A stretch of DNA of 64,000 nucleotides from Blastocatellia bacterium (GTDB lineage: Bacteria > Acidobacteriota > Blastocatellia > Pyrinomonadales > Pyrinomonadaceae), in the NCBI GenBank assembly GCA_003168335.1, contig PMSM01000010.1:595588-659587 (forward strand), read 5' to 3'. Positions 1 to 64,000 of this stretch are shown here, in pieces. A program made the translations under genes and the position numbers. The notes beneath the pieces are model-generated. The model did not search any database and was not told the origin of the DNA. It saw only the letters and a program-made list of their open reading frames with translations. Position 1 is the first letter of the stretch, and every line of letters begins with the position of its first letter.

Positions 1-28
1 ATCTCAGACTCTAGATTTGCCAAGGACT

Positions 29-45
29 GTTACCCGGTCGCTACC
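29..45. repeat. 17-bp dispersed repeat, inverted copy at 9081-9097
   Basis: The 17-mer GTTACCCGGTCGCTACC occurs here and, in reverse complement, at 9081-9097, just before trmFO. Both copies are followed on the same side by a similar GCTCCCGGT(A/T)C stretch. It looks like a short dispersed intergenic element. Nothing else is evident before the first gene at 130. Confidence 0.55.
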
Positions 46-129
46 GCTCCCGGTACTGACCTCACTCAACACCTCGCGGGCGCTTCGACCGCTTTAGCAG
101 ACCGGGATCTCTCGATCAAAGGAGCAACT

Positions 130-690
130 ATGCTGAGGTGGAAGACTTCGACGTTTCTGACCATGACCGCGCTATGCGGCGCGCTGGTGTTGGCTCAGCC
201 CGCGCTGTGCAATGGACAAGCGTCTGATTTTTCGAGCGTCTATACAGCTTTGAGCAAAGACTGTAAAGCGGCCTTCAAGCAGGTGGGCGCAGGACAGGAC
301 ATGCCGCTTAAGTGCAAAGGGTACGGGGGCTATGAGGTTCGCATTGATTACAGCGCCATGAGTGCGAGCTTGAGGATTCAGTCACCGAATGGCGAGACAG
401 CGGCGTCCGTATCCCCTCAACCTCTGGGTTACTATGACAAAAGAAAAGTAGAGTGGCGCCTGGCGAAAGGTAAGCCCTTTGCGATCATCATCAGAGGGGA
501 TCACTACAAGGACGAAAGCGGCAACATTGACGCCGACACATACTCTCCGCAGAACATAACGGGCACGTATCTGTTGGTCGTCGGACTGAAAGGGTTTGCG
601 TACATTGACGGTAAGATTGATGCCAAAACCCCGGATGCTAATGCGAAGGCCAGAGAGATGGCTGACGCGGGTTTCATACGTGGTAAGTAG
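130..690 (+). CDS. Small secreted protein of unknown function
   Basis: The protein has 186 residues. A clear Sec signal peptide fills about residues 1-30: a basic start, a hydrophobic core TMTALCGALVLA, and a likely cleavage after QPALCNGQA. The mature part has two cysteines (CKAAF and LKCKG, about residues 45-62) that could form one disulfide, and many alternating hydrophobic positions that suggest a beta-rich fold. I do not recognise the family. The start is supported by an AAAGGAG ribosome binding site eight bases upstream. It leads a run of three small secreted proteins on the same strand, with a 58-bp gap to the cystatin-like gene, so a shared extracellular or periplasmic role is plausible but unproven. 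Confidence 0.75.
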   Translation: MLRWKTSTFLTMTALCGALVLAQPALCNGQASDFSSVYTALSKDCKAAFKQVGAGQDMPLKCKGYGGYEVRIDYSAMSASLRIQSPNGETAASVSPQPLGYYDKRKVEWRLAKGKPFAIIIRGDHYKDESGNIDADTYSPQNITGTYLLVVGLKGFAYIDGKIDAKTPDANAKAREMADAGFIRGK

Positions 691-748
691 CCGGGCTAAT
701 TAGTTGGCGAGTGGCTATTCCAAAATTGCGAAGTCCAGGAGGTTGAGA

Positions 749-1141
749 ATGAAAAAGAATTGGCGGGTTGTGATGATAGCTTTGGTGGTCCCTTTGGTCA
801 TCTTCGCCGCACTTAACATTGCGTCTGGTAATGGGTCTTCTGCTGGCGCACAAGAGAAACCTATCGTCGGCCGTTATGCGGACACTTCCAACACTGACCC
901 CGAAGCAGTGGCGGCAGCGCAGTTCGCGATCAAGACGCAGGGCCGGAAGAGACATGCTCGCATTTCACTCGTGGCGATCACGCGTGCTGAAGCGCAAGTG
1001 GTCGCGGGGTTCAACTACCGGCTTTGTATGAGAGTAAAGATCAAGGGCAAGACCCGGGATGTAACGGTGGTGGTCTACAAAACTCTTAAACAAAAGTATT
1101 CGCTCATCAGTTGGGTAGCAGGCGGTTGCAAGGAGCGATGA
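749..1141 (+). CDS. Secreted cystatin-like protein
   Basis: About 130 residues from the chosen start, which has an AGGAGG ribosome binding site nine bases upstream and begins directly with a signal peptide (MKKNWRVVMIALVV). The frame opens earlier, at 704, but without that signal. The mature part reads as a cystatin: a VGRYADTSNTDPEAV start, a helix with AAQFAI, the diagnostic QVVAG loop followed by FNYRLCMRV, then VVYKTL and a final SWVAGGC. Cystatins inhibit papain-like cysteine proteases with the QxVxG loop and the W-containing hairpin, both present here. It would act outside the cytoplasm. The target is unknown. It sits between two other small secreted proteins and is probably co-transcribed with them. 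Confidence 0.85.
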   Translation: MKKNWRVVMIALVVPLVIFAALNIASGNGSSAGAQEKPIVGRYADTSNTDPEAVAAAQFAIKTQGRKRHARISLVAITRAEAQVVAGFNYRLCMRVKIKGKTRDVTVVVYKTLKQKYSLISWVAGGCKER

Positions 1142-1161
1142 CTCGACCGAAAGGAATCTCT

Positions 1162-1557
1162 ATGAAAAAATTTGCACTAGCGTTACTAACTATTTTGCTG
1201 ATCACCGCGTCCACCATCTGGGCGCAGCATTCCAAGCGTGTCAGCTTTCCCGCGGGGCGCACCACCGTAGTTTTGCAGGGTAGAACCACGGGCGGCCCGA
1301 GCGAAAGCGGCGGCATGAATCCTGTTAGCTACGTGCTCGGCGCGCGCAAAGGCCAGACGATGACCTTACATCTAACCTCAGCCAAAAAGAACGCGGTGTT
1401 TGGCGTCTACGCGCCGGGCACGGAGTTGATCGAAGGCGCGCAGAGTGTCACCGACTGGAGTGGTACGCTGCCGAAAACGGGTGACTATGAAATCATTGTG
1501 TTCCCGGAAGACGAGAAGACAAATACCACCTTCACACTTGAAATCACGATCCGCTGA
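1162..1557 (+). CDS. Secreted protein resembling the g-type lysozyme inhibitor PliG
   Basis: About 131 residues, with a signal peptide MKKFALALLTILLITASTIWA cut near AQH. The start at 1162 is preferred over an upstream one at 1111 because it begins at the signal peptide; the gap to the cystatin-like gene is then 20 bp. The mature part has RVSFPAGRTTVVLQG, YVLGARKGQTMTLHL and SGTLPKTGDYEIIVF. That order, ending in the SG-xLP-xxGDY motif, is how proteins annotated as inhibitor of g-type lysozyme read. A related generic beta-sandwich (pre-peptidase C-terminal-like) is the main alternative. If correct, it would protect the cell wall against lysozyme in the periplasm. Confidence 0.7.
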   Translation: MKKFALALLTILLITASTIWAQHSKRVSFPAGRTTVVLQGRTTGGPSESGGMNPVSYVLGARKGQTMTLHLTSAKKNAVFGVYAPGTELIEGAQSVTDWSGTLPKTGDYEIIVFPEDEKTNTTFTLEITIR

Positions 1558-1644
1558 ACATCAAAACGTTAAGCGACGCCTCGTCGGGGCTTGTTAAGCG
1601 AAGCGACTCACTGCGAAGGGCGTAGCACGGGCCAAGGTGCCACG

Positions 1645-1938
1645 AACAAAGCTTTGTTTGCCCGGAACAAGGTTAAGAAAACCGCAAACAAAGCTTTGTT
1701 TGCCCCGAGCAACGTTAAGAAAACCACAAACAAAGCTTTGTTTGCCCCGAACAACGTTAAGAAAACGACAAACAAGCCTTTGTTTGCCTTGAACAAGGTT
1801 AAGAAAGCGACGAACAAAGCTTTGTTTGCCTCCAACAAGGTTAAGAAAACGACGAACAAAGCTTTGTTTGCCTCCAACAAGGTTAAGAAAACGACGAACT
1901 AAGCTTTGTTTACCTTGAACAAGGTTAAGAAAACGACG
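1645..1938. repeat. Seven tandem 42-bp repeats with a palindromic core
   Basis: Seven units start at 1645, 1687, 1729, 1771, 1813, 1855 and 1897, exactly 42 bp apart. Each opens with the palindrome AACAAAGCTTTGTT (degenerate in units 4 and 7) and continues with an AACAAGGTTAAGAAAACG-like segment. Because 42 is divisible by three, several frames stay open on both strands; one would encode a 14-residue Lys-rich repeat (NKALFAPNNVKKTT). I see no ribosome binding site that makes any of these frames convincing, so I treat this as a non-coding array. Confidence 0.9.
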
Positions 1939-1981
1939 AAGAAAACCGACAAAATTGCGGCGAAGGATGATTTCACTACTA

Positions 1982-2177
1982 GTGGGCGGCATATCAGTAG
2001 CCCGGGGTGTAAGTCCGGGGTTCGAACGCCACTCCCAACCTCAAGCCGCAAAGCGGGCGACGGAAATAGGTTCGGGACCATGTGCGACATGAAATCTCTT
2101 TCGCCCCTACGGGGCTCGGAACCTTTTTGCTCTCGTCCCCCGGGCTTACACCCCGGGCTATTGATATGCCGCCTGCT
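1982..2177. repeat. Long inverted repeat, CCCGGGG family
   Basis: The left part (about 1982-2020) reads GGCGGCATATCAGTAGCCCG and then GGGTGTAAGTCCGGGG. The right part (about 2138-2177) is its imperfect reverse complement, with CCCGGGCTTACACCCCGGGC then TATTGATATGCCGCC. The same family recurs at 11.73-11.93 kb, which argues for a dispersed, possibly mobile, palindromic element. No gene is evident in it. Confidence 0.75.
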
Positions 2178-2230
2178 TTGCAGACTGGTCGAGGGTACTG
2201 GTTCAGTTTGAGCCAAAGGTCGATCTTCTG

Positions 2231-2349
2231 CTGGGAGCGCGGACGTCTCGTCCGCATTGAGCGCGGAGCGCGAACAGTTATTGCTGCAAGAAGCTCGAAA
2301 AAGGGAGCGTGCTTCGCACGCTGTGCGGACGGGACGTCCGCGCTCCCAG
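2231..2349. repeat. Inverted repeat with GGGAGCGCGG arms
   Basis: Arms of 15 bp match perfectly as reverse complements: CTGGGAGCGCGGACG at 2231-2245 and CGTCCGCGCTCCCAG at 2335-2349. They enclose about 90 bp. A close relative with 24-bp arms lies at 13.04-13.17 kb. I see nothing coding here. Confidence 0.8.
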
Positions 2350-2417
2350 CGTCATCTTCATTGGTGGGACTGAAACTGAACCAGTACCTGGTCGAGCGTT
2401 AGCTTGCGCGCCAACCA

Positions 2418-3770
2418 TCAATTGCCGGCAGGCGCGGAAGTAGATGCTTGTGCCTCCCGCGTCATTCTCACTTGCTTTCTTCCCAGCCAGAGACTAACGA
2501 AGAGCCATATAGCGGCGATGGGCGCCGCGACTAACGAAACTCCTGCCAGCCCTAACCCCAGCCAACCCATGACAGGTGTTGACCAGGCTGCGATCGGATC
2601 AGCGGCGCGGTAGACAAAGGTATCAATCAGGTTCTTGGCCTTATATTTATCTTCCCTGCTTACCACAGTGAAAAGAATTTCACGCGCCGGCCGGGCGATA
2701 GCGAAGTTTGCTGCCCGCCGCAAAGTAAGGAAGACAACCAGCAGCGTGAGAGTCGGCGCGACGCCCATCGCGGTGAAGCCGATCACGCTCAAAGCTGGAA
2801 GGATCGCCAGAGTAACCCCGACGCCCAGCCACTTAAGAAGTCTTCCGGCCAAGAACGCCTGCCCAAGTATAGTCAGGATATTCACCAGCAAATCTATCTG
2901 CGCAAAGAAGGCCGTCCGCGCTGAGCGATCCGCAAAAGCATGGGCGGCGATGTCTACCTGCTGAAAATATAGAAGCGTCGACGTAGTTGCATAGAGAAAG
3001 ATGTAGGCGCAGATGCCGAGGAGATATGGTGATTTGATGCAATGTGTAATGCCTGTCCAGATTCTTCCGCCAATTGGCAACTCTCCAGCAGTCTCTTTCC
3101 TGACTGAAGATTCGGAACCTGCGAATGTCGTGGGGAACAACCGCACGCATTGAGCGCCAAGTTCAAGCAACACCGCGGAGATGAGCAGGAGGTTGAGGCT
3201 GCCAATTCTCTGCACCAGGGTGGCAGTGATTGCGGCGCCCACAATCCCGCCCAGCGTTCCACCGACGCTGATGAAGCCGAACAGGCGTTTCCCCTGCTCT
3301 GTGCTGAACACATCCACCATGAATGCCCAAAACACCGAAACCACAAACAGATTGAAGACACTGGTCCAAACAAAAAAGGCCCGCCCGACCCAGACTTGAT
3401 GCTCCCTGGAGATCGTCATCATGAGCACAAAGAATATCAGGAGGTTTGCAATCAGGGTTCGGTAGGCAATCGGTATGAAACGTCTGCGGGAAAACCTTAC
3501 TACCAGCGCGGCGAAGAGCGCGTTCGCGATTAGCATCGCGACGAGCGTGCCGGTGAATAGCCAGGGCAGTTTCTCGATACTGTCCGCGCCGATGTCGTCG
3601 CGGATCGGACGAATGACGTAGTAGCTGGAAAAAATCAGAAAGTAATAAATGAAGCCCAGACCGAGCGCGCGGACCTCTTGCGCTTTCACATCGACGACCT
3701 TACGCAAGAGTCGCATGAAGCCGCTCGGCTCTGTTTCTTCGGGAGGGATAGCCTGGTTCTCGCTATTCAA
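2418..3770 (-). CDS. Multi-pass membrane protein, NTP/NDP antiporter-like
   Basis: 450 residues with about twelve hydrophobic segments spread over the whole length and short charged loops (RFSRRRF, GRLLKWLG). The N-terminal region, KAQEVRALGLGFIYYFLIFSSYYVIRPIRD, and the DVFSTEQGKRLFGFISVGGTLGG stretch resemble bacterial members of the ATP:ADP (NTP/NDP) exchange transporter family, which many free-living bacteria carry without known exchange activity. It sits in the inner membrane. The substrate cannot be told from sequence; a general MFS carrier is the alternative. It stands alone, transcribed leftward. Confidence 0.75.
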   Translation of the reverse strand: MNSENQAIPPEETEPSGFMRLLRKVVDVKAQEVRALGLGFIYYFLIFSSYYVIRPIRDDIGADSIEKLPWLFTGTLVAMLIANALFAALVVRFSRRRFIPIAYRTLIANLLIFFVLMMTISREHQVWVGRAFFVWTSVFNLFVVSVFWAFMVDVFSTEQGKRLFGFISVGGTLGGIVGAAITATLVQRIGSLNLLLISAVLLELGAQCVRLFPTTFAGSESSVRKETAGELPIGGRIWTGITHCIKSPYLLGICAYIFLYATTSTLLYFQQVDIAAHAFADRSARTAFFAQIDLLVNILTILGQAFLAGRLLKWLGVGVTLAILPALSVIGFTAMGVAPTLTLLVVFLTLRRAANFAIARPAREILFTVVSREDKYKAKNLIDTFVYRAADPIAAWSTPVMGWLGLGLAGVSLVAAPIAAIWLFVSLWLGRKQVRMTREAQASTSAPAGN

Positions 3771-3789
3771 GAAGTCGTCCTCGAGAAGG

Positions 3790-3885
3790 ATGATGACTCC
3801 CTCTCCATTTGGGAGAGGGCTGGGGAGAGGGAGCTACGCGAATCTAACGCCCTCTCCCTAACCCTCTCCCAAAGGGAGAGGGAAC
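3790..3885. repeat. Inverted repeat of CCCTCTCC/GGGAGAGGG type
   Basis: A pair of CCCTCTCC-rich and GGAGAGGG-rich segments (CCCTCTCCATTTGGGAGAGG on the left, CCCTCTCCCAAAGGGAGAGG on the right) can fold into a long hairpin between the two leftward genes. Repeats of this look are common between bacterial genes and may end transcription of either neighbour. It overlaps no credible gene. Confidence 0.6.
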
Positions 3886-3916
3886 GAAGCACTCGGGATC
3901 AAAAACTACACCCGCA

Positions 3917-5089
3917 TTATTTCTTTTGAGCGTGCCATGCTGCCAGTACTTCCGTTTCGCGCTCTGCCGTGAGGCCTGACTTCAACTTGGCCTGTCTGGA
4001 GGTGGGCTGCTTTCTAAACCATTCGAGCGTTGCTCTCGCCGTGTCGGGAAGGGGCCGGAAGGTCAGACCCTTAGCCAGCGCTTTGCTAATGCTGATCTCG
4101 GCAAAGCCTACCTCTCCACCTCGCGGTGGGATCCACACGGGCATATCACTCCACGGCCGGACCTTTTGCGCAGCCAGAAAGTCCGCGTCAACCCAGGTGA
4201 ATCGTGACTCGGAGGTCGTTGCCTTCTTAATGCCGTCGAGCATTTCCCCAATCGTCAGCTTCGACCTGGGCCCGGTGGCGTTAAAGATCCCGGTGGTGCC
4301 TTGCTCAACCATGCGTATGGTCCATTCGGCCAGATCGCGCGCGTCGATGAACTGAACCGGATCAGTGGAAGCGCCGGGGGCCAGGATTTCGCCGCCGCGA
4401 TCAAGGCGCACTGGCCAGTAGGTGAAGCGATCAGACTCGTCACCCGGCCCTACGATTAACCCGGGACGAATGATCAGCGCTTTTCCGGGAAACCATTTTT
4501 CGGCTTCTTGTTCGGAAAGCACTTTGAGCGGACCATACAAACCGTATTTCGAAGCGAGCAAGGTCGCCTGAGTTTCTTTCATGCTGTCGGCGCCTTCATA
4601 CTTGGCCAGCGGCCCGCTCTCATCCATTCCAGGCTTACTGTTGTCCGAGTAGACTGAAATAGTGGAGATGAAGACGTAGCGATCCACGTTCCCTTTCAAA
4701 ATTTGGGCGGCATCACGTACCCAAACGGGAAGGCTCGTGGGGATATCGATGACGACGTCCCACTTCCTGCCTTTGAGAGCGTCGAGCTGACCATTACGAT
4801 CACCTAGCAACTGTTCCGCTTCTTTAGGTAGTTCGCCCGGATGCGTCTTGCCGCGATTAAACACCGTCACCTTATGTCCGCGGCTGAGCGCATAACGAAC
4901 CTGGAAGGGGCCCGTAAAGCCGCTACCGCCGAGAATCAAAATGCGTAAGGGCTTAACGGCCTTGCCCATTGAGGTGCCGGCCGGATTGCCGGCCGCTAGC
5001 AAATCAGATACTCCAGGTATCAAGCCAAGGCCAATACTGCCACTCGCCAGGGCTGAAAGCTTAAGAAAAGTTCTGCGGTTGGTTGCCAT
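3917..5089 (-). CDS. Tat-exported NAD-dependent epimerase/dehydratase (copy 1)
   Basis: 390 residues. The N-terminus MATNRRTFLKLSALASGSIG has the twin-arginine motif RRTFLK followed by a weakly hydrophobic core, so the folded protein is probably exported by the Tat pathway, consistent with binding a cofactor inside the cell. The Rossmann fingerprint follows: RILILGGSGFTG at about residues 48-59. An extended SDR fold continues with VFNRGKTHP, DVVIDIPT, YVFISTISVYSD and a catalytic-looking Y. The C-terminal half holds IIRPGLIVGPGDESDRFTYW and FIDARDLAEW. The sugar or other substrate is unknown. The gene 3' of it in sequence (5526-6695) is a close paralogue in the same orientation, so the pair arose by tandem duplication. 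Confidence 0.82.
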   Translation of the reverse strand: MATNRRTFLKLSALASGSIGLGLIPGVSDLLAAGNPAGTSMGKAVKPLRILILGGSGFTGPFQVRYALSRGHKVTVFNRGKTHPGELPKEAEQLLGDRNGQLDALKGRKWDVVIDIPTSLPVWVRDAAQILKGNVDRYVFISTISVYSDNSKPGMDESGPLAKYEGADSMKETQATLLASKYGLYGPLKVLSEQEAEKWFPGKALIIRPGLIVGPGDESDRFTYWPVRLDRGGEILAPGASTDPVQFIDARDLAEWTIRMVEQGTTGIFNATGPRSKLTIGEMLDGIKKATTSESRFTWVDADFLAAQKVRPWSDMPVWIPPRGGEVGFAEISISKALAKGLTFRPLPDTARATLEWFRKQPTSRQAKLKSGLTAERETEVLAAWHAQKK

Positions 5090-5360
5090 TCATTCTCTCC
5101 TGCTAAGTTCAATTCAGACTGAATGAAACGATATTCAGGTCCAATTTTCGACAGTAAGACGCACCCATCTCGACGCTCGGTTTGGAGTGCATACGAGCCA
5201 CGTCTTTCTATAGTTTCAGGGATGCGCGAATGCGATGCGATGCTAACCGTTTCCAGAACTCGTATCACTCTCTGAATTAATGGAGACTCTGCCGCGTAGC
5301 GACCGGATCATTTTCCATTTGTCATTTCCCATTGATCATTGTGCTTCGTGCCCGTTCGTG

Positions 5361-5414
5361 TGATTTCGTGGATCGCTCTTCTTTCCCCGGCCCTGCGCAC
5401 GACCCACGAAATCA
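5361..5414. repeat. Inverted repeat, GATTTCGTGG family (copy 1)
   Basis: TGATTTCGTGG at 5361-5371 is the exact reverse complement of CCACGAAATCA at 5404-5414, with about 30 bp between. The same words recur as inverted repeats at 15.54-15.61 and 20.70-20.77 kb. The rest of the 5090-5525 gap shows no gene. Confidence 0.7.
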
Positions 5415-5525
5415 CCCGAAACAACGCGAGATAAATCCGGCAAATGGCAGATGAAAAATGATAAATGGAAAATAATCCGCTCACGCTTCTGTAACGACAA
5501 GCCGCGCGCCGATGACTCAATCACC

Positions 5526-6695
5526 CTATTTCTTTTGAGCGTGCCAGGCTGCCAGTACTTCGGTTTCGCGCTCTGGAGTAATTCCCGACCTTAACCTGGC
5601 TTGCCTTTCGGCGGGCTGCTTTCTAAACCATTCGAGCGTTGCTTTCGCGGTATCGGGAATCGGCCGCAAGGTCAGCCCCTTCTTCAGCGCCCTCTTGTTG
5701 CTGAGCATCGAAAAACCTTGTTCAGGCCCCCGCGGCGCGACCCACACGGGCAGTTCATTCCATGGCGAGACCGTTTGCGAAAGCAGGAAGTCAGTGTCAA
5801 CCCAGGTGAATCGAGACTGAGAGGTCGTCACCGTCTTAAGGCCGTCAAGCAATTCTCCCATCGTCAGTCTCGACTTTGGACCGAGGGCGTTGAAAATCCC
5901 GGTGGTTTCCTGCTCGACCATTCGGATTGTCCATTCGGCCAGGTCGCGCGCGTCGATGAACTGAACGAGATCGGTTTTGGGATCGCCCGGGCACAGGATT
6001 TCGCCGCCCCGATCAAGGCGCACGGGCCAATAGGTGAAGCGATCAGTCTCGTCGCCGGGCCCCACGATCAATCCGGGACGAATGATCAGGGTCTTCCCGG
6101 GAAACCATTTCTCAGCTTCTTTTTCGGAAAGCACTTTGAGCGGCGAGTAGAGAGGGAATCTACGCAAAGTCGCCTGAGTTTCTTTCATTGCGTCGGCGCC
6201 TTGATACTGGGCCAATGGCCCGCTCTCATCCATTCCAGGCTTGCTGTTGTCCGAGTAAACTGAAGTAGTCGAGATGAAAACGTAACGCTCCACGTTCCCT
6301 TTCAGGATTTGCGCCACATCACGTACCCACACCGGAAGGGTCGTGGGGATGTCTATGACAACGTCCCACGGCCGCCCTTTGAGAGCGTCGAGTTGACCAT
6401 TACGATCGCCTATTAACTGTTCGGCTTCTTTTGGCAGTTCCCCCGGATGCGTCTTGCCGCGATTAAAGACCGTCACTTTATGTCCGCGGCTGAGCGCATA
6501 ACGCACCTGAAAGGGGCCGGTAAAACCGGTACCACCAAGAATCAAAATACGTAAGGGCTTTACTGCCTGAACCCTTGATGCGTCAGCCTTCGGGCCGGCC
6601 GCTAATAAATCAGATGCCCCCGGCAGCAAACCGAGTCCAATACTTCCACCTGCCAGGGCTGAAAGTTTGAGAAAGTTTCTTCGGTTGGTCGACAT
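5526..6695 (-). CDS. Tat-exported NAD-dependent epimerase/dehydratase (copy 2)
   Basis: 389 residues, near-identical in plan to the copy at 3917-5089: a Tat signal with RRNFLKLSALAGG, the glycine-rich ILILGGTGFTGPF nucleotide site at about residue 50, VFNRGKTHPGELPKEAEQL, SVYSDNSKPGMDESGP and IIRPGLIVGPGDETDRFTYW. The main differences are a shortened segment near residue 180 (RRFPLYSPLK in place of ASKYGLYGPLK) and a variable C-terminal third. Substrate unknown. The start is preceded on its strand by TTAGGAGACACG, a good ribosome binding site. Two such copies side by side suggest divergence in substrate or simple dosage. Confidence 0.82.
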   Translation of the reverse strand: MSTNRRNFLKLSALAGGSIGLGLLPGASDLLAAGPKADASRVQAVKPLRILILGGTGFTGPFQVRYALSRGHKVTVFNRGKTHPGELPKEAEQLIGDRNGQLDALKGRPWDVVIDIPTTLPVWVRDVAQILKGNVERYVFISTTSVYSDNSKPGMDESGPLAQYQGADAMKETQATLRRFPLYSPLKVLSEKEAEKWFPGKTLIIRPGLIVGPGDETDRFTYWPVRLDRGGEILCPGDPKTDLVQFIDARDLAEWTIRMVEQETTGIFNALGPKSRLTMGELLDGLKTVTTSQSRFTWVDTDFLLSQTVSPWNELPVWVAPRGPEQGFSMLSNKRALKKGLTLRPIPDTAKATLEWFRKQPAERQARLRSGITPERETEVLAAWHAQKK

Positions 6696-6891
6696 TCACG
6701 TGTCTCCTAAAACGATTTTGATCTGTTCCCGCATGGCCTGCTCGTCATATCAGTTTGCGAACTGACCTGCGCTCAATCATGGATACCAGACCGAGATCAT
6801 GTTTACGAGGGGTCTACCACCAGGGAGGATAGGCACGGTGCAAACTTGTTGCCGGTCCTCATCGCTCCTATTATTAGCAATGCAGTTTGAA

Positions 6892-6967
6892 TGGAGCCGG
6901 CTATCGGAGTCGAACCGATGACCTTGCGATTACGAATCGCACGCTCTACCAACTGAGCTAAGCCGGC
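6892..6967 (-). tRNA. tRNA-Thr, anticodon CGT
   Basis: Read on the minus strand, the cloverleaf is complete: acceptor GCCGGCT/AGCCGGC, D arm GCTC-GAGC, anticodon stem TGCGA/TCGCA with loop TTCGTAA (anticodon CGT, threonine), T arm ATCGG-TTCGACT-CCGAT. The CCA tail is encoded at 6892-6894. Confidence 0.96.
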
Positions 6968-7073
6968 TAGGATTTAGCATCTGAACTATACGAACGCGTT
7001 GTTTGCGCTGTCAAGCAGGTTGAAAAAACCAATGAGCGCTGAGATAACGAAGAAAGAAGTAAGTGTTTTGACA

Positions 7074-8678
7074 ATGCGGCCAGTGCGGTACTCGCACCCC
7101 CGCGCGGTCTGCTTCCGCGTCCTGGTCCTCTCTTTCTTCGCCTTCGCAGTCATATGTCAGTCAGTGCTCGCTCAGCAAAACCGGAGCCTTCCTTCTGCCG
7201 AAAAGGTCGTCGATAACTATTTGAAAGCGATTGGCGGGAAGAAACAGGCGAGCGCGATCCGCGACGCCACTTATGAATGGACGATTGAGCGTCGGGACCA
7301 GGCCGTGGGCGTGGCCAGGACCCAGAACAAAGCGCCCGCTTCACAGCGCGCAGAGATGGCTCTCGACAATGGAAAGATGATCTCGGCAGCGAATCCCAGG
7401 TCTGCCTGGGTCCAGGGATTGGGCGGTGAACTGCGGACGCTCACGGGTCCCGATGCAGCCGCCGCCAAGTTACAGGCAGTGCTGAATGCGGCGCACCTGG
7501 TCGACTACAAAAAGGCCAACGTGCTCGCGCGCGTGGTTTCACTGGATGATTCGGCTTCGGGTTCGACCTACGTCGTGGAATTTTCGTCTCGCGGTGGCGC
7601 TCGACTGAGATATTGCTTCAGCACTAAGACGAAATTACTGGTCAGCATTCGGGACGACGCGCGCCAGACCGTCACCTGGTTTGAAGATTACCGGCCGGAA
7701 GGAAACATTCTCGAGCCACACATTCTTCGAATCGACCAGGGAGGCACGGGAGACCTCACTTTCAAACTCCAGCGAGTAAGTTACAACTCCGGAGTCGCGT
7801 CGACTGTGTTTGATCCGCCGGGCAGCGCCGAGGCGTTGGACGTTAGCACGGTGCTGCGCGAAGTTTCTCGCAATCAGGACGCGGTTGAAAAGCGCTTCAC
7901 CGAATACTCGTTCCTGCAAAAGGAGACTGAACGCGAAATCGACGGCCAGGGCGTCGTCAAGAAAGAGACAGTCAAAGTGTTCGAGGTGTTCCCAATTGCC
8001 CATCGCCGGCCGATTCTGAAATTGATCAGCGAAAACGGAGTCCCTCTCTCCGGCGACCGCGCCGCCAAAGAGGACAAACGAGTCGAGGAGGAATTTCTCA
8101 AAGCTGAGCGCGATAAAGACAAAGATACGCAGCGACAGGAAAAGCTACGGGCCGAACGTCAGCGGAAACGGGCTGCCAACAACCGCCAGCAAGACGAAAA
8201 CGACGATGTCGAGATTTCGCAGTTTTTCAGGAACTGTGAGTTCGTGTCACCGCGTCATGAACGCTTTCAGGATCGCGATACGATCGTTTTCGACTTTCGC
8301 GCCAAACCGGGATTCAAGCCCAGCACGCGTCAGGAAAGTCTGATCTCCAAGCTCGTCGGCGTCGTCTGGATCGATCCGGTTGATAAGCAGGTGATCCGGC
8401 TGGAGGCACGACTGGCCGAAGGCTTTAAGATGGGCGGCGGATTATTAGTTTCGTTGCGTCCGGGCGCCGCCCTGGTCATGGAGCAGACGCGCATGAACGA
8501 GGGAATCTGGCTGCCACGTTTCGTGCAGATTAACCTGTCCGTCAAGGTACTTCTATTTGGCGGTGGCGATATGAACAAGACCATTGAGTGGAGCAACTAC
8601 AAACACTTCTCTGCCGATGTTGATAGTTACAAGCTGGGCCTGCCCAAGACAGAAGAGACGCCTGCCAAAAAGCCCTGA
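7074..8678 (+). CDS. Exported protein with LolA-like features
   Basis: About 534 residues from the chosen start, where a signal peptide begins (MRPVRYSHPRAVCFRVLVLSFFAFAVICQSVLAQ is the N-terminal stretch, split here as basic region then hydrophobic core). In-frame starts exist at 6999 and 7032 but would place 25 residues before the signal. After it comes KVVDNYLKAIGGK, a helix typical of LolA/DUF-type outer-membrane lipoprotein-sorting-like domains, then beta-rich sequence. A charged low-complexity segment rich in K, R, E and D lies near the middle, and a second beta-rich half ends the protein. The function is unknown; an envelope role is an inference from export and fold hints. Confidence 0.65.
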   Translation: MRPVRYSHPRAVCFRVLVLSFFAFAVICQSVLAQQNRSLPSAEKVVDNYLKAIGGKKQASAIRDATYEWTIERRDQAVGVARTQNKAPASQRAEMALDNGKMISAANPRSAWVQGLGGELRTLTGPDAAAAKLQAVLNAAHLVDYKKANVLARVVSLDDSASGSTYVVEFSSRGGARLRYCFSTKTKLLVSIRDDARQTVTWFEDYRPEGNILEPHILRIDQGGTGDLTFKLQRVSYNSGVASTVFDPPGSAEALDVSTVLREVSRNQDAVEKRFTEYSFLQKETEREIDGQGVVKKETVKVFEVFPIAHRRPILKLISENGVPLSGDRAAKEDKRVEEEFLKAERDKDKDTQRQEKLRAERQRKRAANNRQQDENDDVEISQFFRNCEFVSPRHERFQDRDTIVFDFRAKPGFKPSTRQESLISKLVGVVWIDPVDKQVIRLEARLAEGFKMGGGLLVSLRPGAALVMEQTRMNEGIWLPRFVQINLSVKVLLFGGGDMNKTIEWSNYKHFSADVDSYKLGLPKTEETPAKKP

Positions 8679-8711
8679 GAAGGCAAGATATTCGCCAACG
8701 AGGAAGAAGTC

Positions 8712-8924
8712 ATGAAAGATCAAACACGCCACATCGAAACATTCAAGGTCGGCGCAACGCGCGTGAACGAATTCGATTTTCATAAGCATCAGGGCGAGAT
8801 GCATGAGCATCATGGCAATAAACAGCAGCAAGGCTTCGGCAAAGTCGAAACCAAAGCTGCGCGAGTCGCAGCGTTGACGAAACACGCGCACGAGAAAGTT
8901 GTGCGGCGAAAGAAGCGGCGTTGA
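8712..8924 (+). CDS. Small His- and Lys-rich protein, unknown
   Basis: 70 residues. The start has GAGGAAG seven bases upstream and lies 33 bp after the exported protein gene, so the two may share a transcript. The chain is highly charged: FDFHKHQGEMHEHHGN in the middle and a basic end HEKVVRRKKRR. Clustered histidines could bind metal, and the basic tail could bind nucleic acid; neither is established. No family is recognised. Confidence 0.5.
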   Translation: MKDQTRHIETFKVGATRVNEFDFHKHQGEMHEHHGNKQQQGFGKVETKAARVAALTKHAHEKVVRRKKRR

Positions 8925-8926
8925 GT

Positions 8927-8957
8927 CTCTGCGGCGAGGCATAGCCTCGCCGCAGAG
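8927..8957. terminator. GC-rich hairpin after the small His/Lys-rich gene
   Basis: CTCTGCGGCGAGGC (8927-8940) pairs perfectly with GCCTCGCCGCAGAG (8944-8957) around a 3-base loop, just after the stop at 8924, and TAAAAAGG follows. It could end transcription, though the run after it is A, not T, on the plus strand. A second hairpin with GGAAAGGC/GCCTTTCC arms follows at about 8977-8994. Confidence 0.5.
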
Positions 8958-9102
8958 TAAAAAGGACGGCAAGCCGGAAAGGCAAAGCCTTTCCGCACAT
9001 CAGGCGGCATAGCCGCAGAAATCCGGTACGGAACCGGGAGCGGACCGGGGTCCCCGCGCGGGCGTCCCGCGTGGGGTGGTGGTAGCGACCGGGTAACGAT
9101 GC

Positions 9103-10455
9103 ATGAATGAAGTCACAGTTATCGGCGGCGGATTAGCGGGCGTCGAAGCTGCCTGGCAGGCAGCCAGCGCGGGCGCGCGTGTTCGCTTGTTCGAGATGCG
9201 GCCAATTAAGCAGACGCCCGCGCATCGCACGGACAAGCTGGCGGAGATTGTCTGCTCGAATTCCTTGAAATCGGACGAACAGGGCTCCGCATCTTATCTT
9301 CTTAAGGAGGAATTGCGGCGCGGCGATTCGCTCGTCATGGAGGCGGCCACGGCAACCCGAGTGCCGGCCGGCGCGGCCCTGGCTGTCGATCGCCAGCAGT
9401 TTGCCGAATACATCACCGAGCGCATCGAATCGCATTCGCGGATTGAAATTGTGCGCGAAGAAGTAACTGCCATTCCGCGCGACGCGGTCGCAATCATCGC
9501 GACCGGGCCGCTCACTTCCGATGCGTTGACCTTTGAAATCATGAAGCTGACCGGCGATGATCAGCTTTATTTCTATGACGCGATCGCGCCGATCATCGCG
9601 GCCGATTCAGTTGATCGCTCGATAGCTTTTCTCGCCGCGCGCTATAACAAGGGCGGGGACGACTATCTGAATTGCCCGTTCGATGAAGAACAGTACGCGG
9701 CGTTTTACCAGGCATTAATTGAAGCCAAAAGCGTTCCGCTGCAACGTTTTGAAGAAACGCATTGGTTCGAATCGTGCCTTCCCATCGAGGAATTGGCGCG
9801 CCGCGGCGTCGACACCTTGCGATACGGACCGATGAAGCCGGTCGGGCTGAGAGATCCCCGGACCGGGCGCGAGCCTTATGCGGCGGTGCAACTGCGGCAG
9901 GAAAACCTGATGGCTGACGCTTACAGCATGGTCGGTTTTCAGAATCATCTGCGTTATGGCGAGCAGGCACGCGTACTGCGAATGATTCCGGGTCTCGAGC
10001 AAGCTGAGTTTCTGCAGTTCGGCCAGATTCATCGGAACACCTATATCAATGCGCCGCGCGTCCTCGCGGCAACCATGCAGATGCGTTCCGCCTCAAACCT
10101 CTTCTTCGCCGGACAAATCACGGGCGTCGAAGGATACGTCGAGTCGGTGGCGATGGGTTGGCTGGCGGGAAACAACGCTGCGCGGCACTTGCAGGGTGAA
10201 GAACTTTTGCTGGCGCCGCCGCGTAGTGCAATTGGCGCCCTGGCGCGATATGTTTCAGGCGCCGAAACGAAGAACTACCAACCGGTCAATATTACTTTCG
10301 CGTTGCTTGAGCCACTCAGTGCTGAACAAGCGCGTAGCGTGCGACGCAAGCGAGACCGGCATCTGCTGCAAATTAAACTGGCTTTGGAAGAGTGGGACCA
10401 GTGGCTTCTGAAAGTATGGAAAAACCGCGAACCGATTCTGGTGGCGGCGAGCTGA
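9103..10455 (+). CDS. trmFO: Folate-dependent tRNA (uracil-54-C5)-methyltransferase TrmFO
   Basis: 450 residues, the usual length. TrmFO forms ribothymidine at position 54 of tRNA with methylenetetrahydrofolate as carbon donor and FAD. The N-terminal dinucleotide site is VTVIGGGLAGVEAAW (about residues 4-18), followed by FEMRP and the family signature TDKLAEIVCSNSLKSD. Further family blocks are GAALAVDR, FYDAIAPI, NCPFDEEQY, PMKPVGLRDPRTG, AVQLRQEN and FAGQITGVEGYVES. The protein is cytosolic. The 3' end overlaps the start of the VWA gene, suggesting they are transcribed together. Confidence 0.95.
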   Translation: MNEVTVIGGGLAGVEAAWQAASAGARVRLFEMRPIKQTPAHRTDKLAEIVCSNSLKSDEQGSASYLLKEELRRGDSLVMEAATATRVPAGAALAVDRQQFAEYITERIESHSRIEIVREEVTAIPRDAVAIIATGPLTSDALTFEIMKLTGDDQLYFYDAIAPIIAADSVDRSIAFLAARYNKGGDDYLNCPFDEEQYAAFYQALIEAKSVPLQRFEETHWFESCLPIEELARRGVDTLRYGPMKPVGLRDPRTGREPYAAVQLRQENLMADAYSMVGFQNHLRYGEQARVLRMIPGLEQAEFLQFGQIHRNTYINAPRVLAATMQMRSASNLFFAGQITGVEGYVESVAMGWLAGNNAARHLQGEELLLAPPRSAIGALARYVSGAETKNYQPVNITFALLEPLSAEQARSVRRKRDRHLLQIKLALEEWDQWLLKVWKNREPILVAAS

Positions 10456-11534
10456 TTGACGCCAGGGATTCTTCGCGCTCAAGCATAAGGCGCGCGCAGT
10501 TGCTCAGCGCGCTGATCATTGCGTGCGCGCTTTTCATCACCCCGCTGGTGACCCACTCTCAATCAGGCCGGCAAAAAGAAACTGCCCCTCCAGCGAACAG
10601 CAACACGCGGCCTCGCACTACAACCAGATCGACCACGCCGCCGGACAATACTCAAAAGCCGAAAGATGGAAAAGAAGACACCGCGGACGATTCATCCGAC
10701 GTCGTGCGAGTAACTTCGAATCTGGTAGCTGTGCCGGCCACAGTAGTAGACAGCCAGGGCATAGCGGTGACGAACCTCAAACTTGAAGATTTTGAGCTGC
10801 GCGTCGATGGCCAACCAAATACGATCAGTGAGATCAGCCGCGCCGATACGCCCGTGCGGATGGCCATGCTGTTCGACAACAGCGGCAGCCTGAGTGAATC
10901 ACGCGACTTTGAAAAACGCGCCGCCACGCGATTCTTTCGCAACGTGCTGCGGCCGGTGGATCAGGCTGCGGTGTTTTCAGTTTCGACTGACGTCACGCTG
11001 GCCCAGCCTCTGACGAATGACGCGCGGCGGCTCGAGCTGACGATCGACAGTTTCGGCAAACCGGAAGGCGCCACGTCGCTGTTCGACGCGATCATTCAGG
11101 CTGGAGCTTATCTGCGCCCTTATCCGGGTCGTCGGGTCATCGTGATTGTTTCCGACGGAGTAGACACAACCAGCCGCGCGGATTTCGACACCACCATGCA
11201 GCGGGCGCGCGCGGACGATTGCCAGATTTATGTCGTGCAGACCGGCCTTTATGAGAATGCCAACCTGCGGGCGCTCGCCGCCGAGCGACGCATGCAGGAA
11301 TTTGCCGCGCAAACCGGTGGTGCTGTCTATACTCCCAAGTCTGCCGATGATCTTGACGATGCTTTTGCTCAGATCGCCGCAGACCTCGCGCAGCAGTACA
11401 TCCTGAGTTATTACCCGGCGCCGGATAAGCGTGACGGCAAATATCACCTCATCGCGGTACTGGTGAAGACTCGACCCAACGCGCGAGTGCGCGCGCGAAA
11501 AGGATTTGTGGTGAAAGCACGCGAGCGGGTGTAG
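10416..11534 (+). CDS. VWFA-domain exported protein, Acidobacteria type
   Basis: About 372 residues; an alternative start lies at 10392. Either start overlaps the end of trmFO by about 40-60 bp. A hydrophobic segment (LLSALIIACALFITPLVTHS) near residues 20-45 is a signal peptide or anchor, followed by a Thr/Pro-rich linker. Then comes a beta-rich domain with VVRVTSNLVAVPATVVD and the VWFA domain with the metal site DNSGS in MAMLFDNSGSLSESRD. The domain continues through IVSDGVDTTSRADFDT and LAQQYILSYYPAPDKRDGKYH, the pattern of VWFA-related proteins abundant in Acidobacteriota. VWFA domains bind other proteins through a divalent metal; the partner is unknown. Confidence 0.82.
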   Translation: MEKPRTDSGGGELIDARDSSRSSIRRAQLLSALIIACALFITPLVTHSQSGRQKETAPPANSNTRPRTTTRSTTPPDNTQKPKDGKEDTADDSSDVVRVTSNLVAVPATVVDSQGIAVTNLKLEDFELRVDGQPNTISEISRADTPVRMAMLFDNSGSLSESRDFEKRAATRFFRNVLRPVDQAAVFSVSTDVTLAQPLTNDARRLELTIDSFGKPEGATSLFDAIIQAGAYLRPYPGRRVIVIVSDGVDTTSRADFDTTMQRARADDCQIYVVQTGLYENANLRALAAERRMQEFAAQTGGAVYTPKSADDLDDAFAQIAADLAQQYILSYYPAPDKRDGKYHLIAVLVKTRPNARVRARKGFVVKARERV

Positions 11535-11555
11535 AGTGGGCGCTGAGGATCAGAC

Positions 11556-11696
11556 ATGAGGTCATTGAAGAAACAGGTGAAGGTCCAACGCCCTAAGAAA
11601 GAGATGGTAAGGGGCGCAGAAGCCTCGAAGCGTGTAACAGTTTTTTGGAAACGCAAGGAGAGATTAGTTGCCGCTATCAGAGAAGGTACGCGTTGA
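11556..11696 (+). CDS. Possible small basic protein (46 residues)
   Basis: A 46-codon frame starts with ATG 21 bp after the VWA gene and has GAGGA seven bases upstream. The product is strongly basic (many K and R, e.g. KKQVKVQRPKKEM). Nothing else supports it and I do not recognise it, so it may be chance. Confidence 0.3.
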   Translation: MRSLKKQVKVQRPKKEMVRGAEASKRVTVFWKRKERLVAAIREGTR

Positions 11697-11728
11697 ATTC
11701 TTTGATCCATGGTGAAGAGATTCAACCA

Positions 11729-11933
11729 GCCCGCGAAGCGGGCGGCATATTAGTAGCCCCGGGCGTGAGCCCGGGAAACAGCCAATCAAATGATCCTATG
11801 AGCCCCGAAGGGGCGACAGAAATTATTATCAAAATCATGATTGGCCCCTTTTTTCTGTCGCCCGCTTCGCGGGCTAATTTATTTTCGTAAACCATGATCC
11901 CCGGGCTTACGCCCGGGGCTACCATCTGCCGCG
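11729..11933. repeat. Long inverted repeat, CCCGGGG family (second copy)
   Basis: The left part holds GCCCGCGAAGCGGGCGGCAT then AGTAGCCCCGGGCGTGAGCC; the right part holds GCTTCGCGGGCTAA and CCCGGGCTTACGCCCGGGGC then TACCATCTGCCGC. It is the same family as 1.98-2.18 kb: a CCCGGG hairpin core next to a (G)GCGGCAT half. It fills the gap before xerC. Confidence 0.75.
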
Positions 11934-12014
11934 CCTTCGGCGCTCCTTGTCGCTGTCTTCGTTTGCGGCGTCTTCAGAGACTTTCATAAGAAGGAGGCAG
12001 AGTAACTCTACCAG

Positions 12015-12974
12015 GTGATCGATAACCTTCTCACTCAATTCCTCGACCATCTGCGCTACGAGCGCAACGTGAGCGCGCATACTCTGCGCAATTACGAGAG
12101 CGACCTGCGACAGTTCTTCGCTTATCTTTCGCCGATCGAGAATGAGGATGCCAAACCCGCCGCCAAACATTCTTCCCGAGCTGAGAGAAAGCGAAACGGG
12201 CCGGACATCAAGCAAATCGATCACCTGACGATTCGCGAGTGGCTTTCCAGCCTGCACTCAGACCACAAAAAGAAAACCTCGATCGCCAGAAAGCTCGCCG
12301 CCCTGCGCACTTTCTTTCAGTTCCTGGTGCGCGAAGGCGCCGTCGAACAGAATCCGGCAAAGCTGGTCGCGACTCCGCGCAAAGAAAAGAAACTACCCGT
12401 CCACCTTTCCATCGAAGACGCCGTCCGCTTTATCGAAACACCCGACACCGAAACCGAATTCGGCAAACGTGACCGCGCCATCCTCGAGTTGCTTTACGCC
12501 ACCGGCATGCGCGTTTCTGAACTGGTCCAACTCAATCTCCGCGATATCGACTTCAAGAGCAAATTGCTGCGCGTGTTCGGGAAACGCCGCAAGGAACGTA
12601 TCGTGCCATTTGGCGATCCGGCCGCGAAGGCCCTGAAAGATTATCTCGACGTGCGTGAAGGCTTCCTGATGAACGCGCCGGCCGTCAGGCGCGACGCCCA
12701 GCCGCTGATTCTGAATTACCAGGGCACGCGCATGACGACGCGGTCAGTCGGCCGGGTGGTCGAAAAATACATTCGCCTCTGCGCGGGCATTCACGACATC
12801 AGTCCACATGCGCTCCGCCATTCGTTTGCCACGCACCTGCTGGACAGCGGCGCCGACCTGCGGGACATTCAGGAACTGCTCGGCCACGCGCGTCTTTCCA
12901 CTACGCAAATCTACACACACGTTTCGATGGAAAAACTAATCGAGGTCTACGACAAGGCACATCCGAAGGCGTAG
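12015..12974 (+). CDS. xerC: Tyrosine recombinase XerC
   Basis: 319 residues with a GTG start. The N-terminal SAM-like domain ([19 protein letters not shown], about residues 12-30) binds the core site. The C-terminal catalytic domain carries the full set: Arg in TGMRVSEL, Lys in [10 protein letters not shown], His and Arg in [12 protein letters not shown], His in [11 protein letters not shown], and the nucleophile Tyr in [10 protein letters not shown]. XerC with XerD resolves chromosome dimers at dif. An unusual feature is a charged insert ([13 protein letters not shown], about residues 50-63) in the N-terminal domain. A stand-alone integrase is a weaker alternative, since no mobile genes flank it. 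Confidence 0.85.
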
Positions 12975-13035
12975 GAGTCGGTACGATCTTCACTCTATTA
13001 GCACGCCAATTAGAGTTTCCCGGCTCAACTGATTG

Positions 13036-13165
13036 CTGGGAGCGCGGGCGCCCTCGCCCGGACAGCGTGCGCAGCACGCTCAAGTCTCCACTCAAGTAGA
13101 CGCCTTCGAGGCAATATTTGTTCGCGCTTTGCGCTCAGTGTGGGCGAGGGCGCCCGCGCTCCCAG
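13036..13165. repeat. Inverted repeat with perfect 24-bp arms
   Basis: The segments 13036-13059 and 13142-13165 are perfect reverse complements over 24 bp, starting CTGGGAGCGCGGGCG on the left. They enclose about 80 bp with a second small inverted repeat (AGCGTGC/GCACGCT). This is the same family as 2231-2349, placed between xerC and the PATAN gene. Confidence 0.88.
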
Positions 13166-13235
13166 TAACAGGTTGAACACTACCTCACCGTTGAGTTCGA
13201 GATTCCTCACTTTCATCGCTCTCCTTCGGTGCGTT

Positions 13236-14756
13236 ATGATTCAGAACACAGTCGCCACGGCGATTCTTGATTGCATGCAAGGTAAACTGGACGAACATCC
13301 TTTAGCTGAACTGATTCGCGAGATCACCGCGGCGGGTCAGTCAGGCGCGCTGCGTCTGTCGCGAGGGCGCGCCAAAGTAGCGATCTATTTCGAAGAGGGA
13401 CGGTTGGTTTTCGCCACTTCTAATCTTCGTGCACATCGCCTGCGTGAAGTTGTAAAGCGTAATGGGCTAACCAACGCACACGTCGCCGAGTTTTCCCTCA
13501 AAGCTTCGGACGAGGAGCTTGCCATCGCCATGGTTCAGCGCGGACTATTAAGACCAGAGACGCTGACTGGGATTCGCGGCAAGCAGGTTGGTGACGTGTT
13601 GCGGCTCGCGTTGCTGTGGACCGATGGCACCTGGGAATTTGATTCGCGCGTCCGGCTCGCCGATGACATCCGGGTTCAGATCGATATAAATCGCTTATTG
13701 CTGGAGTGCGCACGTCATCTTCCCGCAAGCTTCATCGCGGCGCGTTTAGCCCGCGCAAACGGAAGTTACTTGAGGGCGGGTAACAACAAGATGAATCTTC
13801 TGCCGGCGGAAGTCTTCGTTCTCTCTCGCGCGTCGGATTCTCTGACGCTGGGGGAGCTGACGGCGCAGAGCGGCGTCGGTGAAGAGGATGGCTATCGAGC
13901 GATCTACGCGCTGTCATTATCCGGATTGATACAACGCAGCGATTGGCCGGTCGCGTTAGACGCGGAAGCGTCCCCGGTATCCACCAGGACGCCCCGTGGT
14001 GGCCCCACCGCTGCCGCAGTGGATGAGATTGATGATGTCGCCGATGTCGAAGCTTTGTTTGTGCGACTACAACTCGCAAAAGACCACTACGAAGTGCTTG
14101 ACGCAGCCCGGTTGGCCACGAGTGATGAGATCAAGAACGCCTATCACACGCTGGCCCGGCGGTTTCACCCGGATCGCTTTCATCAGAGCGACCAGCAACT
14201 GCGCGCTCGGGTAGAATCTGCCTTCGCGCGCATTGCTCAGGCCTACGAGACGTTGAGCGACCAGCCACGGCGCGCGGATTACGACGCCCGGTGGACCCCG
14301 AAACCCGCGGCGACCGGCGGCCAGAAATCCGCGACTGCGGCGAACGGCCCCAGCAGCGCGAAGCGGTCGGCGCCGCGAGCAGATGCGAACCGCGCCGAAA
14401 CAAGTTTTCAGCATGGCCTGGATGCGCTCAAACGGAATCGACCTGACGAGGCCATCCGTTTTCTGGCCGAAGCCGCCATGTTAGCGCCGCGCGAGGCCCG
14501 CTATCGCGCGCACTACGGCCATGCACTCATCCGACAATCAAATACCCGGCGCATTGCCGAGACAGAGTTGCAGGCGGCGCTCGCCCTCGACCCTGAGAAT
14601 GCTTCTTATCGCGTTATGCTGGCCGAGCTGTATAAACAGTTAGGATTACAAAGACGGGCGGAAGGCGAGTTAGAGCGCGCTCTGGCTGTCGATCCGAAAA
14701 ACGAAGCGGCGCGCTCGCTGCTCCTAAGCTTGAAGAGCAAGAGTCAGAAATCCTGA
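13236..14756 (+). CDS. PATAN (DUF4388)-DnaJ-TPR fusion protein
   Basis: About 506 residues from ATG at 13236; an upstream in-frame start at 13140 lies inside the inverted repeat and is unlikely. Residues 15-70 match the PATAN/DUF4388 start: LAELIREITAAGQSGALRLSRG then IYFEEGRLVFATSN, a domain found in regulatory and signalling proteins. A J domain follows near residue 285: DHYEVLDAARLATSDEIK then the HPD tripeptide in RRFHPDRFHQ, which stimulates DnaK. The C-terminal third has TPR units (ALKRNRPDEAIRFLAEAA, QLGLQRRAEGELERAL). The protein is cytosolic. It probably couples signalling or complex assembly to DnaK; the target is unknown. Confidence 0.8.
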   Translation: MIQNTVATAILDCMQGKLDEHPLAELIREITAAGQSGALRLSRGRAKVAIYFEEGRLVFATSNLRAHRLREVVKRNGLTNAHVAEFSLKASDEELAIAMVQRGLLRPETLTGIRGKQVGDVLRLALLWTDGTWEFDSRVRLADDIRVQIDINRLLLECARHLPASFIAARLARANGSYLRAGNNKMNLLPAEVFVLSRASDSLTLGELTAQSGVGEEDGYRAIYALSLSGLIQRSDWPVALDAEASPVSTRTPRGGPTAAAVDEIDDVADVEALFVRLQLAKDHYEVLDAARLATSDEIKNAYHTLARRFHPDRFHQSDQQLRARVESAFARIAQAYETLSDQPRRADYDARWTPKPAATGGQKSATAANGPSSAKRSAPRADANRAETSFQHGLDALKRNRPDEAIRFLAEAAMLAPREARYRAHYGHALIRQSNTRRIAETELQAALALDPENASYRVMLAELYKQLGLQRRAEGELERALAVDPKNEAARSLLLSLKSKSQKS

Positions 14757-14784
14757 ACTCCGGAAATCGATTCATTTCGACCTT

Positions 14785-15471
14785 ATGCCAATCGATGCTA
14801 TTGAAAGCGACCAGCTTACTGCGATCGAGGTCTTCCGGGACCTGAGCGTGAGAGCCGACGAATTTGAAGGTTATGCCAATCCGCATGGGTCGCGAATCGC
14901 GGTAATTGCCGACCAGATTGGCAGATCGTTCAATCTCGGCTCGCGTGATCGCTTCTCGCTCCGCATCGCTGCCATGGCACACGATCTGGGCGAGGTAGTA
15001 ATGAATCGCGATTATATTCGCCGGCCTGGATCGTTGAGCGACGATGAAAAAGTCGATCTGGCCCGTCATCCATTGCTCGGAGAACGCGAAGCAGCCGGCG
15101 CCGGCGCGGATCGTGGCGCGCAACTGTTAGTCCGCTGGCATCATGAGTGGTGGAACGGTAACGGCTATCCCGATGGTTTGCGATTCGAGCAGATTCCCCT
15201 GGGCGCTCGCATTCTGCGCGTGGCTGACGCCTATGCGTCTTTGACTGATGCACGGCCATTTCGCAAGGCCTTCACCGAAAGACAGGCGCGCGAACATCTG
15301 CTTGAGTGGACGGGCCTGGAATTCGATCCGCGCGTGGTGCGTGCGCTGCTGTCGCTTGAGCCTTTCAAGGAACTCAAGGGCTATGCGCCAGAGGTCGAAG
15401 CACCACCTGACATCCCGGCGATCGCAGACGAAATGATGGCGCGCGTGCAGAAGCTGGGTTCTGAATTTTAG
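14785..15471 (+). CDS. HD-GYP-like phosphohydrolase domain protein
   Basis: 228 residues, 28 bp after the PATAN-DnaJ gene and probably in one operon. An HD core is visible: HGSRIAVIADQIGR, then AAMAHDLGEVVMNRDYI with the HD pair, LARHPLLGE, and WHHEWWNGNGYPDGL, which matches the HHExxxGxGYP block of HD-GYP domains. The block IPLGARILRVADAYASLTDARPF completes the family pattern. HD-GYP proteins hydrolyse cyclic di-GMP. No sensor domain is attached, so it may act on signals passed by its neighbour. Substrate is inferred from the family only. Confidence 0.8.
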   Translation: MPIDAIESDQLTAIEVFRDLSVRADEFEGYANPHGSRIAVIADQIGRSFNLGSRDRFSLRIAAMAHDLGEVVMNRDYIRRPGSLSDDEKVDLARHPLLGEREAAGAGADRGAQLLVRWHHEWWNGNGYPDGLRFEQIPLGARILRVADAYASLTDARPFRKAFTERQAREHLLEWTGLEFDPRVVRALLSLEPFKELKGYAPEVEAPPDIPAIADEMMARVQKLGSEF

Positions 15472-15537
15472 GCCGTCCGTGAAGAGTCCCGTTTGAAGAG
15501 TGGTGTCCTATTTCGAGAGATTATCTTGCCAGGTAAG

Positions 15538-15606
15538 ACGATCCACGAAAACACACGAAGCGGAACTAGTTTTTTGGGTGAGATTTCGTGAGATTTGGTG
15601 GATCGT
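15538..15606. repeat. Inverted repeat, ACGATCCACGAAA family (copy 2)
   Basis: ACGATCCACGAAA at 15538-15550 pairs with TTTGGTGGATCGT at 15594-15606 (one mismatch). It shares CAGGTAA on the left flank and CCAGG on the right with the copy at 20.70-20.77 kb, so the repeat unit is larger than the arms. Confidence 0.75.
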
Positions 15607-15729
15607 TCGCCCAGGCGTCAGAAAGCACGAAGCCAAATCAGGACACATCCGTTTGAAGTCCCGCCCTGAGGCGGAAAGTTGACGTAAGAGAGTACTCCGC
15701 CTCAACGCGGTGCTCCGAACCAAAAACCC

Positions 15730-16692
15730 ATGAGTTCAATGCAAGCGCAACACGGTATGAATGCCGGCAGCATCGGTTGGCTGGGTTTTGAGCTCAGCGT
15801 GCTTCGCCGTTTGAAGTTTCGTTCGGTCGCCTTGCCGCTCGCCGGCGAGCCGAACCTCGGCCTCAATTTGAAGCGTTGGAACGCTCGGGTCGCCGCCAAT
15901 GATCCAGCGCAATGGTCCTGGACTAAGTCGCAAGCGTTTGTCGAAAACAATTGCGAGACACTGAGTGAGCAGGATATTGATGCCGTTCTGGAAGACGCCT
16001 ACGTGCCACGAAACTATTTTCGCAACCCGACGCTGTTGACGTGGTTCAATGAAACGGACGCCTGGTGGTTCGACAATGTGCGCGCGAATGCTGAGCGGCT
16101 GTCCTCCCCGTACAAGCGCGCACTGGCTCTGTCCCTGGGGATGGCGGTGGGCGACTATGTCTTCTCTTTCAATCTCGACACGCGCGATCTGCGCCAGCCT
16201 TTGTCCCTCTCGAACGTCTTTCGTCGCGTCTGGCACACGGCCGTGCCTCCGTTTAATAATCTGCGAAAGAACACCAGTTCGAACCAGTCGGCCAGGAGTT
16301 TTCTCGCGGAAACTCAGGATACCGAACTGCTGTTCTTAAGACTTCCCCGCCCCACCCGCGCGAGTGACAGTCGCAATGCGCGGGTCCTGACCTGGCGCGA
16401 AGAATGGCTGCGAATGGGCAAGAGTTTTTGGAGCGAGCTGGCAAAGGACCGCACGGGAAAACTCGATGCTTATGTCGAAACGAAAGAGCAATATTTGGGC
16501 TTGATCGAGGACCTGCTGCACACCGCCGCGCACCTGCCGTTGTGGGCGATCGAAGCTGTCAGCGACGGCTTTGTCTCGACCGACGAGTTGGTGGAATGCG
16601 TTGGCGACGCGCGCAAGATCGAAGCGATCTACACCAAGGACTTCTCAGAGCTGCTGGGAATTCAGGCGGTGATCATTACGGCCGCGGCGTGA
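15730..16692 (+). CDS. Unknown protein, weakly like a degenerate D12-class methylase
   Basis: 320 residues, no signal peptide or membrane segment. The N-terminal part, GSIGWLGFELSVLRRLKF then LPLAGEPNLGLNLKRWNARVAANDPAQWSW, is laid out like the start of D12-class DNA adenine methylases (a GxK-LL block, then a G-rich loop and a conserved ND). The catalytic DPPY motif is absent; FLRLPRPTRAS stands roughly where it would be expected. I take it as a non-catalytic relative at most, and the similarity could be coincidence. It stands alone between palindromic repeats. Confidence 0.5.
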   Translation: MSSMQAQHGMNAGSIGWLGFELSVLRRLKFRSVALPLAGEPNLGLNLKRWNARVAANDPAQWSWTKSQAFVENNCETLSEQDIDAVLEDAYVPRNYFRNPTLLTWFNETDAWWFDNVRANAERLSSPYKRALALSLGMAVGDYVFSFNLDTRDLRQPLSLSNVFRRVWHTAVPPFNNLRKNTSSNQSARSFLAETQDTELLFLRLPRPTRASDSRNARVLTWREEWLRMGKSFWSELAKDRTGKLDAYVETKEQYLGLIEDLLHTAAHLPLWAIEAVSDGFVSTDELVECVGDARKIEAIYTKDFSELLGIQAVIITAAA

Positions 16693-16709
16693 GACTGGCT
16701 TTGACGGTG

Positions 16710-16876
16710 ACACTGCTTGATGTTGATTTAAGCTCCGGAGGAGCGTGATGTTTATAGCGCGCAACTCTTGAATGGACTCTCCTGCTCCGAAAGAGCGAAA
16801 TCTGATTTCGCTCTTTCGGAGCAGACAACATCAAACAGTGTGTCAGGCTATAAACATTTCGCACCTACGGTGCGAA
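16710..16876. repeat. Cluster of palindromes with a perfect 21-bp-arm hairpin
   Basis: Positions 16782-16802 and 16804-16824 are exact reverse complements over 21 bp with one base between. Outside it, ACACTGCTTGATGTTG (16710-16725) matches CAACATCAAACAGTGT (16826-16841) with one difference, and TGTTTATAG (16749-16757) matches CTATAAACA (16848-16856). A smaller palindrome, TTCGCACC/GGTGCGAA, follows at 16858-16876. The last two long pairs cross rather than nest. Confidence 0.85.
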
Positions 16877-16956
16877 GCAACGGCATGCAAATGGAACTGG
16901 GAGTCGACTCTTGGGCCACCGTGCTGAATAGCCTCATCGGCGGACTAGTAAATCCT

Positions 16957-17259
16957 TCACGCCCCGCGATTCTGCGCGCGGCTGGCGCTGAAACATTGAC
17001 TGCAGAGCACCGGCCGGCCCGGCGCTGGTTTGAAGGGCACACTATCGGGCTTGCCGCACGTATCGCAAACAATTTCAAACTTTTCGCGCTCCGCTCCTCC
17101 GCCTTGTCGCTCTCCGCCAAAGTTTTGGCGGCGGGCATCACGGCAGGGTTTACAACGCTTCGGATGACTTAGCCCACGCTCACGGTAATAGTCTTGTTCT
17201 CTTTCAGTAAAAGGGAAGGCATTTCCGCACTCGGCGCAAGTAATTTCAAGATCTGGCAT
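16957..17259 (-). CDS. Small two-zinc-ribbon protein
   Basis: 100 residues with two four-cysteine clusters. The first is CAECGNAF then KRCKPCRDARR (about residues 9-43), the pattern of the probable zinc-ribbon domain; the second is VCDTCGKPDSVPFKP then VLCSQC (about residues 69-90), the CxxC(G)K...CxxCF type. The linker is glycine- and arginine-rich (FGGERQGGGAEREKF). Such proteins are common in Acidobacteria and related phyla, with no defined role; nucleic-acid or protein binding is likely. It is cytosolic and stands alone. Confidence 0.8.
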   Translation of the reverse strand: MPDLEITCAECGNAFPFTEREQDYYRERGLSHPKRCKPCRDARRQNFGGERQGGGAEREKFEIVCDTCGKPDSVPFKPAPGRPVLCSQCFSASRAQNRGA

Positions 17260-17419
17260 AGCTATCTCCCGACAAACACGTCTTCAGTTTTACCGCTGGA
17301 AGCTGATGCGCAAAGTTTACTCCAGGAAGGTGAAGGTGTACAGAAAACTTTGGCAAACTAAAGGAAGCTCTGAAGAGGGTGGCGTAGAGTTTGCCCTGAG
17401 CCCGCGAAGCGCGGCGATA

Positions 17420-17609
17420 GCATAAAGCCTGGGGTGGAGCGGAGCGGAACCCCAGGATCGTTGTAAGACCAAGGACGAGCCCACGAAGTGGGCGACAGCC
17501 ATTCATTCCGAGTAAATTCCAGCGCTTGGGCTATCGCACGCTTCGCGGGCTCGGTTTCTCACCTCTCGTGATCCTGGGGTTTCGCTCCGCTCCACCCCAG
17601 GCTTTATGC
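17420..17609. repeat. Inverted repeat with about 40-bp arms
   Basis: The segment 17420-17459 (GCATAAAGCCTGGGGTGGAG and on) is an almost exact reverse complement of 17570-17609 (...CTCCACCCCAGGCTTTATGC). The enclosed 110 bp carries GCCCACGAAGTGGGCG and CGCTTCGCGGGC hairpins. It fills most of the gap before the histone deacetylase family gene. Confidence 0.85.
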
Positions 17610-17673
17610 TTCCACCCGCTACGCGGGTTTTGCAAGCATCAACTTGTTCGGGATTAGTGAAGTTTGTCGAACA

Positions 17674-18618
17674 TTAACCACGCTGCAGCTCGCGCACGTG
17701 CGCCCTCACCGTCTCGCCCAGCGTATCCAGGTTGTATCCGCCTTCCATGCAAGAGATGACGCGGCTCCCGCACGCTTCGTTCGCCCATTCCTTCACGACC
17801 CCCGTCATCTTCACAAAGTCTTCGTCGCTGAGGAGCAACTGTCCGAGTGGATCTCCTTTGTGAGCGTCAAAGCCGGCCGAGATGATCACCAGATCCGGCG
17901 TGAACTCTCTCGCGATCTCTTCGATCGCCGATTCGAAGGCGCCCCGCTGATCCTTTGTCGGCGTCAACGCGCGCAAAGGCACGTTGAGCGTATAGCCACG
18001 GCCGCGTCCCTGGCCCGTCTCGCCGCGGCTGCCCGTGCCCGGATACCACGGGTACTGGTGCATCGAAAAATAGAAGACCGAAGGGTCGTCATAAAAAATA
18101 CCCTGGGTGCCATTGCCGTGATGCACATCCCAATCAAGAATCGCCACTCGCTCAATTTCTTTGTACCGCTTCTGCGCATAGCGCGCCGCGACAGCTACGT
18201 TGTTAAAGAGGCAAAACCCCATCGCCCGATCCGGCGTTGCGTGATGTCCGGGAGGACGCACGGGCACAAAAGCATTCTTTGCCGCGCCTTCCATTACCGC
18301 GTCGATCGCCTGGCACGCCGCACCCGCGCCGCGCAACGCCGCCTCCAGCGAATGTCCCGAAACCAACGTGTCGTTGTCCAAATAGCCCTTGCCTTCGCGG
18401 ACTGCTTCCTCCACGTGTTTGAAATGCTGAGGTGTGTGGCAGGCTTGAATGTCGCTGCGCCGCGCCTCGTTGGCTTCGATCTCGACGACGTCGGACCAGA
18501 GCGCGGCATCACCGCGCAACGCATCAATCACCACGCGGTAACGCTCAGGTCTTTCCGGATGATCCGGACCTGTGTCGTGCTGCTCGAAAACGGGATGATG
18601 AACTATGGCTGTTGGCAT
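17674..18618 (-). CDS. Histone deacetylase family protein (acetoin-utilisation/HdaH type)
   Basis: 314 residues, a single deacetylase domain. Zn-site and charge-relay motifs are intact: DHPERPERY at the start, [16 protein letters not shown] (paired histidines), [24 protein letters not shown], and [10 protein letters not shown] at the end. These enzymes remove acyl groups from lysine or small amines such as polyamines using Zn2+. The bacterial substrate is not predictable here. It is cytosolic. The gap to the TPR gene upstream on the same strand holds a strong hairpin at 18641-18701, so they are probably separate units. Confidence 0.9.
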
Positions 18619-18640
18619 CTGTCTTGTTGGCCCAGGAGGT

Positions 18641-18701
18641 CAGAAGCCCGACCGTCAGGGAGGGCCACAGGGGTGTTGCCTCCCTGACGGTCGGGCTTCT
18701 G
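18641..18701. terminator. 23-bp-arm hairpin between the TPR and deacetylase genes
   Basis: CAGAAGCCCGACCGTCAGGG and three more bases (18641-18663) pair perfectly with 18679-18701, leaving a 15-base loop. It lies just past the stop of the TPR gene (18725, minus strand). There is no clear T run, so it may be a REP-type element that also serves as a transcription barrier. Confidence 0.6.
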
Positions 18702-18724
18702 ATACGACATACTGCGGGCCGACT

Positions 18725-20248
18725 TCAATTGCGCATATTCGGAGGCGCAGCGTCAAAGAGTTTCTGCGCCAGCTTCGGGTCGAGGCGTTGCAGAATTGCG
18801 TACTCCGCCAGAGCGCCGACCTTATTCCGCTGGGCAACGTGAACAAGTCCCATATAGTAATGTGCCGTCGCGTAATTACCTTTGAGCCGGATCGCGGTGC
18901 GCAACGTTTCGACCGCCGCCGGCAGCCGTCCTAATTTGAGATATGCAAAACCCAGCTCGGTGTGCGCCTCGACATATTCCGGCTTCAATTGTATCGCCTC
19001 GCGCAGATGGTTCGCCGCTTCGGCATAGCGCTCCAGGTCGTTGTAGCAATAGCCGAGGTTGTAACGCACCCGAGAGTTATTTGGATAAATGCGAATTGAT
19101 TGCTCGTAGGCTGCGATCGCTTCCTGGTACTGCTTCAAATCGCCGTAGTAAACATCACCCAGCCCCGTATAGGCATCACCATAGCCCGGCTTCAACCTAA
19201 TTGCTTCACGATAGTTGTTGACCGCTTCATTAAACAGACGCTGGGCCGGGACTGGATTCTGCTGCGCCTCACCGACTTTGTAATTCGCGAAGCCAAGCTC
19301 GACGAAAGCCTCCGGGTAAGCAGCCTGCAGTGCGATCGCGTGCTTCGCTGCTCCCGCCGCCTCGGCGTACCGGCCCAGCTCGTTATTGCACCAGGCCAGA
19401 TTGTAAAAAGCCGTCGGATTATCGTCCTTGTACCGCACGCCCTGCCGGTAAGCTTCCGCCGCCTGCGGGTATTGCTTGGTCTGATAAAAATAAGTGTCCC
19501 CCAACCCAAGATAAGCCAGACCATAGTCGGGCTTGATCTGCACGGCGTTCTGGTACGCCGCGATCGCTTCCTGCGATCGGTTCATTTTGAAATAGGCATA
19601 GCCAAGTGCCTCGTTCGCGTCGGCATAATCGGCCCTGAGCGCCGCCGCCTGTCTTAATGGTCCGATCGCCTCTGCGTACTGTCCTTGAAAGTTGTAAATC
19701 CAACCAATCTCAAAATACGGCGTCGCATAATCTGGTTTGACGGCAATCGCGCGCCGGTAGACGTCGAGCGCTTCGGCATACCGCTTTAAATTGCGATATG
19801 AGTAGCCCAGCTCATTCAAGACCACTGCGTCATTCGGCTCGAGTCGCACCGACTGCTGCAGCGCCGGGATTGCCTGAGTGTAATCTTCGCGATCGTTGTT
19901 GATCCAACCGATGTGATAGTAGGCAAGGGCGATAGGCTTTAACTGGACCGCTTTGAGATAGAGTTCGAGTGCGTCGTCATACTGCTTGGCCTCGAAGAGT
20001 TCATTGCCCTGCTGATTGTATTGCTCCGCGGTGATCCCTCTTTTGACCGGTGCCCGCGGCCGGCGCGCGGTACTTGGCGCGGTCCGCACACGTTTGACCG
20101 CGGTGGTACCGCGGCTACTGGAGTCTCCGCCGGTAGCAGCGCCCGTCGTGCTGCCGCCGCCCACGTCGTGTTGGGCCATGGCGACTCCGGCCGTTAAGAA
20201 AAGCGCCCCCGCCAGCGCGAAGCACGATAAGGAACGAATCTTAATCAT
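18725..20248 (-). CDS. Exported TPR-repeat protein
   Basis: About 507 residues from the start at the signal peptide (MIKIRSLSCFALAGALFLTAGVAMA). After a basic Ser/Thr/Pro linker come about a dozen 34-residue TPR units from residue 75 to the end, e.g. YNQQGNELFEAKQYDDALELYLKAVQLKP and YEQSIRIYPNNSRVRYNLGYCY (fragments shown below 20 residues at the key A/Y/G positions: YNQQGNELF, YDDALELY, YAEAIGPL, YAEAANHL). TPR solenoids are scaffolds for protein binding, here in the periplasm or outside. No enzymatic domain is present. It is divergent from the PilZ gene, with an 80-bp shared upstream region. Confidence 0.85.
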   Translation of the reverse strand: MIKIRSLSCFALAGALFLTAGVAMAQHDVGGGSTTGAATGGDSSSRGTTAVKRVRTAPSTARRPRAPVKRGITAEQYNQQGNELFEAKQYDDALELYLKAVQLKPIALAYYHIGWINNDREDYTQAIPALQQSVRLEPNDAVVLNELGYSYRNLKRYAEALDVYRRAIAVKPDYATPYFEIGWIYNFQGQYAEAIGPLRQAAALRADYADANEALGYAYFKMNRSQEAIAAYQNAVQIKPDYGLAYLGLGDTYFYQTKQYPQAAEAYRQGVRYKDDNPTAFYNLAWCNNELGRYAEAAGAAKHAIALQAAYPEAFVELGFANYKVGEAQQNPVPAQRLFNEAVNNYREAIRLKPGYGDAYTGLGDVYYGDLKQYQEAIAAYEQSIRIYPNNSRVRYNLGYCYNDLERYAEAANHLREAIQLKPEYVEAHTELGFAYLKLGRLPAAVETLRTAIRLKGNYATAHYYMGLVHVAQRNKVGALAEYAILQRLDPKLAQKLFDAAPPNMRN

Positions 20249-20330
20249 TGGGGTTAACTCCATGTGCTAAAGTATGCGGCTCGAACGAACTCAGGAAGTG
20301 ACGTTCAGATTATAGAGTGAAGTTTGGCTG

Positions 20331-20639
20331 ATGCAAGAGCGACGAGCAGCAGAACGTCTGCGTATCGATCTCAATGCCCCTTGGGAAGCATTGAGAGCCC
20401 AGGGCCGCGGCGCAGTTTGTGACCTCAGCCCATTAGGCTGTTTTGTGCTAACGGGCGCGGAGGTTAAGCCCGGTGAATTGATCCGCCTGGAGATTCATTT
20501 TCCGCAAGAGATCAGCTCACTCTGGGGCCAGGTGGTTTACGCGGTCGCGGAAATCGGCTTTGCTTTGCGTTTTGCGTTCGCCAATGAGGCTGATAAGGAC
20601 TCGCTCGACCAACTAATCGAAAGTTTGGACCGATCCTGA
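20331..20639 (+). CDS. Single-domain PilZ protein
   Basis: 102 residues. The PilZ cyclic di-GMP signature is present: ERRAAERLRIDL (RxxxR at the start) and CDLSPLGCFVLTG (DxSxxG) followed by strands ending LRFAFANEAD. PilZ proteins bind cyclic di-GMP and change the activity of motility, pilus or polysaccharide machines. There is no output domain, so it acts as an adaptor. The HD-GYP-like protein 5 kb upstream could degrade the same messenger, which is an inference. Confidence 0.85.
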   Translation: MQERRAAERLRIDLNAPWEALRAQGRGAVCDLSPLGCFVLTGAEVKPGELIRLEIHFPQEISSLWGQVVYAVAEIGFALRFAFANEADKDSLDQLIESLDRS

Positions 20640-20697
20640 GCTGACAGTTAAGTCTTTAATGCTGAGTTGCTGTATAAGAGGCATCTTTGCCAGGTAA

Positions 20698-20768
20698 AAC
20701 GATCCACGAAAGCACTCGAAGCGAATCGGATTTTGTTCGCGCGGCTTCGTGTGATTTCGTGGATCGTT
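20698..20768. repeat. Inverted repeat, ACGATCCACGAAA family (copy 3)
   Basis: AACGATCCACGAAA (20698-20711) pairs perfectly with TTTCGTGGATCGTT (20755-20768). Flanks CAGGTAA and CCAGG match the copy at 15.54-15.61 kb. The element is the last one before the tRNA that marks the ICE. Confidence 0.8.
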
Positions 20769-20897
20769 CTTAACCAGGCGGCAAGAAACCACTAGACCAA
20801 ATTAAAGACACCACTGATCCACGTCGCGGTTTGACACTAGCTTTTCCCCTACGCTACCGTAACTGGTTCGCGTACCTCAGAGCGATCCTCACAGTGC

Positions 20898-20973
<76 letters not shown>

Positions 20974-21033
20974 ATTCTTTCAATCACTTACAAGAATTCC
21001 CCATTTCGCCGCGGGTCCAGAAAGGTCCATTAA

Positions 21034-22248
21034 CTAAATCGCTGCCCTACGAATACCTGGAAGAAGCATCTTCACAACCTTGTTCTGCGCCTCTCGCTTT
21101 TCATCCGTCACAGCCTGGACGTAGGTGTCCATCGTGACCTTGAGATTGGCATGACGCATGAGCTCCTGAATGACTTTGGGGTTCTCTCCATTGGCATTCA
21201 GGATCGTCCCGAACGTATGACGGAAGGTGTGCCAGCCGATATGCTTCCGTAAGCCAATTTTGTCCGCTGCTCGCTTGATGTAAACGCGATAGATAGACTT
21301 TGGCCAATACGGCTGCGTACCTTTCTTGGCAGGGCTTGCATACACCCAGTCGTCGGGACGGTTGTAAATCGTTTTCATCTTCCAGATCCGCAGTGATTTC
21401 GCCAATTCCCCGTTCATCGGAATTGGCTTTTGCGAAGCTTCGGTTTTTGGCGGCCCAATTCTCTGCTTCACAATCGAGCGCCGGATGTAAATGACGCTTT
21501 TCTTGAAATCCACATCCTCCCATTTGAGTCCCAACAATTCGCCGACTCGCAAACCACTTGCGCCGTCCAGAAAGACAGCCGTACGGAAAGGCTCTGGAAC
21601 CGCCTTCAGTAGTTTAACGAGTTCGTCGATTGTCAGAATCTCGGGAACCGATTGTCGTTTTGCGCTTTGTCGAACACTCGTGATCGGGTTCCTCGTGGCC
21701 CATTCCCACCGAATCGCGTGAGCGTAAAGCGCGCTCATGATATTTCTGATCTTTGCCTTGCTGCCTCTGGCCAGCGGATCACCATTCTCGAAACTGAGAG
21801 TCTTCAGCCATTGCTCTACTGCCACAGCTTTGACCTCAGACAAACGGTGGGACCGCCAGCGAGGTAAAATCCACTTCCTCAAATAGCCATCGTAAGTATC
21901 CTGCGTTGACCATGACTTTCGCTCGTCCTCATCCGAGATTCTCTCCGGGTCTTCCTTAAAGAAGATATCCGGTAGTTCGTGTTCTCGATAGTGATAGACT
22001 AAAGCTTCCACGCTAATATCCTTGTTGGCTCCTTGAAGAGTGAGTTGGTTGGCGTTTAGGCGCAAGCCATCTAACGCAGTTTGAGCGAGTGACTCGTTCG
22101 GATAATCCTCGAAAGAACCGACGATCTTCGACCGCCGCTTGCGAGTTCCATCTGTTTGAGCCTCTCGCCATCGATATTCCCAGACCTTGCTTCCGTCCTT
22201 GCGCCTGCTAAGTCGCAGTTGCCCTCGTTGGTAACGTGCACACCTCAT
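21034..22248 (-). CDS. int: Tyrosine-type integrase of the ICE
   Basis: 404 residues. The N-terminus (RGQLRLSRRKDGSKVWEYRW, about residues 9-28) looks like an arm-binding domain; a core-binding domain follows (STQDTYDGYLRKWILPRW). The catalytic domain has Arg in ASGLRVGELLGLKW, a Lys-bearing beta hairpin IYIRRSIVKQR, HTFRHTFGT, LMRHANLKVTM and the Tyr of DTYVQAV. The gene points toward tRNA-Glu and ends 60 bp from it, the usual arrangement for a tRNA-targeting integrase. It is 9 bp downstream of the excisionase gene, so both come from one transcript. Confidence 0.93.
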   Translation of the reverse strand: MRCARYQRGQLRLSRRKDGSKVWEYRWREAQTDGTRKRRSKIVGSFEDYPNESLAQTALDGLRLNANQLTLQGANKDISVEALVYHYREHELPDIFFKEDPERISDEDERKSWSTQDTYDGYLRKWILPRWRSHRLSEVKAVAVEQWLKTLSFENGDPLARGSKAKIRNIMSALYAHAIRWEWATRNPITSVRQSAKRQSVPEILTIDELVKLLKAVPEPFRTAVFLDGASGLRVGELLGLKWEDVDFKKSVIYIRRSIVKQRIGPPKTEASQKPIPMNGELAKSLRIWKMKTIYNRPDDWVYASPAKKGTQPYWPKSIYRVYIKRAADKIGLRKHIGWHTFRHTFGTILNANGENPKVIQELMRHANLKVTMDTYVQAVTDEKREAQNKVVKMLLPGIRRAAI

Positions 22249-22257
22249 ATTTTCTCC

Positions 22258-22506
22258 TTACGAATTGAGGCGGCATGGATAGCTGACCGAGCTTACCTTA
22301 CTAGTCAACCAATCGTCGAGATCGATGCGACGAAATCTCCAGAGTCTGCCGATTTGAATTGATGGGATCTCCCCAAGGCGTGCCATGCGGGTCAAGGTGC
22401 GCGGGTGGATACGAAGATATTGTGCGGCCTCGCAGCTATTCCAGATTGGTCCAGGTGGTTGTCTAGGCTGCGAAAATTTAAGAGCAGTTTTAGTGGCGTT
22501 ACTCAT
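22258..22506 (-). CDS. Excisionase-like helix-turn-helix protein
   Basis: About 82 residues from the ATG at 22506; a longer frame to 22551 lacks support. The core is WNSCEAAQYLRIHPRTLTRM then ARLGEIPSIQIGRLWRFRRIDLDDWL, the MerR-like HTH of the excisionase family (HTH_17), which bends att-site DNA and often doubles as a regulator. It lies directly upstream of the integrase. The 200-bp region ahead of it contains the palindromic site at 22705-22735, shared with the transfer operon. Confidence 0.85.
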   Translation of the reverse strand: MSNATKTALKFSQPRQPPGPIWNSCEAAQYLRIHPRTLTRMARLGEIPSIQIGRLWRFRRIDLDDWLTSKVSSVSYPCRLNS

Positions 22507-22704
22507 ATGATCCTCAGTTGTGGAAAGCGAGCGCGCCTGCGTCGCGATCAACTCTACCGTGCTGCCGATGAGTAGCTACAAGCACCGTGCCACGATAGGA
22601 ACTGATTACGGTTAGCGGCTCGTCAATAGGCGCTGGCACAAAACACTAGGCTTTTATGGGCGAAGGAAAGGCGAGCTTAAAATTACAAGGCCTGCGTTCA
22701 ACCT

Positions 22705-22735
22705 ACCTGTCTGTCACACGTGACGGGGCACCTGT
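22705..22735. promoter_or_regulatory. Candidate operator upstream of xis-int
   Basis: The block reads ACCTGT, one base, TGTCACACGTGAC, four bases, CACCTGT. Inside it TGTCAC and GTGAC form a palindrome around AC, flanked by two direct ACCTGT words. A near-identical block stands at 53671-53700 upstream of virB8. It lies about 200 bp upstream of the excisionase start, where a regulator of the int operon would bind. Confidence 0.65.
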
Positions 22736-22765
22736 CACAACCTCTCAATACCTGGAGCGGAGGAG

Positions 22766-23365
22766 CTAGGCAGCTTGAGGGTCGTGTTCCTCGCGCGCGT
22801 CACTGTCGTAAGCGAGTCGCCCTTGTCTATCTTCATCGTTGACCGTTGGGGCACTCTTATCCGCCTCCGATGCGACAAGTTGACGATTGATCTCTTCTGC
22901 CAAGTCGTAAGCGAAGTCCTTGCCAGCGTCGGTGTGTTCGTCAAAGAGACTCGCAATCTTTTGAGTGCTGCTCCCTGCTTGCCTGTGAGCGGGCGCGGCG
23001 ACGGATTCCCATAAGCTCAGCCTTCCGGCGCGCGCTTCAGCTAGGGTTTCCTGCAGCAGCTCCAGGCTGAGGCTTTGGATGCGGAAGCCTGTATGTCCTT
23101 GTCCAATCATCCTGAGCAGGAGGGCTTGGATCGTCTGAAGGGTTTCCGCGAGTTCTTGGGCCGGCGGCGGTTGCTCCGGTGATTCAATCCCGGCAACCTT
23201 TCGGCGGCGGGTGCGGAGGGCCTCATCAACCAGCATTCTGAGAACGGGTGCTTCGGACTCTTGCCCCATCTCTTCCATGATCTGCTTAATGGCCGGCACC
23301 TGGTCCGCCCACGGGTTGAAGCCATAAACTTTCGTTTTGAACAGCACTCGGTTGCTCTTTCTCAT
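22766..23365 (-). CDS. ICE protein of unknown function
   Basis: About 199 residues from the ATG at 23365, which has AAAGGAA upstream; the longer frame to 23419 runs into an operator-like region. No signal peptide or membrane segment. The N-terminus is basic (MRKSNRVLFKTKVYGF), then a helical part with APVLRMLVDEALRTRRRKV that is reminiscent of ribbon-helix-helix or mobilisation accessory proteins, but I cannot assign a family. The C-terminus is rich in D and E. Its upstream region has many GGTTAAG words, so it may regulate itself. Confidence 0.6.
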   Translation of the reverse strand: MRKSNRVLFKTKVYGFNPWADQVPAIKQIMEEMGQESEAPVLRMLVDEALRTRRRKVAGIESPEQPPPAQELAETLQTIQALLLRMIGQGHTGFRIQSLSLELLQETLAEARAGRLSLWESVAAPAHRQAGSSTQKIASLFDEHTDAGKDFAYDLAEEINRQLVASEADKSAPTVNDEDRQGRLAYDSDAREEHDPQAA

Positions 23366-23406
23366 GGTTTGCGTCCAGTTCCTTTCCGTGTAAAAACTCA
23401 GCTCTA

Positions 23407-23578
23407 GGTTAAGCCGCAACTCATTCTAAATACTGGTGTTGCAGCTTTGGTTAAGAAGGTTAAGTAGATTGGTTAACCTGCTTAAGTCTTAACCTATTGA
23501 ATTGAAGCGACTTCCGTCTGTTCGGTCTTCTGAAAAGCCGCTCTATCTTGTCTGCCCACTTAAGTCCTTCACTTAACC
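23407..23578. promoter_or_regulatory. Cluster of GGTTAAG/CTTAACC words
   Basis: GGTTAAG occurs at 23407, 23449 and 23458; the palindrome GGTTAACC at 23471; CTTAACC at 23488 and 23572; CTTAAG at 23481 and 23559. Eight related words in 170 bp, in both orientations, directly upstream of the leftward gene starting at 23365, suggest repeated binding of one dimeric protein. Confidence 0.6.
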
Positions 23579-23851
23579 GTTTTCGAACGCCTTTGGACGA
23601 CTGCGACTACTTAGTTAAGACGCGAGAAAAATCCGAAAATTCCAGCGGGCTGTCAGATTTACAGGAGGCCGACATTTGGCAGACCCAGCGATGGGTTTGC
23701 AATGGCAAGTGGGGCCTTGCCAAAGACAGGGGTGCGCGTGAGTGCGCGCAGCCACAGCCCAGCCCTAGTGAGGTCTTTGTATACAATTCCCCTAAATCGG
23801 TCTTAGCAAGATGGGGGAGAGCATCCATCAAATAGCGGCTCAACAACGGCG

Positions 23852-24085
23852 CGCATTTCGCTCGTCGGGTATTAGCAGGTGCCGACTGGGTGCATTTCGC
23901 TGGCGGGGTTATTAACACGAGCCGACTGCGTGCATTTCGCTGGGGGCTCATTGACACGAGCCGACTGGGTGCATTTCGCTGCGGGGCGCTATTAACACGA
24001 GCCGACTGGGTGCATTTCGCTGCGGGGCGCTATTAACACGAGCCGCCTGCGTGCATTTCGCTGGGGGGGGTTATAAACACGAGGA
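23852..24085. repeat. Six direct repeats of about 40 bp (iteron-like)
   Basis: Six units begin with (T/C)GCATTTCGC at 23852, 23891, 23931, 23970, 24011 and 24052 and most end ATTAACACGAGCCGACTG. Spacings are 39 to 41 bp, and the middle of each unit varies in G content (e.g. TGCGGGGCGCT). The absence of a constant repeat with unrelated spacers rules out a CRISPR array. Evenly spaced direct repeats at this scale resemble iterons bound by a replication or partition protein. No gene is evident in 23.6-24.1 kb. Confidence 0.8.
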
Positions 24086-24166
24086 GAAGCCAAGGCAAAC
24101 CTGACCTTGGGGAGACCAGCCCGCCATAATCGAATGAGACCTCCGCCGGGGGCGTGCAATCCGCAG

Positions 24167-24544
24167 CTAAGGCCCGGGCTCGTAAAGATGGCCCGCAAGA
24201 TTAGCGTGGTGACGCCGACGAAGACTGCCAAGAGGGATAGCGGGCGGAGGAGTGATTTTTCCCCAGCGTCTGCGCAGGCGGGAAGCAGCTTGCGATCGGG
24301 AATGCATGACTCGCCGGAACCAGTCCTGATTCCATTGGGCGCGTGCCTCCAATAGCTCCCTGTCGAGCCGCATCAACAGCCGCATTGCCTGGGCCGCTAG
24401 AAGCCCCTCTCCGGTTAGGGCGATTGGCTGAGCCTTGGCCAGCAAGGTTGCCAACGGTTCAGCGCCACCAGAGGCAGGATTCCGCGACGCGCGATCGGTA
24501 GCGATTGCCGCGAGTTGTATTGATTTGGAGAAAGAAGCTGCCAT
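24167..24544 (-). CDS. Possible small protein downstream of the methylase-helicase
   Basis: 125 residues, starting 13 bp after the stop of the large methylase-helicase and so placed for translation from the same transcript. Sequence is Ala/Leu/Arg-rich and probably helical (PLATLLAKAQPIALTGEGLL, then LLMRLDRELLEARAQW). The last 40 residues are basic and low in complexity and run toward the iterons, so the true gene may be shorter or broken. No family is recognised. Confidence 0.45.
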   Translation of the reverse strand: MAASFSKSIQLAAIATDRASRNPASGGAEPLATLLAKAQPIALTGEGLLAAQAMRLLMRLDRELLEARAQWNQDWFRRVMHSRSQAASRLRRRWGKITPPPAIPLGSLRRRHHANLAGHLYEPGP

Positions 24545-24557
24545 TGGTCACGCGTTC

Positions 24558-27500
24558 CTAGAAGTCGAAGCCCAACTGCATTTCGCTCGCGTCTCGTCCT
24601 GACTGTGACTCGGATACAAGGACAGTTGACGGCGGCGTCAAAGCAAAGTCGGATCTCGCTGATGGCTCTACGGCTGAAACGGGAAGCGGTTCTCCAAGCG
24701 CCTTATGTCCGTTGCCTGAGCATGGTTCGGTTACCGCAACAATCCACTGGTCAAGGTCAACGACCTGCGCCGGTGGCATCTCCGGCGCTATCTCTAGCTC
24801 CGTCGCCTCGTCCTGGGCTACTTCGTCTACGAGGATCGGGTAGCGAGTGAGCAAGGCGGTCAATATTTTAATTCCGGCTATCTCATCAGTCGGAACAAAG
24901 AATCGCTGTTTCCAATCGATTTGCTCATTGATCAAGCCAAGGTTGCGTAGCTCTGCGAACTTGTAGGGATCGGCTCCGCATAACTCAATGAAAGGCTCTC
25001 GGTGAACGAATGCTCGGCGAAGTTTGAGGCCGGAAACGAGTGTGACTTCTTCGCCTTCGTCCAGGATGCCGGCAAAGATCTCGTCTGGCTCGCGGAGATC
25101 GCGAGTCGAGCCCAGCGCTCGCACAATCACCCCAACCTGTTCAGGCGGGATGCGAATGCCTACAATCCGCTGCCCGTCGTCTGTGGTCACTCGCACCACA
25201 CGCAAGCGGGCATCTTCGTGCGTCTTGAATCGTTGCCAGAGCGGGATGATTGCCCCGCCAATGATGTGAGTTTCGAGAGTTTCAATCGGCGGCACGGTGG
25301 CGTGCTTTTGCGCCCACCATTGACGCGCCTTGCTCGGATTAACAGCTCGGTACTTCTCGGCCAACTCGTCGTCGTGAATGTAGCTGGCTCGCGGTGCTTC
25401 CGGCTTCCAGACCGCAAAGCTGCGATAACTGTTTCCATTCTCGGCGTTGGTGTGAAGTCCAGATTCAACCGCGAGAATGAAGTGACCATTCGTGCGATGG
25501 CGAAAGAAGGCTCCGGTCTTGCGCTTCCTTACGCGCTCGGCTTCGTCGAAGCTGACAGCCCTAGAAGGCACGTCAATCTCCAAGGTGTAGTGCGTAGTTT
25601 GGGCGTTGGTGATCTCGTCGGTATGCACTACGCGCTGAGGCTTTGCGATCCGAATTGCCAGAGCCTTGATGTCGGTCACTCCCTCATCAAAGGTTCCGTT
25701 AGCCTTGGCGTAGCGAACCGTCTGATCGAATAGATCCACGAAGTGATCGAATAGCGCGTTCTGGTGCTCAACGTCCAGGGCGAGCACGCGGTTAAGAAAC
25801 CTCGGCACGTTATAGAGATCGTCTTTGCGCACTTCTTCGCACCCGTCGCGGTTCCTGACAAGTAGGCCAATGTCGCGCAAGGTCTGACGGGGATTGCCGA
25901 TTCCTGGGACATTGCCGCTTTCGACGATCCGCCGCAACATGAGACACAAAGCCGCTCGGCCTTCTTCCGTCTCAAAGTTGTACTTGGCGAGGTCGCCGCT
26001 ATCGGCTGCGCCTCGGTCGCCTTTGGTCAAAGCTCCCAAGCTGCCAAGCCGTCGCGCGATGGTTGAACTAAAGCGCTTCTCTCCGCCAAGCTCGGTTGAG
26101 AGTAAGACGTATTCTGGCGGAACGGCCTGATCTGATCGGTGTGTCCGGCCAAAGGTCTGCATTTGCTTGTCTGCACTCCAACCAAGCTCAAGAGTGATGT
26201 GTACGCGGCGCTGCTTGTTCTCGGCGCGATTCGAAGCATGAAGCGAGATTCCCATAGCGGCGGCATCACTAATAATCGCAACGCGCTTCTTGCCCGATTG
26301 AAACTGTGCCATTTCGTGAACGTTGGTTCGGTGCATCGCGACACCTTCCGGCGCGCGCTTCTTGTATTCGACGCGTCCGCGCGCGTCGCGAATCAGACGG
26401 CGAGTTCTTCCAGTAAGCTCGGCAACATTGCGCTCGCCAAAGTGATTGACAAGCTGGTCTAGCGGGTTTTCTGGAAGCTCTAAGGCTGACAGGCCGTCGA
26501 TAACCGCTTGCTTCATTCGCAGGGCTTCCTTGCTCTGTACGGTGTTACCCTGCGCGTCTCTGACAGGCACTTGGATTGTCTTGCCCGTACCTGGGTCGGT
26601 AACGTCTTGATAGAGCGTCGTGGGAAAGCCGCGATCGACCATGGCGGCGATTACTTCGCGCGGTGAGAAGTCCAAGTCCTCAAGCATGCCGCCGTTGGCC
26701 GTAGCTTTCGCAACCTGCTCGCGGGTCCTGGCTTCGCCGGTTCCTACTAGCGAGATCACAATTGACTTGCCTTCGCTCAAAGCTGCTTCGGTTTCCGCGA
26801 TCACACTCGGCACCTTGAAAGCGCAGATTACCTGTCGAAAGAATCGCTGATGATCTCCCCAAAACTTGGTGAGCGCGTTAGCTCGGGCTCGTGGTCCTCC
26901 GTTGGTAACCAATAGTGCTTCGTCGATGTTACGTAACACGGTCTGCCAAGCGGCGGCGGCGCGGTTGTACATTTCGCGCTGCTGCGGTGTCAGTTGGTGA
27001 ATACGCTCGCGGTACTCAACGGCCTTGCCGCTCTCGGGGCACACCCCGAATGAGATCGAACCTGAGAGATACATGCCGAGCGCTTTCATGTCGCGGCTGA
27101 CCATTTCCATGGCGCCAACACCGCCGGACTCAATCTCCTGCATGAACTCTTGAAAGCCGCCGGGAAAGCTGGTGCCTTCTCCCCACAATCCAAGGCGAGT
27201 CATATAGGCCATGTTGCGCACGTCGGTTGCTCCGGTAGCTGATGAATAGACCACGCGATAATCGCGGTTACGCTCCGGGTCCTGTAGGTCAATGACGGCT
27301 TGGCCGGTGAGGGTCGGTTCTCCGCGTCCACCGGCTAGGGCGTTCTTCGCCTTATGCGCTTCGTCAAAGACCACTACGCCATCACTGCCAAGCCATCTTT
27401 GGATTTGGTCTATGCGCTTCTCTCCCGTTTTGGCTGCGGCGATCAAGGATGAATAAGAGCTAAAGATAACTCCGCGCGGTAAGGCAATCTCTCCGGCTGG

Positions 27501-28973
27501 CGGGTAGTCATTGATTCGAGCAAGGGGAATACTCTCTAATCCAAGGTCGGTGAGATCGCGGCGCGTATCTTCCAGCAAGTCATTATTGACAGACAGCCAC
27601 AACGCGCGCTGGCGTTCTTGATTCCAGTTGTCGGCGATGATGCCGGCGAGGATGCGGCCTTTGCCGACGCCCGTTCCGTCGCCGACAAAGAAGCCGGCGC
27701 GTGAGCCGTCCGGTAGTCGCTGCTCGTGTCGCTGTCCGGCGTAGATCACGCGTTCAAGCTGAATGTCAGAGAGTCGTCCTTCGGTAACAATCTCCGGGGC
27801 AAGGTGTGGTCTATGGGTAATGTCTGGCGGTGTGACAGCGGCCATTGATGCCGATTCCACGATTACGGCCGGATGCGGTCTGCCGCCTCGTAGCTTAGCG
27901 GGCAAGTAAGGGACAAATAGATTTCCGCTCGGCTCTGAATCGTCTGGATCGTCGTCAGGTATTGGTGACGGCTCGACTAAGTGTTTGAGCGCTTCCCAGG
28001 CATCCTCAAGCGTGGCTGCGCTTCCCCAACTGATCTGCTTTAGCTGCTCTTGCCAGCTCGCTCCGGGTGTTGCTCCCGTCTTATCAATGACAAGGATTTG
28101 AACGTCGGGCGCGGCTCCGTATTTCGCATATTCTTTTCCGTCCAGGGTGAGGTTTGCGCGGACATTGCAGAGACAAGCGATCCGTTGCCACCATTCGCTA
28201 AAGCTCGGATGGTGGAAGCTCATCGCTTCGCTGACAATGGCAACCAAGCGCCCGCCGTCCTGGAGTCTGCGCAAGGCGCTGGCTACGTGTCGGGCTCCGT
28301 AGAGTGGATTTGTTTTCGTGACTCTACCGCTGGTGGAGCTAAACGGCGGGTTCATCAAGACTGCGGTCGGTTGAATCTCTGCGGGTAGCAGGTCGTCGAT
28401 AAACTCGGCATCAAGCGGAAACGCATCGAGGTTAAGGACACAGCGAAGCAATGAGTTTCGCCGCGAGCTTGTCTCGTTACAGATAACCTTCGCGCCAACA
28501 GCGCGAGGCCAGATCGCGAGGCTGCCAGTTCCAGCTGACGGCTCTAGAACGATATCGGTCGGCTTCGGGTCAAGTAGTCGCGCGGCGAGGTAAGCGAGTG
28601 TTGGCGGTGTCGAGAATTGCTGTAGCTCGGTCTGCTCTAACGTGCGATCCGTTTGTCGCGGTAGTCGCTGCATCAATGGACGCAGGACGGAAGCAAGCGC
28701 CTCGGTCACGTCCATTTGCATTAGCTCTCCGGCGTGTCTCTCTAGCAGGTAGTTATTGACGGCGATTTCTACGGCGTCGTAAGCATCGCGCGGCGTGTAC
28801 CTGCCTTGCGCTCGCGTCCCGCCAAACACCCTCTCGGCGGTTCGGGTTAGCTTGGGGTTGTCGAACGGTTCCCCGTCCTCAATGCGTTCTTCCAATTCGG
28901 TAATCAGTTCGTGGATGGCGCATACAATTGCGTTTGTCCTGGCTGCGCATAGAGCTGTAGTCTTATCCGGCAT
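24558..28973 (-). CDS. Giant N6-methylase / strawberry-notch helicase fusion
   Basis: 1471 residues. An N-terminal SAM methylase has motif I EPSAGTG at 144-150 and the catalytic NPPF at 208-211, the N6-adenine type. A strawberry-notch-like superfamily 2 helicase follows: Walker A GDGTGVGKGR at 431-440, DEAH at 537-540, and a C-terminal helicase lobe with FGRTHRSDQA and LSTELGGEKRF. The final 450 residues have no motif I know. Proteins of this build are carried by plasmids and ICEs; they are thought to modify and remodel the element's DNA, possibly against host restriction. The gene leads a leftward run with the next gene 13 bp away. No frameshift is visible. Confidence 0.85.
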   Translation of the reverse strand: MPDKTTALCAARTNAIVCAIHELITELEERIEDGEPFDNPKLTRTAERVFGGTRAQGRYTPRDAYDAVEIAVNNYLLERHAGELMQMDVTEALASVLRPLMQRLPRQTDRTLEQTELQQFSTPPTLAYLAARLLDPKPTDIVLEPSAGTGSLAIWPRAVGAKVICNETSSRRNSLLRCVLNLDAFPLDAEFIDDLLPAEIQPTAVLMNPPFSSTSGRVTKTNPLYGARHVASALRRLQDGGRLVAIVSEAMSFHHPSFSEWWQRIACLCNVRANLTLDGKEYAKYGAAPDVQILVIDKTGATPGASWQEQLKQISWGSAATLEDAWEALKHLVEPSPIPDDDPDDSEPSGNLFVPYLPAKLRGGRPHPAVIVESASMAAVTPPDITHRPHLAPEIVTEGRLSDIQLERVIYAGQRHEQRLPDGSRAGFFVGDGTGVGKGRILAGIIADNWNQERQRALWLSVNNDLLEDTRRDLTDLGLESIPLARINDYPPAGEIALPRGVIFSSYSSLIAAAKTGEKRIDQIQRWLGSDGVVVFDEAHKAKNALAGGRGEPTLTGQAVIDLQDPERNRDYRVVYSSATGATDVRNMAYMTRLGLWGEGTSFPGGFQEFMQEIESGGVGAMEMVSRDMKALGMYLSGSISFGVCPESGKAVEYRERIHQLTPQQREMYNRAAAAWQTVLRNIDEALLVTNGGPRARANALTKFWGDHQRFFRQVICAFKVPSVIAETEAALSEGKSIVISLVGTGEARTREQVAKATANGGMLEDLDFSPREVIAAMVDRGFPTTLYQDVTDPGTGKTIQVPVRDAQGNTVQSKEALRMKQAVIDGLSALELPENPLDQLVNHFGERNVAELTGRTRRLIRDARGRVEYKKRAPEGVAMHRTNVHEMAQFQSGKKRVAIISDAAAMGISLHASNRAENKQRRVHITLELGWSADKQMQTFGRTHRSDQAVPPEYVLLSTELGGEKRFSSTIARRLGSLGALTKGDRGAADSGDLAKYNFETEEGRAALCLMLRRIVESGNVPGIGNPRQTLRDIGLLVRNRDGCEEVRKDDLYNVPRFLNRVLALDVEHQNALFDHFVDLFDQTVRYAKANGTFDEGVTDIKALAIRIAKPQRVVHTDEITNAQTTHYTLEIDVPSRAVSFDEAERVRKRKTGAFFRHRTNGHFILAVESGLHTNAENGNSYRSFAVWKPEAPRASYIHDDELAEKYRAVNPSKARQWWAQKHATVPPIETLETHIIGGAIIPLWQRFKTHEDARLRVVRVTTDDGQRIVGIRIPPEQVGVIVRALGSTRDLREPDEIFAGILDEGEEVTLVSGLKLRRAFVHREPFIELCGADPYKFAELRNLGLINEQIDWKQRFFVPTDEIAGIKILTALLTRYPILVDEVAQDEATELEIAPEMPPAQVVDLDQWIVAVTEPCSGNGHKALGEPLPVSAVEPSARSDFALTPPSTVLVSESQSGRDASEMQLGFDF

Positions 28974-29061
28974 CTGGCTTTCTCCTTGAAGTTGGGCAAA
29001 GTCACGGTGTAAGCGGCGCGGGTGGTAATGACACCCGCGCCACTCTTTTCTTTGGCTGTCG

Positions 29062-29370
29062 TTAGTACTCAGACGGAAGCAAGAGCGTCGTCGCGCTTCT
29101 GTCTGCCTCGGTGATGATCCAAAGCTGTTGGCCCTTGCCGGTTCGGTAGTTGCTCAACAGCCGGAACCCTTCCTTTAGTGAAAGCTCGTTCTCGCGGAGA
29201 TCGTCCTCTGATAGCTCTCCCCAATCGCAGGACATGTGACGGCGCAAGAATTCAAGCTCCGTCTGTCCGGCTATTTGGAGCGCTTCTTCTGCTCCGGGCG
29301 TAATGAAGGTTTGACCCAGCGCAAAGCGGGTCACGCTGGTTTGCGGGGCTGTGTTATGGTTTCGTCGCAT
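29062..29370 (-). CDS. Conserved plasmid/ICE protein of unknown function
   Basis: 102 residues. The sequence FALGQTFITPGAEEAL, ELEFLRRHMSCDWGELSEDD, RLLSNYRTGKGQQLWIITEA and TTLLLPSEY matches a small protein often found beside ArdC- and methylase-helicase genes on plasmids, sometimes misnamed as a restriction subunit. Its role is unknown. It starts after AAAGGAGAAATG on its strand, a strong ribosome binding site. It lies between the ArdC-like gene and the methylase-helicase, all leftward. Confidence 0.8.
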   Translation of the reverse strand: MRRNHNTAPQTSVTRFALGQTFITPGAEEALQIAGQTELEFLRRHMSCDWGELSEDDLRENELSLKEGFRLLSNYRTGKGQQLWIITEADRSATTLLLPSEY

Positions 29371-29458
29371 CGATCATTTCTCCTTTAGCGGGTGAAAAGT
29401 TGGTGCCTGGGCTAGGCGAGCGTTGACGCGCTTTCCTAGCCCCTTCTGTGTTCAAGGC

Positions 29459-30304
29459 TCACTCCCCTTGTTCGTCCTGCTCAGGCTGTAATCGTCCGGC
29501 CCGCAGGATTTGATCTGCACTGCGGAGAATCTTCTGGGCGCTCTTTTCGGGGATGGCGTCGCCGTTATAGCCAAGGGCGGGGCATAGCCAGTTCTGGATA
29601 TAGCCTCGGCAGTATTCCGCGCCTTCGAGGTTGAGCGCTTCGCAGCAAAGCATCGCGACTGCTTCCGCTTCGACTTCGCGCAGGTTCTTCGGCGTCCGTT
29701 CCGTATCGGTAAAATCTGCTTCGGTGGTGTGGCCTAGAATTACGTGGGCGGCTTCGTGAAATAGCGTCTTGTGCGGAAGCTGGGCCACGGGATTGATCGC
29801 GATCTGGCGCTTGCGGGCGTATCCCTGACAGTTGCCGTCCGTGTCGGTGAAGGTGATCTGCTCGATGTCGAGGGCGGCAAGCGCTCGGTCGGCGTCCCAC
29901 TCCGGCATACGTGGCGGCGCGAACTCATCGCCTGTGGTCTGGGTGATGACGAACCAGCGGGGCTTATGCACAAAAGCGGTGTAGGTGTGCTCTCCGTTGG
30001 CTTCGTCGGTGTTCGCGCTTGCTTCTTCGTCGCGGCTCTTGCGGGTGATCGGCATGCAAAGGATCAAGGCGCGCTCGCCGCGTTTGACGCATCGGCCTAG
30101 TGCTTGCCATCCGGGAAACGTATTGATCGGGCCGGGCTCTAAGCCCCGCAGCTGGCATTGGATCATCGCGAGTAGTTGATTGCCGATCGAGTAGTGGTGA
30201 AATGCGCTGTAAGCTTTCATGATCAAGCCGGGCTTGTTGACTGCCTCAACTAGCAAAGCTGACCACTTGGGAACGTCGGGCGCTGGGTTAGTGTGTCTTT
30301 CCAT
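29459..30304 (-). CDS. ArdC-like antirestriction protein
   Basis: 281 residues. The N-terminal ArdC-like ssDNA-binding domain has KWSALLVEAVNKPGLI, YSAFHHYSIGNQLLAMIQC and TFPGWQALGRCVKRGERA. The C-terminal domain is a zinc metallopeptidase with the HExxH site in FHEAAHVILGHT and downstream VEAEAVAMLCCEAL. Family members such as ArdC of pSA protect incoming single-stranded plasmid DNA from restriction. The ICE would need this on entry. It is preceded by a 150-nt structured region at 30358-30506. Confidence 0.9.
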   Translation of the reverse strand: MERHTNPAPDVPKWSALLVEAVNKPGLIMKAYSAFHHYSIGNQLLAMIQCQLRGLEPGPINTFPGWQALGRCVKRGERALILCMPITRKSRDEEASANTDEANGEHTYTAFVHKPRWFVITQTTGDEFAPPRMPEWDADRALAALDIEQITFTDTDGNCQGYARKRQIAINPVAQLPHKTLFHEAAHVILGHTTEADFTDTERTPKNLREVEAEAVAMLCCEALNLEGAEYCRGYIQNWLCPALGYNGDAIPEKSAQKILRSADQILRAGRLQPEQDEQGE

Positions 30305-30357
30305 TGGTCGTGTTCCTTTCGCGTTGCGTGGTTTGGGGTCTTTGTCTTAAGAACAAG

Positions 30358-30506
30358 AGTTTTCCCCCTTCGTAGCGACGTTGGGACACGGGTGGGTGCT
30401 CGACCGACACAGGCACTGCCGGAACGGAGTGGAGGACTCGGAGGCTTTGCGGAGAGTTGTCGGGCGGGCTCCCGTGGCACAATGAGAGCGCAGAAGGGGG
30501 AAAACT
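30358..30506. ncRNA. Candidate structured RNA or leader upstream of the ArdC gene
   Basis: A perfect 14-bp stem closes the region: AGTTTTCCCCCTTC (30358-30371) with GAAGGGGGAAAACT (30493-30506). Inside it nest CACGGG/CCCGTG (30387-30392, 30471-30476) and CCGACA/TGTCGG (30404-30409, 30458-30463). Within those lies the hairpin CACTGCCG-GAA-CGGAGTG (30414-30431) and an ACTC/GAGT hairpin (30436-30457). Properly nested helices at this density suggest selection on RNA or cruciform structure. The direction is not determined; if leftward it is a leader of the ArdC gene. Confidence 0.55.
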
Positions 30507-30632
30507 AGATTAGATTTCTCGTCTCGGCTGGAATGGAACGCAGTGGAATGAAGGCTGAAGTCCTTATTGAACTCAGGGTGGGGAGCTAATATTTTGAACG
30601 AGTCGGGTGAGGGCTGATGCCTTTCCTTTTTT

Positions 30633-30699
30633 GATTTCGCTGTGCGACGTGAGCGGTCTGTTGTAACGCTTCCTGGGCCCAAAAACCGTCAGCGAAATC
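30633..30699. repeat. Inverted repeat GATTTCGCTG/CAGCGAAATC
   Basis: GATTTCGCTG at 30633-30642 is the exact reverse complement of CAGCGAAATC at 30690-30699, around 47 bp. It lies in the 600-bp gap between the ArdC and kwaA genes, in which I see no convincing gene. Confidence 0.6.
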
Positions 30700-30746
30700 T
30701 CTGTCGCTGCATGGTGAACGGAGACTGTGATCAGTCGCCGGGCCTG

Positions 30747-30775
30747 GAGAATCGCACAATCGCAAGCCTGACCCC
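30747..30775 (-). repeat. REP-like element, left of the defence island
   Basis: A 29-bp word GAGAATCGCACAATCGCAAG plus CCTGACCCC matches the word at 37688-37716 at 25 of 29 positions, and an inverted copy lies at 37593-37621. The CCTGACCCC end with a GAATC half is typical of REP elements scattered by REP-associated transposases. Confidence 0.65.
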
Positions 30776-30904
30776 GGGTCGATATTTTGATTTCGACCTA
30801 AAAGGAAATATACTGCGACTGCTCAACCTCGCACTTCCCGGTCTTCACGAAGACCTGCAATCTGAAAAGGAGGAACTTGGCAACCAAGTGCCCGGCCTAA
30901 ATCA

Positions 30905-31465
30905 ATGTGGCAGAAGATAGAGCTTTACATAATTTCGCTCTGGTTCTTATTTCTGTTGATCCTCATCAACAAGCTTAACATTCCGCTCTGCTTTGGAACT
31001 GATTGTAAGTTCATTGGAACTTACGAATTGCTTCGCCTCAACATCGTACCAACAATTTCGCTCGTCTTTCTCATCTTGGGTGCGTTCTTTTACCTACGCT
31101 TCGACTACAAGATTGTAAAAGGAGCGCCTGCGCTTCCAAAGAAAATTACTCGTGTCGAAGACTTATATTTCGAGAATCTTGCCTTCTTAATTACATACAT
31201 TATCCCCCTTGTCGGTTTTGATCTCGATGGTACGCGCAACAGGTTAATGCTCTTTCTAATGCTTGTGTTGATCGGGTGGTTTTATGTGAAGGCGAACATT
31301 TTCTACACAAACCCCTCGCTAGCCGTCCTGGGTTACAGGATATATAAGGTTGATACGCTTGAGTCCAACAACATGATCGTTATTGTCAAAGGCCGCCTCA
31401 GGGTCGGGGACAATATTTACCCACGAGAAATAGACGAGAACATTTTCTTTGTTAAAGGTGCATAG
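30905..31465 (+). CDS. kwaA: Kiwa anti-phage protein KwaA (membrane)
   Basis: 186 residues. Four transmembrane helices are visible: about 5-25 (LYIISLWFLFLLILI), 46-66 (NIVPTISLVFLILGAFFYL), 90-105 (ENLAFLITYIIPLVG) and 112-130 (RLMLFLMLVLIGWFY). A soluble tail follows with AVLGYRIYKVD and IVIVKGRL. KwaA senses infection at the inner membrane and acts with KwaB. Identification rests on this topology and on the KwaB gene three bases downstream. The region is AT-richer than the flanking ICE genes, a sign of separate acquisition. Confidence 0.85.
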   Translation: MWQKIELYIISLWFLFLLILINKLNIPLCFGTDCKFIGTYELLRLNIVPTISLVFLILGAFFYLRFDYKIVKGAPALPKKITRVEDLYFENLAFLITYIIPLVGFDLDGTRNRLMLFLMLVLIGWFYVKANIFYTNPSLAVLGYRIYKVDTLESNNMIVIVKGRLRVGDNIYPREIDENIFFVKGA

Positions 31466-31467
31466 AA

Positions 31468-32433
31468 ATGAATACTCAGGAACTCTCACAGGCGCTACAG
31501 TTCTTGTTGGATCCCAACAACGAGATTGGCTTGTCTATGTACTTCGTTTTGCATACGAACGGTGACGCCGAAATTAAAAGAGCGGACATATCGGACGAAG
31601 TTAGACTTGAACTTACGTCTCAGTTAACGGAATACATCACACATACTCTTGTAGAGAACCAGGAGCTCATTTTTCAAGACATCAGCACAGCTGATACTAG
31701 AAGAAACTCTGCTTACTATTATGACTTGGATGAGGTGCCCAACGGGTTAAAGGTTATGGGTGCACTCCTCGAGGATGAGAATCGGGAACTATTCAATTTC
31801 AATACTGACACTTACGAAGAGATTTTTGCCTTCGTTTTCTTAATCGGAAACGAGACTGACAAGATTGCATTATATAAGAAGCATTATCCCATCAATCTAT
31901 TGAAGCGCGATTCCATTCTCAGGTTGATCAAATCGGGCACGCGCCTTGTCGAGGTCGAAGAGGACATTATTAGTCTCAACGAAAAGATTGACTTCCTGCA
32001 GGTTGAGGAGAATGTTGTTGTTCTTAACGTGCGCACCCTAGAGAAGTTCTTTGGTTTCGAAGAGGTAATTAGAAACCAGGCGCAGCTTAGTCTTGGTGTA
32101 ATCGACGGCGTAGGTTTCATCGCTAGCATAGAGCCGTTGCAAGAGATGCTGGCAGATTCATCATTTGCGAGGAAGCTCATGCGCGTCAAGGCTGATTCGC
32201 CAGTGTTGCAGCTACCATTCGACAGAGTGCGCGACTTTATTAAGCAACACCCGAAGTTAAGAAGAAGGATAAGATTTAACGAAGGCGAAACTCGGATCTC
32301 TTTGGACACAAGAATGTCGAAGCAATTGTTCCTAAAGTTGCTTGACGATGATTTTCTCAAGTCTGATCTCACACAGTTCTTGTATGAAACTGAGATCAAG
32401 AATCGCTTGACGAATGAGGAAGCTGCTGACTAA
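31468..32433 (+). CDS. kwaB: Kiwa anti-phage protein KwaB (DUF4868)
   Basis: 321 residues, matching the usual KwaB size of about 315. The DUF4868-type body includes YYYDLDEVPNGLKVMGALL, FAFVFLIGNETDKIALYKKHYP, KIDFLQVEENVVVLNVRTLEKFFGFEE and ARKLMRVKADSPVL. Known KwaB binds DNA and, with KwaA, stops phage DNA replication and late transcription. The start lies two bases after the KwaA stop, and its stop TAA overlaps the ATG of the next gene (TAATG), so three genes are translationally coupled, one more than the standard two-gene system. Confidence 0.87.
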   Translation: MNTQELSQALQFLLDPNNEIGLSMYFVLHTNGDAEIKRADISDEVRLELTSQLTEYITHTLVENQELIFQDISTADTRRNSAYYYDLDEVPNGLKVMGALLEDENRELFNFNTDTYEEIFAFVFLIGNETDKIALYKKHYPINLLKRDSILRLIKSGTRLVEVEEDIISLNEKIDFLQVEENVVVLNVRTLEKFFGFEEVIRNQAQLSLGVIDGVGFIASIEPLQEMLADSSFARKLMRVKADSPVLQLPFDRVRDFIKQHPKLRRRIRFNEGETRISLDTRMSKQLFLKLLDDDFLKSDLTQFLYETEIKNRLTNEEAAD

Positions 32434-33221
32434 TGAGAAAAGACTGCTGGATTCAGCCTCAGAGCATTCAAGAAGAATTGGAAGATTTCTTCTCGGAGGT
32501 GGACAGTGACTTGTCTTCCTTCTATGAGGAAAACCCCAACACCGCCGAACCGCAACTCGATGGTTCTTTCATTCGTTCCCTAACTTCGAAATCATTCGAT
32601 CTTCACGCGAAACGGATTAATGCGGTACGAAGACGCAATCGACGTCAGCCGGTCTACCTCAAAATAAAGGCTACGCCAATTACCGCTACTGAACGAACCT
32701 ACGGAGCGGATATTGGGCTCGTAGCACGGGTAAGCGTTCCGGGCGAGCATGAAATTACAAAGGCAGCATTGGTTCAAAGTAAGCGGCTATATCCGAATAT
32801 GCTCAACGCGTTCGACGAAAAGTGTTATTACAAAGAATTATTTGGAGGGAACGCCAAGACCAAGGTTCTTCCACAATGGAAACGAATGTTAGATCAGACC
32901 GCCTCTTCCTATTACTTTTTATATAACCCTGAGAGACTTCGGATTGGAAAGAACCTTCAGACATTGAAGACGAGAGTTCTCCCTGCCCAGGTTGTTGCCG
33001 GAATGGCAACTTCGAGAGCGGTTTACACACCCACGCAGTCGGTTAAGTTGAATTCCTTTTCTGAATGGATCGTTGAAGAGTTTGTTTGTTGTAATGTCGG
33101 CGATACTCGCGAAAACGTAGTTGAGATTGCGATGGGAAGCAATCCTGATTTCCCAGTCCGACACTCTGTTGTAGTTGTTTTAGATGCGAACGAAGCTCGA
33201 GCCGAGGATTTTTCTCGCTAA
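32433..33221 (+). CDS. Kiwa-coupled protein with a D-QxK nuclease-like motif
   Basis: 262 residues, overlapping kwaB by one base. No signal peptide or membrane segment. The segment GADIGLVARVSV, then GEHEITKAALVQSKRLYP, puts D93 and Q115-S-K117 on neighbouring strands, the layout of Mrr-like members of the PD-(D/E)xK nuclease fold (D, then QxK). The rest, including YYFLYNPERLRIG and FSEWIVEEFVCCNVGDT, is not recognised. I infer a third Kiwa component or a nuclease effector; a separate defence gene that happens to follow kwaB is the alternative. The family is not one I can name. Confidence 0.6.
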   Translation: MRKDCWIQPQSIQEELEDFFSEVDSDLSSFYEENPNTAEPQLDGSFIRSLTSKSFDLHAKRINAVRRRNRRQPVYLKIKATPITATERTYGADIGLVARVSVPGEHEITKAALVQSKRLYPNMLNAFDEKCYYKELFGGNAKTKVLPQWKRMLDQTASSYYFLYNPERLRIGKNLQTLKTRVLPAQVVAGMATSRAVYTPTQSVKLNSFSEWIVEEFVCCNVGDTRENVVEIAMGSNPDFPVRHSVVVVLDANEARAEDFSR

Positions 33222-33297
33222 ATAAGCTTGATGTCACGTCTCCTAATTATTGGTGCTCCAAACGCAGGTTCCAAAGATTCTCAATTCGCTAATTGAG

Positions 33298-34626
33298 TTA
33301 ACGCGAGGACTCGTTCCTTTCGTTTCGTCTCGTAGCGTCAGCGAAGATTTCGAGGATACGGGCAGAGGGGTAAGTAGAAAGAGATGCAAGTCCGTTCGCA
33401 AGCTCAACAGGAAGAAGTCCACCTTCATAGCGGTTGCTTAGAATGCTGGGAAGCGTCGCAAAAATCCTTGCCGCACCGATGAGGTCTCCAAATTCAGGAT
33501 CCGGTTTGTGGTCTCCCGTAGGTATGTTCAAGACCATCTGATGGTGAGCATTGAGCTTCACTAATACCTTGGCACCATAATTTGTGTCCTTACCATAAGG
33601 CGCGCCCTGAATTGGTCTATGCTGGATTTGCTCTTTGATGTAGGCGTCGCCCGGAATGAAATAGGCTCCGGTGGGAGCGCTGTCACCGATTGTTCCCAAA
33701 TGGTCCGCAAATCTGCCAGTCTTTTCTTGTCCGATTATGTGGACAGGGTAACCCTGCTTTGCCGCAAACGATAAGAACCGTCGTATGGGCGCGACCAACT
33801 TTGAGTATTGAGCCCTTATCGACAAAGGACCATCCTTCACGAAAAGACAGTTTGTTAGCGTGCCTTTGCTATGCTCCCAGAAATAACGAACGGCACTGAA
33901 GAGCAGCAACGTCTCGTGAATAGCCATATATGCATTAGCCACAGAGTCAGGCGCGGCGTCTTGCGCCATTTCTTGGTGAAAACCGAGCATGTCAGTTACG
34001 TATAACTTCTCATGACACTTTGGACAGGGACCTTCCTCGGAGTCGTAAGCTAGGCTAGCTATATTCTCTTCGCAATGGGGGCACTCAAAGAGTGGTAACC
34101 GCTTTTTATTTCCATCCCATTTTTCGTAGGCAATCCACTTCAATGTTTCGAGAGGTTCCCTATTTAATGATGCATCGCAGACCGACTCATAAATGATCTG
34201 CCGAATGGCATGATAGGTATTGAAGCCGGGTATCTGTACATTTCTCAGGGGGAAAACAGTTGCGTGATAAAGAGCTGAATCAGCGAGGATGTCCCTAAGC
34301 GCGAGAGGATGCGGAGTGTGCTTGTTGACTTGAGCGAGCGCGTACTCGTCGAGGCGGAGGAGAGCCGTCTTAACAAATGCGAGTGCTTTATGGGGAGGAA
34401 CAGAAGACTGGATAGTTTGAATGGAGCCGTCAACTGCAAACACTATCGCTAACCGTTCCGAACCTACTGGAAGCCTCTCCCAAGCGACGGTTGAAGGAAG
34501 TGAGGTTGTGTCTTTGTCTTCGAAGCTCCTGCATAGCTTCTGAACTAACTGGCTTTTGAGGACATCAAGATGTCCTAGCTTGCTTGCCCTTTCTGGCGGC
34601 AAGCGTTCACCACCTTGATATGGCAT
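33298..34626 (-). CDS. nurA: NurA-domain nuclease with zinc ribbon
   Basis: 442 residues. NurA is a Mn-dependent 5'-3' nuclease that works with HerA. The first metal Asp lies in IVFAVDGSI (D66), with further acidic or family blocks LFVKDGPLSIRAQYSKL and PVHIIGQEKTG. The C-terminal part has GAKVLVKLNAHHQMVLNIP and a final IFATLPSILSNRYEGGLLPVELAN helix pair. A zinc ribbon ECPHCE...GPCPKCHEK is inserted near residues 185-215. The start lies 8 bp after the HerA stop. In bacteria, such HerA-NurA pairs in defence islands degrade phage DNA. Confidence 0.88.
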   Translation of the reverse strand: MPYQGGERLPPERASKLGHLDVLKSQLVQKLCRSFEDKDTTSLPSTVAWERLPVGSERLAIVFAVDGSIQTIQSSVPPHKALAFVKTALLRLDEYALAQVNKHTPHPLALRDILADSALYHATVFPLRNVQIPGFNTYHAIRQIIYESVCDASLNREPLETLKWIAYEKWDGNKKRLPLFECPHCEENIASLAYDSEEGPCPKCHEKLYVTDMLGFHQEMAQDAAPDSVANAYMAIHETLLLFSAVRYFWEHSKGTLTNCLFVKDGPLSIRAQYSKLVAPIRRFLSFAAKQGYPVHIIGQEKTGRFADHLGTIGDSAPTGAYFIPGDAYIKEQIQHRPIQGAPYGKDTNYGAKVLVKLNAHHQMVLNIPTGDHKPDPEFGDLIGAARIFATLPSILSNRYEGGLLPVELANGLASLSTYPSARILEIFADATRRNERNESSR

Positions 34627-34634
34627 ATCGTACC

Positions 34635-36641
34635 CTAACCTTTCAATTGAGCGCTCAAGGCAGTAAATTTACGAGCTTGTACCGATACTACAAATCTATG
34701 AGAGCGCGTGAGCATTCTCATATACCCAGGAGTTTTAGCTTGAAGGATATCAAGCTTTAAGCTCTCGTAAGCAACATTGAGCTTCGCCAATGCGTTTACC
34801 TCATCTTGGGATGAGAGGTGGGCAATGAAGAAGTTTTCAGTTTGCGCTAAGAGGTCCTTGTTAACCGTTGTCACAGACTGAGTGGAATAGACCATGCCTA
34901 TGTGGTATTTAGCTCCCTCCTTTGCAAACCGGCTGTAAATGGTTGTCACTTCCTCTGTCCTGGGGAAAAGGTTATGTGCTTCCTCAAAATAGAGCTGAAC
35001 GAAATGTGAACCTAAGTTGTTATTTGTGAACTTCGTTACTTGGTGATTAAAGACAGACCTCGATAGTTCATCAGAAAAATACTGCATCAATTGCGGGTTA
35101 GCATTTCCCAAATCCAATATCACGGTTTGTCCTTCATCAAGGAAGTCAAGAATCTCCTTTACAAAGTCCCCCGCTCGCTGGTCGTGATACATCCGGTAGG
35201 GCTGAATCATACCGGGTCCACTTCGACCCGGAGCAGGCTCCAAAAACTCCAAGAGCGCAATGTCGTCTGGGTCGAAAAGGGAGTTACCCGAACTAGATAC
35301 TAGGTTGGGATGGCTGGCGTTATTTCTCCTGAGGCGATTAATAATTTCGAACTCCTTTTGTAGAGAGCTTAGATTTGCAGGTTGGGTGGGTGTTGGAGAT
35401 ACACCCTCTGCAGTGTATGCCGCGTCTCTTAACGCCTGACTAAAACCGGGATTAAAACCACTCGGTGGATTTCCGCTGGGAGCAACTTGACGAATTCGGT
35501 TTTCATCAGCGGGGAAACCCGCTTTTTGTAGAACCGCCCAATAAATCTGTATCTTCCTAAAGGAGCGAGTCCGTTCACCACCAGGCTGAAGTTTGCCGAC
35601 TTCCTCTAACGAGGGTAGCTCGACGCTCGCGAAGCTTCGGATGTAAGCAGATGCTTTGCCGTCCTGCATCAATAGACTGCCCAAGATTGAGTGGGAGCTA
35701 CTTGGCTGCTCATAAAAGTTAAGTTTTAGAGGTTTGGACGGGGTAGCGTCTTTCTTGGTCACCGCATAAACCTCGCAACGGGTGGGAAAGGTGCTTTTCA
35801 GCGAGAGATTGCCGTCCTGCGGATTATCGTTTGCGTATTCCCCGGTAATGTCAAAAATCAGTTGCCCTACGTTCTTGGCTTGTCCGGTGGTCTCTATCAA
35901 ACTCTGAGCAATTAGTTTTACGACATTGCTCTTGCCCAGCCGGGTCTTCCCGAACATTGCAGTGCGAGCCGCCAAGAAATCCTTCGTAGAGACGTAAACC
36001 GTAACGTCTGGTTGTGGCTTATCTGGTAATGGAAGTCGACATTCAGTTAGTCGAAGTTTTCCTATTTCAAACCGATTGTCTTCGGGTACCATCGAGTTCA
36101 CTATAAGTTTCAAAACCTCATCGTTGGGTGCATAGACGCGATACTTATGAGCACTTACAAAATTGTTTAGGTCACCTGAGAACTCTAAGGAGTTATCGAC
36201 TTCTGGGTGCTTGTAAAACATCCCAAGAACACTAGTCTTCAGCGCTCCCCATTGAAGTTCGCTTGAAGTGAAAATATCCAGTTCTGGCATGGATTTCTTT
36301 TGCAGCTCAAAATAAGTCTGTTGTACTTCCTTGGAAAGCGGCGTAGGTGCAGATTCGAGTACTCTCAGCAACGTGAAGTGCGTCGGTAACGATTCTACGG
36401 TCGAGGGCATCATTATTAGCAGGGAGTTGCGAGGCACACCACCTACAGCTATCTTGAAGGGGTCGGAAGTGATTAGAGTCACTGTGTCATAACCGATTTC
36501 CAGTACGTAGCCAACAAATCGCATACTTCCATAGTTTTTTGCAGTCTCGTTTGCCTCCTCTTGAATCAGGAAGTCTTCGACGACCCTCAACGGATGGTTC
36601 TGTAGAGCCGCCTTGTCCAAAAAACTTTTCATGTTCTGCAC
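34635..36641 (-). CDS. herA: HerA-like DNA translocase ATPase
   Basis: 668 residues. The N-terminal part (about 1-210) resembles a HAS-barrel with VGYVLEIGYDTVTLI and GGVPRNSLLIM. The FtsK/HerA ATPase domain has Walker A GKTRLGKS at 231-238, preceded by ARTAMF, and an acidic Walker B pair in VQLYFEEAHNLFPR. VILDLGNANPQ precedes it. Further family blocks are IGMVYSTQSVTTVNKDLLAQTENFFIAHL and an Arg-bearing TPGYMRMLTRSHRFVVSV. HerA forms a hexamer that pumps DNA to NurA. Its start is 3 bp past the methylase stop. Confidence 0.9.
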   Translation of the reverse strand: MQNMKSFLDKAALQNHPLRVVEDFLIQEEANETAKNYGSMRFVGYVLEIGYDTVTLITSDPFKIAVGGVPRNSLLIMMPSTVESLPTHFTLLRVLESAPTPLSKEVQQTYFELQKKSMPELDIFTSSELQWGALKTSVLGMFYKHPEVDNSLEFSGDLNNFVSAHKYRVYAPNDEVLKLIVNSMVPEDNRFEIGKLRLTECRLPLPDKPQPDVTVYVSTKDFLAARTAMFGKTRLGKSNVVKLIAQSLIETTGQAKNVGQLIFDITGEYANDNPQDGNLSLKSTFPTRCEVYAVTKKDATPSKPLKLNFYEQPSSSHSILGSLLMQDGKASAYIRSFASVELPSLEEVGKLQPGGERTRSFRKIQIYWAVLQKAGFPADENRIRQVAPSGNPPSGFNPGFSQALRDAAYTAEGVSPTPTQPANLSSLQKEFEIINRLRRNNASHPNLVSSSGNSLFDPDDIALLEFLEPAPGRSGPGMIQPYRMYHDQRAGDFVKEILDFLDEGQTVILDLGNANPQLMQYFSDELSRSVFNHQVTKFTNNNLGSHFVQLYFEEAHNLFPRTEEVTTIYSRFAKEGAKYHIGMVYSTQSVTTVNKDLLAQTENFFIAHLSSQDEVNALAKLNVAYESLKLDILQAKTPGYMRMLTRSHRFVVSVQARKFTALSAQLKG

Positions 36642-36644
36642 CTC

Positions 36645-37454
36645 CTAATAATTGCAAACAAGGACCTCACCAGAGATATCAGTGCGCAACCCAGGTTGGC
36701 TGCCGGTTCCCCTCTTAATAGGGATTTTTCGGCTCCGTTTGTGAAGGAGAAGGATATCTGGATGAGACGACGTAGTCATTGCCCACTTAATTCCTCTTCG
36801 TGTTGCTCGCTTCAGTGCTTTGGCGAGACGCTTGTGGTCGGAGTAGGTGAATTGGGAGAAGACATAATGGTCATGTGACATTTCACGCTCGTTTGGTTTA
36901 TACGGAGGGTCCGAAAAAATAAAGTCATCCGCGGAACAAGTGTCTAGGACATCTTCAAAATCAGCGTGAATCAGCGATGCCCGCCGCAGTCTTGAAGCCG
37001 CCTCCAACAGGAGGTCCTTCGTCACGACCCACCTACGATCCTGCCCGCCGTATCCGACGTTGAATTTGCCGTTCGAGTTTTGCCGCCACATTCCCTTGAA
37101 GCAGGTTCGATTCAAATACAGTGTTCTTGCTGATTTGTGTATCAGGTCCTTAGAGTCATGCAAGTCTCGAATCTGGTAGTACCCCTTTTTGGTTGACGGC
37201 ATGGACTGGTACCTCCGCCAAACCGCGTTGGCGTCCTTTCTGATGCCACGATAGAGGTCAATTAGGTCCTTGTTGACATCTGTCAGAAGCGCCTTCTTCG
37301 GATTGAGAGCGAAGAAAATAGCGGCACCACCAACGAAGGGTTCGACAAATCTTCCGGGAATCTCAGCTCGTTCTGGCAGATGTTGGATGAGTTCCGCCAA
37401 TAACCGCTGCTTTCCACCGGGATACCGGAGAAAGTTAATTGTTTGTGCATTCAA
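36645..37454 (-). CDS. D12-class DNA adenine methylase of the HerA-NurA operon
   Basis: 269 residues, the usual size for Dam-type enzymes. Motifs in order: RYPGGKQRLLAELIQHLP (10-27, SAM entry), RFVEPFVGGAAIFFAL (motif I), LLTDVNKDLIDLY, and the catalytic FSDPPYKP near residues 188-195. It transfers methyl to N6 of adenine, site unknown. It is first in a tight leftward operon with herA and nurA (3- and 8-bp gaps), so it likely marks self DNA while the nuclease pair attacks unmarked DNA. Stand-alone orphan Dam is unlikely given this spacing. Confidence 0.88.
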   Translation of the reverse strand: MNAQTINFLRYPGGKQRLLAELIQHLPERAEIPGRFVEPFVGGAAIFFALNPKKALLTDVNKDLIDLYRGIRKDANAVWRRYQSMPSTKKGYYQIRDLHDSKDLIHKSARTLYLNRTCFKGMWRQNSNGKFNVGYGGQDRRWVVTKDLLLEAASRLRRASLIHADFEDVLDTCSADDFIFSDPPYKPNEREMSHDHYVFSQFTYSDHKRLAKALKRATRRGIKWAMTTSSHPDILLLHKRSRKIPIKRGTGSQPGLRTDISGEVLVCNY

Positions 37455-37592
37455 GTTTTAATCAGCCTCGGAATGGTCCATTCAAACAAGCGGAAGTGAG
37501 AGAAAGCAAAGTCACATCCTTGGCGGTGAATTTGCAGTATTAGACCTATGACGGGACAAGTCAAGAGTTAGACTTAAGTTCAATCCACAATC

Positions 37593-37716
37593 GGGGTCAG
37601 GCCTTCGATTCTCCGATTCTCGCGGTGACGTCATTCGCTCTCAGAATCCGGTCTAACTTCGTTCTAAGTAAGAGGCATCGAGGATCTGAGAATCGCAGAA
37701 TCCAAGGCCTGACCCC
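37593..37716. repeat. REP pair (BIME-like), right of the defence island
   Basis: The word GGGGTCAGGCCTTCGATTCT and nine more bases (37593-37621) is the near-exact reverse complement of 37688-37716 (AAGGCCTGACCCC end); they differ at two of 29 positions. The pair is a bacterial interspersed mosaic of two REPs in inverted orientation, matching the half at 30747-30775. No gene is evident in 37455-38105 apart from a GC-rich 18-bp palindrome at 37873-37890. Confidence 0.75.
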
Positions 37717-38105
37717 ATCAGTTGCAGCTTCGACCGACGAAAACGGCCCCGGCGTGTCCGCTATCGAAGTGGCTTCGCTTTCGAATCGACGTTGGCGTCC
37801 CCGCCCAACATAAACGCACGCATCAGCCATCTGGCCGAGAATGAGACTGCTTCCCTGAAAAACGCTCACGCAGCCGCCGGCGCCGGCGGCAGGTCGTCAA
37901 CGTGCGGCCAAGGAACTCCTCAGCGGTGAAATCCCGGAAGGGCAATCGTTGGAGGGACACCAGTCCTAATCATCATCGCGGCGCGCAGTTCGCAACCACG
38001 AGTTACCTGCGAAACGGTTGACTCTTTGTTTCGTCCATTGTTTTGTTCCATAAATGGCACATCGTCCGATTGGCGAAAATTACCGAAAATGCTATTCTCC
38101 GCCAT

Positions 38106-38378
38106 ATGGCGGCCTGTATCGTGTCATTTGTGGACTTGGACGGCATCCGTCATTCGGTTGAAGTGGAGGCAGAGGGCTTGTACGAAGCCTCGGTGTTAGG
38201 CTTGTGCGCCTTTCGAAAGCATGAGCTAGAACCTGGAGGTTTGACTCAGTTGGAGGTGGAGGTTCGCAGCTCTGTCACGCACACGCTGACTGTGAGAAAG
38301 GTTCAGGAATGGTTGCAGCGTGGTGTCAGGACACCAAAAGAGTCGATACTGAAGGAACGGTTACGGGCGTTACTCTGA
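38106..38378 (+). CDS. Small conserved protein of unknown function
   Basis: About 90 residues from the ATG at 38106; the frame opens 63 bp earlier but reads through non-coding-looking sequence. The chain MAACIVSFVDLDGIRHSVEV, EASVLGLCAFRKHELEP and KVQEWLQRGVRTPKESILKERL is an alpha-beta mixture without signal or membrane segment. I have a general impression of similar small proteins in soil bacterial accessory regions, but cannot name a family or function. Confidence 0.6.
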   Translation: MAACIVSFVDLDGIRHSVEVEAEGLYEASVLGLCAFRKHELEPGGLTQLEVEVRSSVTHTLTVRKVQEWLQRGVRTPKESILKERLRALL

Positions 38379-38439
38379 CTTCCCTTGGAATAGCAGCTTG
38401 ATAAAATCCATTACTTGACGCACTTGGTATGCTCGCTCT

Positions 38440-38631
38440 ATGCGAAAAGCTAAAGACCGCGTTTGGCAACTTCCTGATGGCCAGCGCGTGATAGTTCTCG
38501 CGCGTTACAGCGATCAAGCGGTCGTGCAACGGCTCGACGGATTACGCCAAGGAACTCGCGCTGTTTGCCTTGTCTCTAAGCTTCGGGACCCTACCGAAAA
38601 TAGCGCCACAGATTTGCCCCTGGCTAGCTGA
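38440..38631 (+). CDS. Possible small protein (63 residues)
   Basis: 63 residues: MRKAKDRVWQLPDGQRVIVL, then ARYSDQAVVQRLDGLRQGTR. The early part looks like two beta strands with a turn. No ribosome binding site stands out. Not recognised; it could be chance. Confidence 0.4.
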   Translation: MRKAKDRVWQLPDGQRVIVLARYSDQAVVQRLDGLRQGTRAVCLVSKLRDPTENSATDLPLAS

Positions 38632-38662
38632 CAGAGATAAAATACGCCGCACTTAGGGCGTT

Positions 38663-38689
38663 GCCGCTGTGGGGTGAGGACACATCGGC
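38663..38689 (+). ncRNA. Hairpin with conserved loop TGGGGTGAGGACA (copy H1)
   Basis: Stem GCCGCTG (38663-38669) with CATCGGC (38683-38689), one internal mismatch, around a 13-nt loop TGGGGTGAGGACA. The loop is identical to that at 43165-43177 on a different stem. It lies about 110 bp before the SRAP gene, in a region that also holds an ACAGC-CCCAAAA-GCTGT hairpin (38719-38735). Confidence 0.6.
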
Positions 38690-38737
38690 GCAGAGGCTGA
38701 ACGTCTCCGCCCAATAACACAGCCCCAAAAGCTGTGA

Positions 38738-38780
38738 AGAAAAGGCTAGGCTTGTGGGAGGGCCCGGCCTTTTCTGTTTT
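38738..38780 (+). terminator. Stem-loop with T-rich tail before the SRAP gene
   Basis: AGAAAAGGC (38738-38746) pairs exactly with GCCTTTTCT (38767-38775), followed by GTTTT. It has the form of a rho-independent terminator and would end a short transcript holding the H1 hairpin, just 15 bp before the SRAP start. It might equally act as a regulated leader. Confidence 0.5.
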
Positions 38781-38794
38781 GAGGAATCCATTGA

Positions 38795-39475
38795 ATGTGC
38801 GGTCGATATACACTTAAACGCCCCAGACGGGTTCGGCTCGAAGGGCTAGATGATAACGAACTGTTTTCCGTTCTCCCCCGCTATAACATTGCGCCCAGTC
38901 AGGAAGTCCTAGCAGTAAGGGAGACTGGTGAGAAGCGGTCCTTCTCTATGCTCCATTGGGGACTCATTCCATCGTGGAGCGCTAAGCCTGTTGGATTCAT
39001 CAACGCGCGCGCTGAAACGCTACAAACAAAACCGAGTTTTCGGGAAGCTTTCGAGAAACGTCGGTGCTTGATTCCCGCCGATGGATTCTATGAATGGGAG
39101 AAGCTGGGGAAAGAGAGGCAGCCTTATTATTTCCAGATGAAGGATGAAGCGCCGTTCTGCTTCGCCGGTATTTGGGATGAATGGCAGAGAGGCGGCGTCT
39201 CGATAACATCTTGCGCGATCATCACCACGACACCCAACGAAATGTTAGCGCCAATTCATAATCGGATGCCGGTGATTCTCCGCTCGGAAGATCAAGACAC
39301 CTGGCTGAGATCCAATGCGAAGCCTCAAGAGTTAAAAGACCTGCTGGCTCCCCTCTCCGCGAATGAAATGAAACGCCATCCGGTTAGCAGCGATGTGAAC
39401 CATCCGAAGATCGATGATGAGCATCTGGTGAGTCCTGTTGAGCCGAATCTGGGAGTTACAGGCAGCTTGTTCTAG
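38795..39475 (+). CDS. SRAP-family abasic-site peptidase (YedK/HMCES)
   Basis: 226 residues, the typical size. The catalytic cysteine is residue 2 (MCGRYT), exposed by removal of Met. Other active-site blocks are present: NIAPSQEVLAV, LIPSWS, INARAETLQTKPSF (Asn), LIPADGFYEWEK (Glu), and PIHNRMPVIL (His). The protein forms a thiazolidine crosslink with abasic sites in single-stranded DNA, shielding it. On a conjugative element this would protect the transferred single strand. The gene follows a terminator-like hairpin closely, so its own promoter must lie within or before that region. Confidence 0.93.
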   Translation: MCGRYTLKRPRRVRLEGLDDNELFSVLPRYNIAPSQEVLAVRETGEKRSFSMLHWGLIPSWSAKPVGFINARAETLQTKPSFREAFEKRRCLIPADGFYEWEKLGKERQPYYFQMKDEAPFCFAGIWDEWQRGGVSITSCAIITTTPNEMLAPIHNRMPVILRSEDQDTWLRSNAKPQELKDLLAPLSANEMKRHPVSSDVNHPKIDDEHLVSPVEPNLGVTGSLF

Positions 39476-39625
39476 ATGATCCGCGCGGACGCTCAAAAGT
39501 CGATGTCTGTGCCTGGCCTCATCCCGAAAAATGATTTATAGGTCAAATCTGAAGGCCGTTTTTGCGGCAATTGCTTCAAACCATCAACTTCGCAGAAAAA
39601 TGAAGTCACAGCGGTTCTTCCACGG

Positions 39626-39931
39626 TCAGTGCTTTTTGTTCTTTGCCGCACGGCGTTTGATTCCTTCGCTCTTGGTCGGACTAGGCAGTTCCTTTGGCAA
39701 GTCTAGGTCGTCATCGACGAGGACATCTATCCAGACTCGTGCGACCGCAGCATACCGCGATAGAGTAGGCAGCGAAGGCTCTCGCACTCCGCGTTCATAC
39801 GCTGAAACCTCTTCTCGGGTCAGTTTGTCGGTCAAGCCCAAACGCCTGACCATCCCATTTTGAGAAAGCTCAAGCTGCTTCCTAATCGCGGCCAGCTTGC
39901 GGCCCAAGCGTTTGGGTCGATCCCTACCCAT
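39626..39931 (-). CDS. XRE-family helix-turn-helix regulator
   Basis: 101 residues. The HTH is LGRKLAAIRKQLELSQNGMV then TREEVSAYERGVREPSLPTL, the usual XRE layout at about residues 9-60, followed by a C-terminal basic linker KRRAAKNKKH. It would bind DNA as a dimer. A perfect 8-bp inverted repeat, CTAGGAAC/GTTCCTAG, stands 52 bp upstream of its start (39983-40002) and is a likely autoregulatory operator. Target genes are not known; the divergent or nearby SRAP gene is one candidate. Confidence 0.85.
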   Translation of the reverse strand: MGRDRPKRLGRKLAAIRKQLELSQNGMVRRLGLTDKLTREEVSAYERGVREPSLPTLSRYAAVARVWIDVLVDDDLDLPKELPSPTKSEGIKRRAAKNKKH

Positions 39932-39982
39932 CAGAAGCTTCCTCCTGATGGGCGGTGGTCTTTTGTTCGACGGTTAATGTGA

Positions 39983-40002
39983 CTAGGAACGATTGTTCCT
40001 AG
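39983..40002. promoter_or_regulatory. Candidate operator of the XRE regulator
   Basis: The perfect palindrome CTAGGAAC-GATT-GTTCCTAG has 8-bp arms and a 4-bp spacer, the right size for a XRE dimer. Next to it on the minus strand is TTTATACC, which could be part of a promoter -10 region reading toward the XRE gene. Confidence 0.55.
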
Positions 40003-40319
40003 TGTGGTATAAATTCGTGGTCGTGCCCGGAGCTGTGATTTTGTTTGCTCCGTGGCGACAGGCATCACCAGAGATGTCGAGCCGCCTTATTCATAAGCTG
40101 CGGAAGACGTTTGTCGAAGTTAAAGCGTGCATAGGATAACAGAGTGCGAAGTCATTCGCGAAACATTCGGTCAAGCAATTCCGGGGTAGTCAATGAGCAT
40201 AATTCTAGCTTGCGCAGCGGGTTGCAAAGTGCTCTAAGATAATGCAAGTCAGTTGCTTGGCTAATGAGAAAACAGGTGGAGTTGCGTAAGAAATGAAACG
40301 CGGTTTATGCTGCCTGACT

Positions 40320-40364
40320 CAGAGAGTCATCTTTGTGCGGTTTACTCCGATCCGAGACTCTCTG
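40320..40364. other. Hairpin with alternative pairing before a tiny reading frame
   Basis: CAGAGAGTC (40320-40328) pairs perfectly with GACTCTCTG (40356-40364); a second choice is TGACTC/GAGTCA at about 40315-40329. Mutually exclusive hairpins can be a switch, but no effect on any gene is shown. The rest of 40.0-40.3 kb shows nothing further. Confidence 0.4.
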
Positions 40365-40407
40365 AAAAGCAAGCACACTAATAACGTGTTGCCAGTGAGA
40401 GTTATCA

Positions 40408-40497
40408 ATGGCAACCGAGAAGTGCGTGGGAATCAAGCGGCTGCTAGAAGAGCAACAGGACGCTTTGCAGGAGATCTACAGCAAACTCTGTAACTGA
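40408..40497 (+). CDS. Possible 29-residue helical peptide
   Basis: ATG at 40408 opens MATEKCVGIKRLLEEQQDAL and nine more residues, ending with TGA at 40497. The chain is amphipathic-helical with two cysteines and GAGAG about seven bases upstream. It overlaps the 3' end of the leftward peptide gene at 40444. It is too short for any family call. Confidence 0.3.
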   Translation: MATEKCVGIKRLLEEQQDALQEIYSKLCN

Positions 40498-40713
40498 GGG
40501 CGCGTCTCCTGCGTTTGAAACAGGAGGAGAGCTTGTTTCTCCTGGAGCCGCAGACTCACCTGGCGTCATTTGAGCGACGGCACACGGCGGCGACTGTGTC
40601 TCGCCAGGTTCGGGCGGCGCGCATGGCGGCGACTGTGTCTCGCCCGCGAAGGCGACCACTGCCAGAACAAACGTCAAGGTGACGGAGACACCTAGTCTTT
40701 TTAGGTTCTTCAT
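40444..40713 (-). CDS. Exported peptide with GETQSPPC repeats
   Basis: 89 residues. A signal peptide covers about 1-24 (MKNLKRLGVSVTLTFVLAVVAFA). Mature sequence contains GETQSPPC twice, separated by APPEP, then GESAAP and GETSSPP, ending in a helical SVTEFAVDLLQSVLLLF. Two cysteines in identical repeat units could be modified, metal-bound or paired. The start has AAGGAGAAAGC upstream on its strand. It is divergent from the TPR-HTH-REC regulator (158-bp shared region), so it may be a peptide signal or its target. Function is unknown and I know of no named family. Confidence 0.7.
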   Translation of the reverse strand: MKNLKRLGVSVTLTFVLAVVAFAGETQSPPCAPPEPGETQSPPCAVAQMTPGESAAPGETSSPPVSNAGDAPSVTEFAVDLLQSVLLLF

Positions 40714-40871
40714 GCTTTCTCCTTAGGTTAGTGAATCGGTGTTGCGAGTTTTTTTAATCGAACCAGACGAAGCGTATTTAAGAACCGTTGATTGGCTTTC
40801 ACAAAGTCAACATGCGGCCCATGCTTCGTGGCACCGAGAGTCTATCACTCATATAGAAAGGCAGACCTCAC

Positions 40872-42803
40872 ATGAACTTGGAGGCTCAGTTAACCGCGCT
40901 TAGGAACCAGAGTGCGGATCTCACACTTGCCGAGCGGGCCGAACTTTCCTGCCGCATAGCTAAAAAGCTTGAAAAGATAGGCGAATACGAGGCCGGGTGC
41001 GAAGCGTTAGCCGAGTTTTGGCCCGATCGGAACGGTCCACCAAAGCTCGATGATCTGAACGAATCGACGAAAGCCGAGATACTCCTCCGCGCCGGCGCTT
41101 TGGCAGGATGGCTGGGGGGCGCGGACCAGACTACAGGTAGCCAGGAAACGGCAAAGAGTCTGATCACGCAGAGCATGGAGATCTTTGAAGGGCTTGAGCA
41201 ATCCGAAGAGGCGGCCGACGCACGTGGTGAGCTTGCTCTATGTTACTGGCGCGAGGGCTCATACGATGAGGCTCGTATCTATCTAGCAGAGGCATTGAGT
41301 CGTTTGGGTGATGAGAACTCGGACTTAAAAGCTGTCCTGCTCATTCGTGCGGGTATTGTGGAAGTAGATACACAGCGCTTTGATAAGGCAATACGCTTCT
41401 ATAACGAGGCGAATCCTCTGGTTGAGGGAAGTCAGGATCACGCTCTCAAAGGAGGCTTTCACATTGCGTACGGACTGGTTTTCAGGCGGTTGGCTACCCC
41501 TGAAAATCGAGAAGATTACATGGACCGGGCGTTGATCGAATACGCCGCTGCAAGTTTCCACTTTGAGGAGGCAGGAAACGAACGCGCTCTCGCTCGCGTC
41601 GAGAACAATCTCGGTTATCTGTTCTTCACGATCGGACGTTACAAGGACGCTCACAGCCATCTCGATCGCGCTCATCACCTCTTCCTCAAACTGAAGGATG
41701 TAGGAACTGCTGCCCAAGTTGACGATACTCGAGCGCGAACATTGCTCGCCCAAGGTCACGTCGCTGAGGCCGAGCGTCTGGTGAGATCTGCGGTCAGAGT
41801 GCTTGAGCGAGGCGACCAACAGGCAGTCCTGGCAGAAGCGCTCACTACCCAAGGTGTCGCGCTAGCGCGTTTAGGCAATCGTCCTCGCGCGAAAGTTTTG
41901 TTGGAGCGTGCAATCGAAGTCGCCGAAACAACGGGCGATCTGGAGGGCGCTGGTCGTGCGAAGTTGAGCATTATCGAAGAATTCGGCGAGAAGATCCCGG
42001 CGAAAGAATTGGTCGTGATCTACCGTTCGGCGATTGAGCTTTTGAAGCATTCGCAAGATCCATCGACTGGGAAACGGTTGATCGCATGTGCAGACAAATT
42101 GCTCGATACGGTGGGACGATTGGACGGTAAAGATCGGGAATCCCAGGATCAGACTTGGGAAGGCTTCTCACTTAAAGAACATGTACGCAATGGCGAGAGG
42201 GCGGTGATCGAACGTGCGCTAAGAGACGCAGGAGGGTCCGTGACGAGAGCCGCTCGACTGCTGGGTTTCAGGCATCATCAGAGCCTGATTTCTATAATCA
42301 ACAGCCGGCATAAAGAACTGCTAGAGACACGCTCAGCAGTACGAAAGCGAAGACGCCATCTTTTCTCCCCGCCTCGGAAAATCAAGAAGAAGGTCGTGGA
42401 GGTTAGGCCAAAGCCGGCCGCGTCAGAAATCTCAATTCTGCATGTTGAAGACAATAAGGTTGTTGCGCGGTTAATCCAGGACACTCTAGGTGCGGAAGGA
42501 ATGCATGTCGATTCTTGCATCAGTGGCACGACCGCTCTGGAAGTACTAAAGAACGACGCTCCCTACGACGCAATAATTGTTGATAATGATCTACCAGGCC
42601 TCAGTGGGCTGGAGTTGGTCCTGCGCGTGCGGAGCATGGCTCACCGACGCAATACGACGATCCTTATGCTTTCGGGAGACGACTGCGAGAAGGAAGCTTG
42701 GCGCGCGGGAGTTAACGCTTTCTTGCGCAAACCAGAGGCCGTTGATCGAGTCGCTTCGACGATAACCAGACTGCTGGAAGAGCGCAAGGAGCGACGGGAT
42801 TAG
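40872..42803 (+). CDS. TPR - Fis-type HTH - receiver-domain regulator
   Basis: 643 residues in an unusual order. Residues about 5-420 are TPR units (e.g. EEAADARGELALCYWREG, ALARVENNLGYLFFTIGRY, AEARTLLAQGHVAEAERLV-like segments). Near residue 440 a Fis-type HTH follows: RNGERAVIERALRDAGGSVT then RAARLLGFRHHQSL. A receiver domain closes the protein: ISILHVEDNKVVARL, acceptor Asp in AIIVDNDLPGLSGLEL, and LRKPEAVD with the conserved Lys. The acidic pair ED and the TxxLMLSGDD block are intact. A partner kinase is not in the window. TPRs at the front may sense the divergent peptide, an inference only. Confidence 0.85.
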   Translation: MNLEAQLTALRNQSADLTLAERAELSCRIAKKLEKIGEYEAGCEALAEFWPDRNGPPKLDDLNESTKAEILLRAGALAGWLGGADQTTGSQETAKSLITQSMEIFEGLEQSEEAADARGELALCYWREGSYDEARIYLAEALSRLGDENSDLKAVLLIRAGIVEVDTQRFDKAIRFYNEANPLVEGSQDHALKGGFHIAYGLVFRRLATPENREDYMDRALIEYAAASFHFEEAGNERALARVENNLGYLFFTIGRYKDAHSHLDRAHHLFLKLKDVGTAAQVDDTRARTLLAQGHVAEAERLVRSAVRVLERGDQQAVLAEALTTQGVALARLGNRPRAKVLLERAIEVAETTGDLEGAGRAKLSIIEEFGEKIPAKELVVIYRSAIELLKHSQDPSTGKRLIACADKLLDTVGRLDGKDRESQDQTWEGFSLKEHVRNGERAVIERALRDAGGSVTRAARLLGFRHHQSLISIINSRHKELLETRSAVRKRRRHLFSPPRKIKKKVVEVRPKPAASEISILHVEDNKVVARLIQDTLGAEGMHVDSCISGTTALEVLKNDAPYDAIIVDNDLPGLSGLELVLRVRSMAHRRNTTILMLSGDDCEKEAWRAGVNAFLRKPEAVDRVASTITRLLEERKERRD

Positions 42804-42872
42804 GCGACGGGTATTGGAATTCCGTCTTGGCACGGCCTCCTGCCGGGCGCGATCGGGAGCGACCAGTGCCTT

Positions 42873-42913
42873 GAGGCCGCCGTGGAGGGGTGGGGGTAGG
42901 ACACGGCGGCCTC
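42873..42913 (+). ncRNA. Hairpin H2 with a related loop
   Basis: A perfect 12-bp stem, GAGGCCGCCGTG (42873-42884) with CACGGCGGCCTC (42902-42913), around a 17-nt loop GAGGGGTGGGGGTAGGA. The loop is a stretched relative of the conserved one (GGGGTG, five bases, AGGA). It lies 70 bp after the regulator stop. A smaller hairpin at 42925-42950 (CCGTT/AACGG) has the loop TGGGTTGAGACA. Confidence 0.6.
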
Positions 42914-43106
42914 CGTTCTCTAAACCGTTCCTTTGGGTTGAGACAAACGGGACATGAACATGTATTTCGAGTTCCAGGCTCGGCCCAATAAGGCTGAGAT
43001 TGGGTGGAGGGAGGCAAAGGTCCCTGGAGACTTGCTGTTAGGCATTTCCCCGACCGCGCCTCGCTCCTATTTCACTCTGCGGAGTGGTAACTACGTGAGG
43101 TGAAAG

Positions 43107-43331
43107 TTTGCTTGACGATGGCAATTGCAAGTTGTAGATTGCCAGTCAAGCAAAGCGCCTTTGGTGGGGTGAGGACACTGAAGGCACGGCCGTCAACGGC
43201 CAACAAAGCGAACACTGATTCTTGCTGAGCGCCGCCTGGCGCCGCGAGAATTCAGAAAGACCCACGCGTGGGGTGAGGACTCGCGTGGGTCGTTCGCTCT
43301 TAGCCTCCAGGGTTCGAGGAACCGGGGAGCG
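43107..43331 (+). ncRNA. Tandem structured hairpins H4-H8 (candidate RNA)
   Basis: Five hairpins follow closely. H4 43107-43154: TTTGCTTGAC/GTCAAGCAAA with inner GGCAAT/ATTGCC. H5 43157-43185: GCCTTTGG/CTGAAGGC around loop TGGGGTGAGGACA, with two G-T wobbles that pair only in the plus-strand RNA. H5b 43188-43201: GGCCG-TCAA-CGGCC. H6 43215-43255: CTGATTCTTGC/GCGAGAATTCAG, one bulge and a T-G pair, inner GCGCC/GGCGC. H7 43259-43291: perfect GACCCACGCG/CGCGTGGGTC around loop TGGGGTGAGGACT. H8 43295-43331: CGCTC/GAGCG with GGTTC/GAACC. The plus strand is favoured by the wobbles. The relaxase gene ends 19 bp beyond, facing it. Confidence 0.6.
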
Positions 43332-43349
43332 TCTTGGTCCAAGCGACTA

Positions 43350-45737
43350 TTAGCGGCTACGCGACGCCGAAACTTCTCGCTCCTGTGCATGACTCTCTCC
43401 CCGCGCTAGCTCCAAATATCTTTCTCTCTCCGTCGCGTCATTCTGCCGCTCCGCGTAGATCTCCAGATTGATCTTTTCCTTGTCTGTGAACTTGGGCTCG
43501 CTGACCTTCGCCTCCGTAGCCAGCTCGCGCGCGGCATCGTGATAGTCCGAAGCTTTTTCAAAGTCTTTGACAAGCCGACCGTGATGCTCGCGCGCCGCGA
43601 GCTTTACCGTATGGCGATAATCTCGGTGGTCACTTGATTCAATGGCGCGGGCCAAGTATTCGGTTAGGGTTCGCGCTTCAACTTGGCGCAGCGTGCCCGT
43701 TTGGTGGTGACCTAAGTTCAGCGACGCTACATTCTTGCTGTCGAGAAAGTGCTGTAAGCGTTCCTTTGTTTGCTCGACCGCCAAGGCGGACGTGATCTCT
43801 CTGGCGACGGCTCTACCTTCCCAGCTAGTCTCAGGATCGCTTTTCGCTGCGGCTTTCTGCCAATCGTGCACCTCGTGCAATAGTTTGGGATCGCGCAGCG
43901 TTTCAGCGCTCGCCTCAAGCAAGTTGATTTGGTAGCGCTCGTACGTTGGTTCGGGCATGGTTTGGCCGTCACGAGCGCGCGAGCGCTGCTCAGATTCGTG
44001 GGCATTCTCAAGAACGCCAACCATCTCGCGGGCGAGATCACGGTCTGAAACCATCGGCTCGCGGCGTTTCTCAATCTGCCGAACGATCTCGCTTCGCACT
44101 TCTTTCAGATGCTCGACCTCGGCTGCAGCTTGTTCCCGCCCTGCTGGGGAATAGTTGAGCCGCGCCAATGACCGCAGATCCAGTCGGGCGGCACGTTCTG
44201 GGACTAGTTTGGCATCGTCTCGCCGTCGAGTGATCTGCTTGTCGAGCATTGCAAGCGACCAGCGATCCCCGCCAACTTCATATGTCGTCAGGTGAGCCGA
44301 AGCTTCAAAGTTCTCCAACCGCGCGTCTCTAGCCATTAAGTCAGCGCGAGCCACATTAAGCTGAGCCCCAAGCGTGGCGGCTTCGCTATCATTGCGAGGC
44401 GGCGCATTGTGCTCACGCGCGAGGCCCGCCCGCAATTTTTCCAGTTCCGATACTCTGTCTGGAAGATTCAACCTGACTGCTTGCTCCTGAAGTTCTGACA
44501 GCGTTTGGCGGTGCAGAATCGGAGTCAATTCCTTTTCGGCAGGGATTTCGTAGAGTCTTGTTATGCTCTGCTCAACTTTTGCTAAGTTCCCGCGGAGAGA
44601 GCCGATATCCTTTCCAAGCGCGGCAATTTTATTCTCTCGCGCTTCGTCGAGTTGTTCCAGCGTACCTATGTGGTTGGCGAGATCAGCTTCGATCATTTCA
44701 TTACGGACCGAATGATCGCCCTGGCTTATGCGCGCCGCTCGGGCAGCGGCGCGGCGTCTAACATCAAGTTCTGATATCTTCCGTTCCTCGTCAATCGATT
44801 GATCGATCACCTCGAACCTATAGGTCTCGCCGTGTCGGACGGCGCGGTCGTGCCACACCTCAGCAAAGGCCAGACGGAATTCAAACTCTAGCCGCTTGCC
44901 AAGAGCGGTGCGGAAGTCTGTGAAACGATCCTCCGTCATTTGCTGTTGTGGATTCCAACTAGCTGCGATCTGGGCAAGATCCATTGATGTTGTGCGGGAG
45001 TTATTCTTGTTTGCTCGTGAGTATTGCCGAGTCGCACCTAAATCGGCTCCCCTTTCTAAAGGAATAGCCTTCGTATTACGGTCTGACTCTTCCCTTTCCT
45101 TCTGATACTTGCGCGCAAGCCGTTCCCATATTTGCGCAGGCGTGAGTTCCGGTTGCTCTTTGGACTTGATGTAGAGTGCCTGTTGCTTTTCCACAGCCGC
45201 GAGAAACTTGTCTCCGATCCGTCCGTTGACGACGACCTCTTTCCCGTTTTCAGTCTCACGATGAGGAAGAAGGGGTTTCGGTATTCGGGCAATCCTCCTT
45301 GGCCTTCCGGTCTCCCGTTCAACGAACTCTTTACTCATCACAATGTGCGCGTGCGGATTTTGCGAATTGCGATGGATGCCAGCAACCCACGTAAGCTCTT
45401 CGGCATTAAGTTCCGCAGCCACTCCCTTCATTGCCTCACGCACCGCTTCACGAAATCGCTCCTGCCTTTCTTTTTCATGGCCACCCAGCTTGTCGAATTC
45501 TTCCGCTTCGATCATCACTGAGAAATGGATGAGGTCGTCCTTTTCAGGACGCCCATGGTCAGGGTCAAGGATGCGGTCGGCGCGATGGTAAGAAAGATTG
45601 TCCTGGTCGTCGCTGAACAAGCGTCGGGAGCCGGGACCCTCCCGTGCTAGGTCTTTGTCCCGCTCCGCGATATAGCGAGTGATGCGGCTGCCGCCGGCAC
45701 CGCCGCCGGTGGAGAGAATGTGAAAGAAGACTCCCAT
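43350..45737 (-). CDS. Relaxase of the MobA/MobL type
   Basis: 795 residues. The relaxase domain fills about the first 260: the three-histidine site is IHRNSQNPHAHIVMSK (H122, H129, H131), which holds the metal at oriT. Tyr22 in ITRYIAERDKDL is a candidate for the nucleophile. The remaining 500 residues are charged and mostly helical, likely coiled coil (e.g. DEARENKIAALGKDIGSLRG, ELTPILHRQTLSELQEQAVR), with no primase or helicase motifs. The enzyme nicks the ICE at oriT and leads the single strand into the VirD4-VirB channel. It is the last gene of the leftward transfer operon. MOBQ-type is a plausible class. Confidence 0.87.
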   Translation of the reverse strand: MGVFFHILSTGGGAGGSRITRYIAERDKDLAREGPGSRRLFSDDQDNLSYHRADRILDPDHGRPEKDDLIHFSVMIEAEEFDKLGGHEKERQERFREAVREAMKGVAAELNAEELTWVAGIHRNSQNPHAHIVMSKEFVERETGRPRRIARIPKPLLPHRETENGKEVVVNGRIGDKFLAAVEKQQALYIKSKEQPELTPAQIWERLARKYQKEREESDRNTKAIPLERGADLGATRQYSRANKNNSRTTSMDLAQIAASWNPQQQMTEDRFTDFRTALGKRLEFEFRLAFAEVWHDRAVRHGETYRFEVIDQSIDEERKISELDVRRRAAARAARISQGDHSVRNEMIEADLANHIGTLEQLDEARENKIAALGKDIGSLRGNLAKVEQSITRLYEIPAEKELTPILHRQTLSELQEQAVRLNLPDRVSELEKLRAGLAREHNAPPRNDSEAATLGAQLNVARADLMARDARLENFEASAHLTTYEVGGDRWSLAMLDKQITRRRDDAKLVPERAARLDLRSLARLNYSPAGREQAAAEVEHLKEVRSEIVRQIEKRREPMVSDRDLAREMVGVLENAHESEQRSRARDGQTMPEPTYERYQINLLEASAETLRDPKLLHEVHDWQKAAAKSDPETSWEGRAVAREITSALAVEQTKERLQHFLDSKNVASLNLGHHQTGTLRQVEARTLTEYLARAIESSDHRDYRHTVKLAAREHHGRLVKDFEKASDYHDAARELATEAKVSEPKFTDKEKINLEIYAERQNDATERERYLELARGESHAQEREVSASRSR

Positions 45738-45763
45738 CTTTTGTTCGCTACTCGCTAAGGGAG

Positions 45764-46306
45764 CTATCGCTTCTTTTGAGGGAGAGGGTCTTGTTTGATC
45801 ATGCCGAGGAGAGCGAGTTGAGAGTAGGTGGGAGTGCCAGAGATCGCCGCTGCCTCTTTTAACTCAAATGCGGGACCCTTCCATTTTTCTCGGTCATCCG
45901 GCGTCAGGATAAGAAAGTAAGAGTTCGCCTCTTCGGTCTGTGGGCCAACTGGAATGACCCACAGCGTACAGCGTGTAGGGTTGATGAAGGTGTAGAGATA
46001 ATAGTAGTTGCGCAATACTACCGCTCGACCGCCAAAACCGTAGGAAGGAGGATTCGAGTGTTTCCAGACCGTCGCCTCAACTTCATTGAAGCTCGGCGGA
46101 AAAGTGACTTTTATCTTCTGGTATTGCCGCAGACCTTTGATGATCTTCAGGATGGGATCAATCTGCGGAATCTGAGCTTTGGCGCTCCATTCGGCAGCGT
46201 ATGACGAATATGCCTGCGCGCCAAGGTAGATCAAGACGGCGAGGACCAAGAGGACGTAAGAGAAACCGAACCGATGCTTACCGGCTTTTCCTTCTACTCC
46301 GCGCAT
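45764..46306 (-). CDS. Single-pass membrane protein of the transfer operon
   Basis: 180 residues with one transmembrane helix near residues 14-31 (FSYVLLVLAVLIYLGAQAY) and a short basic cytoplasmic N-terminus. The soluble part has VTFPPSFNEVEATVWKHSNP and LWVIPVGPQTEEANSYFLIL, a mixed alpha-beta domain I do not recognise. It lies between virD4 (5-bp gap) and the relaxase, so an accessory role in DNA processing or substrate docking is likely. It could be a small specific chaperone-like factor for the relaxase; nothing in the sequence shows that. Confidence 0.65.
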   Translation of the reverse strand: MRGVEGKAGKHRFGFSYVLLVLAVLIYLGAQAYSSYAAEWSAKAQIPQIDPILKIIKGLRQYQKIKVTFPPSFNEVEATVWKHSNPPSYGFGGRAVVLRNYYYLYTFINPTRCTLWVIPVGPQTEEANSYFLILTPDDREKWKGPAFELKEAAAISGTPTYSQLALLGMIKQDPLPQKKR

Positions 46307-46311
46307 AAGTT

Positions 46312-48231
46312 TTACTCCTCAACGGGCTTTTCGAAGTCGCAGTCTGTACCCGTTGTTCTCCTCCGAGACTTTGATTTCGTTTGTCTCTTATCTTCGTTGG
46401 GTGGGTCTTGCCCAGTGTCGGTACTTGGTGCAGGCTCTGCTAGTGAACCCGTCGCTTCGGTTTGGGATTGAAGCTTCTCGGGATCCTTAATCCTCTGCAT
46501 TGCTTCGACAGCTTCAGCTAACGGCGGCTGGGACAAGAGCGCTCGCTCAGGTGGAACAGCGACATCGCCGGTGTCGGCGCGAGCCAGGAAACGAAAGAGG
46601 ATGGGATCGGCTGTGTCAATGATGGCGATGCCTTGCCGGTATTTGACCAATCTACGGAGTTCTGGGGCTTGCTTGAAGTCACGTCGGCTTTCAGAAACGC
46701 GCTCAGCATCATTCTGTGTTCCGGGAGCGTCGACCTCGGTGCGCGAAAGCACCGTTGTAGAGCCGAGCATGGATGAAGCGTAAGCTCCTGTCTCTGGATC
46801 GATCCCAGGAAGAAAAATCTGATTCTTCATTCCCGCGAGCACTGCTTTGCCGCCGTTTTCTTGGAACTTCCTCTTGATCTGGGGAACATCCTGGAAGCCA
46901 AGCAGGTAAGGCGTGTTTCGAAACCTTCCAATCTTCAACTTGTCTTGCAACTTTGGCGGCGCGATGTTGCCGGCTTCATCGAGCGCCATCAACACGGGAG
47001 TAGCACTTTTCGTTGTTGAGGCCTGCATTTCGATCGCTGCCAGTCCGAAAAGCAATTCCAAGAGGATGTGATATTCGCTCGCCTGAGTTTCGTTCATGAC
47101 GATGTAAATGGCCGTTCCAGGCTTACGCAAATCAGCCAGGTTAATCTCGCGTACGCCCCGAGCCAGCTCCTCGTCAGTTGCGGTTTTCAATATCCTCATC
47201 GCATTAGGCGAGCGCAACGGCGCGAGTTTATTGTTCAGCCCCGTGATCACACCGCCCTGAGTTTTCTCGGCATCAACTTTTGTGAAGTTACCCCATTCGA
47301 TCTGGGCTTCTTGATCGTCGGACTTGTACATGTCCTCGCCAAGTTTCTTCAAATCGTTCCGGGAGAGATATTCCTTGATCATTGGAAACGTCGGATTAAG
47401 GGCTATCGTCGGAAGATGTAGGCACAAGGCTTTCATCAACGCAGTTTCCCCAGAGATCCAGTAATGGGTACTGTCATTGACCTTCATGTTTTCCGGCTCA
47501 TAGCCGACGATGATGGAGGCTATGGAATGCGCGAGCTCGCCATTCTTCAAACAACGCGGAAGCGGATTCCACAAATCCGAGAGATCTGGATTCTCCAAGT
47601 CAATGCGGTAAACCTGATCGTAGTATCGCGCTGTGTGGGCGTAGAGTTCGCCTTTGATATCCATGACGAGCACTGAGCCGGATTGCGCCCAATCGCGCAG
47701 GATATTCATATAAAACGTCGCTGATTTTCCCGAATTTGAGGGTCCGAAGAGTCCCGTATGGACCAAGAGTTGTTCTAGCCTCAGAATCAAATCGTATTGC
47801 CGTGGACTAAGTGCCGAACTGAGTCTGCCAATCCTTACCGCACCGTGAGGCAAAGGCTCACGAGAAGGGTGTGCCAGCCCTCTTGCTTTGAGATCAGCGA
47901 TGCTGGCCCAGCGGGCGGAGCCGTGGGTTAGTCTTTGGTTGATGCTGTAGTAGGGATAGGCAAGCGAGACGGATTCAAAGACTCCGACGAGGGCGACCAC
48001 TGCTGCGCCCATCAGCACGAACGTCATCCATTTGAAATCAAGATTGAGAACTTGGCCGGAGCGAAACAGCAGATAACTCGCAATTGAACTGCTGAGTAGA
48101 AGACTCCCACCGCGCGATAGATCCTGAAGGAAGCGAGTGGCGGCATGGAAAGAATCCAAGTCCGGCTCATCAGCGGGACGGGGAATGAAGTAATCAGCAT
48201 CTATACGCTCGACTCTGGCGCGAAAGCTCAT
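46312..48231 (-). CDS. virD4: Type IV coupling protein VirD4/TraG
   Basis: About 639 residues from the ATG at 48231, which has GAGGAGG six bases upstream; the upstream frame to 48270 overlaps the previous gene. Two membrane segments lie near residues 38-90 (LLLSSSIASYLLF, WMTFVLMGAAVVALVGVF). The ATPase domain has Walker A GPSNSGKS, preceded by VHTGLF, MDIKGELYAHTA, LWNPLP and Walker B LMALDEAGNI. A C-terminal tail is rich in K, S and T. It is a hexameric pump linking the relaxase complex to the channel in the inner membrane. Confidence 0.93.
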   Translation of the reverse strand: MSFRARVERIDADYFIPRPADEPDLDSFHAATRFLQDLSRGGSLLLSSSIASYLLFRSGQVLNLDFKWMTFVLMGAAVVALVGVFESVSLAYPYYSINQRLTHGSARWASIADLKARGLAHPSREPLPHGAVRIGRLSSALSPRQYDLILRLEQLLVHTGLFGPSNSGKSATFYMNILRDWAQSGSVLVMDIKGELYAHTARYYDQVYRIDLENPDLSDLWNPLPRCLKNGELAHSIASIIVGYEPENMKVNDSTHYWISGETALMKALCLHLPTIALNPTFPMIKEYLSRNDLKKLGEDMYKSDDQEAQIEWGNFTKVDAEKTQGGVITGLNNKLAPLRSPNAMRILKTATDEELARGVREINLADLRKPGTAIYIVMNETQASEYHILLELLFGLAAIEMQASTTKSATPVLMALDEAGNIAPPKLQDKLKIGRFRNTPYLLGFQDVPQIKRKFQENGGKAVLAGMKNQIFLPGIDPETGAYASSMLGSTTVLSRTEVDAPGTQNDAERVSESRRDFKQAPELRRLVKYRQGIAIIDTADPILFRFLARADTGDVAVPPERALLSQPPLAEAVEAMQRIKDPEKLQSQTEATGSLAEPAPSTDTGQDPPNEDKRQTKSKSRRRTTGTDCDFEKPVEE

Positions 48232-48242
48232 GGCGACCTCCT

Positions 48243-48941
48243 CTACTGACGGACGTTTGTCCGAGCCCACTGTTCAAGCTGGGCTCGTTGGTCATCGGGA
48301 ATTTGACTCTGCTTGAAAAGACGTGGCTGCCAACCGGAAGCAATGATCTCTGGAATGGGCGCGAAAGGACTTGGGTACACGATCCCGTCGAGCTGCAGCG
48401 ACTCGAAATAACGTGGTCCAATGCCGGTATTTTCCTGATCGGGAATGCGAATCAGAATTGCCGGACCATCCGTGCGATCGTTGGGAACAGAAATCACTTC
48501 TACGCTGAAATCCTTCGGCGAGTAGCGCAAGTGGATCGTCCCGCGCGGCATCTGCAGCACTCCTGGCTGCTTGGTTAGCCATTCAGCGGGAATCAATTGT
48601 CGTTGCACAATGCCGGTGAGGATCTCGCCCGCATCACGCGGAGTACGACCGCTCATCACTCCTTCGACCACATTGGTGGTGGCGGCTATCGCGACGGCAG
48701 TGACATCTTGTAACCGTTCGGCAGTGCGGGGCACCTCGCTGTTGGGCCAACGATAGGTGGAAGCATTGGTGGCGTCCACGGATCGGACCCCGCCATCACC
48801 GATCGATACATTGGCTTCTACTGTCGCCATCCTACTGGTTCGTTGCCGTTGCAGAAGCAGGGGCAGGATGACGAGTACAAGAAACGCAATGAAGACCACA
48901 CTGATCAACGGCCAGATTTTCCCGAGTTCACGACTCCTCAT
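48243..48941 (-). CDS. Membrane-anchored transfer protein of unknown function
   Basis: 232 residues with one N-terminal transmembrane helix (WPLISVVFIAFLVLVILPLLLQ, residues about 9-30). The rest is soluble and periplasmic by the positive-inside rule, including AERLQDVTAVAIAATTNVVEG and LRYSPKDFSVEVISVP. It overlaps the MoxR-like ATPase stop by the ATGA motif and ends 11 bp before virD4. No family recognised. Because it stands between the ATPase and the coupling protein, a structural role in that complex is possible. Confidence 0.65.
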   Translation of the reverse strand: MRSRELGKIWPLISVVFIAFLVLVILPLLLQRQRTSRMATVEANVSIGDGGVRSVDATNASTYRWPNSEVPRTAERLQDVTAVAIAATTNVVEGVMSGRTPRDAGEILTGIVQRQLIPAEWLTKQPGVLQMPRGTIHLRYSPKDFSVEVISVPNDRTDGPAILIRIPDQENTGIGPRYFESLQLDGIVYPSPFAPIPEIIASGWQPRLFKQSQIPDDQRAQLEQWARTNVRQ

Positions 48942-49981
48942 GCTGCCTCCCGTAGTCGGATTACCTTTTCAGAAAAAACCTGCTCCACCATCTGTTCAAT
49001 AATCGCGTCAGGTGTCTGGGCCGCTCTTTCCAATCGGGCTAGGCCGAGTTCAAGGTTGGCGAGATCGTCTGGGCCGCGCGCGATAAAGCCGAGATGGTCG
49101 TCGATCACTTCGGCAGTGAGCAGGTCGATGCCGTCACCCAGGAAAGCTTTGAGCAGAGCGATCGATTCACGGAGCCCCGGCTTGTCTCTCACGGTCGGCA
49201 TCATCACGCGGATGTATCTGACGACCTTCACGATTTGAGTTAGTAGACCCGGCGCCGCGAGGGGCACGCGTGAATGAAGAATCCGTGCTTCTTCATGATC
49301 GGTCGGCAATCTGACCTTCGTGTAGATACAGCGCGAACGCAGCGGAGCATGGACGATGTGCTGATTATTCGAGGTCAGAATGACGATCGGCTTCTCGTCG
49401 CTCTTACCGACGCCGATGTGTCCGTTGTTTTCGGTAAGGCGAGGCACGGAGGCATGACCGTCTGTGAATAACTGATAAAAGAAGGCCTGGCATACTTGTG
49501 GCAGCTTCTCGAATTCGTCGAGCTTAACGATGGGCACAATGCCCGTCGCGGCGAGATAGTCGTAAGCCTTTAGAATCTCACCCAAGTTGAGAAACTCCCT
49601 TCGCCACTGCTGTTGTCGTGCGTCTCTAAGAGTTAACTCCTGAGCGGTGACCGCCTGAACCACAAAGTTGTTTTGCCCTTGCCCATCCCACTCGAACAAG
49701 ATGTCTTTCAACGTGAGATCGTCCATTCCTTGCAGCTCGAAACAGGGTCGATTGCAAGAGTGGGCGAGCGCGTCGACCATTTCGGTCTTGCCCCCACCGC
49801 GCTCGCCTTCGGCCAACAGAGGCATCCCTGACTTCAAGGACTGACAGAGATCCTTTAGCGGCCGTAACTGGAAGATGTAGCCGGATTCGCTTGCTACCAA
49901 TTCAGCGAGCGCCTCGCGGCCATGGTCGCGCACCAAGCGGCGCGGATCGATTACTTCACGATGCGGGTCGGACGGTATCAT
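48938..49981 (-). CDS. MoxR-like AAA+ ATPase in the transfer operon
   Basis: 347 residues. AAA+ motifs of the MoxR branch: Walker A GERGGGKT (about 58-65), Walker B VPIVKLDEFEKLP, sensor 1 PIVILTSNNQ and Arg finger PLRSRCIYTKV. A helical C-terminal part follows. The start overlaps virB10 by four bases and the stop overlaps the 232-residue gene. VirB11, the usual third ATPase, is nowhere in the window, so this enzyme may fill that position. MoxR proteins usually remodel or assemble other complexes, not power secretion directly. Confidence 0.85.
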   Translation of the reverse strand: MIPSDPHREVIDPRRLVRDHGREALAELVASESGYIFQLRPLKDLCQSLKSGMPLLAEGERGGGKTEMVDALAHSCNRPCFELQGMDDLTLKDILFEWDGQGQNNFVVQAVTAQELTLRDARQQQWRREFLNLGEILKAYDYLAATGIVPIVKLDEFEKLPQVCQAFFYQLFTDGHASVPRLTENNGHIGVGKSDEKPIVILTSNNQHIVHAPLRSRCIYTKVRLPTDHEEARILHSRVPLAAPGLLTQIVKVVRYIRVMMPTVRDKPGLRESIALLKAFLGDGIDLLTAEVIDDHLGFIARGPDDLANLELGLARLERAAQTPDAIIEQMVEQVFSEKVIRLREAA

Positions 49982-51471
49982 CGCTTTTCATTCTCCGGCG
50001 CGAGAGTTTTGAGTATCAGTCGCTTTTGATCTTCAGTCATCAAAGGCGTAGCGGCACGAATCTCTTCCGGAGTGCCAAAGAGAATCAACTCCATGACTTC
50101 CCTATCTGTTAAGGAGCCAGTAAGAGAGGCGGCTTGGGCCAACTCGTTGTCGCCGGGGGCGTCGATGGCTTGTAGGCTTTTCGGCAGATCCGCGACCATC
50201 ACATACGCAGCTCGCCCGGCCTCAACCTTCACGAAGGTGCTCCTGCCGTCGTTACCGGAGATCGTGCCGCGCGCTTCGTCCGCGAGAGGGTTAAGAACTC
50301 GATTGCCGGCGCCATCAACGACGACTGTCCCGTGGCCGAGCGCTCCAGCCATCATCGCCGCGACCTGCACTCCGCTCGACGCAACTTTCCGTAGCGTCTG
50401 CTTTAAGCGATTGCGATCTACGCCAATACGTTTTCCAGGGATACCTGCAGCTCCGTCAGAACCCAATACATCGCCGGTCATCTTCACGAGCTTGTTTTCT
50501 CGAGGATCGATGTAGCCGATCACATTCACGAAGGCTCGGTCATACTCGCTGCCGGTGGTACGACCGACGAGAACGGTTCCTTTTGGCAAAGACCAACCAG
50601 AGCCCTCGCAATCTCTCGTCAGCTCCAATCTCGCATAGGAATTGTTGCGCAGCGTGAATACGACGCCCTGTGTGCGAACCGGGAGCATCGTGCCGAATGG
50701 CGGCAGGACGGCTGGCGAAGTTTTCGCTTTCTCACTTGATGCTGTCCTTCGTTCGAGAGAAGACTGCGTTTGTGTGACTCTGGCCAGCTGCTGCGTGAGC
50801 GTCGCCTTCGGAGGCATATCATCGACGAAGATGCTCAGCGTTCCGTTAGCGCGTGTTTGCGTCGGTACTGTCGAGGAGGACTCGGCGGTCTTTTCCTGTT
50901 GCTGAGTTCCGCCGCCGCTCTGTTGTTGCTTTGGGTTGCCGTTGGAGCCGGCATCGTTGAAAGTTTCATTTACGGGCGACAGGTTCCCGGTGAAGGTGAG
51001 GTCACGGCTAACCTTCGGCGGTGGCGAAGGGGATGGAAGGGGCGAGGCGCCGGGCGACGGCGTCGGACTCGCGCTGTTCGCCGTATCGTCACCGGCCGCC
51101 TCGCGAGCGATGTTAATCGCGTCGGCAGTCAAACCGTTTTCTGAAGTGTTTGAGTCAGGTTTAAGCTTCGCGTTCTGAGCGTCACGACGAGGATCAGCCT
51201 GGACGCTGACGTTCACGCGATTGATCCTCAGCACCAGATACAGAGCGACGGCTCCACCACCAATCAAAAGTAAGACGAAGCACCAACCGATCAACTTGCG
51301 CTTCCAACCCTTTTTCTTGGGGCTGTCGATCGGCTTTGCCGGCGCGAAGATTGGCTCACGAGGATCGTAGAAACTGCCATCGGATTGGTCTCCCGGCGGT
51401 TCGGTTTGAATGGCAGCCAAATCCGCGGATGCGAGTGGCCGTCGAAGGCCGTTCCCATTTCTTTGACTCAT
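49978..51471 (-). CDS. virB10: VirB10-like channel protein
   Basis: 497 residues. A cytoplasmic N-terminus of about 55 residues precedes a transmembrane helix (LIGWCFVLLLIGGGAVALYL). A long linker rich in S, P, G and Q follows (SPTPSPGASPLPSPSPPPK, GNPKQQQSGGGTQQQ). The C-terminal TrbI/VirB10 domain begins at about 270 with PPFGTMLPVRTQGVVFTL and contains PKGTVLVGRTTGSEYDRAFV, a mark of the family. It spans the periplasm and joins inner and outer membrane parts. Gap to virB9 is 12 bp. Confidence 0.87.
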   Translation of the reverse strand: MSQRNGNGLRRPLASADLAAIQTEPPGDQSDGSFYDPREPIFAPAKPIDSPKKKGWKRKLIGWCFVLLLIGGGAVALYLVLRINRVNVSVQADPRRDAQNAKLKPDSNTSENGLTADAINIAREAAGDDTANSASPTPSPGASPLPSPSPPPKVSRDLTFTGNLSPVNETFNDAGSNGNPKQQQSGGGTQQQEKTAESSSTVPTQTRANGTLSIFVDDMPPKATLTQQLARVTQTQSSLERRTASSEKAKTSPAVLPPFGTMLPVRTQGVVFTLRNNSYARLELTRDCEGSGWSLPKGTVLVGRTTGSEYDRAFVNVIGYIDPRENKLVKMTGDVLGSDGAAGIPGKRIGVDRNRLKQTLRKVASSGVQVAAMMAGALGHGTVVVDGAGNRVLNPLADEARGTISGNDGRSTFVKVEAGRAAYVMVADLPKSLQAIDAPGDNELAQAASLTGSLTDREVMELILFGTPEEIRAATPLMTEDQKRLILKTLAPENEKR

Positions 51472-51483
51472 AATCAGACTCCT

Positions 51484-52743
51484 TTAGCGCCTGTTAATGG
51501 CGAGCGTAATTGATGCGGGTTCGTCAGCCGCGTTCGCCTGGCTAACAACGACTTTCATCTGTTGATGGACGCCGAGCACCGGCGAGGAATAGGCGATGGC
51601 GTAATAGACAGTCCCCGAACCTGAGATCGCGCCTGATCCGTCGCTGACTTCGGTGTGAAGCTTCTTGACTGGCTCGATGTTAAGGGGCTTTCCCTGGTCA
51701 TCGAGCATTTCAACTAAGAGATCAGGACCACTTGGCGTGAGCTTCATGGTATCCGTGGTCGCATTCTTAACCGCGATCAGCACTACTCGGAAATCGGCCT
51801 TCTGATCTGACGTCTGCACAATCGAAAGCGAGAGTCCATGGACTGGCTTCGTCCACTTCTTGAATTGGCCCGGCTTCTTGATTGCTCGCGCTAACGCTTC
51901 GCGCGTAGGGGCGCTGGCCGTTTCTTTCACCTTGCCGTCAGGCTTGAGTGGTGGCGGGTCGGTCGGCGAAGCCAGTGGTGACGCCACTGCATTTGCTTCG
52001 GCTTTTGGCTTCGGGCTTGTTTCAGGTTGAGATGACGACGGCTTTGTCGACTCCTTATCTGGGGGCTTAGCGTCGTCGGTCGGTTCAACCGAAATCGAAA
52101 TTGGCGCGGCAGACTGCCCAGTCTCATTCCTCCTTTCTTGGGTAGTAGTGTCGAGGTTAACTGGCAGTCCTGCCGCGCGTCGTCGCGCCACTACTTCATC
52201 GCGGTTGTAACTCAAGACACATCGATGAACGTTTTGCGCGAGGTCTTCTACTGGATAGAACAAGAATGTGACGACGAGGCCGCTGCGCATCTGTGCGGTC
52301 ACCGTCGCCGCCGGCGTCCGTGCCCGGATCTTCGCAGGCGGGGCCACGAACAGCGCGCCTGGCCGCACGACGATTGCGCGTTTGTTTCGCTCCAGCGCCT
52401 TTTCGTCTACCGTCGCCATCTCGGGATCACCCGGAATGATGTATCTCGGACCATCATTGGCCGGTAGTTCAATTAAGACACTGGCGTGTTGGGCCATCGC
52501 CAGCCTAATCACGGTTTCATCCTTCGTCACATCGACCTTGGCTTCGCCTACGAAGAAGTCTGGGGCAGCCGGCGCCGCCGTTTGCGCTGTGACGTTCGGA
52601 GCCGCGGGCGGGACGCGCTTTGGCACTCGACGCCCACAACAACCGCGATACACGGCAGTTCTGTGGGGCGACGGAGCGGGCTGTTGAGCCAACGCCGCGA
52701 TCGCGGCGGATACTAGTAGGCATACGGACAAAATTATCTTCAT
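51484..52743 (-). CDS. virB9: VirB9-like outer core protein
   Basis: 419 residues with a signal peptide MKIILSVCLLVSAAIAALA. The first domain (DETVIRLAMAQHASVLIELP, PEMATVDEKALERNKRAIVV, VTFLFYPVEDLAQNVHRCVL) follows the VirB9/TrbG pattern, with NR and F-Y pairs of its beta sheet. A Pro/Lys-rich stretch links it to a C-terminal domain (LSIVQTSDQKADFRVVLIAV, PVLGVHQQMKVVVSQANA). VirB9 joins VirB10 in the outer-membrane core. It is larger than typical members because of the linker. Confidence 0.75.
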   Translation of the reverse strand: MKIILSVCLLVSAAIAALAQQPAPSPHRTAVYRGCCGRRVPKRVPPAAPNVTAQTAAPAAPDFFVGEAKVDVTKDETVIRLAMAQHASVLIELPANDGPRYIIPGDPEMATVDEKALERNKRAIVVRPGALFVAPPAKIRARTPAATVTAQMRSGLVVTFLFYPVEDLAQNVHRCVLSYNRDEVVARRRAAGLPVNLDTTTQERRNETGQSAAPISISVEPTDDAKPPDKESTKPSSSQPETSPKPKAEANAVASPLASPTDPPPLKPDGKVKETASAPTREALARAIKKPGQFKKWTKPVHGLSLSIVQTSDQKADFRVVLIAVKNATTDTMKLTPSGPDLLVEMLDDQGKPLNIEPVKKLHTEVSDGSGAISGSGTVYYAIAYSSPVLGVHQQMKVVVSQANAADEPASITLAINRR

Positions 52744-52755
52744 GGGTTTTTCCTT

Positions 52756-53547
52756 TTAGCCTTGTGTTGGGACTACGGGCGTCTCCGCCTCGCTGGAGCT
52801 GAGTTCCTTGTAGTCGACTGAGTTGATGCGAAAGCCTGACCGGAGATTGCGATCGAGACGAAAGGTCCCGTTTTCCGGCGCGTCGGGAAGTAGCTCGACG
52901 GTTAGCAAGATGTGTTTAGTCTCATGCTTACTTTCGTTCTTGATAACCATGTCGATCTCTTGAGTGCCGTAGACCTTGATGGTCAGTGGTTTGCCGGGCG
53001 CATGCTCAAGGTATTCGAGTTTCCACGTGGCGCTCCATTGCTGCTCACGCTGTGTTTGCAGCACCTTCTGTTCAGTCAGATATTGCGCAAACTTCTTGGC
53101 CTGGCCGGGGATCATCAGTCTCAGAGCGGCCTCGATGTCCTTCGAGCGAGATCGCTGATCCACGCGGTAGAGATAATCGAGATAGGCCTTGACGACGTAG
53201 TCCATATCGGCGAGTTGCAGCTTGTCTTTTTCAAGCTTGATGGCTTCGGTCGCACCAAATTCGCGGTCATTGATCATGACCGTGCGTCCGGATGACATAT
53301 CAACCACGATGCGGTCGGGTCGCTGAATAGACTTGTAGACGACGCCGACAACGGCAATGCCAGCGATTACGAAGGAAAGGATGATCAGCCATGACTGGCG
53401 GTGGATTGTGCGCACGTCGGCCGGATCTCGATAACAGATCACCGGCGGCAGAGTTCTTGTTGCTTCGGCGCTAAGACCATGTTCCGTAGTGGTGGCGTCT
53501 TCCTCATCGACCACCGGCATCTGCAAATCCAAAACGTCTGCGCTCAT
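52756..53547 (-). CDS. virB8: VirB8-like assembly factor
   Basis: About 263 residues from the ATG at 53547, preceded by GAGGAGAC; the frame to 53643 is longer but less likely. A transmembrane helix lies at about 50-75 (SWLIILSFVIAGIAVVGVVY). The periplasmic domain matches VirB8/TrbF: VVKAYLDYLYRVDQRSRSKD, RLMIPGQAKKFAQYL, QQWSATWKLEYL and HILLTVELLP. VirB8 nucleates the channel. It is the first gene of the leftward run virB8-virB9-virB10-ATPase-unknown-virD4-unknown-relaxase. Confidence 0.83.
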   Translation of the reverse strand: MSADVLDLQMPVVDEEDATTTEHGLSAEATRTLPPVICYRDPADVRTIHRQSWLIILSFVIAGIAVVGVVYKSIQRPDRIVVDMSSGRTVMINDREFGATEAIKLEKDKLQLADMDYVVKAYLDYLYRVDQRSRSKDIEAALRLMIPGQAKKFAQYLTEQKVLQTQREQQWSATWKLEYLEHAPGKPLTIKVYGTQEIDMVIKNESKHETKHILLTVELLPDAPENGTFRLDRNLRSGFRINSVDYKELSSSEAETPVVPTQG

Positions 53548-53670
53548 TAAAATGTCTCCTCGGCTGCTCCTAATCATTAAATCCAACTGCTTGATTTCGT
53601 TTCGAGTGTGCTCGCCATACAAGTTCCGTTCCGCAGCGTTCACTAAATATTTCTGCTCTCTGCCGGGGGT

Positions 53671-53700
53671 ACCTGTATGTCACACGTGACACCCACCTGT
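53671..53700. promoter_or_regulatory. Candidate operator upstream of virB8
   Basis: ACCTGT, one base, TGTCACACGTGACA, then CACCTGT, closely matching the site at 22705-22735. The core is a palindrome TGTCAC-AC-GTGACA. It lies about 124 bp upstream of the virB8 start, and is likely part of the promoter region of the leftward transfer operon. Confidence 0.65.
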
Positions 53701-53719
53701 TCGTACCATACGAACAGGT
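53695..53719. terminator. 11-bp-arm hairpin at the virB1 stop
   Basis: ACCTGTTCGTA (53695-53705) pairs exactly with TACGAACAGGT (53709-53719) around CCA. It overlaps the virB1 stop end and the right part of the operator, and could end the virB1 transcript or be part of the same regulatory block. There is no T run. Confidence 0.5.
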
Positions 53720-54423
53720 CACTGAATCTCGATGAAGCTCGAACCAACTTTTTTGGGGGCAGACGACGACGCACTCCGAGTCACATTTTGCAAATTCAAA
53801 CTTGAAGTTTTGTCACCGTTAGAGACCCCAGACTTCCTTGCTCGGGAGACAACATCAACGCCGCTCCGTTCGCTTGACTGTTCGTTCATAAACAGTGCGA
53901 TCGCGAACCTCACGTACGCTTGCGTTTCGCCGTATGGAGGAATGCCACCCGTAACGATGCCGCGCGGGTTTATAACCTTGCCTGTGCGCAGCACCAAAGA
54001 CCTTCCTGTCCGAAACGACTCAACTGTGCCCTCGCCGGCGTTATAGGCAGCCAAAGCAAGATCGACTCGCCCGTCGAATTTGTTCAGTAAATCGCGCATA
54101 TATCGAGCTGCGGCGTCGATCGCTTCTCTCGGATCGTGTGGGTTTCTCAATCCATATCGCGAAGCGGTTTCTGGCATGAATTGCATGGGGCCGAGCGCGC
54201 CCTTTGGGCTGACGGCGTCGACTCGATATCGCGACTCAATGAAACACATTGTTCTCAGGATGCGCGGATCAACTCCGTAACGTCTCGCCGACTCAATGAT
54301 GAATGGTTCTAACTGTCGCGCTCTCTCTTGGAGAGACGCCTCTGGTTGTCGCCCGGTCTGAGCCATTGTGGTGACGACGAACAGGATGAGTATTGAGATT
54401 GCCTGGACGACTCTGTGACACAT
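53719..54423 (-). CDS. virB1: VirB1-type lytic transglycosylase
   Basis: About 234 residues from the ATG at 54423; an alternative start lies at 54465. It has a signal peptide (VVQAISILILFVVTTMA). The SLT domain has the catalytic Glu in MCFIESRYRVDAVSPKGA, then GPMQFMPETASRYG, DAAARYMRDLL and LALAAYNAGEGTV. It locally opens peptidoglycan for the channel. The C-terminal 50 residues are Ser-rich and have no domain. It is divergent from virB2, with 136 bp shared. Confidence 0.9.
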   Translation of the reverse strand: MCHRVVQAISILILFVVTTMAQTGRQPEASLQERARQLEPFIIESARRYGVDPRILRTMCFIESRYRVDAVSPKGALGPMQFMPETASRYGLRNPHDPREAIDAAARYMRDLLNKFDGRVDLALAAYNAGEGTVESFRTGRSLVLRTGKVINPRGIVTGGIPPYGETQAYVRFAIALFMNEQSSERSGVDVVSRARKSGVSNGDKTSSLNLQNVTRSASSSAPKKVGSSFIEIQ

Positions 54424-54559
54424 AGTGACTGACGCCTGAGCAAGAAGTGAGCCGCCACGTGGCACGGCGATTGATAAGGAGCGCGCATGTCATCCGCAAC
54501 CTGAAACGCTCAGGCGAGCGGAAAGTGAATTCTGAAAATCAATGTAAGGAGTGTGAGAG

Positions 54560-54982
54560 ATGAATCATTTGATGGAGCTAACAAGTTATCCAGGACTAGA
54601 AAAGTCGTGCGCCGCGCGCGTGGGGCGGAAGTTGATAGCCCTCGCGTGTGGTCTACGAGCGCTCAACATCATTGCGGCAGTTCTGTTGATGGTGTTCGGT
54701 GTCGCGTCGGCCTCGGCTCAGACACCTACCGGCTCGTTCTTCAATGGTAATAGTTCGCAACTCGGCAACAGCCTGCGCTCAATAACTTTCTTTCTGGCGG
54801 CGGCGATGATCATCGCGGGAATCATCTTCATCGCCGTCGGCATCATCACGTCAGGTCTGCGCGAGTCGCTGTCCACTTGGAAGTTCATCACGGGAGCCGC
54901 GTGCTTCGCCTTCGGTGGGGTGTGCGCGGCAGTCTATGCGTTCAGCCAAGGTGACACAGTTCCGCTCGATAACACGTTCTGA
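54560..54982 (+). CDS. virB2: VirB2-like pilin
   Basis: 140 residues. A long basic N-terminus is followed by a hydrophobic signal (IIAAVLLMVFGVASASA, likely cut at SAQ). The mature part is small with two membrane segments, about 75-95 (ITFFLAAAMIIAGIIFIAVG) and 107-127 (FITGAACFAFGGVCAAVYAF), separated by a short charged loop, the plan of VirB2/TrbC pilins. Such pilins form the transfer pilus. Start has AAGGAG 11 bases upstream. It is the first gene of the rightward operon virB2-virB6. Confidence 0.87.
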   Translation: MNHLMELTSYPGLEKSCAARVGRKLIALACGLRALNIIAAVLLMVFGVASASAQTPTGSFFNGNSSQLGNSLRSITFFLAAAMIIAGIIFIAVGIITSGLRESLSTWKFITGAACFAFGGVCAAVYAFSQGDTVPLDNTF

Positions 54983-55044
54983 TCGGGCGTTCGCCAAAGC
55001 GTGTTGCCAATTCGTCGAGACTATTCATTTGCGGAGGTGTCGTA

Positions 55045-55512
55045 ATGCGACCACGTCCCGTCAGACCTAACATCTATTTGCCGGTGGTGCGCTTCGGCGT
55101 GGCCGACAGCGACTGGTTCACGGTGCTTCTTATCTCGTGCGCTGGCTACCTGGCCCCGGTTCCATTCGGTCTCACCGTGCTCTATGTGCCGCTGCAAATG
55201 TGGACGTGGTTGTTGGCAACCGCAGGAAGCATCGCCTTCTTCAATTATGTCCGCATCGGCCGGAGACCCTGTTGGCTCCAGCACACGCTGAAGAGTCTCC
55301 TCTGGCACCATCGGCAGTATCGCTCGATTCCGAACGGAAGGAAGCGAGCTTTCAATCGGCTCTGGTTGATTGGAACGGATGACCTCTTATTGAACGAAAA
55401 CTCACACAGCGAATCACCGGCATGGTCTGTGGTCGAAATGTTTGAAAGCCATAGCCGGATTCAGGAGGCAACAGAAGAGAAATGGAAAACACTCTGGCTC
55501 ACGACGAATTAG
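55045..55512 (+). CDS. virB3: VirB3-like membrane protein
   Basis: 155 residues, longer than the usual ~100. Two membrane segments lie near 25-45 and 47-66 (WFTVLLISCAGYLAP, LWTWLLATAGSIAFFNYV-like), the VirB3 hallmark, preceded by IYLPVVRFGVAD. The C-terminal half is hydrophilic and not recognised. The 3' end overlaps virB4 by 31 bp, which suggests translational coupling. VirB3 anchors VirB4 at the membrane. Confidence 0.78.
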   Translation: MRPRPVRPNIYLPVVRFGVADSDWFTVLLISCAGYLAPVPFGLTVLYVPLQMWTWLLATAGSIAFFNYVRIGRRPCWLQHTLKSLLWHHRQYRSIPNGRKRAFNRLWLIGTDDLLLNENSHSESPAWSVVEMFESHSRIQEATEEKWKTLWLTTN

Positions 55513-58190
55513 CCGCTGACGAAGAGCTTCGACGGCACAGTGCGAAGTTGCGCCGCCCGCCAGGCCGCAGACGCGATGCCTCGATTGTCGGTATCTACAA
55601 CGACGCCTTGCGGCACAAGGATGGCGCAATGACAGTTGCCTACCACGTGGAAATGCCAGCCACGATGTTCGCGGATGACACGCTGGTGGATATTCGCTAC
55701 GACGATTTGGCACGGATGCTGGCCTTTGAGAAACCGGCAGGCACCTCGGTACAATTCCGATACTCAACGATTCCCGACGCAGGGTATGCGATCATCAACG
55801 TCATCGCTTCGCGGGCCACTGAAGGAACGCACATGCCCGCGTCTTTGCTGCAAGCCTCAAATCTCGACTATCTCGAGAATGCTGCCAAGAGTCTTCCGTA
55901 TCGGCGCAGCGTACTCACGATGTGGGTGAGAGTGCCGCCCAAGAGCCGTGGTAATTCCACCATCAGCGCGTTGGCCGATTTCAAAGACGCCCTACTCAAC
56001 CAAATCAAGACGACCGGCTTTCTTTCGGCCTTACGTCATTTACCTGAGATCTATGCTCGCAGCGCCGATGACTCGGTGGTCAGACGTACGATCGAGGATG
56101 AGAAGCACACTTACAACCACGCCAATCGAGTCTGGCGGCAGATTGAGAATTCATCTCCGCTCACGGTCCGCCGATTTACCCGTCAGGAGATCTGGGAAGC
56201 CGTCTTCTTTGGTCACTGTCAGAACGCCGGCTCGGCTCCAATCCTGCCGGAAAGACCGGGAAGAGATCTGCGGGACTATCTCTGCGCCGAAACAATTGAA
56301 GGCGAGTTGAACTATGTGATGCACGGAGAGTATCCGGTGGCCATAGTCTCAATGTTCACCCCCCCAAACGAATTCGTCACCGCAGATGCGTTAAGAGGTT
56401 TGATTGGCCGCCGAGATTTCAACAGCCGACACACAATAGTCACTGAGTATCTCTTTCCTGAGCAGCGCAAAGAGACAAAGCGCCTGGATAGACGCATCAA
56501 GCAGGTCAAGCGCACCTTCACCAAGCGGGACAATCCCGAGGGCGCGGCGGCGCTGAGGAGTTTGCGCTCGGTACGAGAAGAAGTCGCCGGTGCGCGCGAG
56601 TCGCTCTTGCCGACGCGCTTCTTTGTGTTGCTCTACGGCGAGCGCGCGCGCAACTTCGCCGAGTTGAAGAAATCGGTTGAAGCGCTTGATGAGCAATGCG
56701 AAAGAGCAGTCTCCGCTATTCGTCAGATTCCTGGCGCCAACGCGGAGCGAGAGGAGCCGGAAGCGCTGCGCGCGCTCTATCCTTCGGCCATCGTCGGGGA
56801 GTTGGATGCAAAACTCACCGGGCGCGAGTTGACTGAAGTCTCGACCTCGGTCGCGGCCCTGACGCCAACTGAGGATTCCTGGTTAGGTGCGGCCAGACCG
56901 CACACCCTGCTTTCAACCGTCACCGGCCGCTTGATTGGGGTTGACCTCTTTGACCGCAACCAGATTCCCTCGCCGCTGATTCAGATCATCGCTGCACCGC
57001 GTGGCGGCAAGTCGATCCTGATGGCGCAGTTTGCCTGCGACATTCTGGCGAGCTTGCGCGACGCCAGCGTCAACGCCATTGATATTGGAGAGACGTTACT
57101 TCCATTGGTTTCAGTCCTTGGCGGTCGTTATATCCAACCCCGGCCGGATGAAGTGCGCGCCATCAATATCTGGTCGTATCCGGGACTGAGCGAAGGAGAA
57201 GCGCCGGACGATACGCAAAAGGCCCTGGTGGTTGGCGACCTGAAGATGCTTGCCCGTGTAAACGAAGACGATAAAACGGCAGAAGACATTATTAGCGCTG
57301 TTGTTTCCCAGGTATACGAAAATATCGTCTCGCAAAATGGCCCTGGGCGTCCGTTGTTCGAACCCGTCCTATCCCACTTTGTAGCGCAGCTTCGCACCTA
57401 TCCCTTCGATGCGGAGATGGTCAGGGAGCGGCGTGAGACACTGGTGCTGGCACTCAGCAACTACATCGGTCATCCCTGGCTCGACGCGCCCACGCATCCT
57501 GACTACGAGGAGAAGTCGCCGTTCGATGTGTTCGAGCTGGGTGCGCTCAAGGATTTTCCACGCGACATCAAACTCTCGCTCGCCTACCGCATAGCCGCAC
57601 ACGTGGCCCGTTGCATTGGACGCAGACGCGCTGATGGCACGCGTGCTCCGACGGCCAACCTGTTCGATGAAATGTGGGAGATCAAAGAAGAGTATCCATT
57701 CATCTTCAAAGTACTTCAGCATGCTGGCCGCAAGGGACCGAAGGAGAACTCGATCACGATACTCGCGACTCATGCTTTCGAAGATATTGAGGATGTTGCC
57801 TCACTCTCGAAGACCGGCAACGTTCTATTTGCTGGGAAGCAACTTGGTGATTATTCGAAGATCGTCGCGCACGCAAAGCTGTCCGCGAACGGCGCGGAGG
57901 CCATCAACCATCTGAAGTCTGCGCCCGGAAGGTTCTCTCAGTTCGTGATGGTGATCGGCACCGGCCCAGACCAGGTTGTCGAAGTGGTGCAGCACGAACT
58001 CAGTCCGCTGATGCTGTGGACACTAACCACCAATGCCGACGAACGGAACGCTCGCAGTAGCGTTCTCGCTCGCTATCCTAATTGGTCAGACATGCAGATA
58101 CATGGCTGGCTGGCGGATCGCTATCCGCGGGGACTGACCGCGATGGGTCTCAGGGAAATCGATGAATCACTCTTGTGGGAAGCGGCCTGA
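55482..58190 (+). CDS. virB4: VirB4 ATPase
   Basis: 902 residues. The N-terminal domain (about 1-430) has the CagE/TrbE-VirB type fold, with KSLPYRRSVLTMWVRV and LHEFFGxx-like parts replaced by RNFAELKKSVEALDEQCER. The ATPase domain has Walker A IIAAPRGGKSILMAQFACD near residue 507 and Walker B in NLFDEMWEIKEEYPFI near 725. The last block, IGTGPDQVVEVVQHELSPLM, is also typical. It powers assembly and DNA transfer. It follows virB3 and ends 46 bp before virB5. Confidence 0.92.
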   Translation: MENTLAHDELAADEELRRHSAKLRRPPGRRRDASIVGIYNDALRHKDGAMTVAYHVEMPATMFADDTLVDIRYDDLARMLAFEKPAGTSVQFRYSTIPDAGYAIINVIASRATEGTHMPASLLQASNLDYLENAAKSLPYRRSVLTMWVRVPPKSRGNSTISALADFKDALLNQIKTTGFLSALRHLPEIYARSADDSVVRRTIEDEKHTYNHANRVWRQIENSSPLTVRRFTRQEIWEAVFFGHCQNAGSAPILPERPGRDLRDYLCAETIEGELNYVMHGEYPVAIVSMFTPPNEFVTADALRGLIGRRDFNSRHTIVTEYLFPEQRKETKRLDRRIKQVKRTFTKRDNPEGAAALRSLRSVREEVAGARESLLPTRFFVLLYGERARNFAELKKSVEALDEQCERAVSAIRQIPGANAEREEPEALRALYPSAIVGELDAKLTGRELTEVSTSVAALTPTEDSWLGAARPHTLLSTVTGRLIGVDLFDRNQIPSPLIQIIAAPRGGKSILMAQFACDILASLRDASVNAIDIGETLLPLVSVLGGRYIQPRPDEVRAINIWSYPGLSEGEAPDDTQKALVVGDLKMLARVNEDDKTAEDIISAVVSQVYENIVSQNGPGRPLFEPVLSHFVAQLRTYPFDAEMVRERRETLVLALSNYIGHPWLDAPTHPDYEEKSPFDVFELGALKDFPRDIKLSLAYRIAAHVARCIGRRRADGTRAPTANLFDEMWEIKEEYPFIFKVLQHAGRKGPKENSITILATHAFEDIEDVASLSKTGNVLFAGKQLGDYSKIVAHAKLSANGAEAINHLKSAPGRFSQFVMVIGTGPDQVVEVVQHELSPLMLWTLTTNADERNARSSVLARYPNWSDMQIHGWLADRYPRGLTAMGLREIDESLLWEAA

Positions 58191-58236
58191 TGGGAATGCT
58201 ATCGCCATCAGATCGCTGATTGAAAGGAATGAGTCA

Positions 58237-59121
58237 ATGAAGAACGTAATCAAGCACTTGCTACTAGGTATCTTAATCGGAGCCATCCTGGCGCCATCAA
58301 CCGCGCAAGCTCAATTTACGGTGTTTGACCCGGCTCAATACTCACTCCAGATCGAACGCCAGATCGAGGAGGCCAATCGTTGGCTGGAGCGAGTGCGACA
58401 GTATTCGGAAGAGATCAACAAGATGGCGGAACAGCTCAGCACCATGAAGGGGATACTGGGCCAAGCTGACAAGCTGGTGCTGCACAACGCAAATCTGACT
58501 CGTACGATGGCCGCGATCGGCCAAACGGTGCGCGACGTGTTCGCATTGAAGCGAGCCATCGAAACACTGGTGATCTCTCGCCTCAACATGATCAAGTCAA
58601 TCAAGACGCGATTGATGAACGGTGTTTTCGATCCTGAAGCCGACTTGCGCGATTTCGAGGAGTACCTGCGCGACTCCATCGGGCGAACAGAGCAAGACAA
58701 GATTGCGACGATGAACCGCATCGCAATGTTCGACGCGACTCTGGCGCGGCTCTATCACGATCTGCAAACCGCAGAGGCCAGACAGGCAGGCGCAGCACTC
58801 GAGATGAAGCAGGCAAAAGACAAGCTCGATGCTGAGTTGGCGAAGCCGCAAACCGAGCAATGCGGCACCTGCATCTCCGACTTGAAGCTGGAGATTGCCT
58901 CTTGCGAGAAGATGATCGCAGACCTCGATACTCAGATCACTAACCTGTCAACGCAGATTGAGGATCGGGTGAAGCAGTACAACCTGACAATGGAAGAGCG
59001 GGTGCGGATTGCCAACCGCGTCAAAGCCACGGATGAAGCCTGGGACAACCTGAACATTGTCAAAGATGGCATTTTCGAAGCCATTCAAAGAGGCGGCGTG
59101 CCCTCGCCGTCACCGAACTGA
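58237..59121 (+). CDS. virB5: VirB5/TrbJ-like protein
   Basis: About 294 residues from the ATG at 58237, preceded by AAAGGAATG; a start at 58162 overlaps virB4 and would put the signal peptide 25 residues in. Signal peptide: LLLGILIGAILAPSTAQA. The mature chain is almost all helical coiled coil (IERQIEEANRWLERVRQYSE, EMKQAKDKLDAELAKPQ, IADLDTQITNLSTQIEDRV) with one CGTC pair. This suits TrbJ/VirB5, the minor pilus-tip protein. It is the fourth gene of the virB2-virB6 run. Confidence 0.75.
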   Translation: MKNVIKHLLLGILIGAILAPSTAQAQFTVFDPAQYSLQIERQIEEANRWLERVRQYSEEINKMAEQLSTMKGILGQADKLVLHNANLTRTMAAIGQTVRDVFALKRAIETLVISRLNMIKSIKTRLMNGVFDPEADLRDFEEYLRDSIGRTEQDKIATMNRIAMFDATLARLYHDLQTAEARQAGAALEMKQAKDKLDAELAKPQTEQCGTCISDLKLEIASCEKMIADLDTQITNLSTQIEDRVKQYNLTMEERVRIANRVKATDEAWDNLNIVKDGIFEAIQRGGVPSPSPN

Positions 59122-59176
59122 CTGACAAACTACTAGAGGACCAAATCAGGCCTGCTCAAACGAAACTGAGGATTTC

Positions 59177-61195
59177 ATGAAGATGAAACGTTACTTCTTG
59201 CTCGCGATTCTCTTTGGATTGTTCTTGCTGCCGACCGCCGCACTGGCGCAGGCTCCAAGTCCGACACCGGCGCCGTCGCAAGTAAGATCTCTTTCGGACA
59301 ACATCGCCCGACTATCACAGCGCGCCGGTTCGCTGCTGCCTTACTTTGAGAACGAGATCGTCTCAAAGCTGATTGGCTGGTTTGAGTTGCTGGCTTGGGT
59401 GATAGGTAATTGCCTGGCCGGCTTTGCGATGTTGCGAATTGTGCGCGAAGACAACGGCGACGGCGGAAATCTTTATTGGTGGTTTGGCAGACTTGCGCTG
59501 TTCTTCATGTTGTCAGGAACAAGCCTGGCAATCATCAACGGGATGAGTGGAATCGGTTACGAGATCGCCAATGGCAACGAAACGGGTCAGCAATCAGTGC
59601 TACAAAGGCTCTATCTGGCTCAGCGCGACAGCTTCAACGATTCGTACGCGAAGTTTCAGCAGAACATGTTCACGGTCAAGGTCGACGGTCGCGAGACGGC
59701 GATTGAGCCCGTGCCTCTCGGCAGTGAATCAGTGCTGGGGATCATTGTCGATTCTGAGAGTAACATCCAGAACTTCGATCAAAAGGCTGACGTCTCTCAA
59801 TGGAACATCGCGACGATGATGACGTGGCTCAACTTCGAGCGGGCGCTACTTGAGTTCGGGGATCTAATCTTGGTGATTCTGGGAGCGGCGCTCACGCTCG
59901 GGATGAAACTCGCTATGCCCTTCATGCTTGCCGGTATTGTGGACAAACAGATTGCCAGCAAGACAACTTATCCCTTTTTCTATGGGCTGGTGGCGTTGAC
60001 GCTCGTCTGGCCGTCGGTATCGAAGATCATACGAATCGTCGCCTACATGTGGGGCAATGTCGCCATGGCCGTCGGCGATAGCAGTCCTTTATATATATGG
60101 AACTACCAAACCATGCGGTCGATTACCGACCCGCTGGCGCAACCGCAATACACGATCGCGCTGGCTGCCTTTGCCATGGGGCTGGGCGCGCTTTGTCTCT
60201 ACGGCACACCTTTCATCTCGTTGTATTTCTTGTCTGGTCGGATCTATGAATCGGTCGCGACTGTAGTTTCAAGTTGGATGGGCGCGATGGTTGGCACCGG
60301 CATTGAGAAGTACAGTGCCGAGGCCGCTGCTTCGATCAATCGTCAGGCGGAAACTACACAGTACGGCGCCGGTTACCAGGCGGATGTGACTCGCTCAGGC
60401 GGTCAACAAGAGGCCGGCAACTTGCGGGCGCAAGGTCAACGCACTGCCCAACTCGCCTCCATCCAAGCCGCGCTGACGAGTCAGGTTGCGGCCACTACGG
60501 GTGCGGCAACCACACAGCGAATGATCATTCAAGCGGCAGCAGGATTCCAGAAATCGGCTACCGGGTCCGAAGTTGCGAAGAGCATCCGCGAGACGAATAT
60601 CGGTGCTTCTTTTGGAGTCGGCAACACGATCGCTGGAGCGAAGCGCGATCTCTACACGAATGCCGGCAATACTTCAGCGGCGAAAATCGATCAAGGTGTG
60701 AGTCTGGTCAACGCGATGATCCCGCCGGAGGTGCCAATCGCAAGAGGTCTGGTAGAGATTCCGAAATACGACGCCATCACGAAACGCAACCGGACTGGAA
60801 ATGAAGCGACCACGCAATTCAGCGCCGAGATGGTGCAGAATCAGGAAACGACTGCCAACCGGGTCGTCTATTCATCGAAGCAATATCTCGATGAAATGAA
60901 CCAGGCGATCGACAAGCAGGCGGGCGGACAGATCGCCGGAGTGAATGCCGGCGCGGGGCAAGCTATCGGTGGCTATCAGCGCGGAGCGTCCCAGGCGCGC
61001 GGGGGAGTGGAGTTCAATTACGGTAAAGAGCTGGATGCCAATAAGGCGGTTTTTGTGAGCCAGGTCGATGCCGCCGGTCAGATTCGCAGTGCGGGATTTG
61101 AGGCGGCTAAGCTACGTCAGGCGGCGGCGGTCATTTCCGCTGTCGGGCGCGAGATCTCCAGAGAAGTTGGACAGGGCATGCGGATACGGTTTTGA
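59177..61195 (+). CDS. virB6: VirB6/TrbL-like inner-membrane channel protein
   Basis: 672 residues. A signal-like segment (YFLLAILFGLFLLPTAALA) is followed by several membrane helices: about 58-80 (LIGWFELLAWVIGNCLAGFA), 100-117, 220-260 (LILVILGAALTLGMKLAMP), 268-290 and 325-350. The C-terminal 270 residues are hydrophilic, rich in Q, A and G (ETTQYGAGYQADVTRSGGQQ) and look cytoplasmic or periplasmic. This plan is TrbL/VirB6, which conducts substrate through the membrane. It ends the transfer gene run. Confidence 0.8.
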   Translation: MKMKRYFLLAILFGLFLLPTAALAQAPSPTPAPSQVRSLSDNIARLSQRAGSLLPYFENEIVSKLIGWFELLAWVIGNCLAGFAMLRIVREDNGDGGNLYWWFGRLALFFMLSGTSLAIINGMSGIGYEIANGNETGQQSVLQRLYLAQRDSFNDSYAKFQQNMFTVKVDGRETAIEPVPLGSESVLGIIVDSESNIQNFDQKADVSQWNIATMMTWLNFERALLEFGDLILVILGAALTLGMKLAMPFMLAGIVDKQIASKTTYPFFYGLVALTLVWPSVSKIIRIVAYMWGNVAMAVGDSSPLYIWNYQTMRSITDPLAQPQYTIALAAFAMGLGALCLYGTPFISLYFLSGRIYESVATVVSSWMGAMVGTGIEKYSAEAAASINRQAETTQYGAGYQADVTRSGGQQEAGNLRAQGQRTAQLASIQAALTSQVAATTGAATTQRMIIQAAAGFQKSATGSEVAKSIRETNIGASFGVGNTIAGAKRDLYTNAGNTSAAKIDQGVSLVNAMIPPEVPIARGLVEIPKYDAITKRNRTGNEATTQFSAEMVQNQETTANRVVYSSKQYLDEMNQAIDKQAGGQIAGVNAGAGQAIGGYQRGASQARGGVEFNYGKELDANKAVFVSQVDAAGQIRSAGFEAAKLRQAAAVISAVGREISREVGQGMRIRF

Positions 61196-61447
61196 TTGTT
61201 CCGAGTTCAAATCACGAAAGCGGGCCAGGAGCGACAGGTGCTTTAGTCTGTCTTCAGCAAACGAATCAAACAAAATAGAGCGACGGCCAAGAGGCCCGCG
61301 CGACGGAATGGTTTGAGTCCGATGGCTGGTCTGGTGCTTGGCTTATTTCATGATCTGTTTCGCGGATTAACATTTCTAGCGGTTGCTTCAGATACGCACT
61401 GGCAATGATTCTTGATTTTCGACTTTAGCGAATTGTTTCCTAAATTA

Positions 61448-61750
61448 TCACTTCCACTTACTCCCAAATATTGAAGTCTTGAGGGTGGCCGACCCAAGGT
61501 TCTTCCCGCAAACCTTGCACCACTTAATGGTGACTGTGACAACGCCCGGCACTCCAGTCTGGCCAAATTGAACTACTCTGTGGGGACAGTGTTCGCGGCC
61601 GTTTATGGAACCATACTTTTTCACGATTTCGCTATACTCCTTTTCAGCGGCCTTAAGCTTCTTCCATTGGCGGTTACGACGTAATTTATCAACGATCGCA
61701 ACGACGATGAAAAAAACAACGATAAAGCCAAAAATGTAGAGTAGGGTCAT
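61448..61750 (-). CDS. Small membrane protein of unknown function
   Basis: 100 residues. A membrane helix at about 3-21 (LLYIFGFIVVFFIVVAIV) is followed by a basic and helical part (KLRRNRQWKKLKAAEKEYSE) and a C-terminal half with HCPHRVVQFG and IKWCKVCGKNLG, a four-cysteine/histidine set that could bind zinc. The 61196-61447 gap before it holds nothing I recognise. Whether it belongs to the ICE is unclear. Confidence 0.6.
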   Translation of the reverse strand: MTLLYIFGFIVVFFIVVAIVDKLRRNRQWKKLKAAEKEYSEIVKKYGSINGREHCPHRVVQFGQTGVPGVVTVTIKWCKVCGKNLGSATLKTSIFGSKWK

Positions 61751-61781
61751 ATCAGCGCATCTTTTCGACTCTCAACTTCAG

Positions 61782-63116
61782 CTATGGCGATGGACGGCTT
61801 TCACTTCTTGGCGCCTGCTGTTTCAGCATTTGGTCTATGACGATTTGCGCTCCAGCAATTTTACTAGCGGTGTTATAGAGCGCATAAAAAAGTTTGTGCG
61901 GGTCGTCGGATCGCTGGAGCGATTTGAGATATCCGGCTAGGTCCAAGAAAATGTCGGTGTTTAATGAGCAATAGTCGGCACGCGGCCCGATGTCCATTTG
62001 AGATTTAAAGGAAATGTACCTATCGTCTTCATCAAGTTTCACGAGCCAATCGGCAACAACAGGACGAAGGCGAGCGCGAATTACTATTGAAAGACCTATT
62101 CGAGCATCAAGCTGTCCTTGTGCGAGTTTTCTTTGGGTCGGGTCAGATATACGATTAACAATATCTTGAGCGTCCGCTATATCACCAGCAGATACTTGAG
62201 CATTGATAATTGCTCGCCGAGCGTTAAATCCCTGCAAATTAGCATCACGAATAAGATTAAGGGTTTTTAGCGCACCCGCAATATAACCAACTCCTGCTTG
62301 GACTGTTGCAAGGTCGTTCAGTGCGTCTTCTCTGTTATGTCGTTGAACAAGCGGATCTTGGATGTGATCGGCGGTCTTTACGGCAGAAGCAAATGTGTTC
62401 TCAGCGCCAACAGCATCACCCGCTTTGATTTGTTCGACAGCGATGGCTCTCAGGGCCTCGCATTTGGAAATCCCGTTCTCAATAAGATTAGCGGTTCCTA
62501 GGGCACCCGGAATATCACCAGCCTCTGCTTGACCAACGGCGATATATTCGTATCCAAATGTTTTATCCTTATTTCTCTCGTCGTCGTCAATAAAAGCGAT
62601 GGTCTTCATGGCTGCTGTCATATCACCAGCCTTTGCCCATAAACCAGCGACGTAACTCAAATCCATGGCTCTTGAAAATCCGTCCTCTGAGATTTTGCCC
62701 TCTGAATCCTGCGCAGTCTTTATCAAGCGATTGAGATTGCCACGGCTTTTGATTTGCAATCCTGCGATGAAATCGTTCACGGCTGCGGCGTTCGGGGCGT
62801 TGGGGCTGGCATTGACATACGCGCCGAACCAAGCGATCGCGCGCAATTCGCGTCCGGGAAGTTTTGATTCAGCCAGTCCAAGATTGTAGAACACCTCTGG
62901 TGAGTTGGGCGCAGTCTTGCGGGCTTCCTGAAAACTCTGAATGGCGATCATCCACTCCTGCTCTTTTGCAGCAATGATTCCTTTTTTGATCGCTGCTTGT
63001 GCCTCCGGCGGCAGCGGCGCGGGAGCAGTCGCCTGAGCTTGCACAGCAACGGTCAACGCAAAGCTCAAAACAGCTAGGTATGTAAGTCGGTGAAGGTGGT
63101 CGCGAATAGGTTGCAT
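61782..63116 (-). CDS. Exported TPR-like repeat protein
   Basis: About 444 residues from the start at the signal peptide (LTYLAVLSFALTVAVQAQA); the frame opens at 63140. An N-terminal TPR pair lies at about 40-85 (IQSFQEARKTAPNSPEVFYN). The rest is a run of helical hairpins in a different repeat, with AGDMTAAMKTIAFIDD, AEAGDIPGALGTANLI, IKAGDAVGAENTFA and SAGDIADAQDIVNRI, where an A-GD-A-A pattern recurs about every 35-40 residues. It probably binds other proteins in the periplasm. Function unknown. Confidence 0.75.
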   Translation of the reverse strand: MQPIRDHLHRLTYLAVLSFALTVAVQAQATAPAPLPPEAQAAIKKGIIAAKEQEWMIAIQSFQEARKTAPNSPEVFYNLGLAESKLPGRELRAIAWFGAYVNASPNAPNAAAVNDFIAGLQIKSRGNLNRLIKTAQDSEGKISEDGFSRAMDLSYVAGLWAKAGDMTAAMKTIAFIDDDERNKDKTFGYEYIAVGQAEAGDIPGALGTANLIENGISKCEALRAIAVEQIKAGDAVGAENTFASAVKTADHIQDPLVQRHNREDALNDLATVQAGVGYIAGALKTLNLIRDANLQGFNARRAIINAQVSAGDIADAQDIVNRISDPTQRKLAQGQLDARIGLSIVIRARLRPVVADWLVKLDEDDRYISFKSQMDIGPRADYCSLNTDIFLDLAGYLKSLQRSDDPHKLFYALYNTASKIAGAQIVIDQMLKQQAPRSESRPSP

Positions 63117-63409
63117 TGATATGAACCTCGACTGTCGCAAAGGAGCCTAGGCTTGGTTGCGGGACATGGACGGCAGGGTACTCATAGTACTAATGCCCGA
63201 CCGATCCACCTTAATGATCACCGTTGTGAAATCGCATCGAATCTGTTCCGATTCAGGTTTCACGCTGTTCTCAAGAGAAAAAGCAGGGCGATGGCCCGCC
63301 CTAAAACTAATGCGCGAGAGGAGGAGTTGGTTCGGTCGTGGTTATGATTCATTCTTGCGTTTCATCAGATAACTGTTCAGCAATCGGAACAAGTCACCAC
63401 TGGTAGTCT

Positions 63410-64000
63410 TCAAGGACTCAGTGCGGTTAGTTGGCTGAAGGTCCCATCGGCCGTAAAGGTTATCACTTGCCCGGCGCTCAATATGAACTTTGCACCTGTC
63501 TTCTTCCCAACAATTTCCAGTTGTCCCTCGAAAAGCTTTACATAACCCGCTCCACTGGGTTCAACCATCGCCTCGAAGTCAGTTCCTCGAACTCCGATTA
63601 TGCCTACGGCCACTTTGATGTTTATATCCTTTCTGTGACTGACCTTCCCAGTCACCCAGCGAAAGGTGCCTTTAGCGAATGATGCCGTAGCCTTTGTCAA
63701 GGAGGTTGCCGGGTCGTAAACAAAATCATCTATCACCATGTCGCTATTCGGGCCAAGCGTAAAGACTGTCTCGTCTGGAAGTAGGACTTTCATGCGTCCA
63801 TTTGCCCCTGTAACCGCACGCGTGCCTCCGTCCATCGGAAGCCGGGCTGCTTCCGCTCCTGTCAACTTGCGGCCATCTTTGGTGACAAAGTAGAAATCGC
63901 CACTCCCATTCACATTGGCAACAGGTAGGGTGGATCGAACGGCTGTGGCAGCTGTCGCCGCCGACAACTCCCGGTTGAATGTGTTGGCCGCACTAATATA
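63410..64000 (-). CDS. FecR-domain protein, cut by the window edge
   Basis: Only the C-terminal part is in the window; the frame is open to 64000, so the N-terminus lies beyond. A TTG at 63967 is unlikely to be the true start. The sequence VTGANGRMKVLLPDETVFTL, GPNSDMVIDDFVYDP and VRGTDFEAMVEPSGAGYVKL follows the FecR pattern (G-x-xxL-DG-x-(V/L)-L and later VxGTxF). FecR domains occur in anti-sigma sensors and in surface proteins. Without the N-terminus the class cannot be told. Confidence 0.75.
   Translation of the reverse strand, partial: YISAANTFNRELSAATAATAVRSTLPVANVNGSGDFYFVTKDGRKLTGAEAARLPMDGGTRAVTGANGRMKVLLPDETVFTLGPNSDMVIDDFVYDPATSLTKATASFAKGTFRWVTGKVSHRKDINIKVAVGIIGVRGTDFEAMVEPSGAGYVKLFEGQLEIVGKKTGAKFILSAGQVITFTADGTFSQLTALSP

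What the first reader, a model, noticed from the sequence alone, without database searches (positions are those of the whole stretch)
33298..37454. Adenine methylase-HerA-NurA operon: a restriction-like defence module
A D12 adenine methylase, a HerA pump and a zinc-ribbon NurA nuclease are packed with 3- and 8-bp gaps, in a defence island. The methylase may mark self DNA, with HerA-NurA degrading the rest. HerA-NurA defence pairs are known; the fixed methylase in front suggests a self/non-self version that I do not recall as a named type.
Basis: partly seen in the sequence, partly recalled or inferred. Interest (0 to 1): 0.65.

Follow-up and report, generated by a model that had tools for sequence, protein, structure and literature searches.

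The report
Methylase-coupled HerA–NurA restriction module
A three-gene cassette pairs a DNA-marking methylase with a DNA pump and a nuclease; relatives of the pump–nuclease pair nearly always sit beside a methylase of one kind or another, which suggests a restriction-like immune system that spares marked DNA, although no activity has been tested.

Summary
Window 37454–33298 (– strand) holds a Dam-family D12 adenine methylase, a HerA-type ATPase and a zinc-ribbon NurA-like nuclease, gaps 3 and 8 bp.

The methylase is not a chance neighbour. Of 51 assessable HerA–NurA pairs of this family, 46 have a DNA methylase within 400 bp. In the window's HerA clade the D12 methylase stands upstream in 14 of 14 rows, and in 3 of 3 phage-type contigs. 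Across the family the methylase varies: D12 or PF01555, upstream or downstream.

The nearest solved relatives of both proteins are TdpA and TdpB. From memory, TdpAB works with a phosphorothioate-writing partner, so this looks like a methylation-based sister.

The trio lies with Kiwa in the cargo slot of an integrative conjugative element. I support a restriction-like role: the methylase marks self, HerA–NurA degrades unmarked DNA. No activity is shown. Open question: who reads the mark, if the methylase is exchangeable?

A methylase beside HerA–NurA is already printed for Thermus ICETh1, as DNA transfer. My searches found no named defence type, but most subscription papers are not held.

The parts
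36645..37454 (-). D12 / Dam-family adenine-N6 DNA methyltransferase, 269 aa, first gene of the trio
   Evidence: PF02086 1.9e-42; TIGR00571 over cut-off; profile match to DpnII methylase 2dpm 9.6e-67
36900..36911 (-). DPPY catalytic motif (residues 182–185)
   Evidence: invariant in 10 of 10 aligned methylases
34635..36641 (-). HerA-type ATPase/translocase, 668 aa, TdpA-like
   Evidence: PF01935 5.5e-14; profile match to TdpA 8wet 1.1e-38, next best 2.3e-17
35928..35951 (-). Walker A region of the HerA protein (residues 231–238, GKTRLGKS)
   Evidence: G231, T233, R234, G236, K237 and S238 invariant in 13 of 13 rows
33298..34626 (-). NurA/TdpB-like nuclease, 442 aa, last gene of the trio
   Evidence: AF2 model pLDDT 82.1; TdpB 8wfd_G Z 20.2, Sulfolobus NurA 2ygk Z 14.5; D66, E238, D265, H309 invariant in 18 of 18 rows, catalytic role inferred
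34015..34083 (-). zinc-ribbon insert of the nuclease (C182, C185, C201, C204)
   Evidence: C182, C201, C204 invariant in 18 of 18 rows; the second Cys is shifted in some
37536..37564 (-). possible sigma-70-type promoter upstream of the methylase (TTGACT-17-AATACT)
   Evidence: 9 of 12 consensus matches; 9 such sites in the region against 8.0 in shuffles, so weak
30571..38044 (.). cargo insert of the ICE that carries Kiwa and the trio; about 1.85 kb of other sequence stands in its place in a related element
   Evidence: window 25531–30571 (84.7%), 38044–38360 (77%) and 43372–48701 (73.5%) align to L072; no match over 60 bases is shown within 30571–38044

Best explanation
A restriction-like immune module in which the methylase writes N6-methyladenine on host DNA, and a HerA hexamer with a NurA/TdpB-like nuclease captures and degrades DNA that lacks the mark, most likely from DNA ends of incoming phage or plasmid DNA. 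It is a methylation-based sister of TdpAB, whose third partner (from memory) writes phosphorothioate instead. Shown here: gene content, fold matches, conservation of the trio, exchange of methylase type, and mobile/defence context. Inferred: hexamer, methylation of host DNA, nuclease action, sparing of marked DNA, antiphage effect. How the mark is read is unknown.
For: The trio, in the same order and strand, is in 14 of 14 rows of the window's HerA clade (100/100 support), which come from Spirochaetota, Nitrospirota, Bacteroidota, Chloroflexota, Bacillota, Actinomycetota and the window's own, unnamed phylum; gaps run from –10 to +11 bp, one of –47 aside that rests on the longest-ORF start in L012. 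It recurs in 3 of 3 loci of an independent phage-contig scan. Over the wider family 46 of 51 pairs have a methylase within 400 bp; the same detector found 0 more than 4 kb away in 384,375 bp of flank. Methylase type and position need 13 changes on the HerA tree. Within the window's clade, holding all 14 methylases as one clade is rejected (AU p 0.0065), so HerA–NurA keeps a methylase even when it is exchanged. The window and its 11 closest relatives have methylases that form one clade (100/99), at 46–59% identity to the window's; the 25 best-ranked rows shown of 2376 plasmid and 802 phage records are at 31–37%. Three of the five plasmid methylases I looked at stand upstream of a type II restriction gene, directly or one small gene away (not so in 118, 122): here HerA–NurA stands in that place. 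Context: Kiwa next door; ICE cargo slot; phage integrase and repressor, head protease, or terminase genes around the three phage-contig copies; a DISARM-type DrmD near the Glycomyces copy. HerA and NurA hits fall in the same 5 plasmids. Both proteins are closest to TdpA and TdpB.
Against: No activity was measured. Three cyanobacterial plasmid pairs (one tight clade) have no methylase in their flanks; the annotation of the whole Tolypothrix plasmid lists no DNA methylase, only one 'methyltransferase domain-containing protein' of unstated kind (such tables are incomplete). So the pair may do without one or use a host methylase. Two more pairs have one only 2.3 and 3.5 kb away, the first an HsdM beside HsdR. 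Three of the 43 close methylases are on the opposite strand. My detector knew only families like its seeds: it missed an Eco57I/N6_Mtase-type protein 1.8 kb from the pair in L031, so the zero background is a low estimate. Of 10 neighbours of clade members scanned with PADLOC, 5 had no match at 1e-5 and one of the 5 matches is a WD40 protein by Pfam. A HerA-family/NurA/methylase operon in Thermus serves DNA donation, and there the methylase matters little for transfer (PMC7767461, passages read). Catalytic residues were inferred from conservation only.
Confidence: 0.72

Rival explanations
1. A DNA-transfer aid: the HerA-type pump and NurA-like nuclease process and push out DNA, as in the Thermus transjugation (tdt) operon, and the methylase protects or marks donor DNA.
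For: Thermus ICETh1 carries a type IIG enzyme, a NurA-like nuclease, TdtA (FtsK/HerA family) and a PF01555 methylase in one operon; the first three are needed for DNA donation, the methylase has only minor effects (PMC5365140 and PMC7767461, passages read). The window's trio also lies in an ICE.
Against: This ICE has its own relaxase-like gene and TraG/TraD coupling protein. The trio lies in a stretch that a related ICE fills with other sequence, so it is not backbone. Relatives sit in phage-type contigs. No type IIG gene is in the cassette.
Confidence: 0.1
2. Housekeeping-type DNA end resection: the HerA–NurA pair repairs breaks and the methylase is an independent orphan methylase.
For: [quoted passage not shown] The nuclease model matches NurA of Sulfolobus, Thermococcus and Deinococcus among others.
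Against: Sporadic presence: 8 of 396 genomes of the own phylum, the window's included; the one same-genus genome listed has no match. Both proteins are closer to TdpAB than to the repair pairs. A methylase beside 46 of 51 pairs does not fit an independent gene.
Confidence: 0.06
3. A modification-dependent (type IV-like) or abortive system: HerA–NurA is switched on by methylated or otherwise altered DNA, and the methylase acts as a sensor or a brake rather than as a marker of self.
For: The methylase is a separate gene of exchangeable family, so it might be a regulatory partner; SIR2–HerA acts through cell death (PMC12926258, passage read).
Against: DPPY and the EPFxG stretch are invariant in 10 of 10 aligned methylases, which points to active methylation. 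No SIR2 or other killing domain was matched in the trio.
Confidence: 0.1

Closest known systems
TdpAB(C), phosphorothioation-based system (solved TdpAB complex, PDB 8wet/8wfd)
   Same: HerA-type protein: profile match to TdpA 1.1e-38. NurA-like model: chain G of the TdpAB complex is the top structural match, Z 20.2. Modification enzyme plus translocase–nuclease, by my recollection of TdpC.
   Different: The modifier here is a D12 adenine methylase, not a phosphorothioation enzyme. TdpC, its role and the name TdpB for chain G are recalled or inferred; the Tdp papers were not found in the library.
Thermus tdt operon of ICETh1 (TdtA, NurA-like nuclease, PF01555 methylase, type IIG enzyme)
   Same: HerA-family ATPase, NurA-like nuclease and a DNA methylase in one operon on an ICE (PMC5365140, passages read).
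   Different: Different order and methylase family, plus a type IIG enzyme; reported role is DNA donation. I did not compare its sequences.
Type II R-M with Dam-family methylase (DpnII, AlwI kind)
   Same: Methylase of the same family; plasmid relatives at 32–37% stand next to AlwI-family or other type II restriction genes.
   Different: In place of the restriction endonuclease stand HerA and a NurA-like nuclease, which matched no site-specific endonuclease family.
SIR2–HerA (Nezha) and DUF4297–HerA systems
   Same: HerA ATPase with an effector partner, antiphage (PMC12948488 table passage; PDB titles).
   Different: The effector is NurA/TdpB-like, and a methylase is added.
Canonical HerA–NurA repair pair
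   Same: Same two protein superfamilies.
   Different: No Pfam match to a NurA family, TdpAB is closer, sporadic distribution, methylase partner.

Membership tests
TdpAB(C) | HerA-like TdpA | tested here: met
   profile E 1.1e-38 to TdpA, next best 2.3e-17; Foldseek top hit 5.8e-18 on a low-confidence model
TdpAB(C) | NurA-like TdpB | tested here: met
   VIA Z 20.2, 315 residues, rmsd 5.0, 12% identity; no match by sequence profile
TdpAB(C) | phosphorothioation enzyme TdpC as partner (recalled) | tested here: not met
   the partner is a D12 methylase; no other gene stands in the trio
Canonical HerA–NurA repair | NurA Pfam family | tested here: not met
   no NurA family among Pfam matches up to E 0.1; fold similar to NurA, Z 10.3 to 14.5
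Canonical HerA–NurA repair | role in DNA end resection | not testable with these tools
   needs enzyme assays
Type II R-M | DNA methylase | tested here: met
   PF02086 1.9e-42, dam TIGR00571 over cut-off
Type II R-M | cognate site-specific restriction endonuclease | tested here: not met
   partners are HerA and NurA-like; no restriction endonuclease match for them in Pfam, PADLOC or NCBIfam
SIR2–HerA / DUF4297–HerA | SIR2 or DUF4297 effector | tested here: not met
   none matched in the trio
BREX / DISARM | PglZ, BrxC or DrmA–C genes | tested here: not met
   no such match among the 10 window proteins scanned with PADLOC
Tdt transjugation operon | type IIG restriction enzyme in the operon | tested here: not met
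   no such ORF in the cassette
Tdt transjugation operon | needed for DNA donation | not testable with these tools
   needs mating assays

The most novel reading that the evidence does not exclude
A plug-in restriction type: one HerA–NurA engine with no sequence specificity of its own spares DNA marked by whichever methylase is plugged in (D12 adenine, standard or permuted PF01555 methylases, exchanged repeatedly). Sequence choice would lie wholly in the methylase, and the engine would either read methylation without regard to sequence or be gated by the methylase itself. That differs from R-M types in which the nuclease or a shared subunit recognises the same site.
Probability: 0.35. Interest if true: 0.85.

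Novelty: new variant of a known kind. Interest (0 to 1): 0.66.

Why it matters
If true, it links base methylation to the HerA–NurA translocase–nuclease engine the way phosphorothioation is (from memory) linked to TdpAB, and shows that one engine can be served by different methylase families. It makes a sharp question testable: how does a nuclease without a known recognition site tell which DNA is marked? It would also mean that some HerA–NurA genes annotated as 'DNA double-strand break repair' on mobile elements and phages are immune genes.

Tried and rejected
Rejected: chance neighbourhood (46 of 51 pairs; 4 methylase matches of these families in the own 5.16-Mb genome). Rejected: ordinary type II R-M (no restriction endonuclease match). 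Rejected as backbone of the ICE: the related element of G075 lacks the trio.

Led nowhere: nuclease sequence or profile against PDB sequences; nuclease as a single sequence in viral contigs and in phage records; attachment repeats of the ICE: no exact repeat of 13 bases or more of the stretch 20881–21034 in the window; promoter scan, not above chance; ORF 32433–33221, no match in Pfam, PADLOC, NCBIfam, plasmids or PHROGs; HerA model of low confidence (pLDDT 67.7). The Foldseek and VIA lists show no family above TdpAB; absence of others is no proof.

Rows dropped before the count (of 57 loci): L003, L007, L008, L014 and L061 (cut or broken on the methylase side), L036 (nuclease fragment, no HerA match; a methylase lies next to it), L043 (95-aa fragment, no HerA, no methylase), L066 and L067 (two contig-end pieces of one genome; L067 has a methylase). 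48 remained, 43 with a methylase within 400 bp (recounted). L015 (weak 62-residue match), L001 and L022–L029 (short stretches; the genomes were refetched with longer flanks, or are the window itself) and L021 (a sub-stretch) were not used. Three loci were added: 51 and 46. Close relatives (L038/L039, L052/L053, L058/L059, L017/L019/L020) count separately. The 16 methylase seeds were picked among neighbours, each confirmed by Pfam, with the A2 profile besides; other methylase families are not seen by this detector.

Iyer 2004 is not held.

Full report
Observation. The methylase is a D12, Dam-family enzyme (PF02086 1.9e-42; TIGR00571 over its cut-off). Its nearest solved relative is the DpnII methylase (9.6e-67). 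The second is a DUF87/HerA ATPase. The third has no Pfam match over cut-off, and no NCBIfam or significant PDB sequence match. Its predicted structure (pLDDT 82.1) matches chain G of the TdpAB complex best (Z 20.2, 315 residues, rmsd 5.0), then Sulfolobus NurA (Z 14.5) and other NurA proteins (Z 10.3 to 12.5). The HerA profile matches TdpA at 1.1e-38, the next solved HerA at 2.3e-17. So the pair is TdpAB-like.

Neighbour conservation. A scan of genome contigs with the nuclease gave 14 loci, one of them a weak 62-residue match. Of the 13 others, 9 reach upstream of HerA and all 9 have the D12 methylase there on the same strand; 4 are cut or broken. A profile of 18 nucleases was then run over 1,914 genomes in seven phylum draws (396, 296, 350, 296, 245, 199, 132): 44 genomes matched at E 1e-10 or better, 7 of them the draw centres already known. 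With the five plasmid hits this gave 57 loci including the window; 48 hold a HerA–NurA pair with readable flanks. Of these 48, 43 have a DNA methylase within 400 bp (40 on the same strand, within 91 bp; 3 on the opposite strand), 2 have one at 2.3 and 3.5 kb, and 3 have none. An independent scan of IMG/VR contigs gave 3 loci, and 3 of 3 carry D12 methylase, HerA and nuclease in the same order. In all: 46 of 51 within 400 bp, 48 of 51 within 4 kb. The same detector found no methylase more than 4 kb away in 384,375 bp of flank. It sees only families like its seeds: an Eco57I/N6_Mtase-type protein 1.8 kb from the pair in L031 escaped it.

The methylase is exchanged. Pfam confirms D12 or PF01555 for 14 neighbours within 400 bp besides the window's own; the rest were recognised by similarity to these. 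By type, the 43 are 18 D12 upstream, 5 D12 downstream, 11 PF01555-permuted downstream, 3 PF01555-permuted upstream, 3 PF01555-standard upstream, and 3 on the opposite strand. 'Permuted' is my reading of proteins whose N-terminus matches the end of the PF01555 profile. On a HerA tree of 48 rows (not quite the same 48: L066 in, split L016 out) the nine states need 13 changes, against a shuffled mean of 27. The window's clade (14 rows, 100/100) is all D12-upstream; its rows come from six named phyla and the window's own unnamed one, which may or may not be one of the six. In the methylase tree 12 of those 14 form one clade (100/99), but the Bacillota and Actinomycetota rows group with a plasmid D12 methylase of Roseateles (89/98), and one clade of all 14 is rejected (AU p 0.0065). 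Long branches and midpoint rooting limit both trees. Distances of methylase, HerA and nuclease correlate in the clade (Mantel methylase–HerA r 0.90 for 14 rows and 0.65 for the 12; methylase–nuclease 0.90 and 0.82), which shows shared descent rather than contact. The window's methylase is 46–59% identical to the other 11 of its methylase clade; the 25 best-ranked rows shown of 2376 plasmid and 802 phage records with a match are at 31–37%.

Context. The window from tRNA-Glu (20898) rightward looks like an integrative conjugative element: integrase 21034–22248 and ArdC-like 29459–30304, Strawberry-notch-type helicase 24558–28973, relaxase-like gene 43350–45737 (weak matches), TraG/TraD 46312–48270. 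A genome of the same family but another genus (G075) has the same backbone left of 30571 and right of 43372; the stretch 30571–38044 with Kiwa and the trio is replaced there by about 1.85 kb. The one same-genus genome listed, G025, has no nuclease match. The three phage-contig copies lie beside an integrase and CI-like repressor (L083), a head maturation protease and late activator (L084), and a terminase and dUTPase (L082). One relative lies near a DISARM DrmD gene (L013). Not all surroundings are defence-like: of 10 neighbours of clade members scanned with PADLOC, 5 had no match at 1e-5; L030 has argininosuccinate synthase and a glycoside hydrolase nearby, and the PADLOC-matching neighbour of L005 is a WD40 protein.

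Mechanism. From this anatomy I commit to a restriction-like module: the methylase marks host DNA, a HerA hexamer translocates DNA into the nuclease, and unmarked DNA is degraded. The steps from methylation to sparing are inferred, by analogy with TdpAB (recalled) and R-M. The recognition loop of most clade methylases differs from DpnM and E. coli Dam at two places in the aligned region (FKG against FNG/YNG, NVGYG against NVPYG/NVPFG), so the target may not be GATC; that these positions contact the target is recalled. Different methylases should write different motifs while HerA–NurA stays related. This points to a reader without sequence preference or to a methylase that gates the engine. I regard that as the most interesting open point.

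Against it. Three cyanobacterial plasmid pairs have no methylase nearby; the Tolypothrix plasmid, seen whole in annotation, lists no DNA methylase. The Thermus tdt operon combines a HerA-family ATPase, a NurA-like nuclease and a PF01555 methylase for DNA donation (PMC5365140 and PMC7767461, passages read). No control with canonical HerA–NurA pairs was run. Nothing here measured activity.

Literature. HerA, NurA, methyltransferase and anti-phage defense together gave 0 papers; HerA, NurA and phage gave 36, listing seen; HerA, NurA and methylase gave 8, of which I looked into PMC5365140, PMC7767461 and PMC7251087 (passages; the last holds no such operon in the passages seen). Two comparative papers on HerA-based defence (PMC10853773, PMC12839542; passages seen) do not contain the word NurA in the text held. 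Further searches. The Tdp papers were not found. So I can say only that these searches of this library turned up no printed naming of the module.

Verdict. Observation confirmed, interpretation supported by the part of its own test that can be run here, mechanism unproven. New variant of a known kind (modification-coupled HerA–NurA restriction), interest 0.66.

Noticed in passing
window 32433–33221 (+): A 262-aa ORF follows KwaB directly (one-base overlap) and has no match in Pfam, PADLOC, NCBIfam, PHROGs or plasmids; possibly a third gene of this Kiwa operon.
   Followed up: partly
window 20898–48270: Likely integrative conjugative element at tRNA-Glu with integrase, Strawberry-notch helicase, ArdC-like protein, relaxase-like gene and coupling protein; no attachment repeat of the tRNA end found in the window.
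   Followed up: partly
window 23846–24068: Five imperfect direct repeats of about 40-bp period.
   Followed up: no
L047:10480-13964, L048:10419-13948: A UvrD-like helicase and a second small protein (PD-(D/E)XK type in L048) directly follow the HerA–NurA pair; L065 has ORFs of like length there, not scanned. A possible larger module.
   Followed up: partly
L052:10361-13489: PtuA/PtuB-like (retron Ec78 effector type) proteins directly follow the HerA–NurA pair; L053 has ORFs of like length there, not scanned.
   Followed up: partly
L016:6126-9924: The Deferribacter HerA gene is split by an IS200/IS605 element with TnpB.
   Followed up: no
L057:10441-14460: Type I restriction genes (HsdR-like, HsdM-like) directly downstream of a HerA–NurA pair without its own close methylase.
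   Followed up: no
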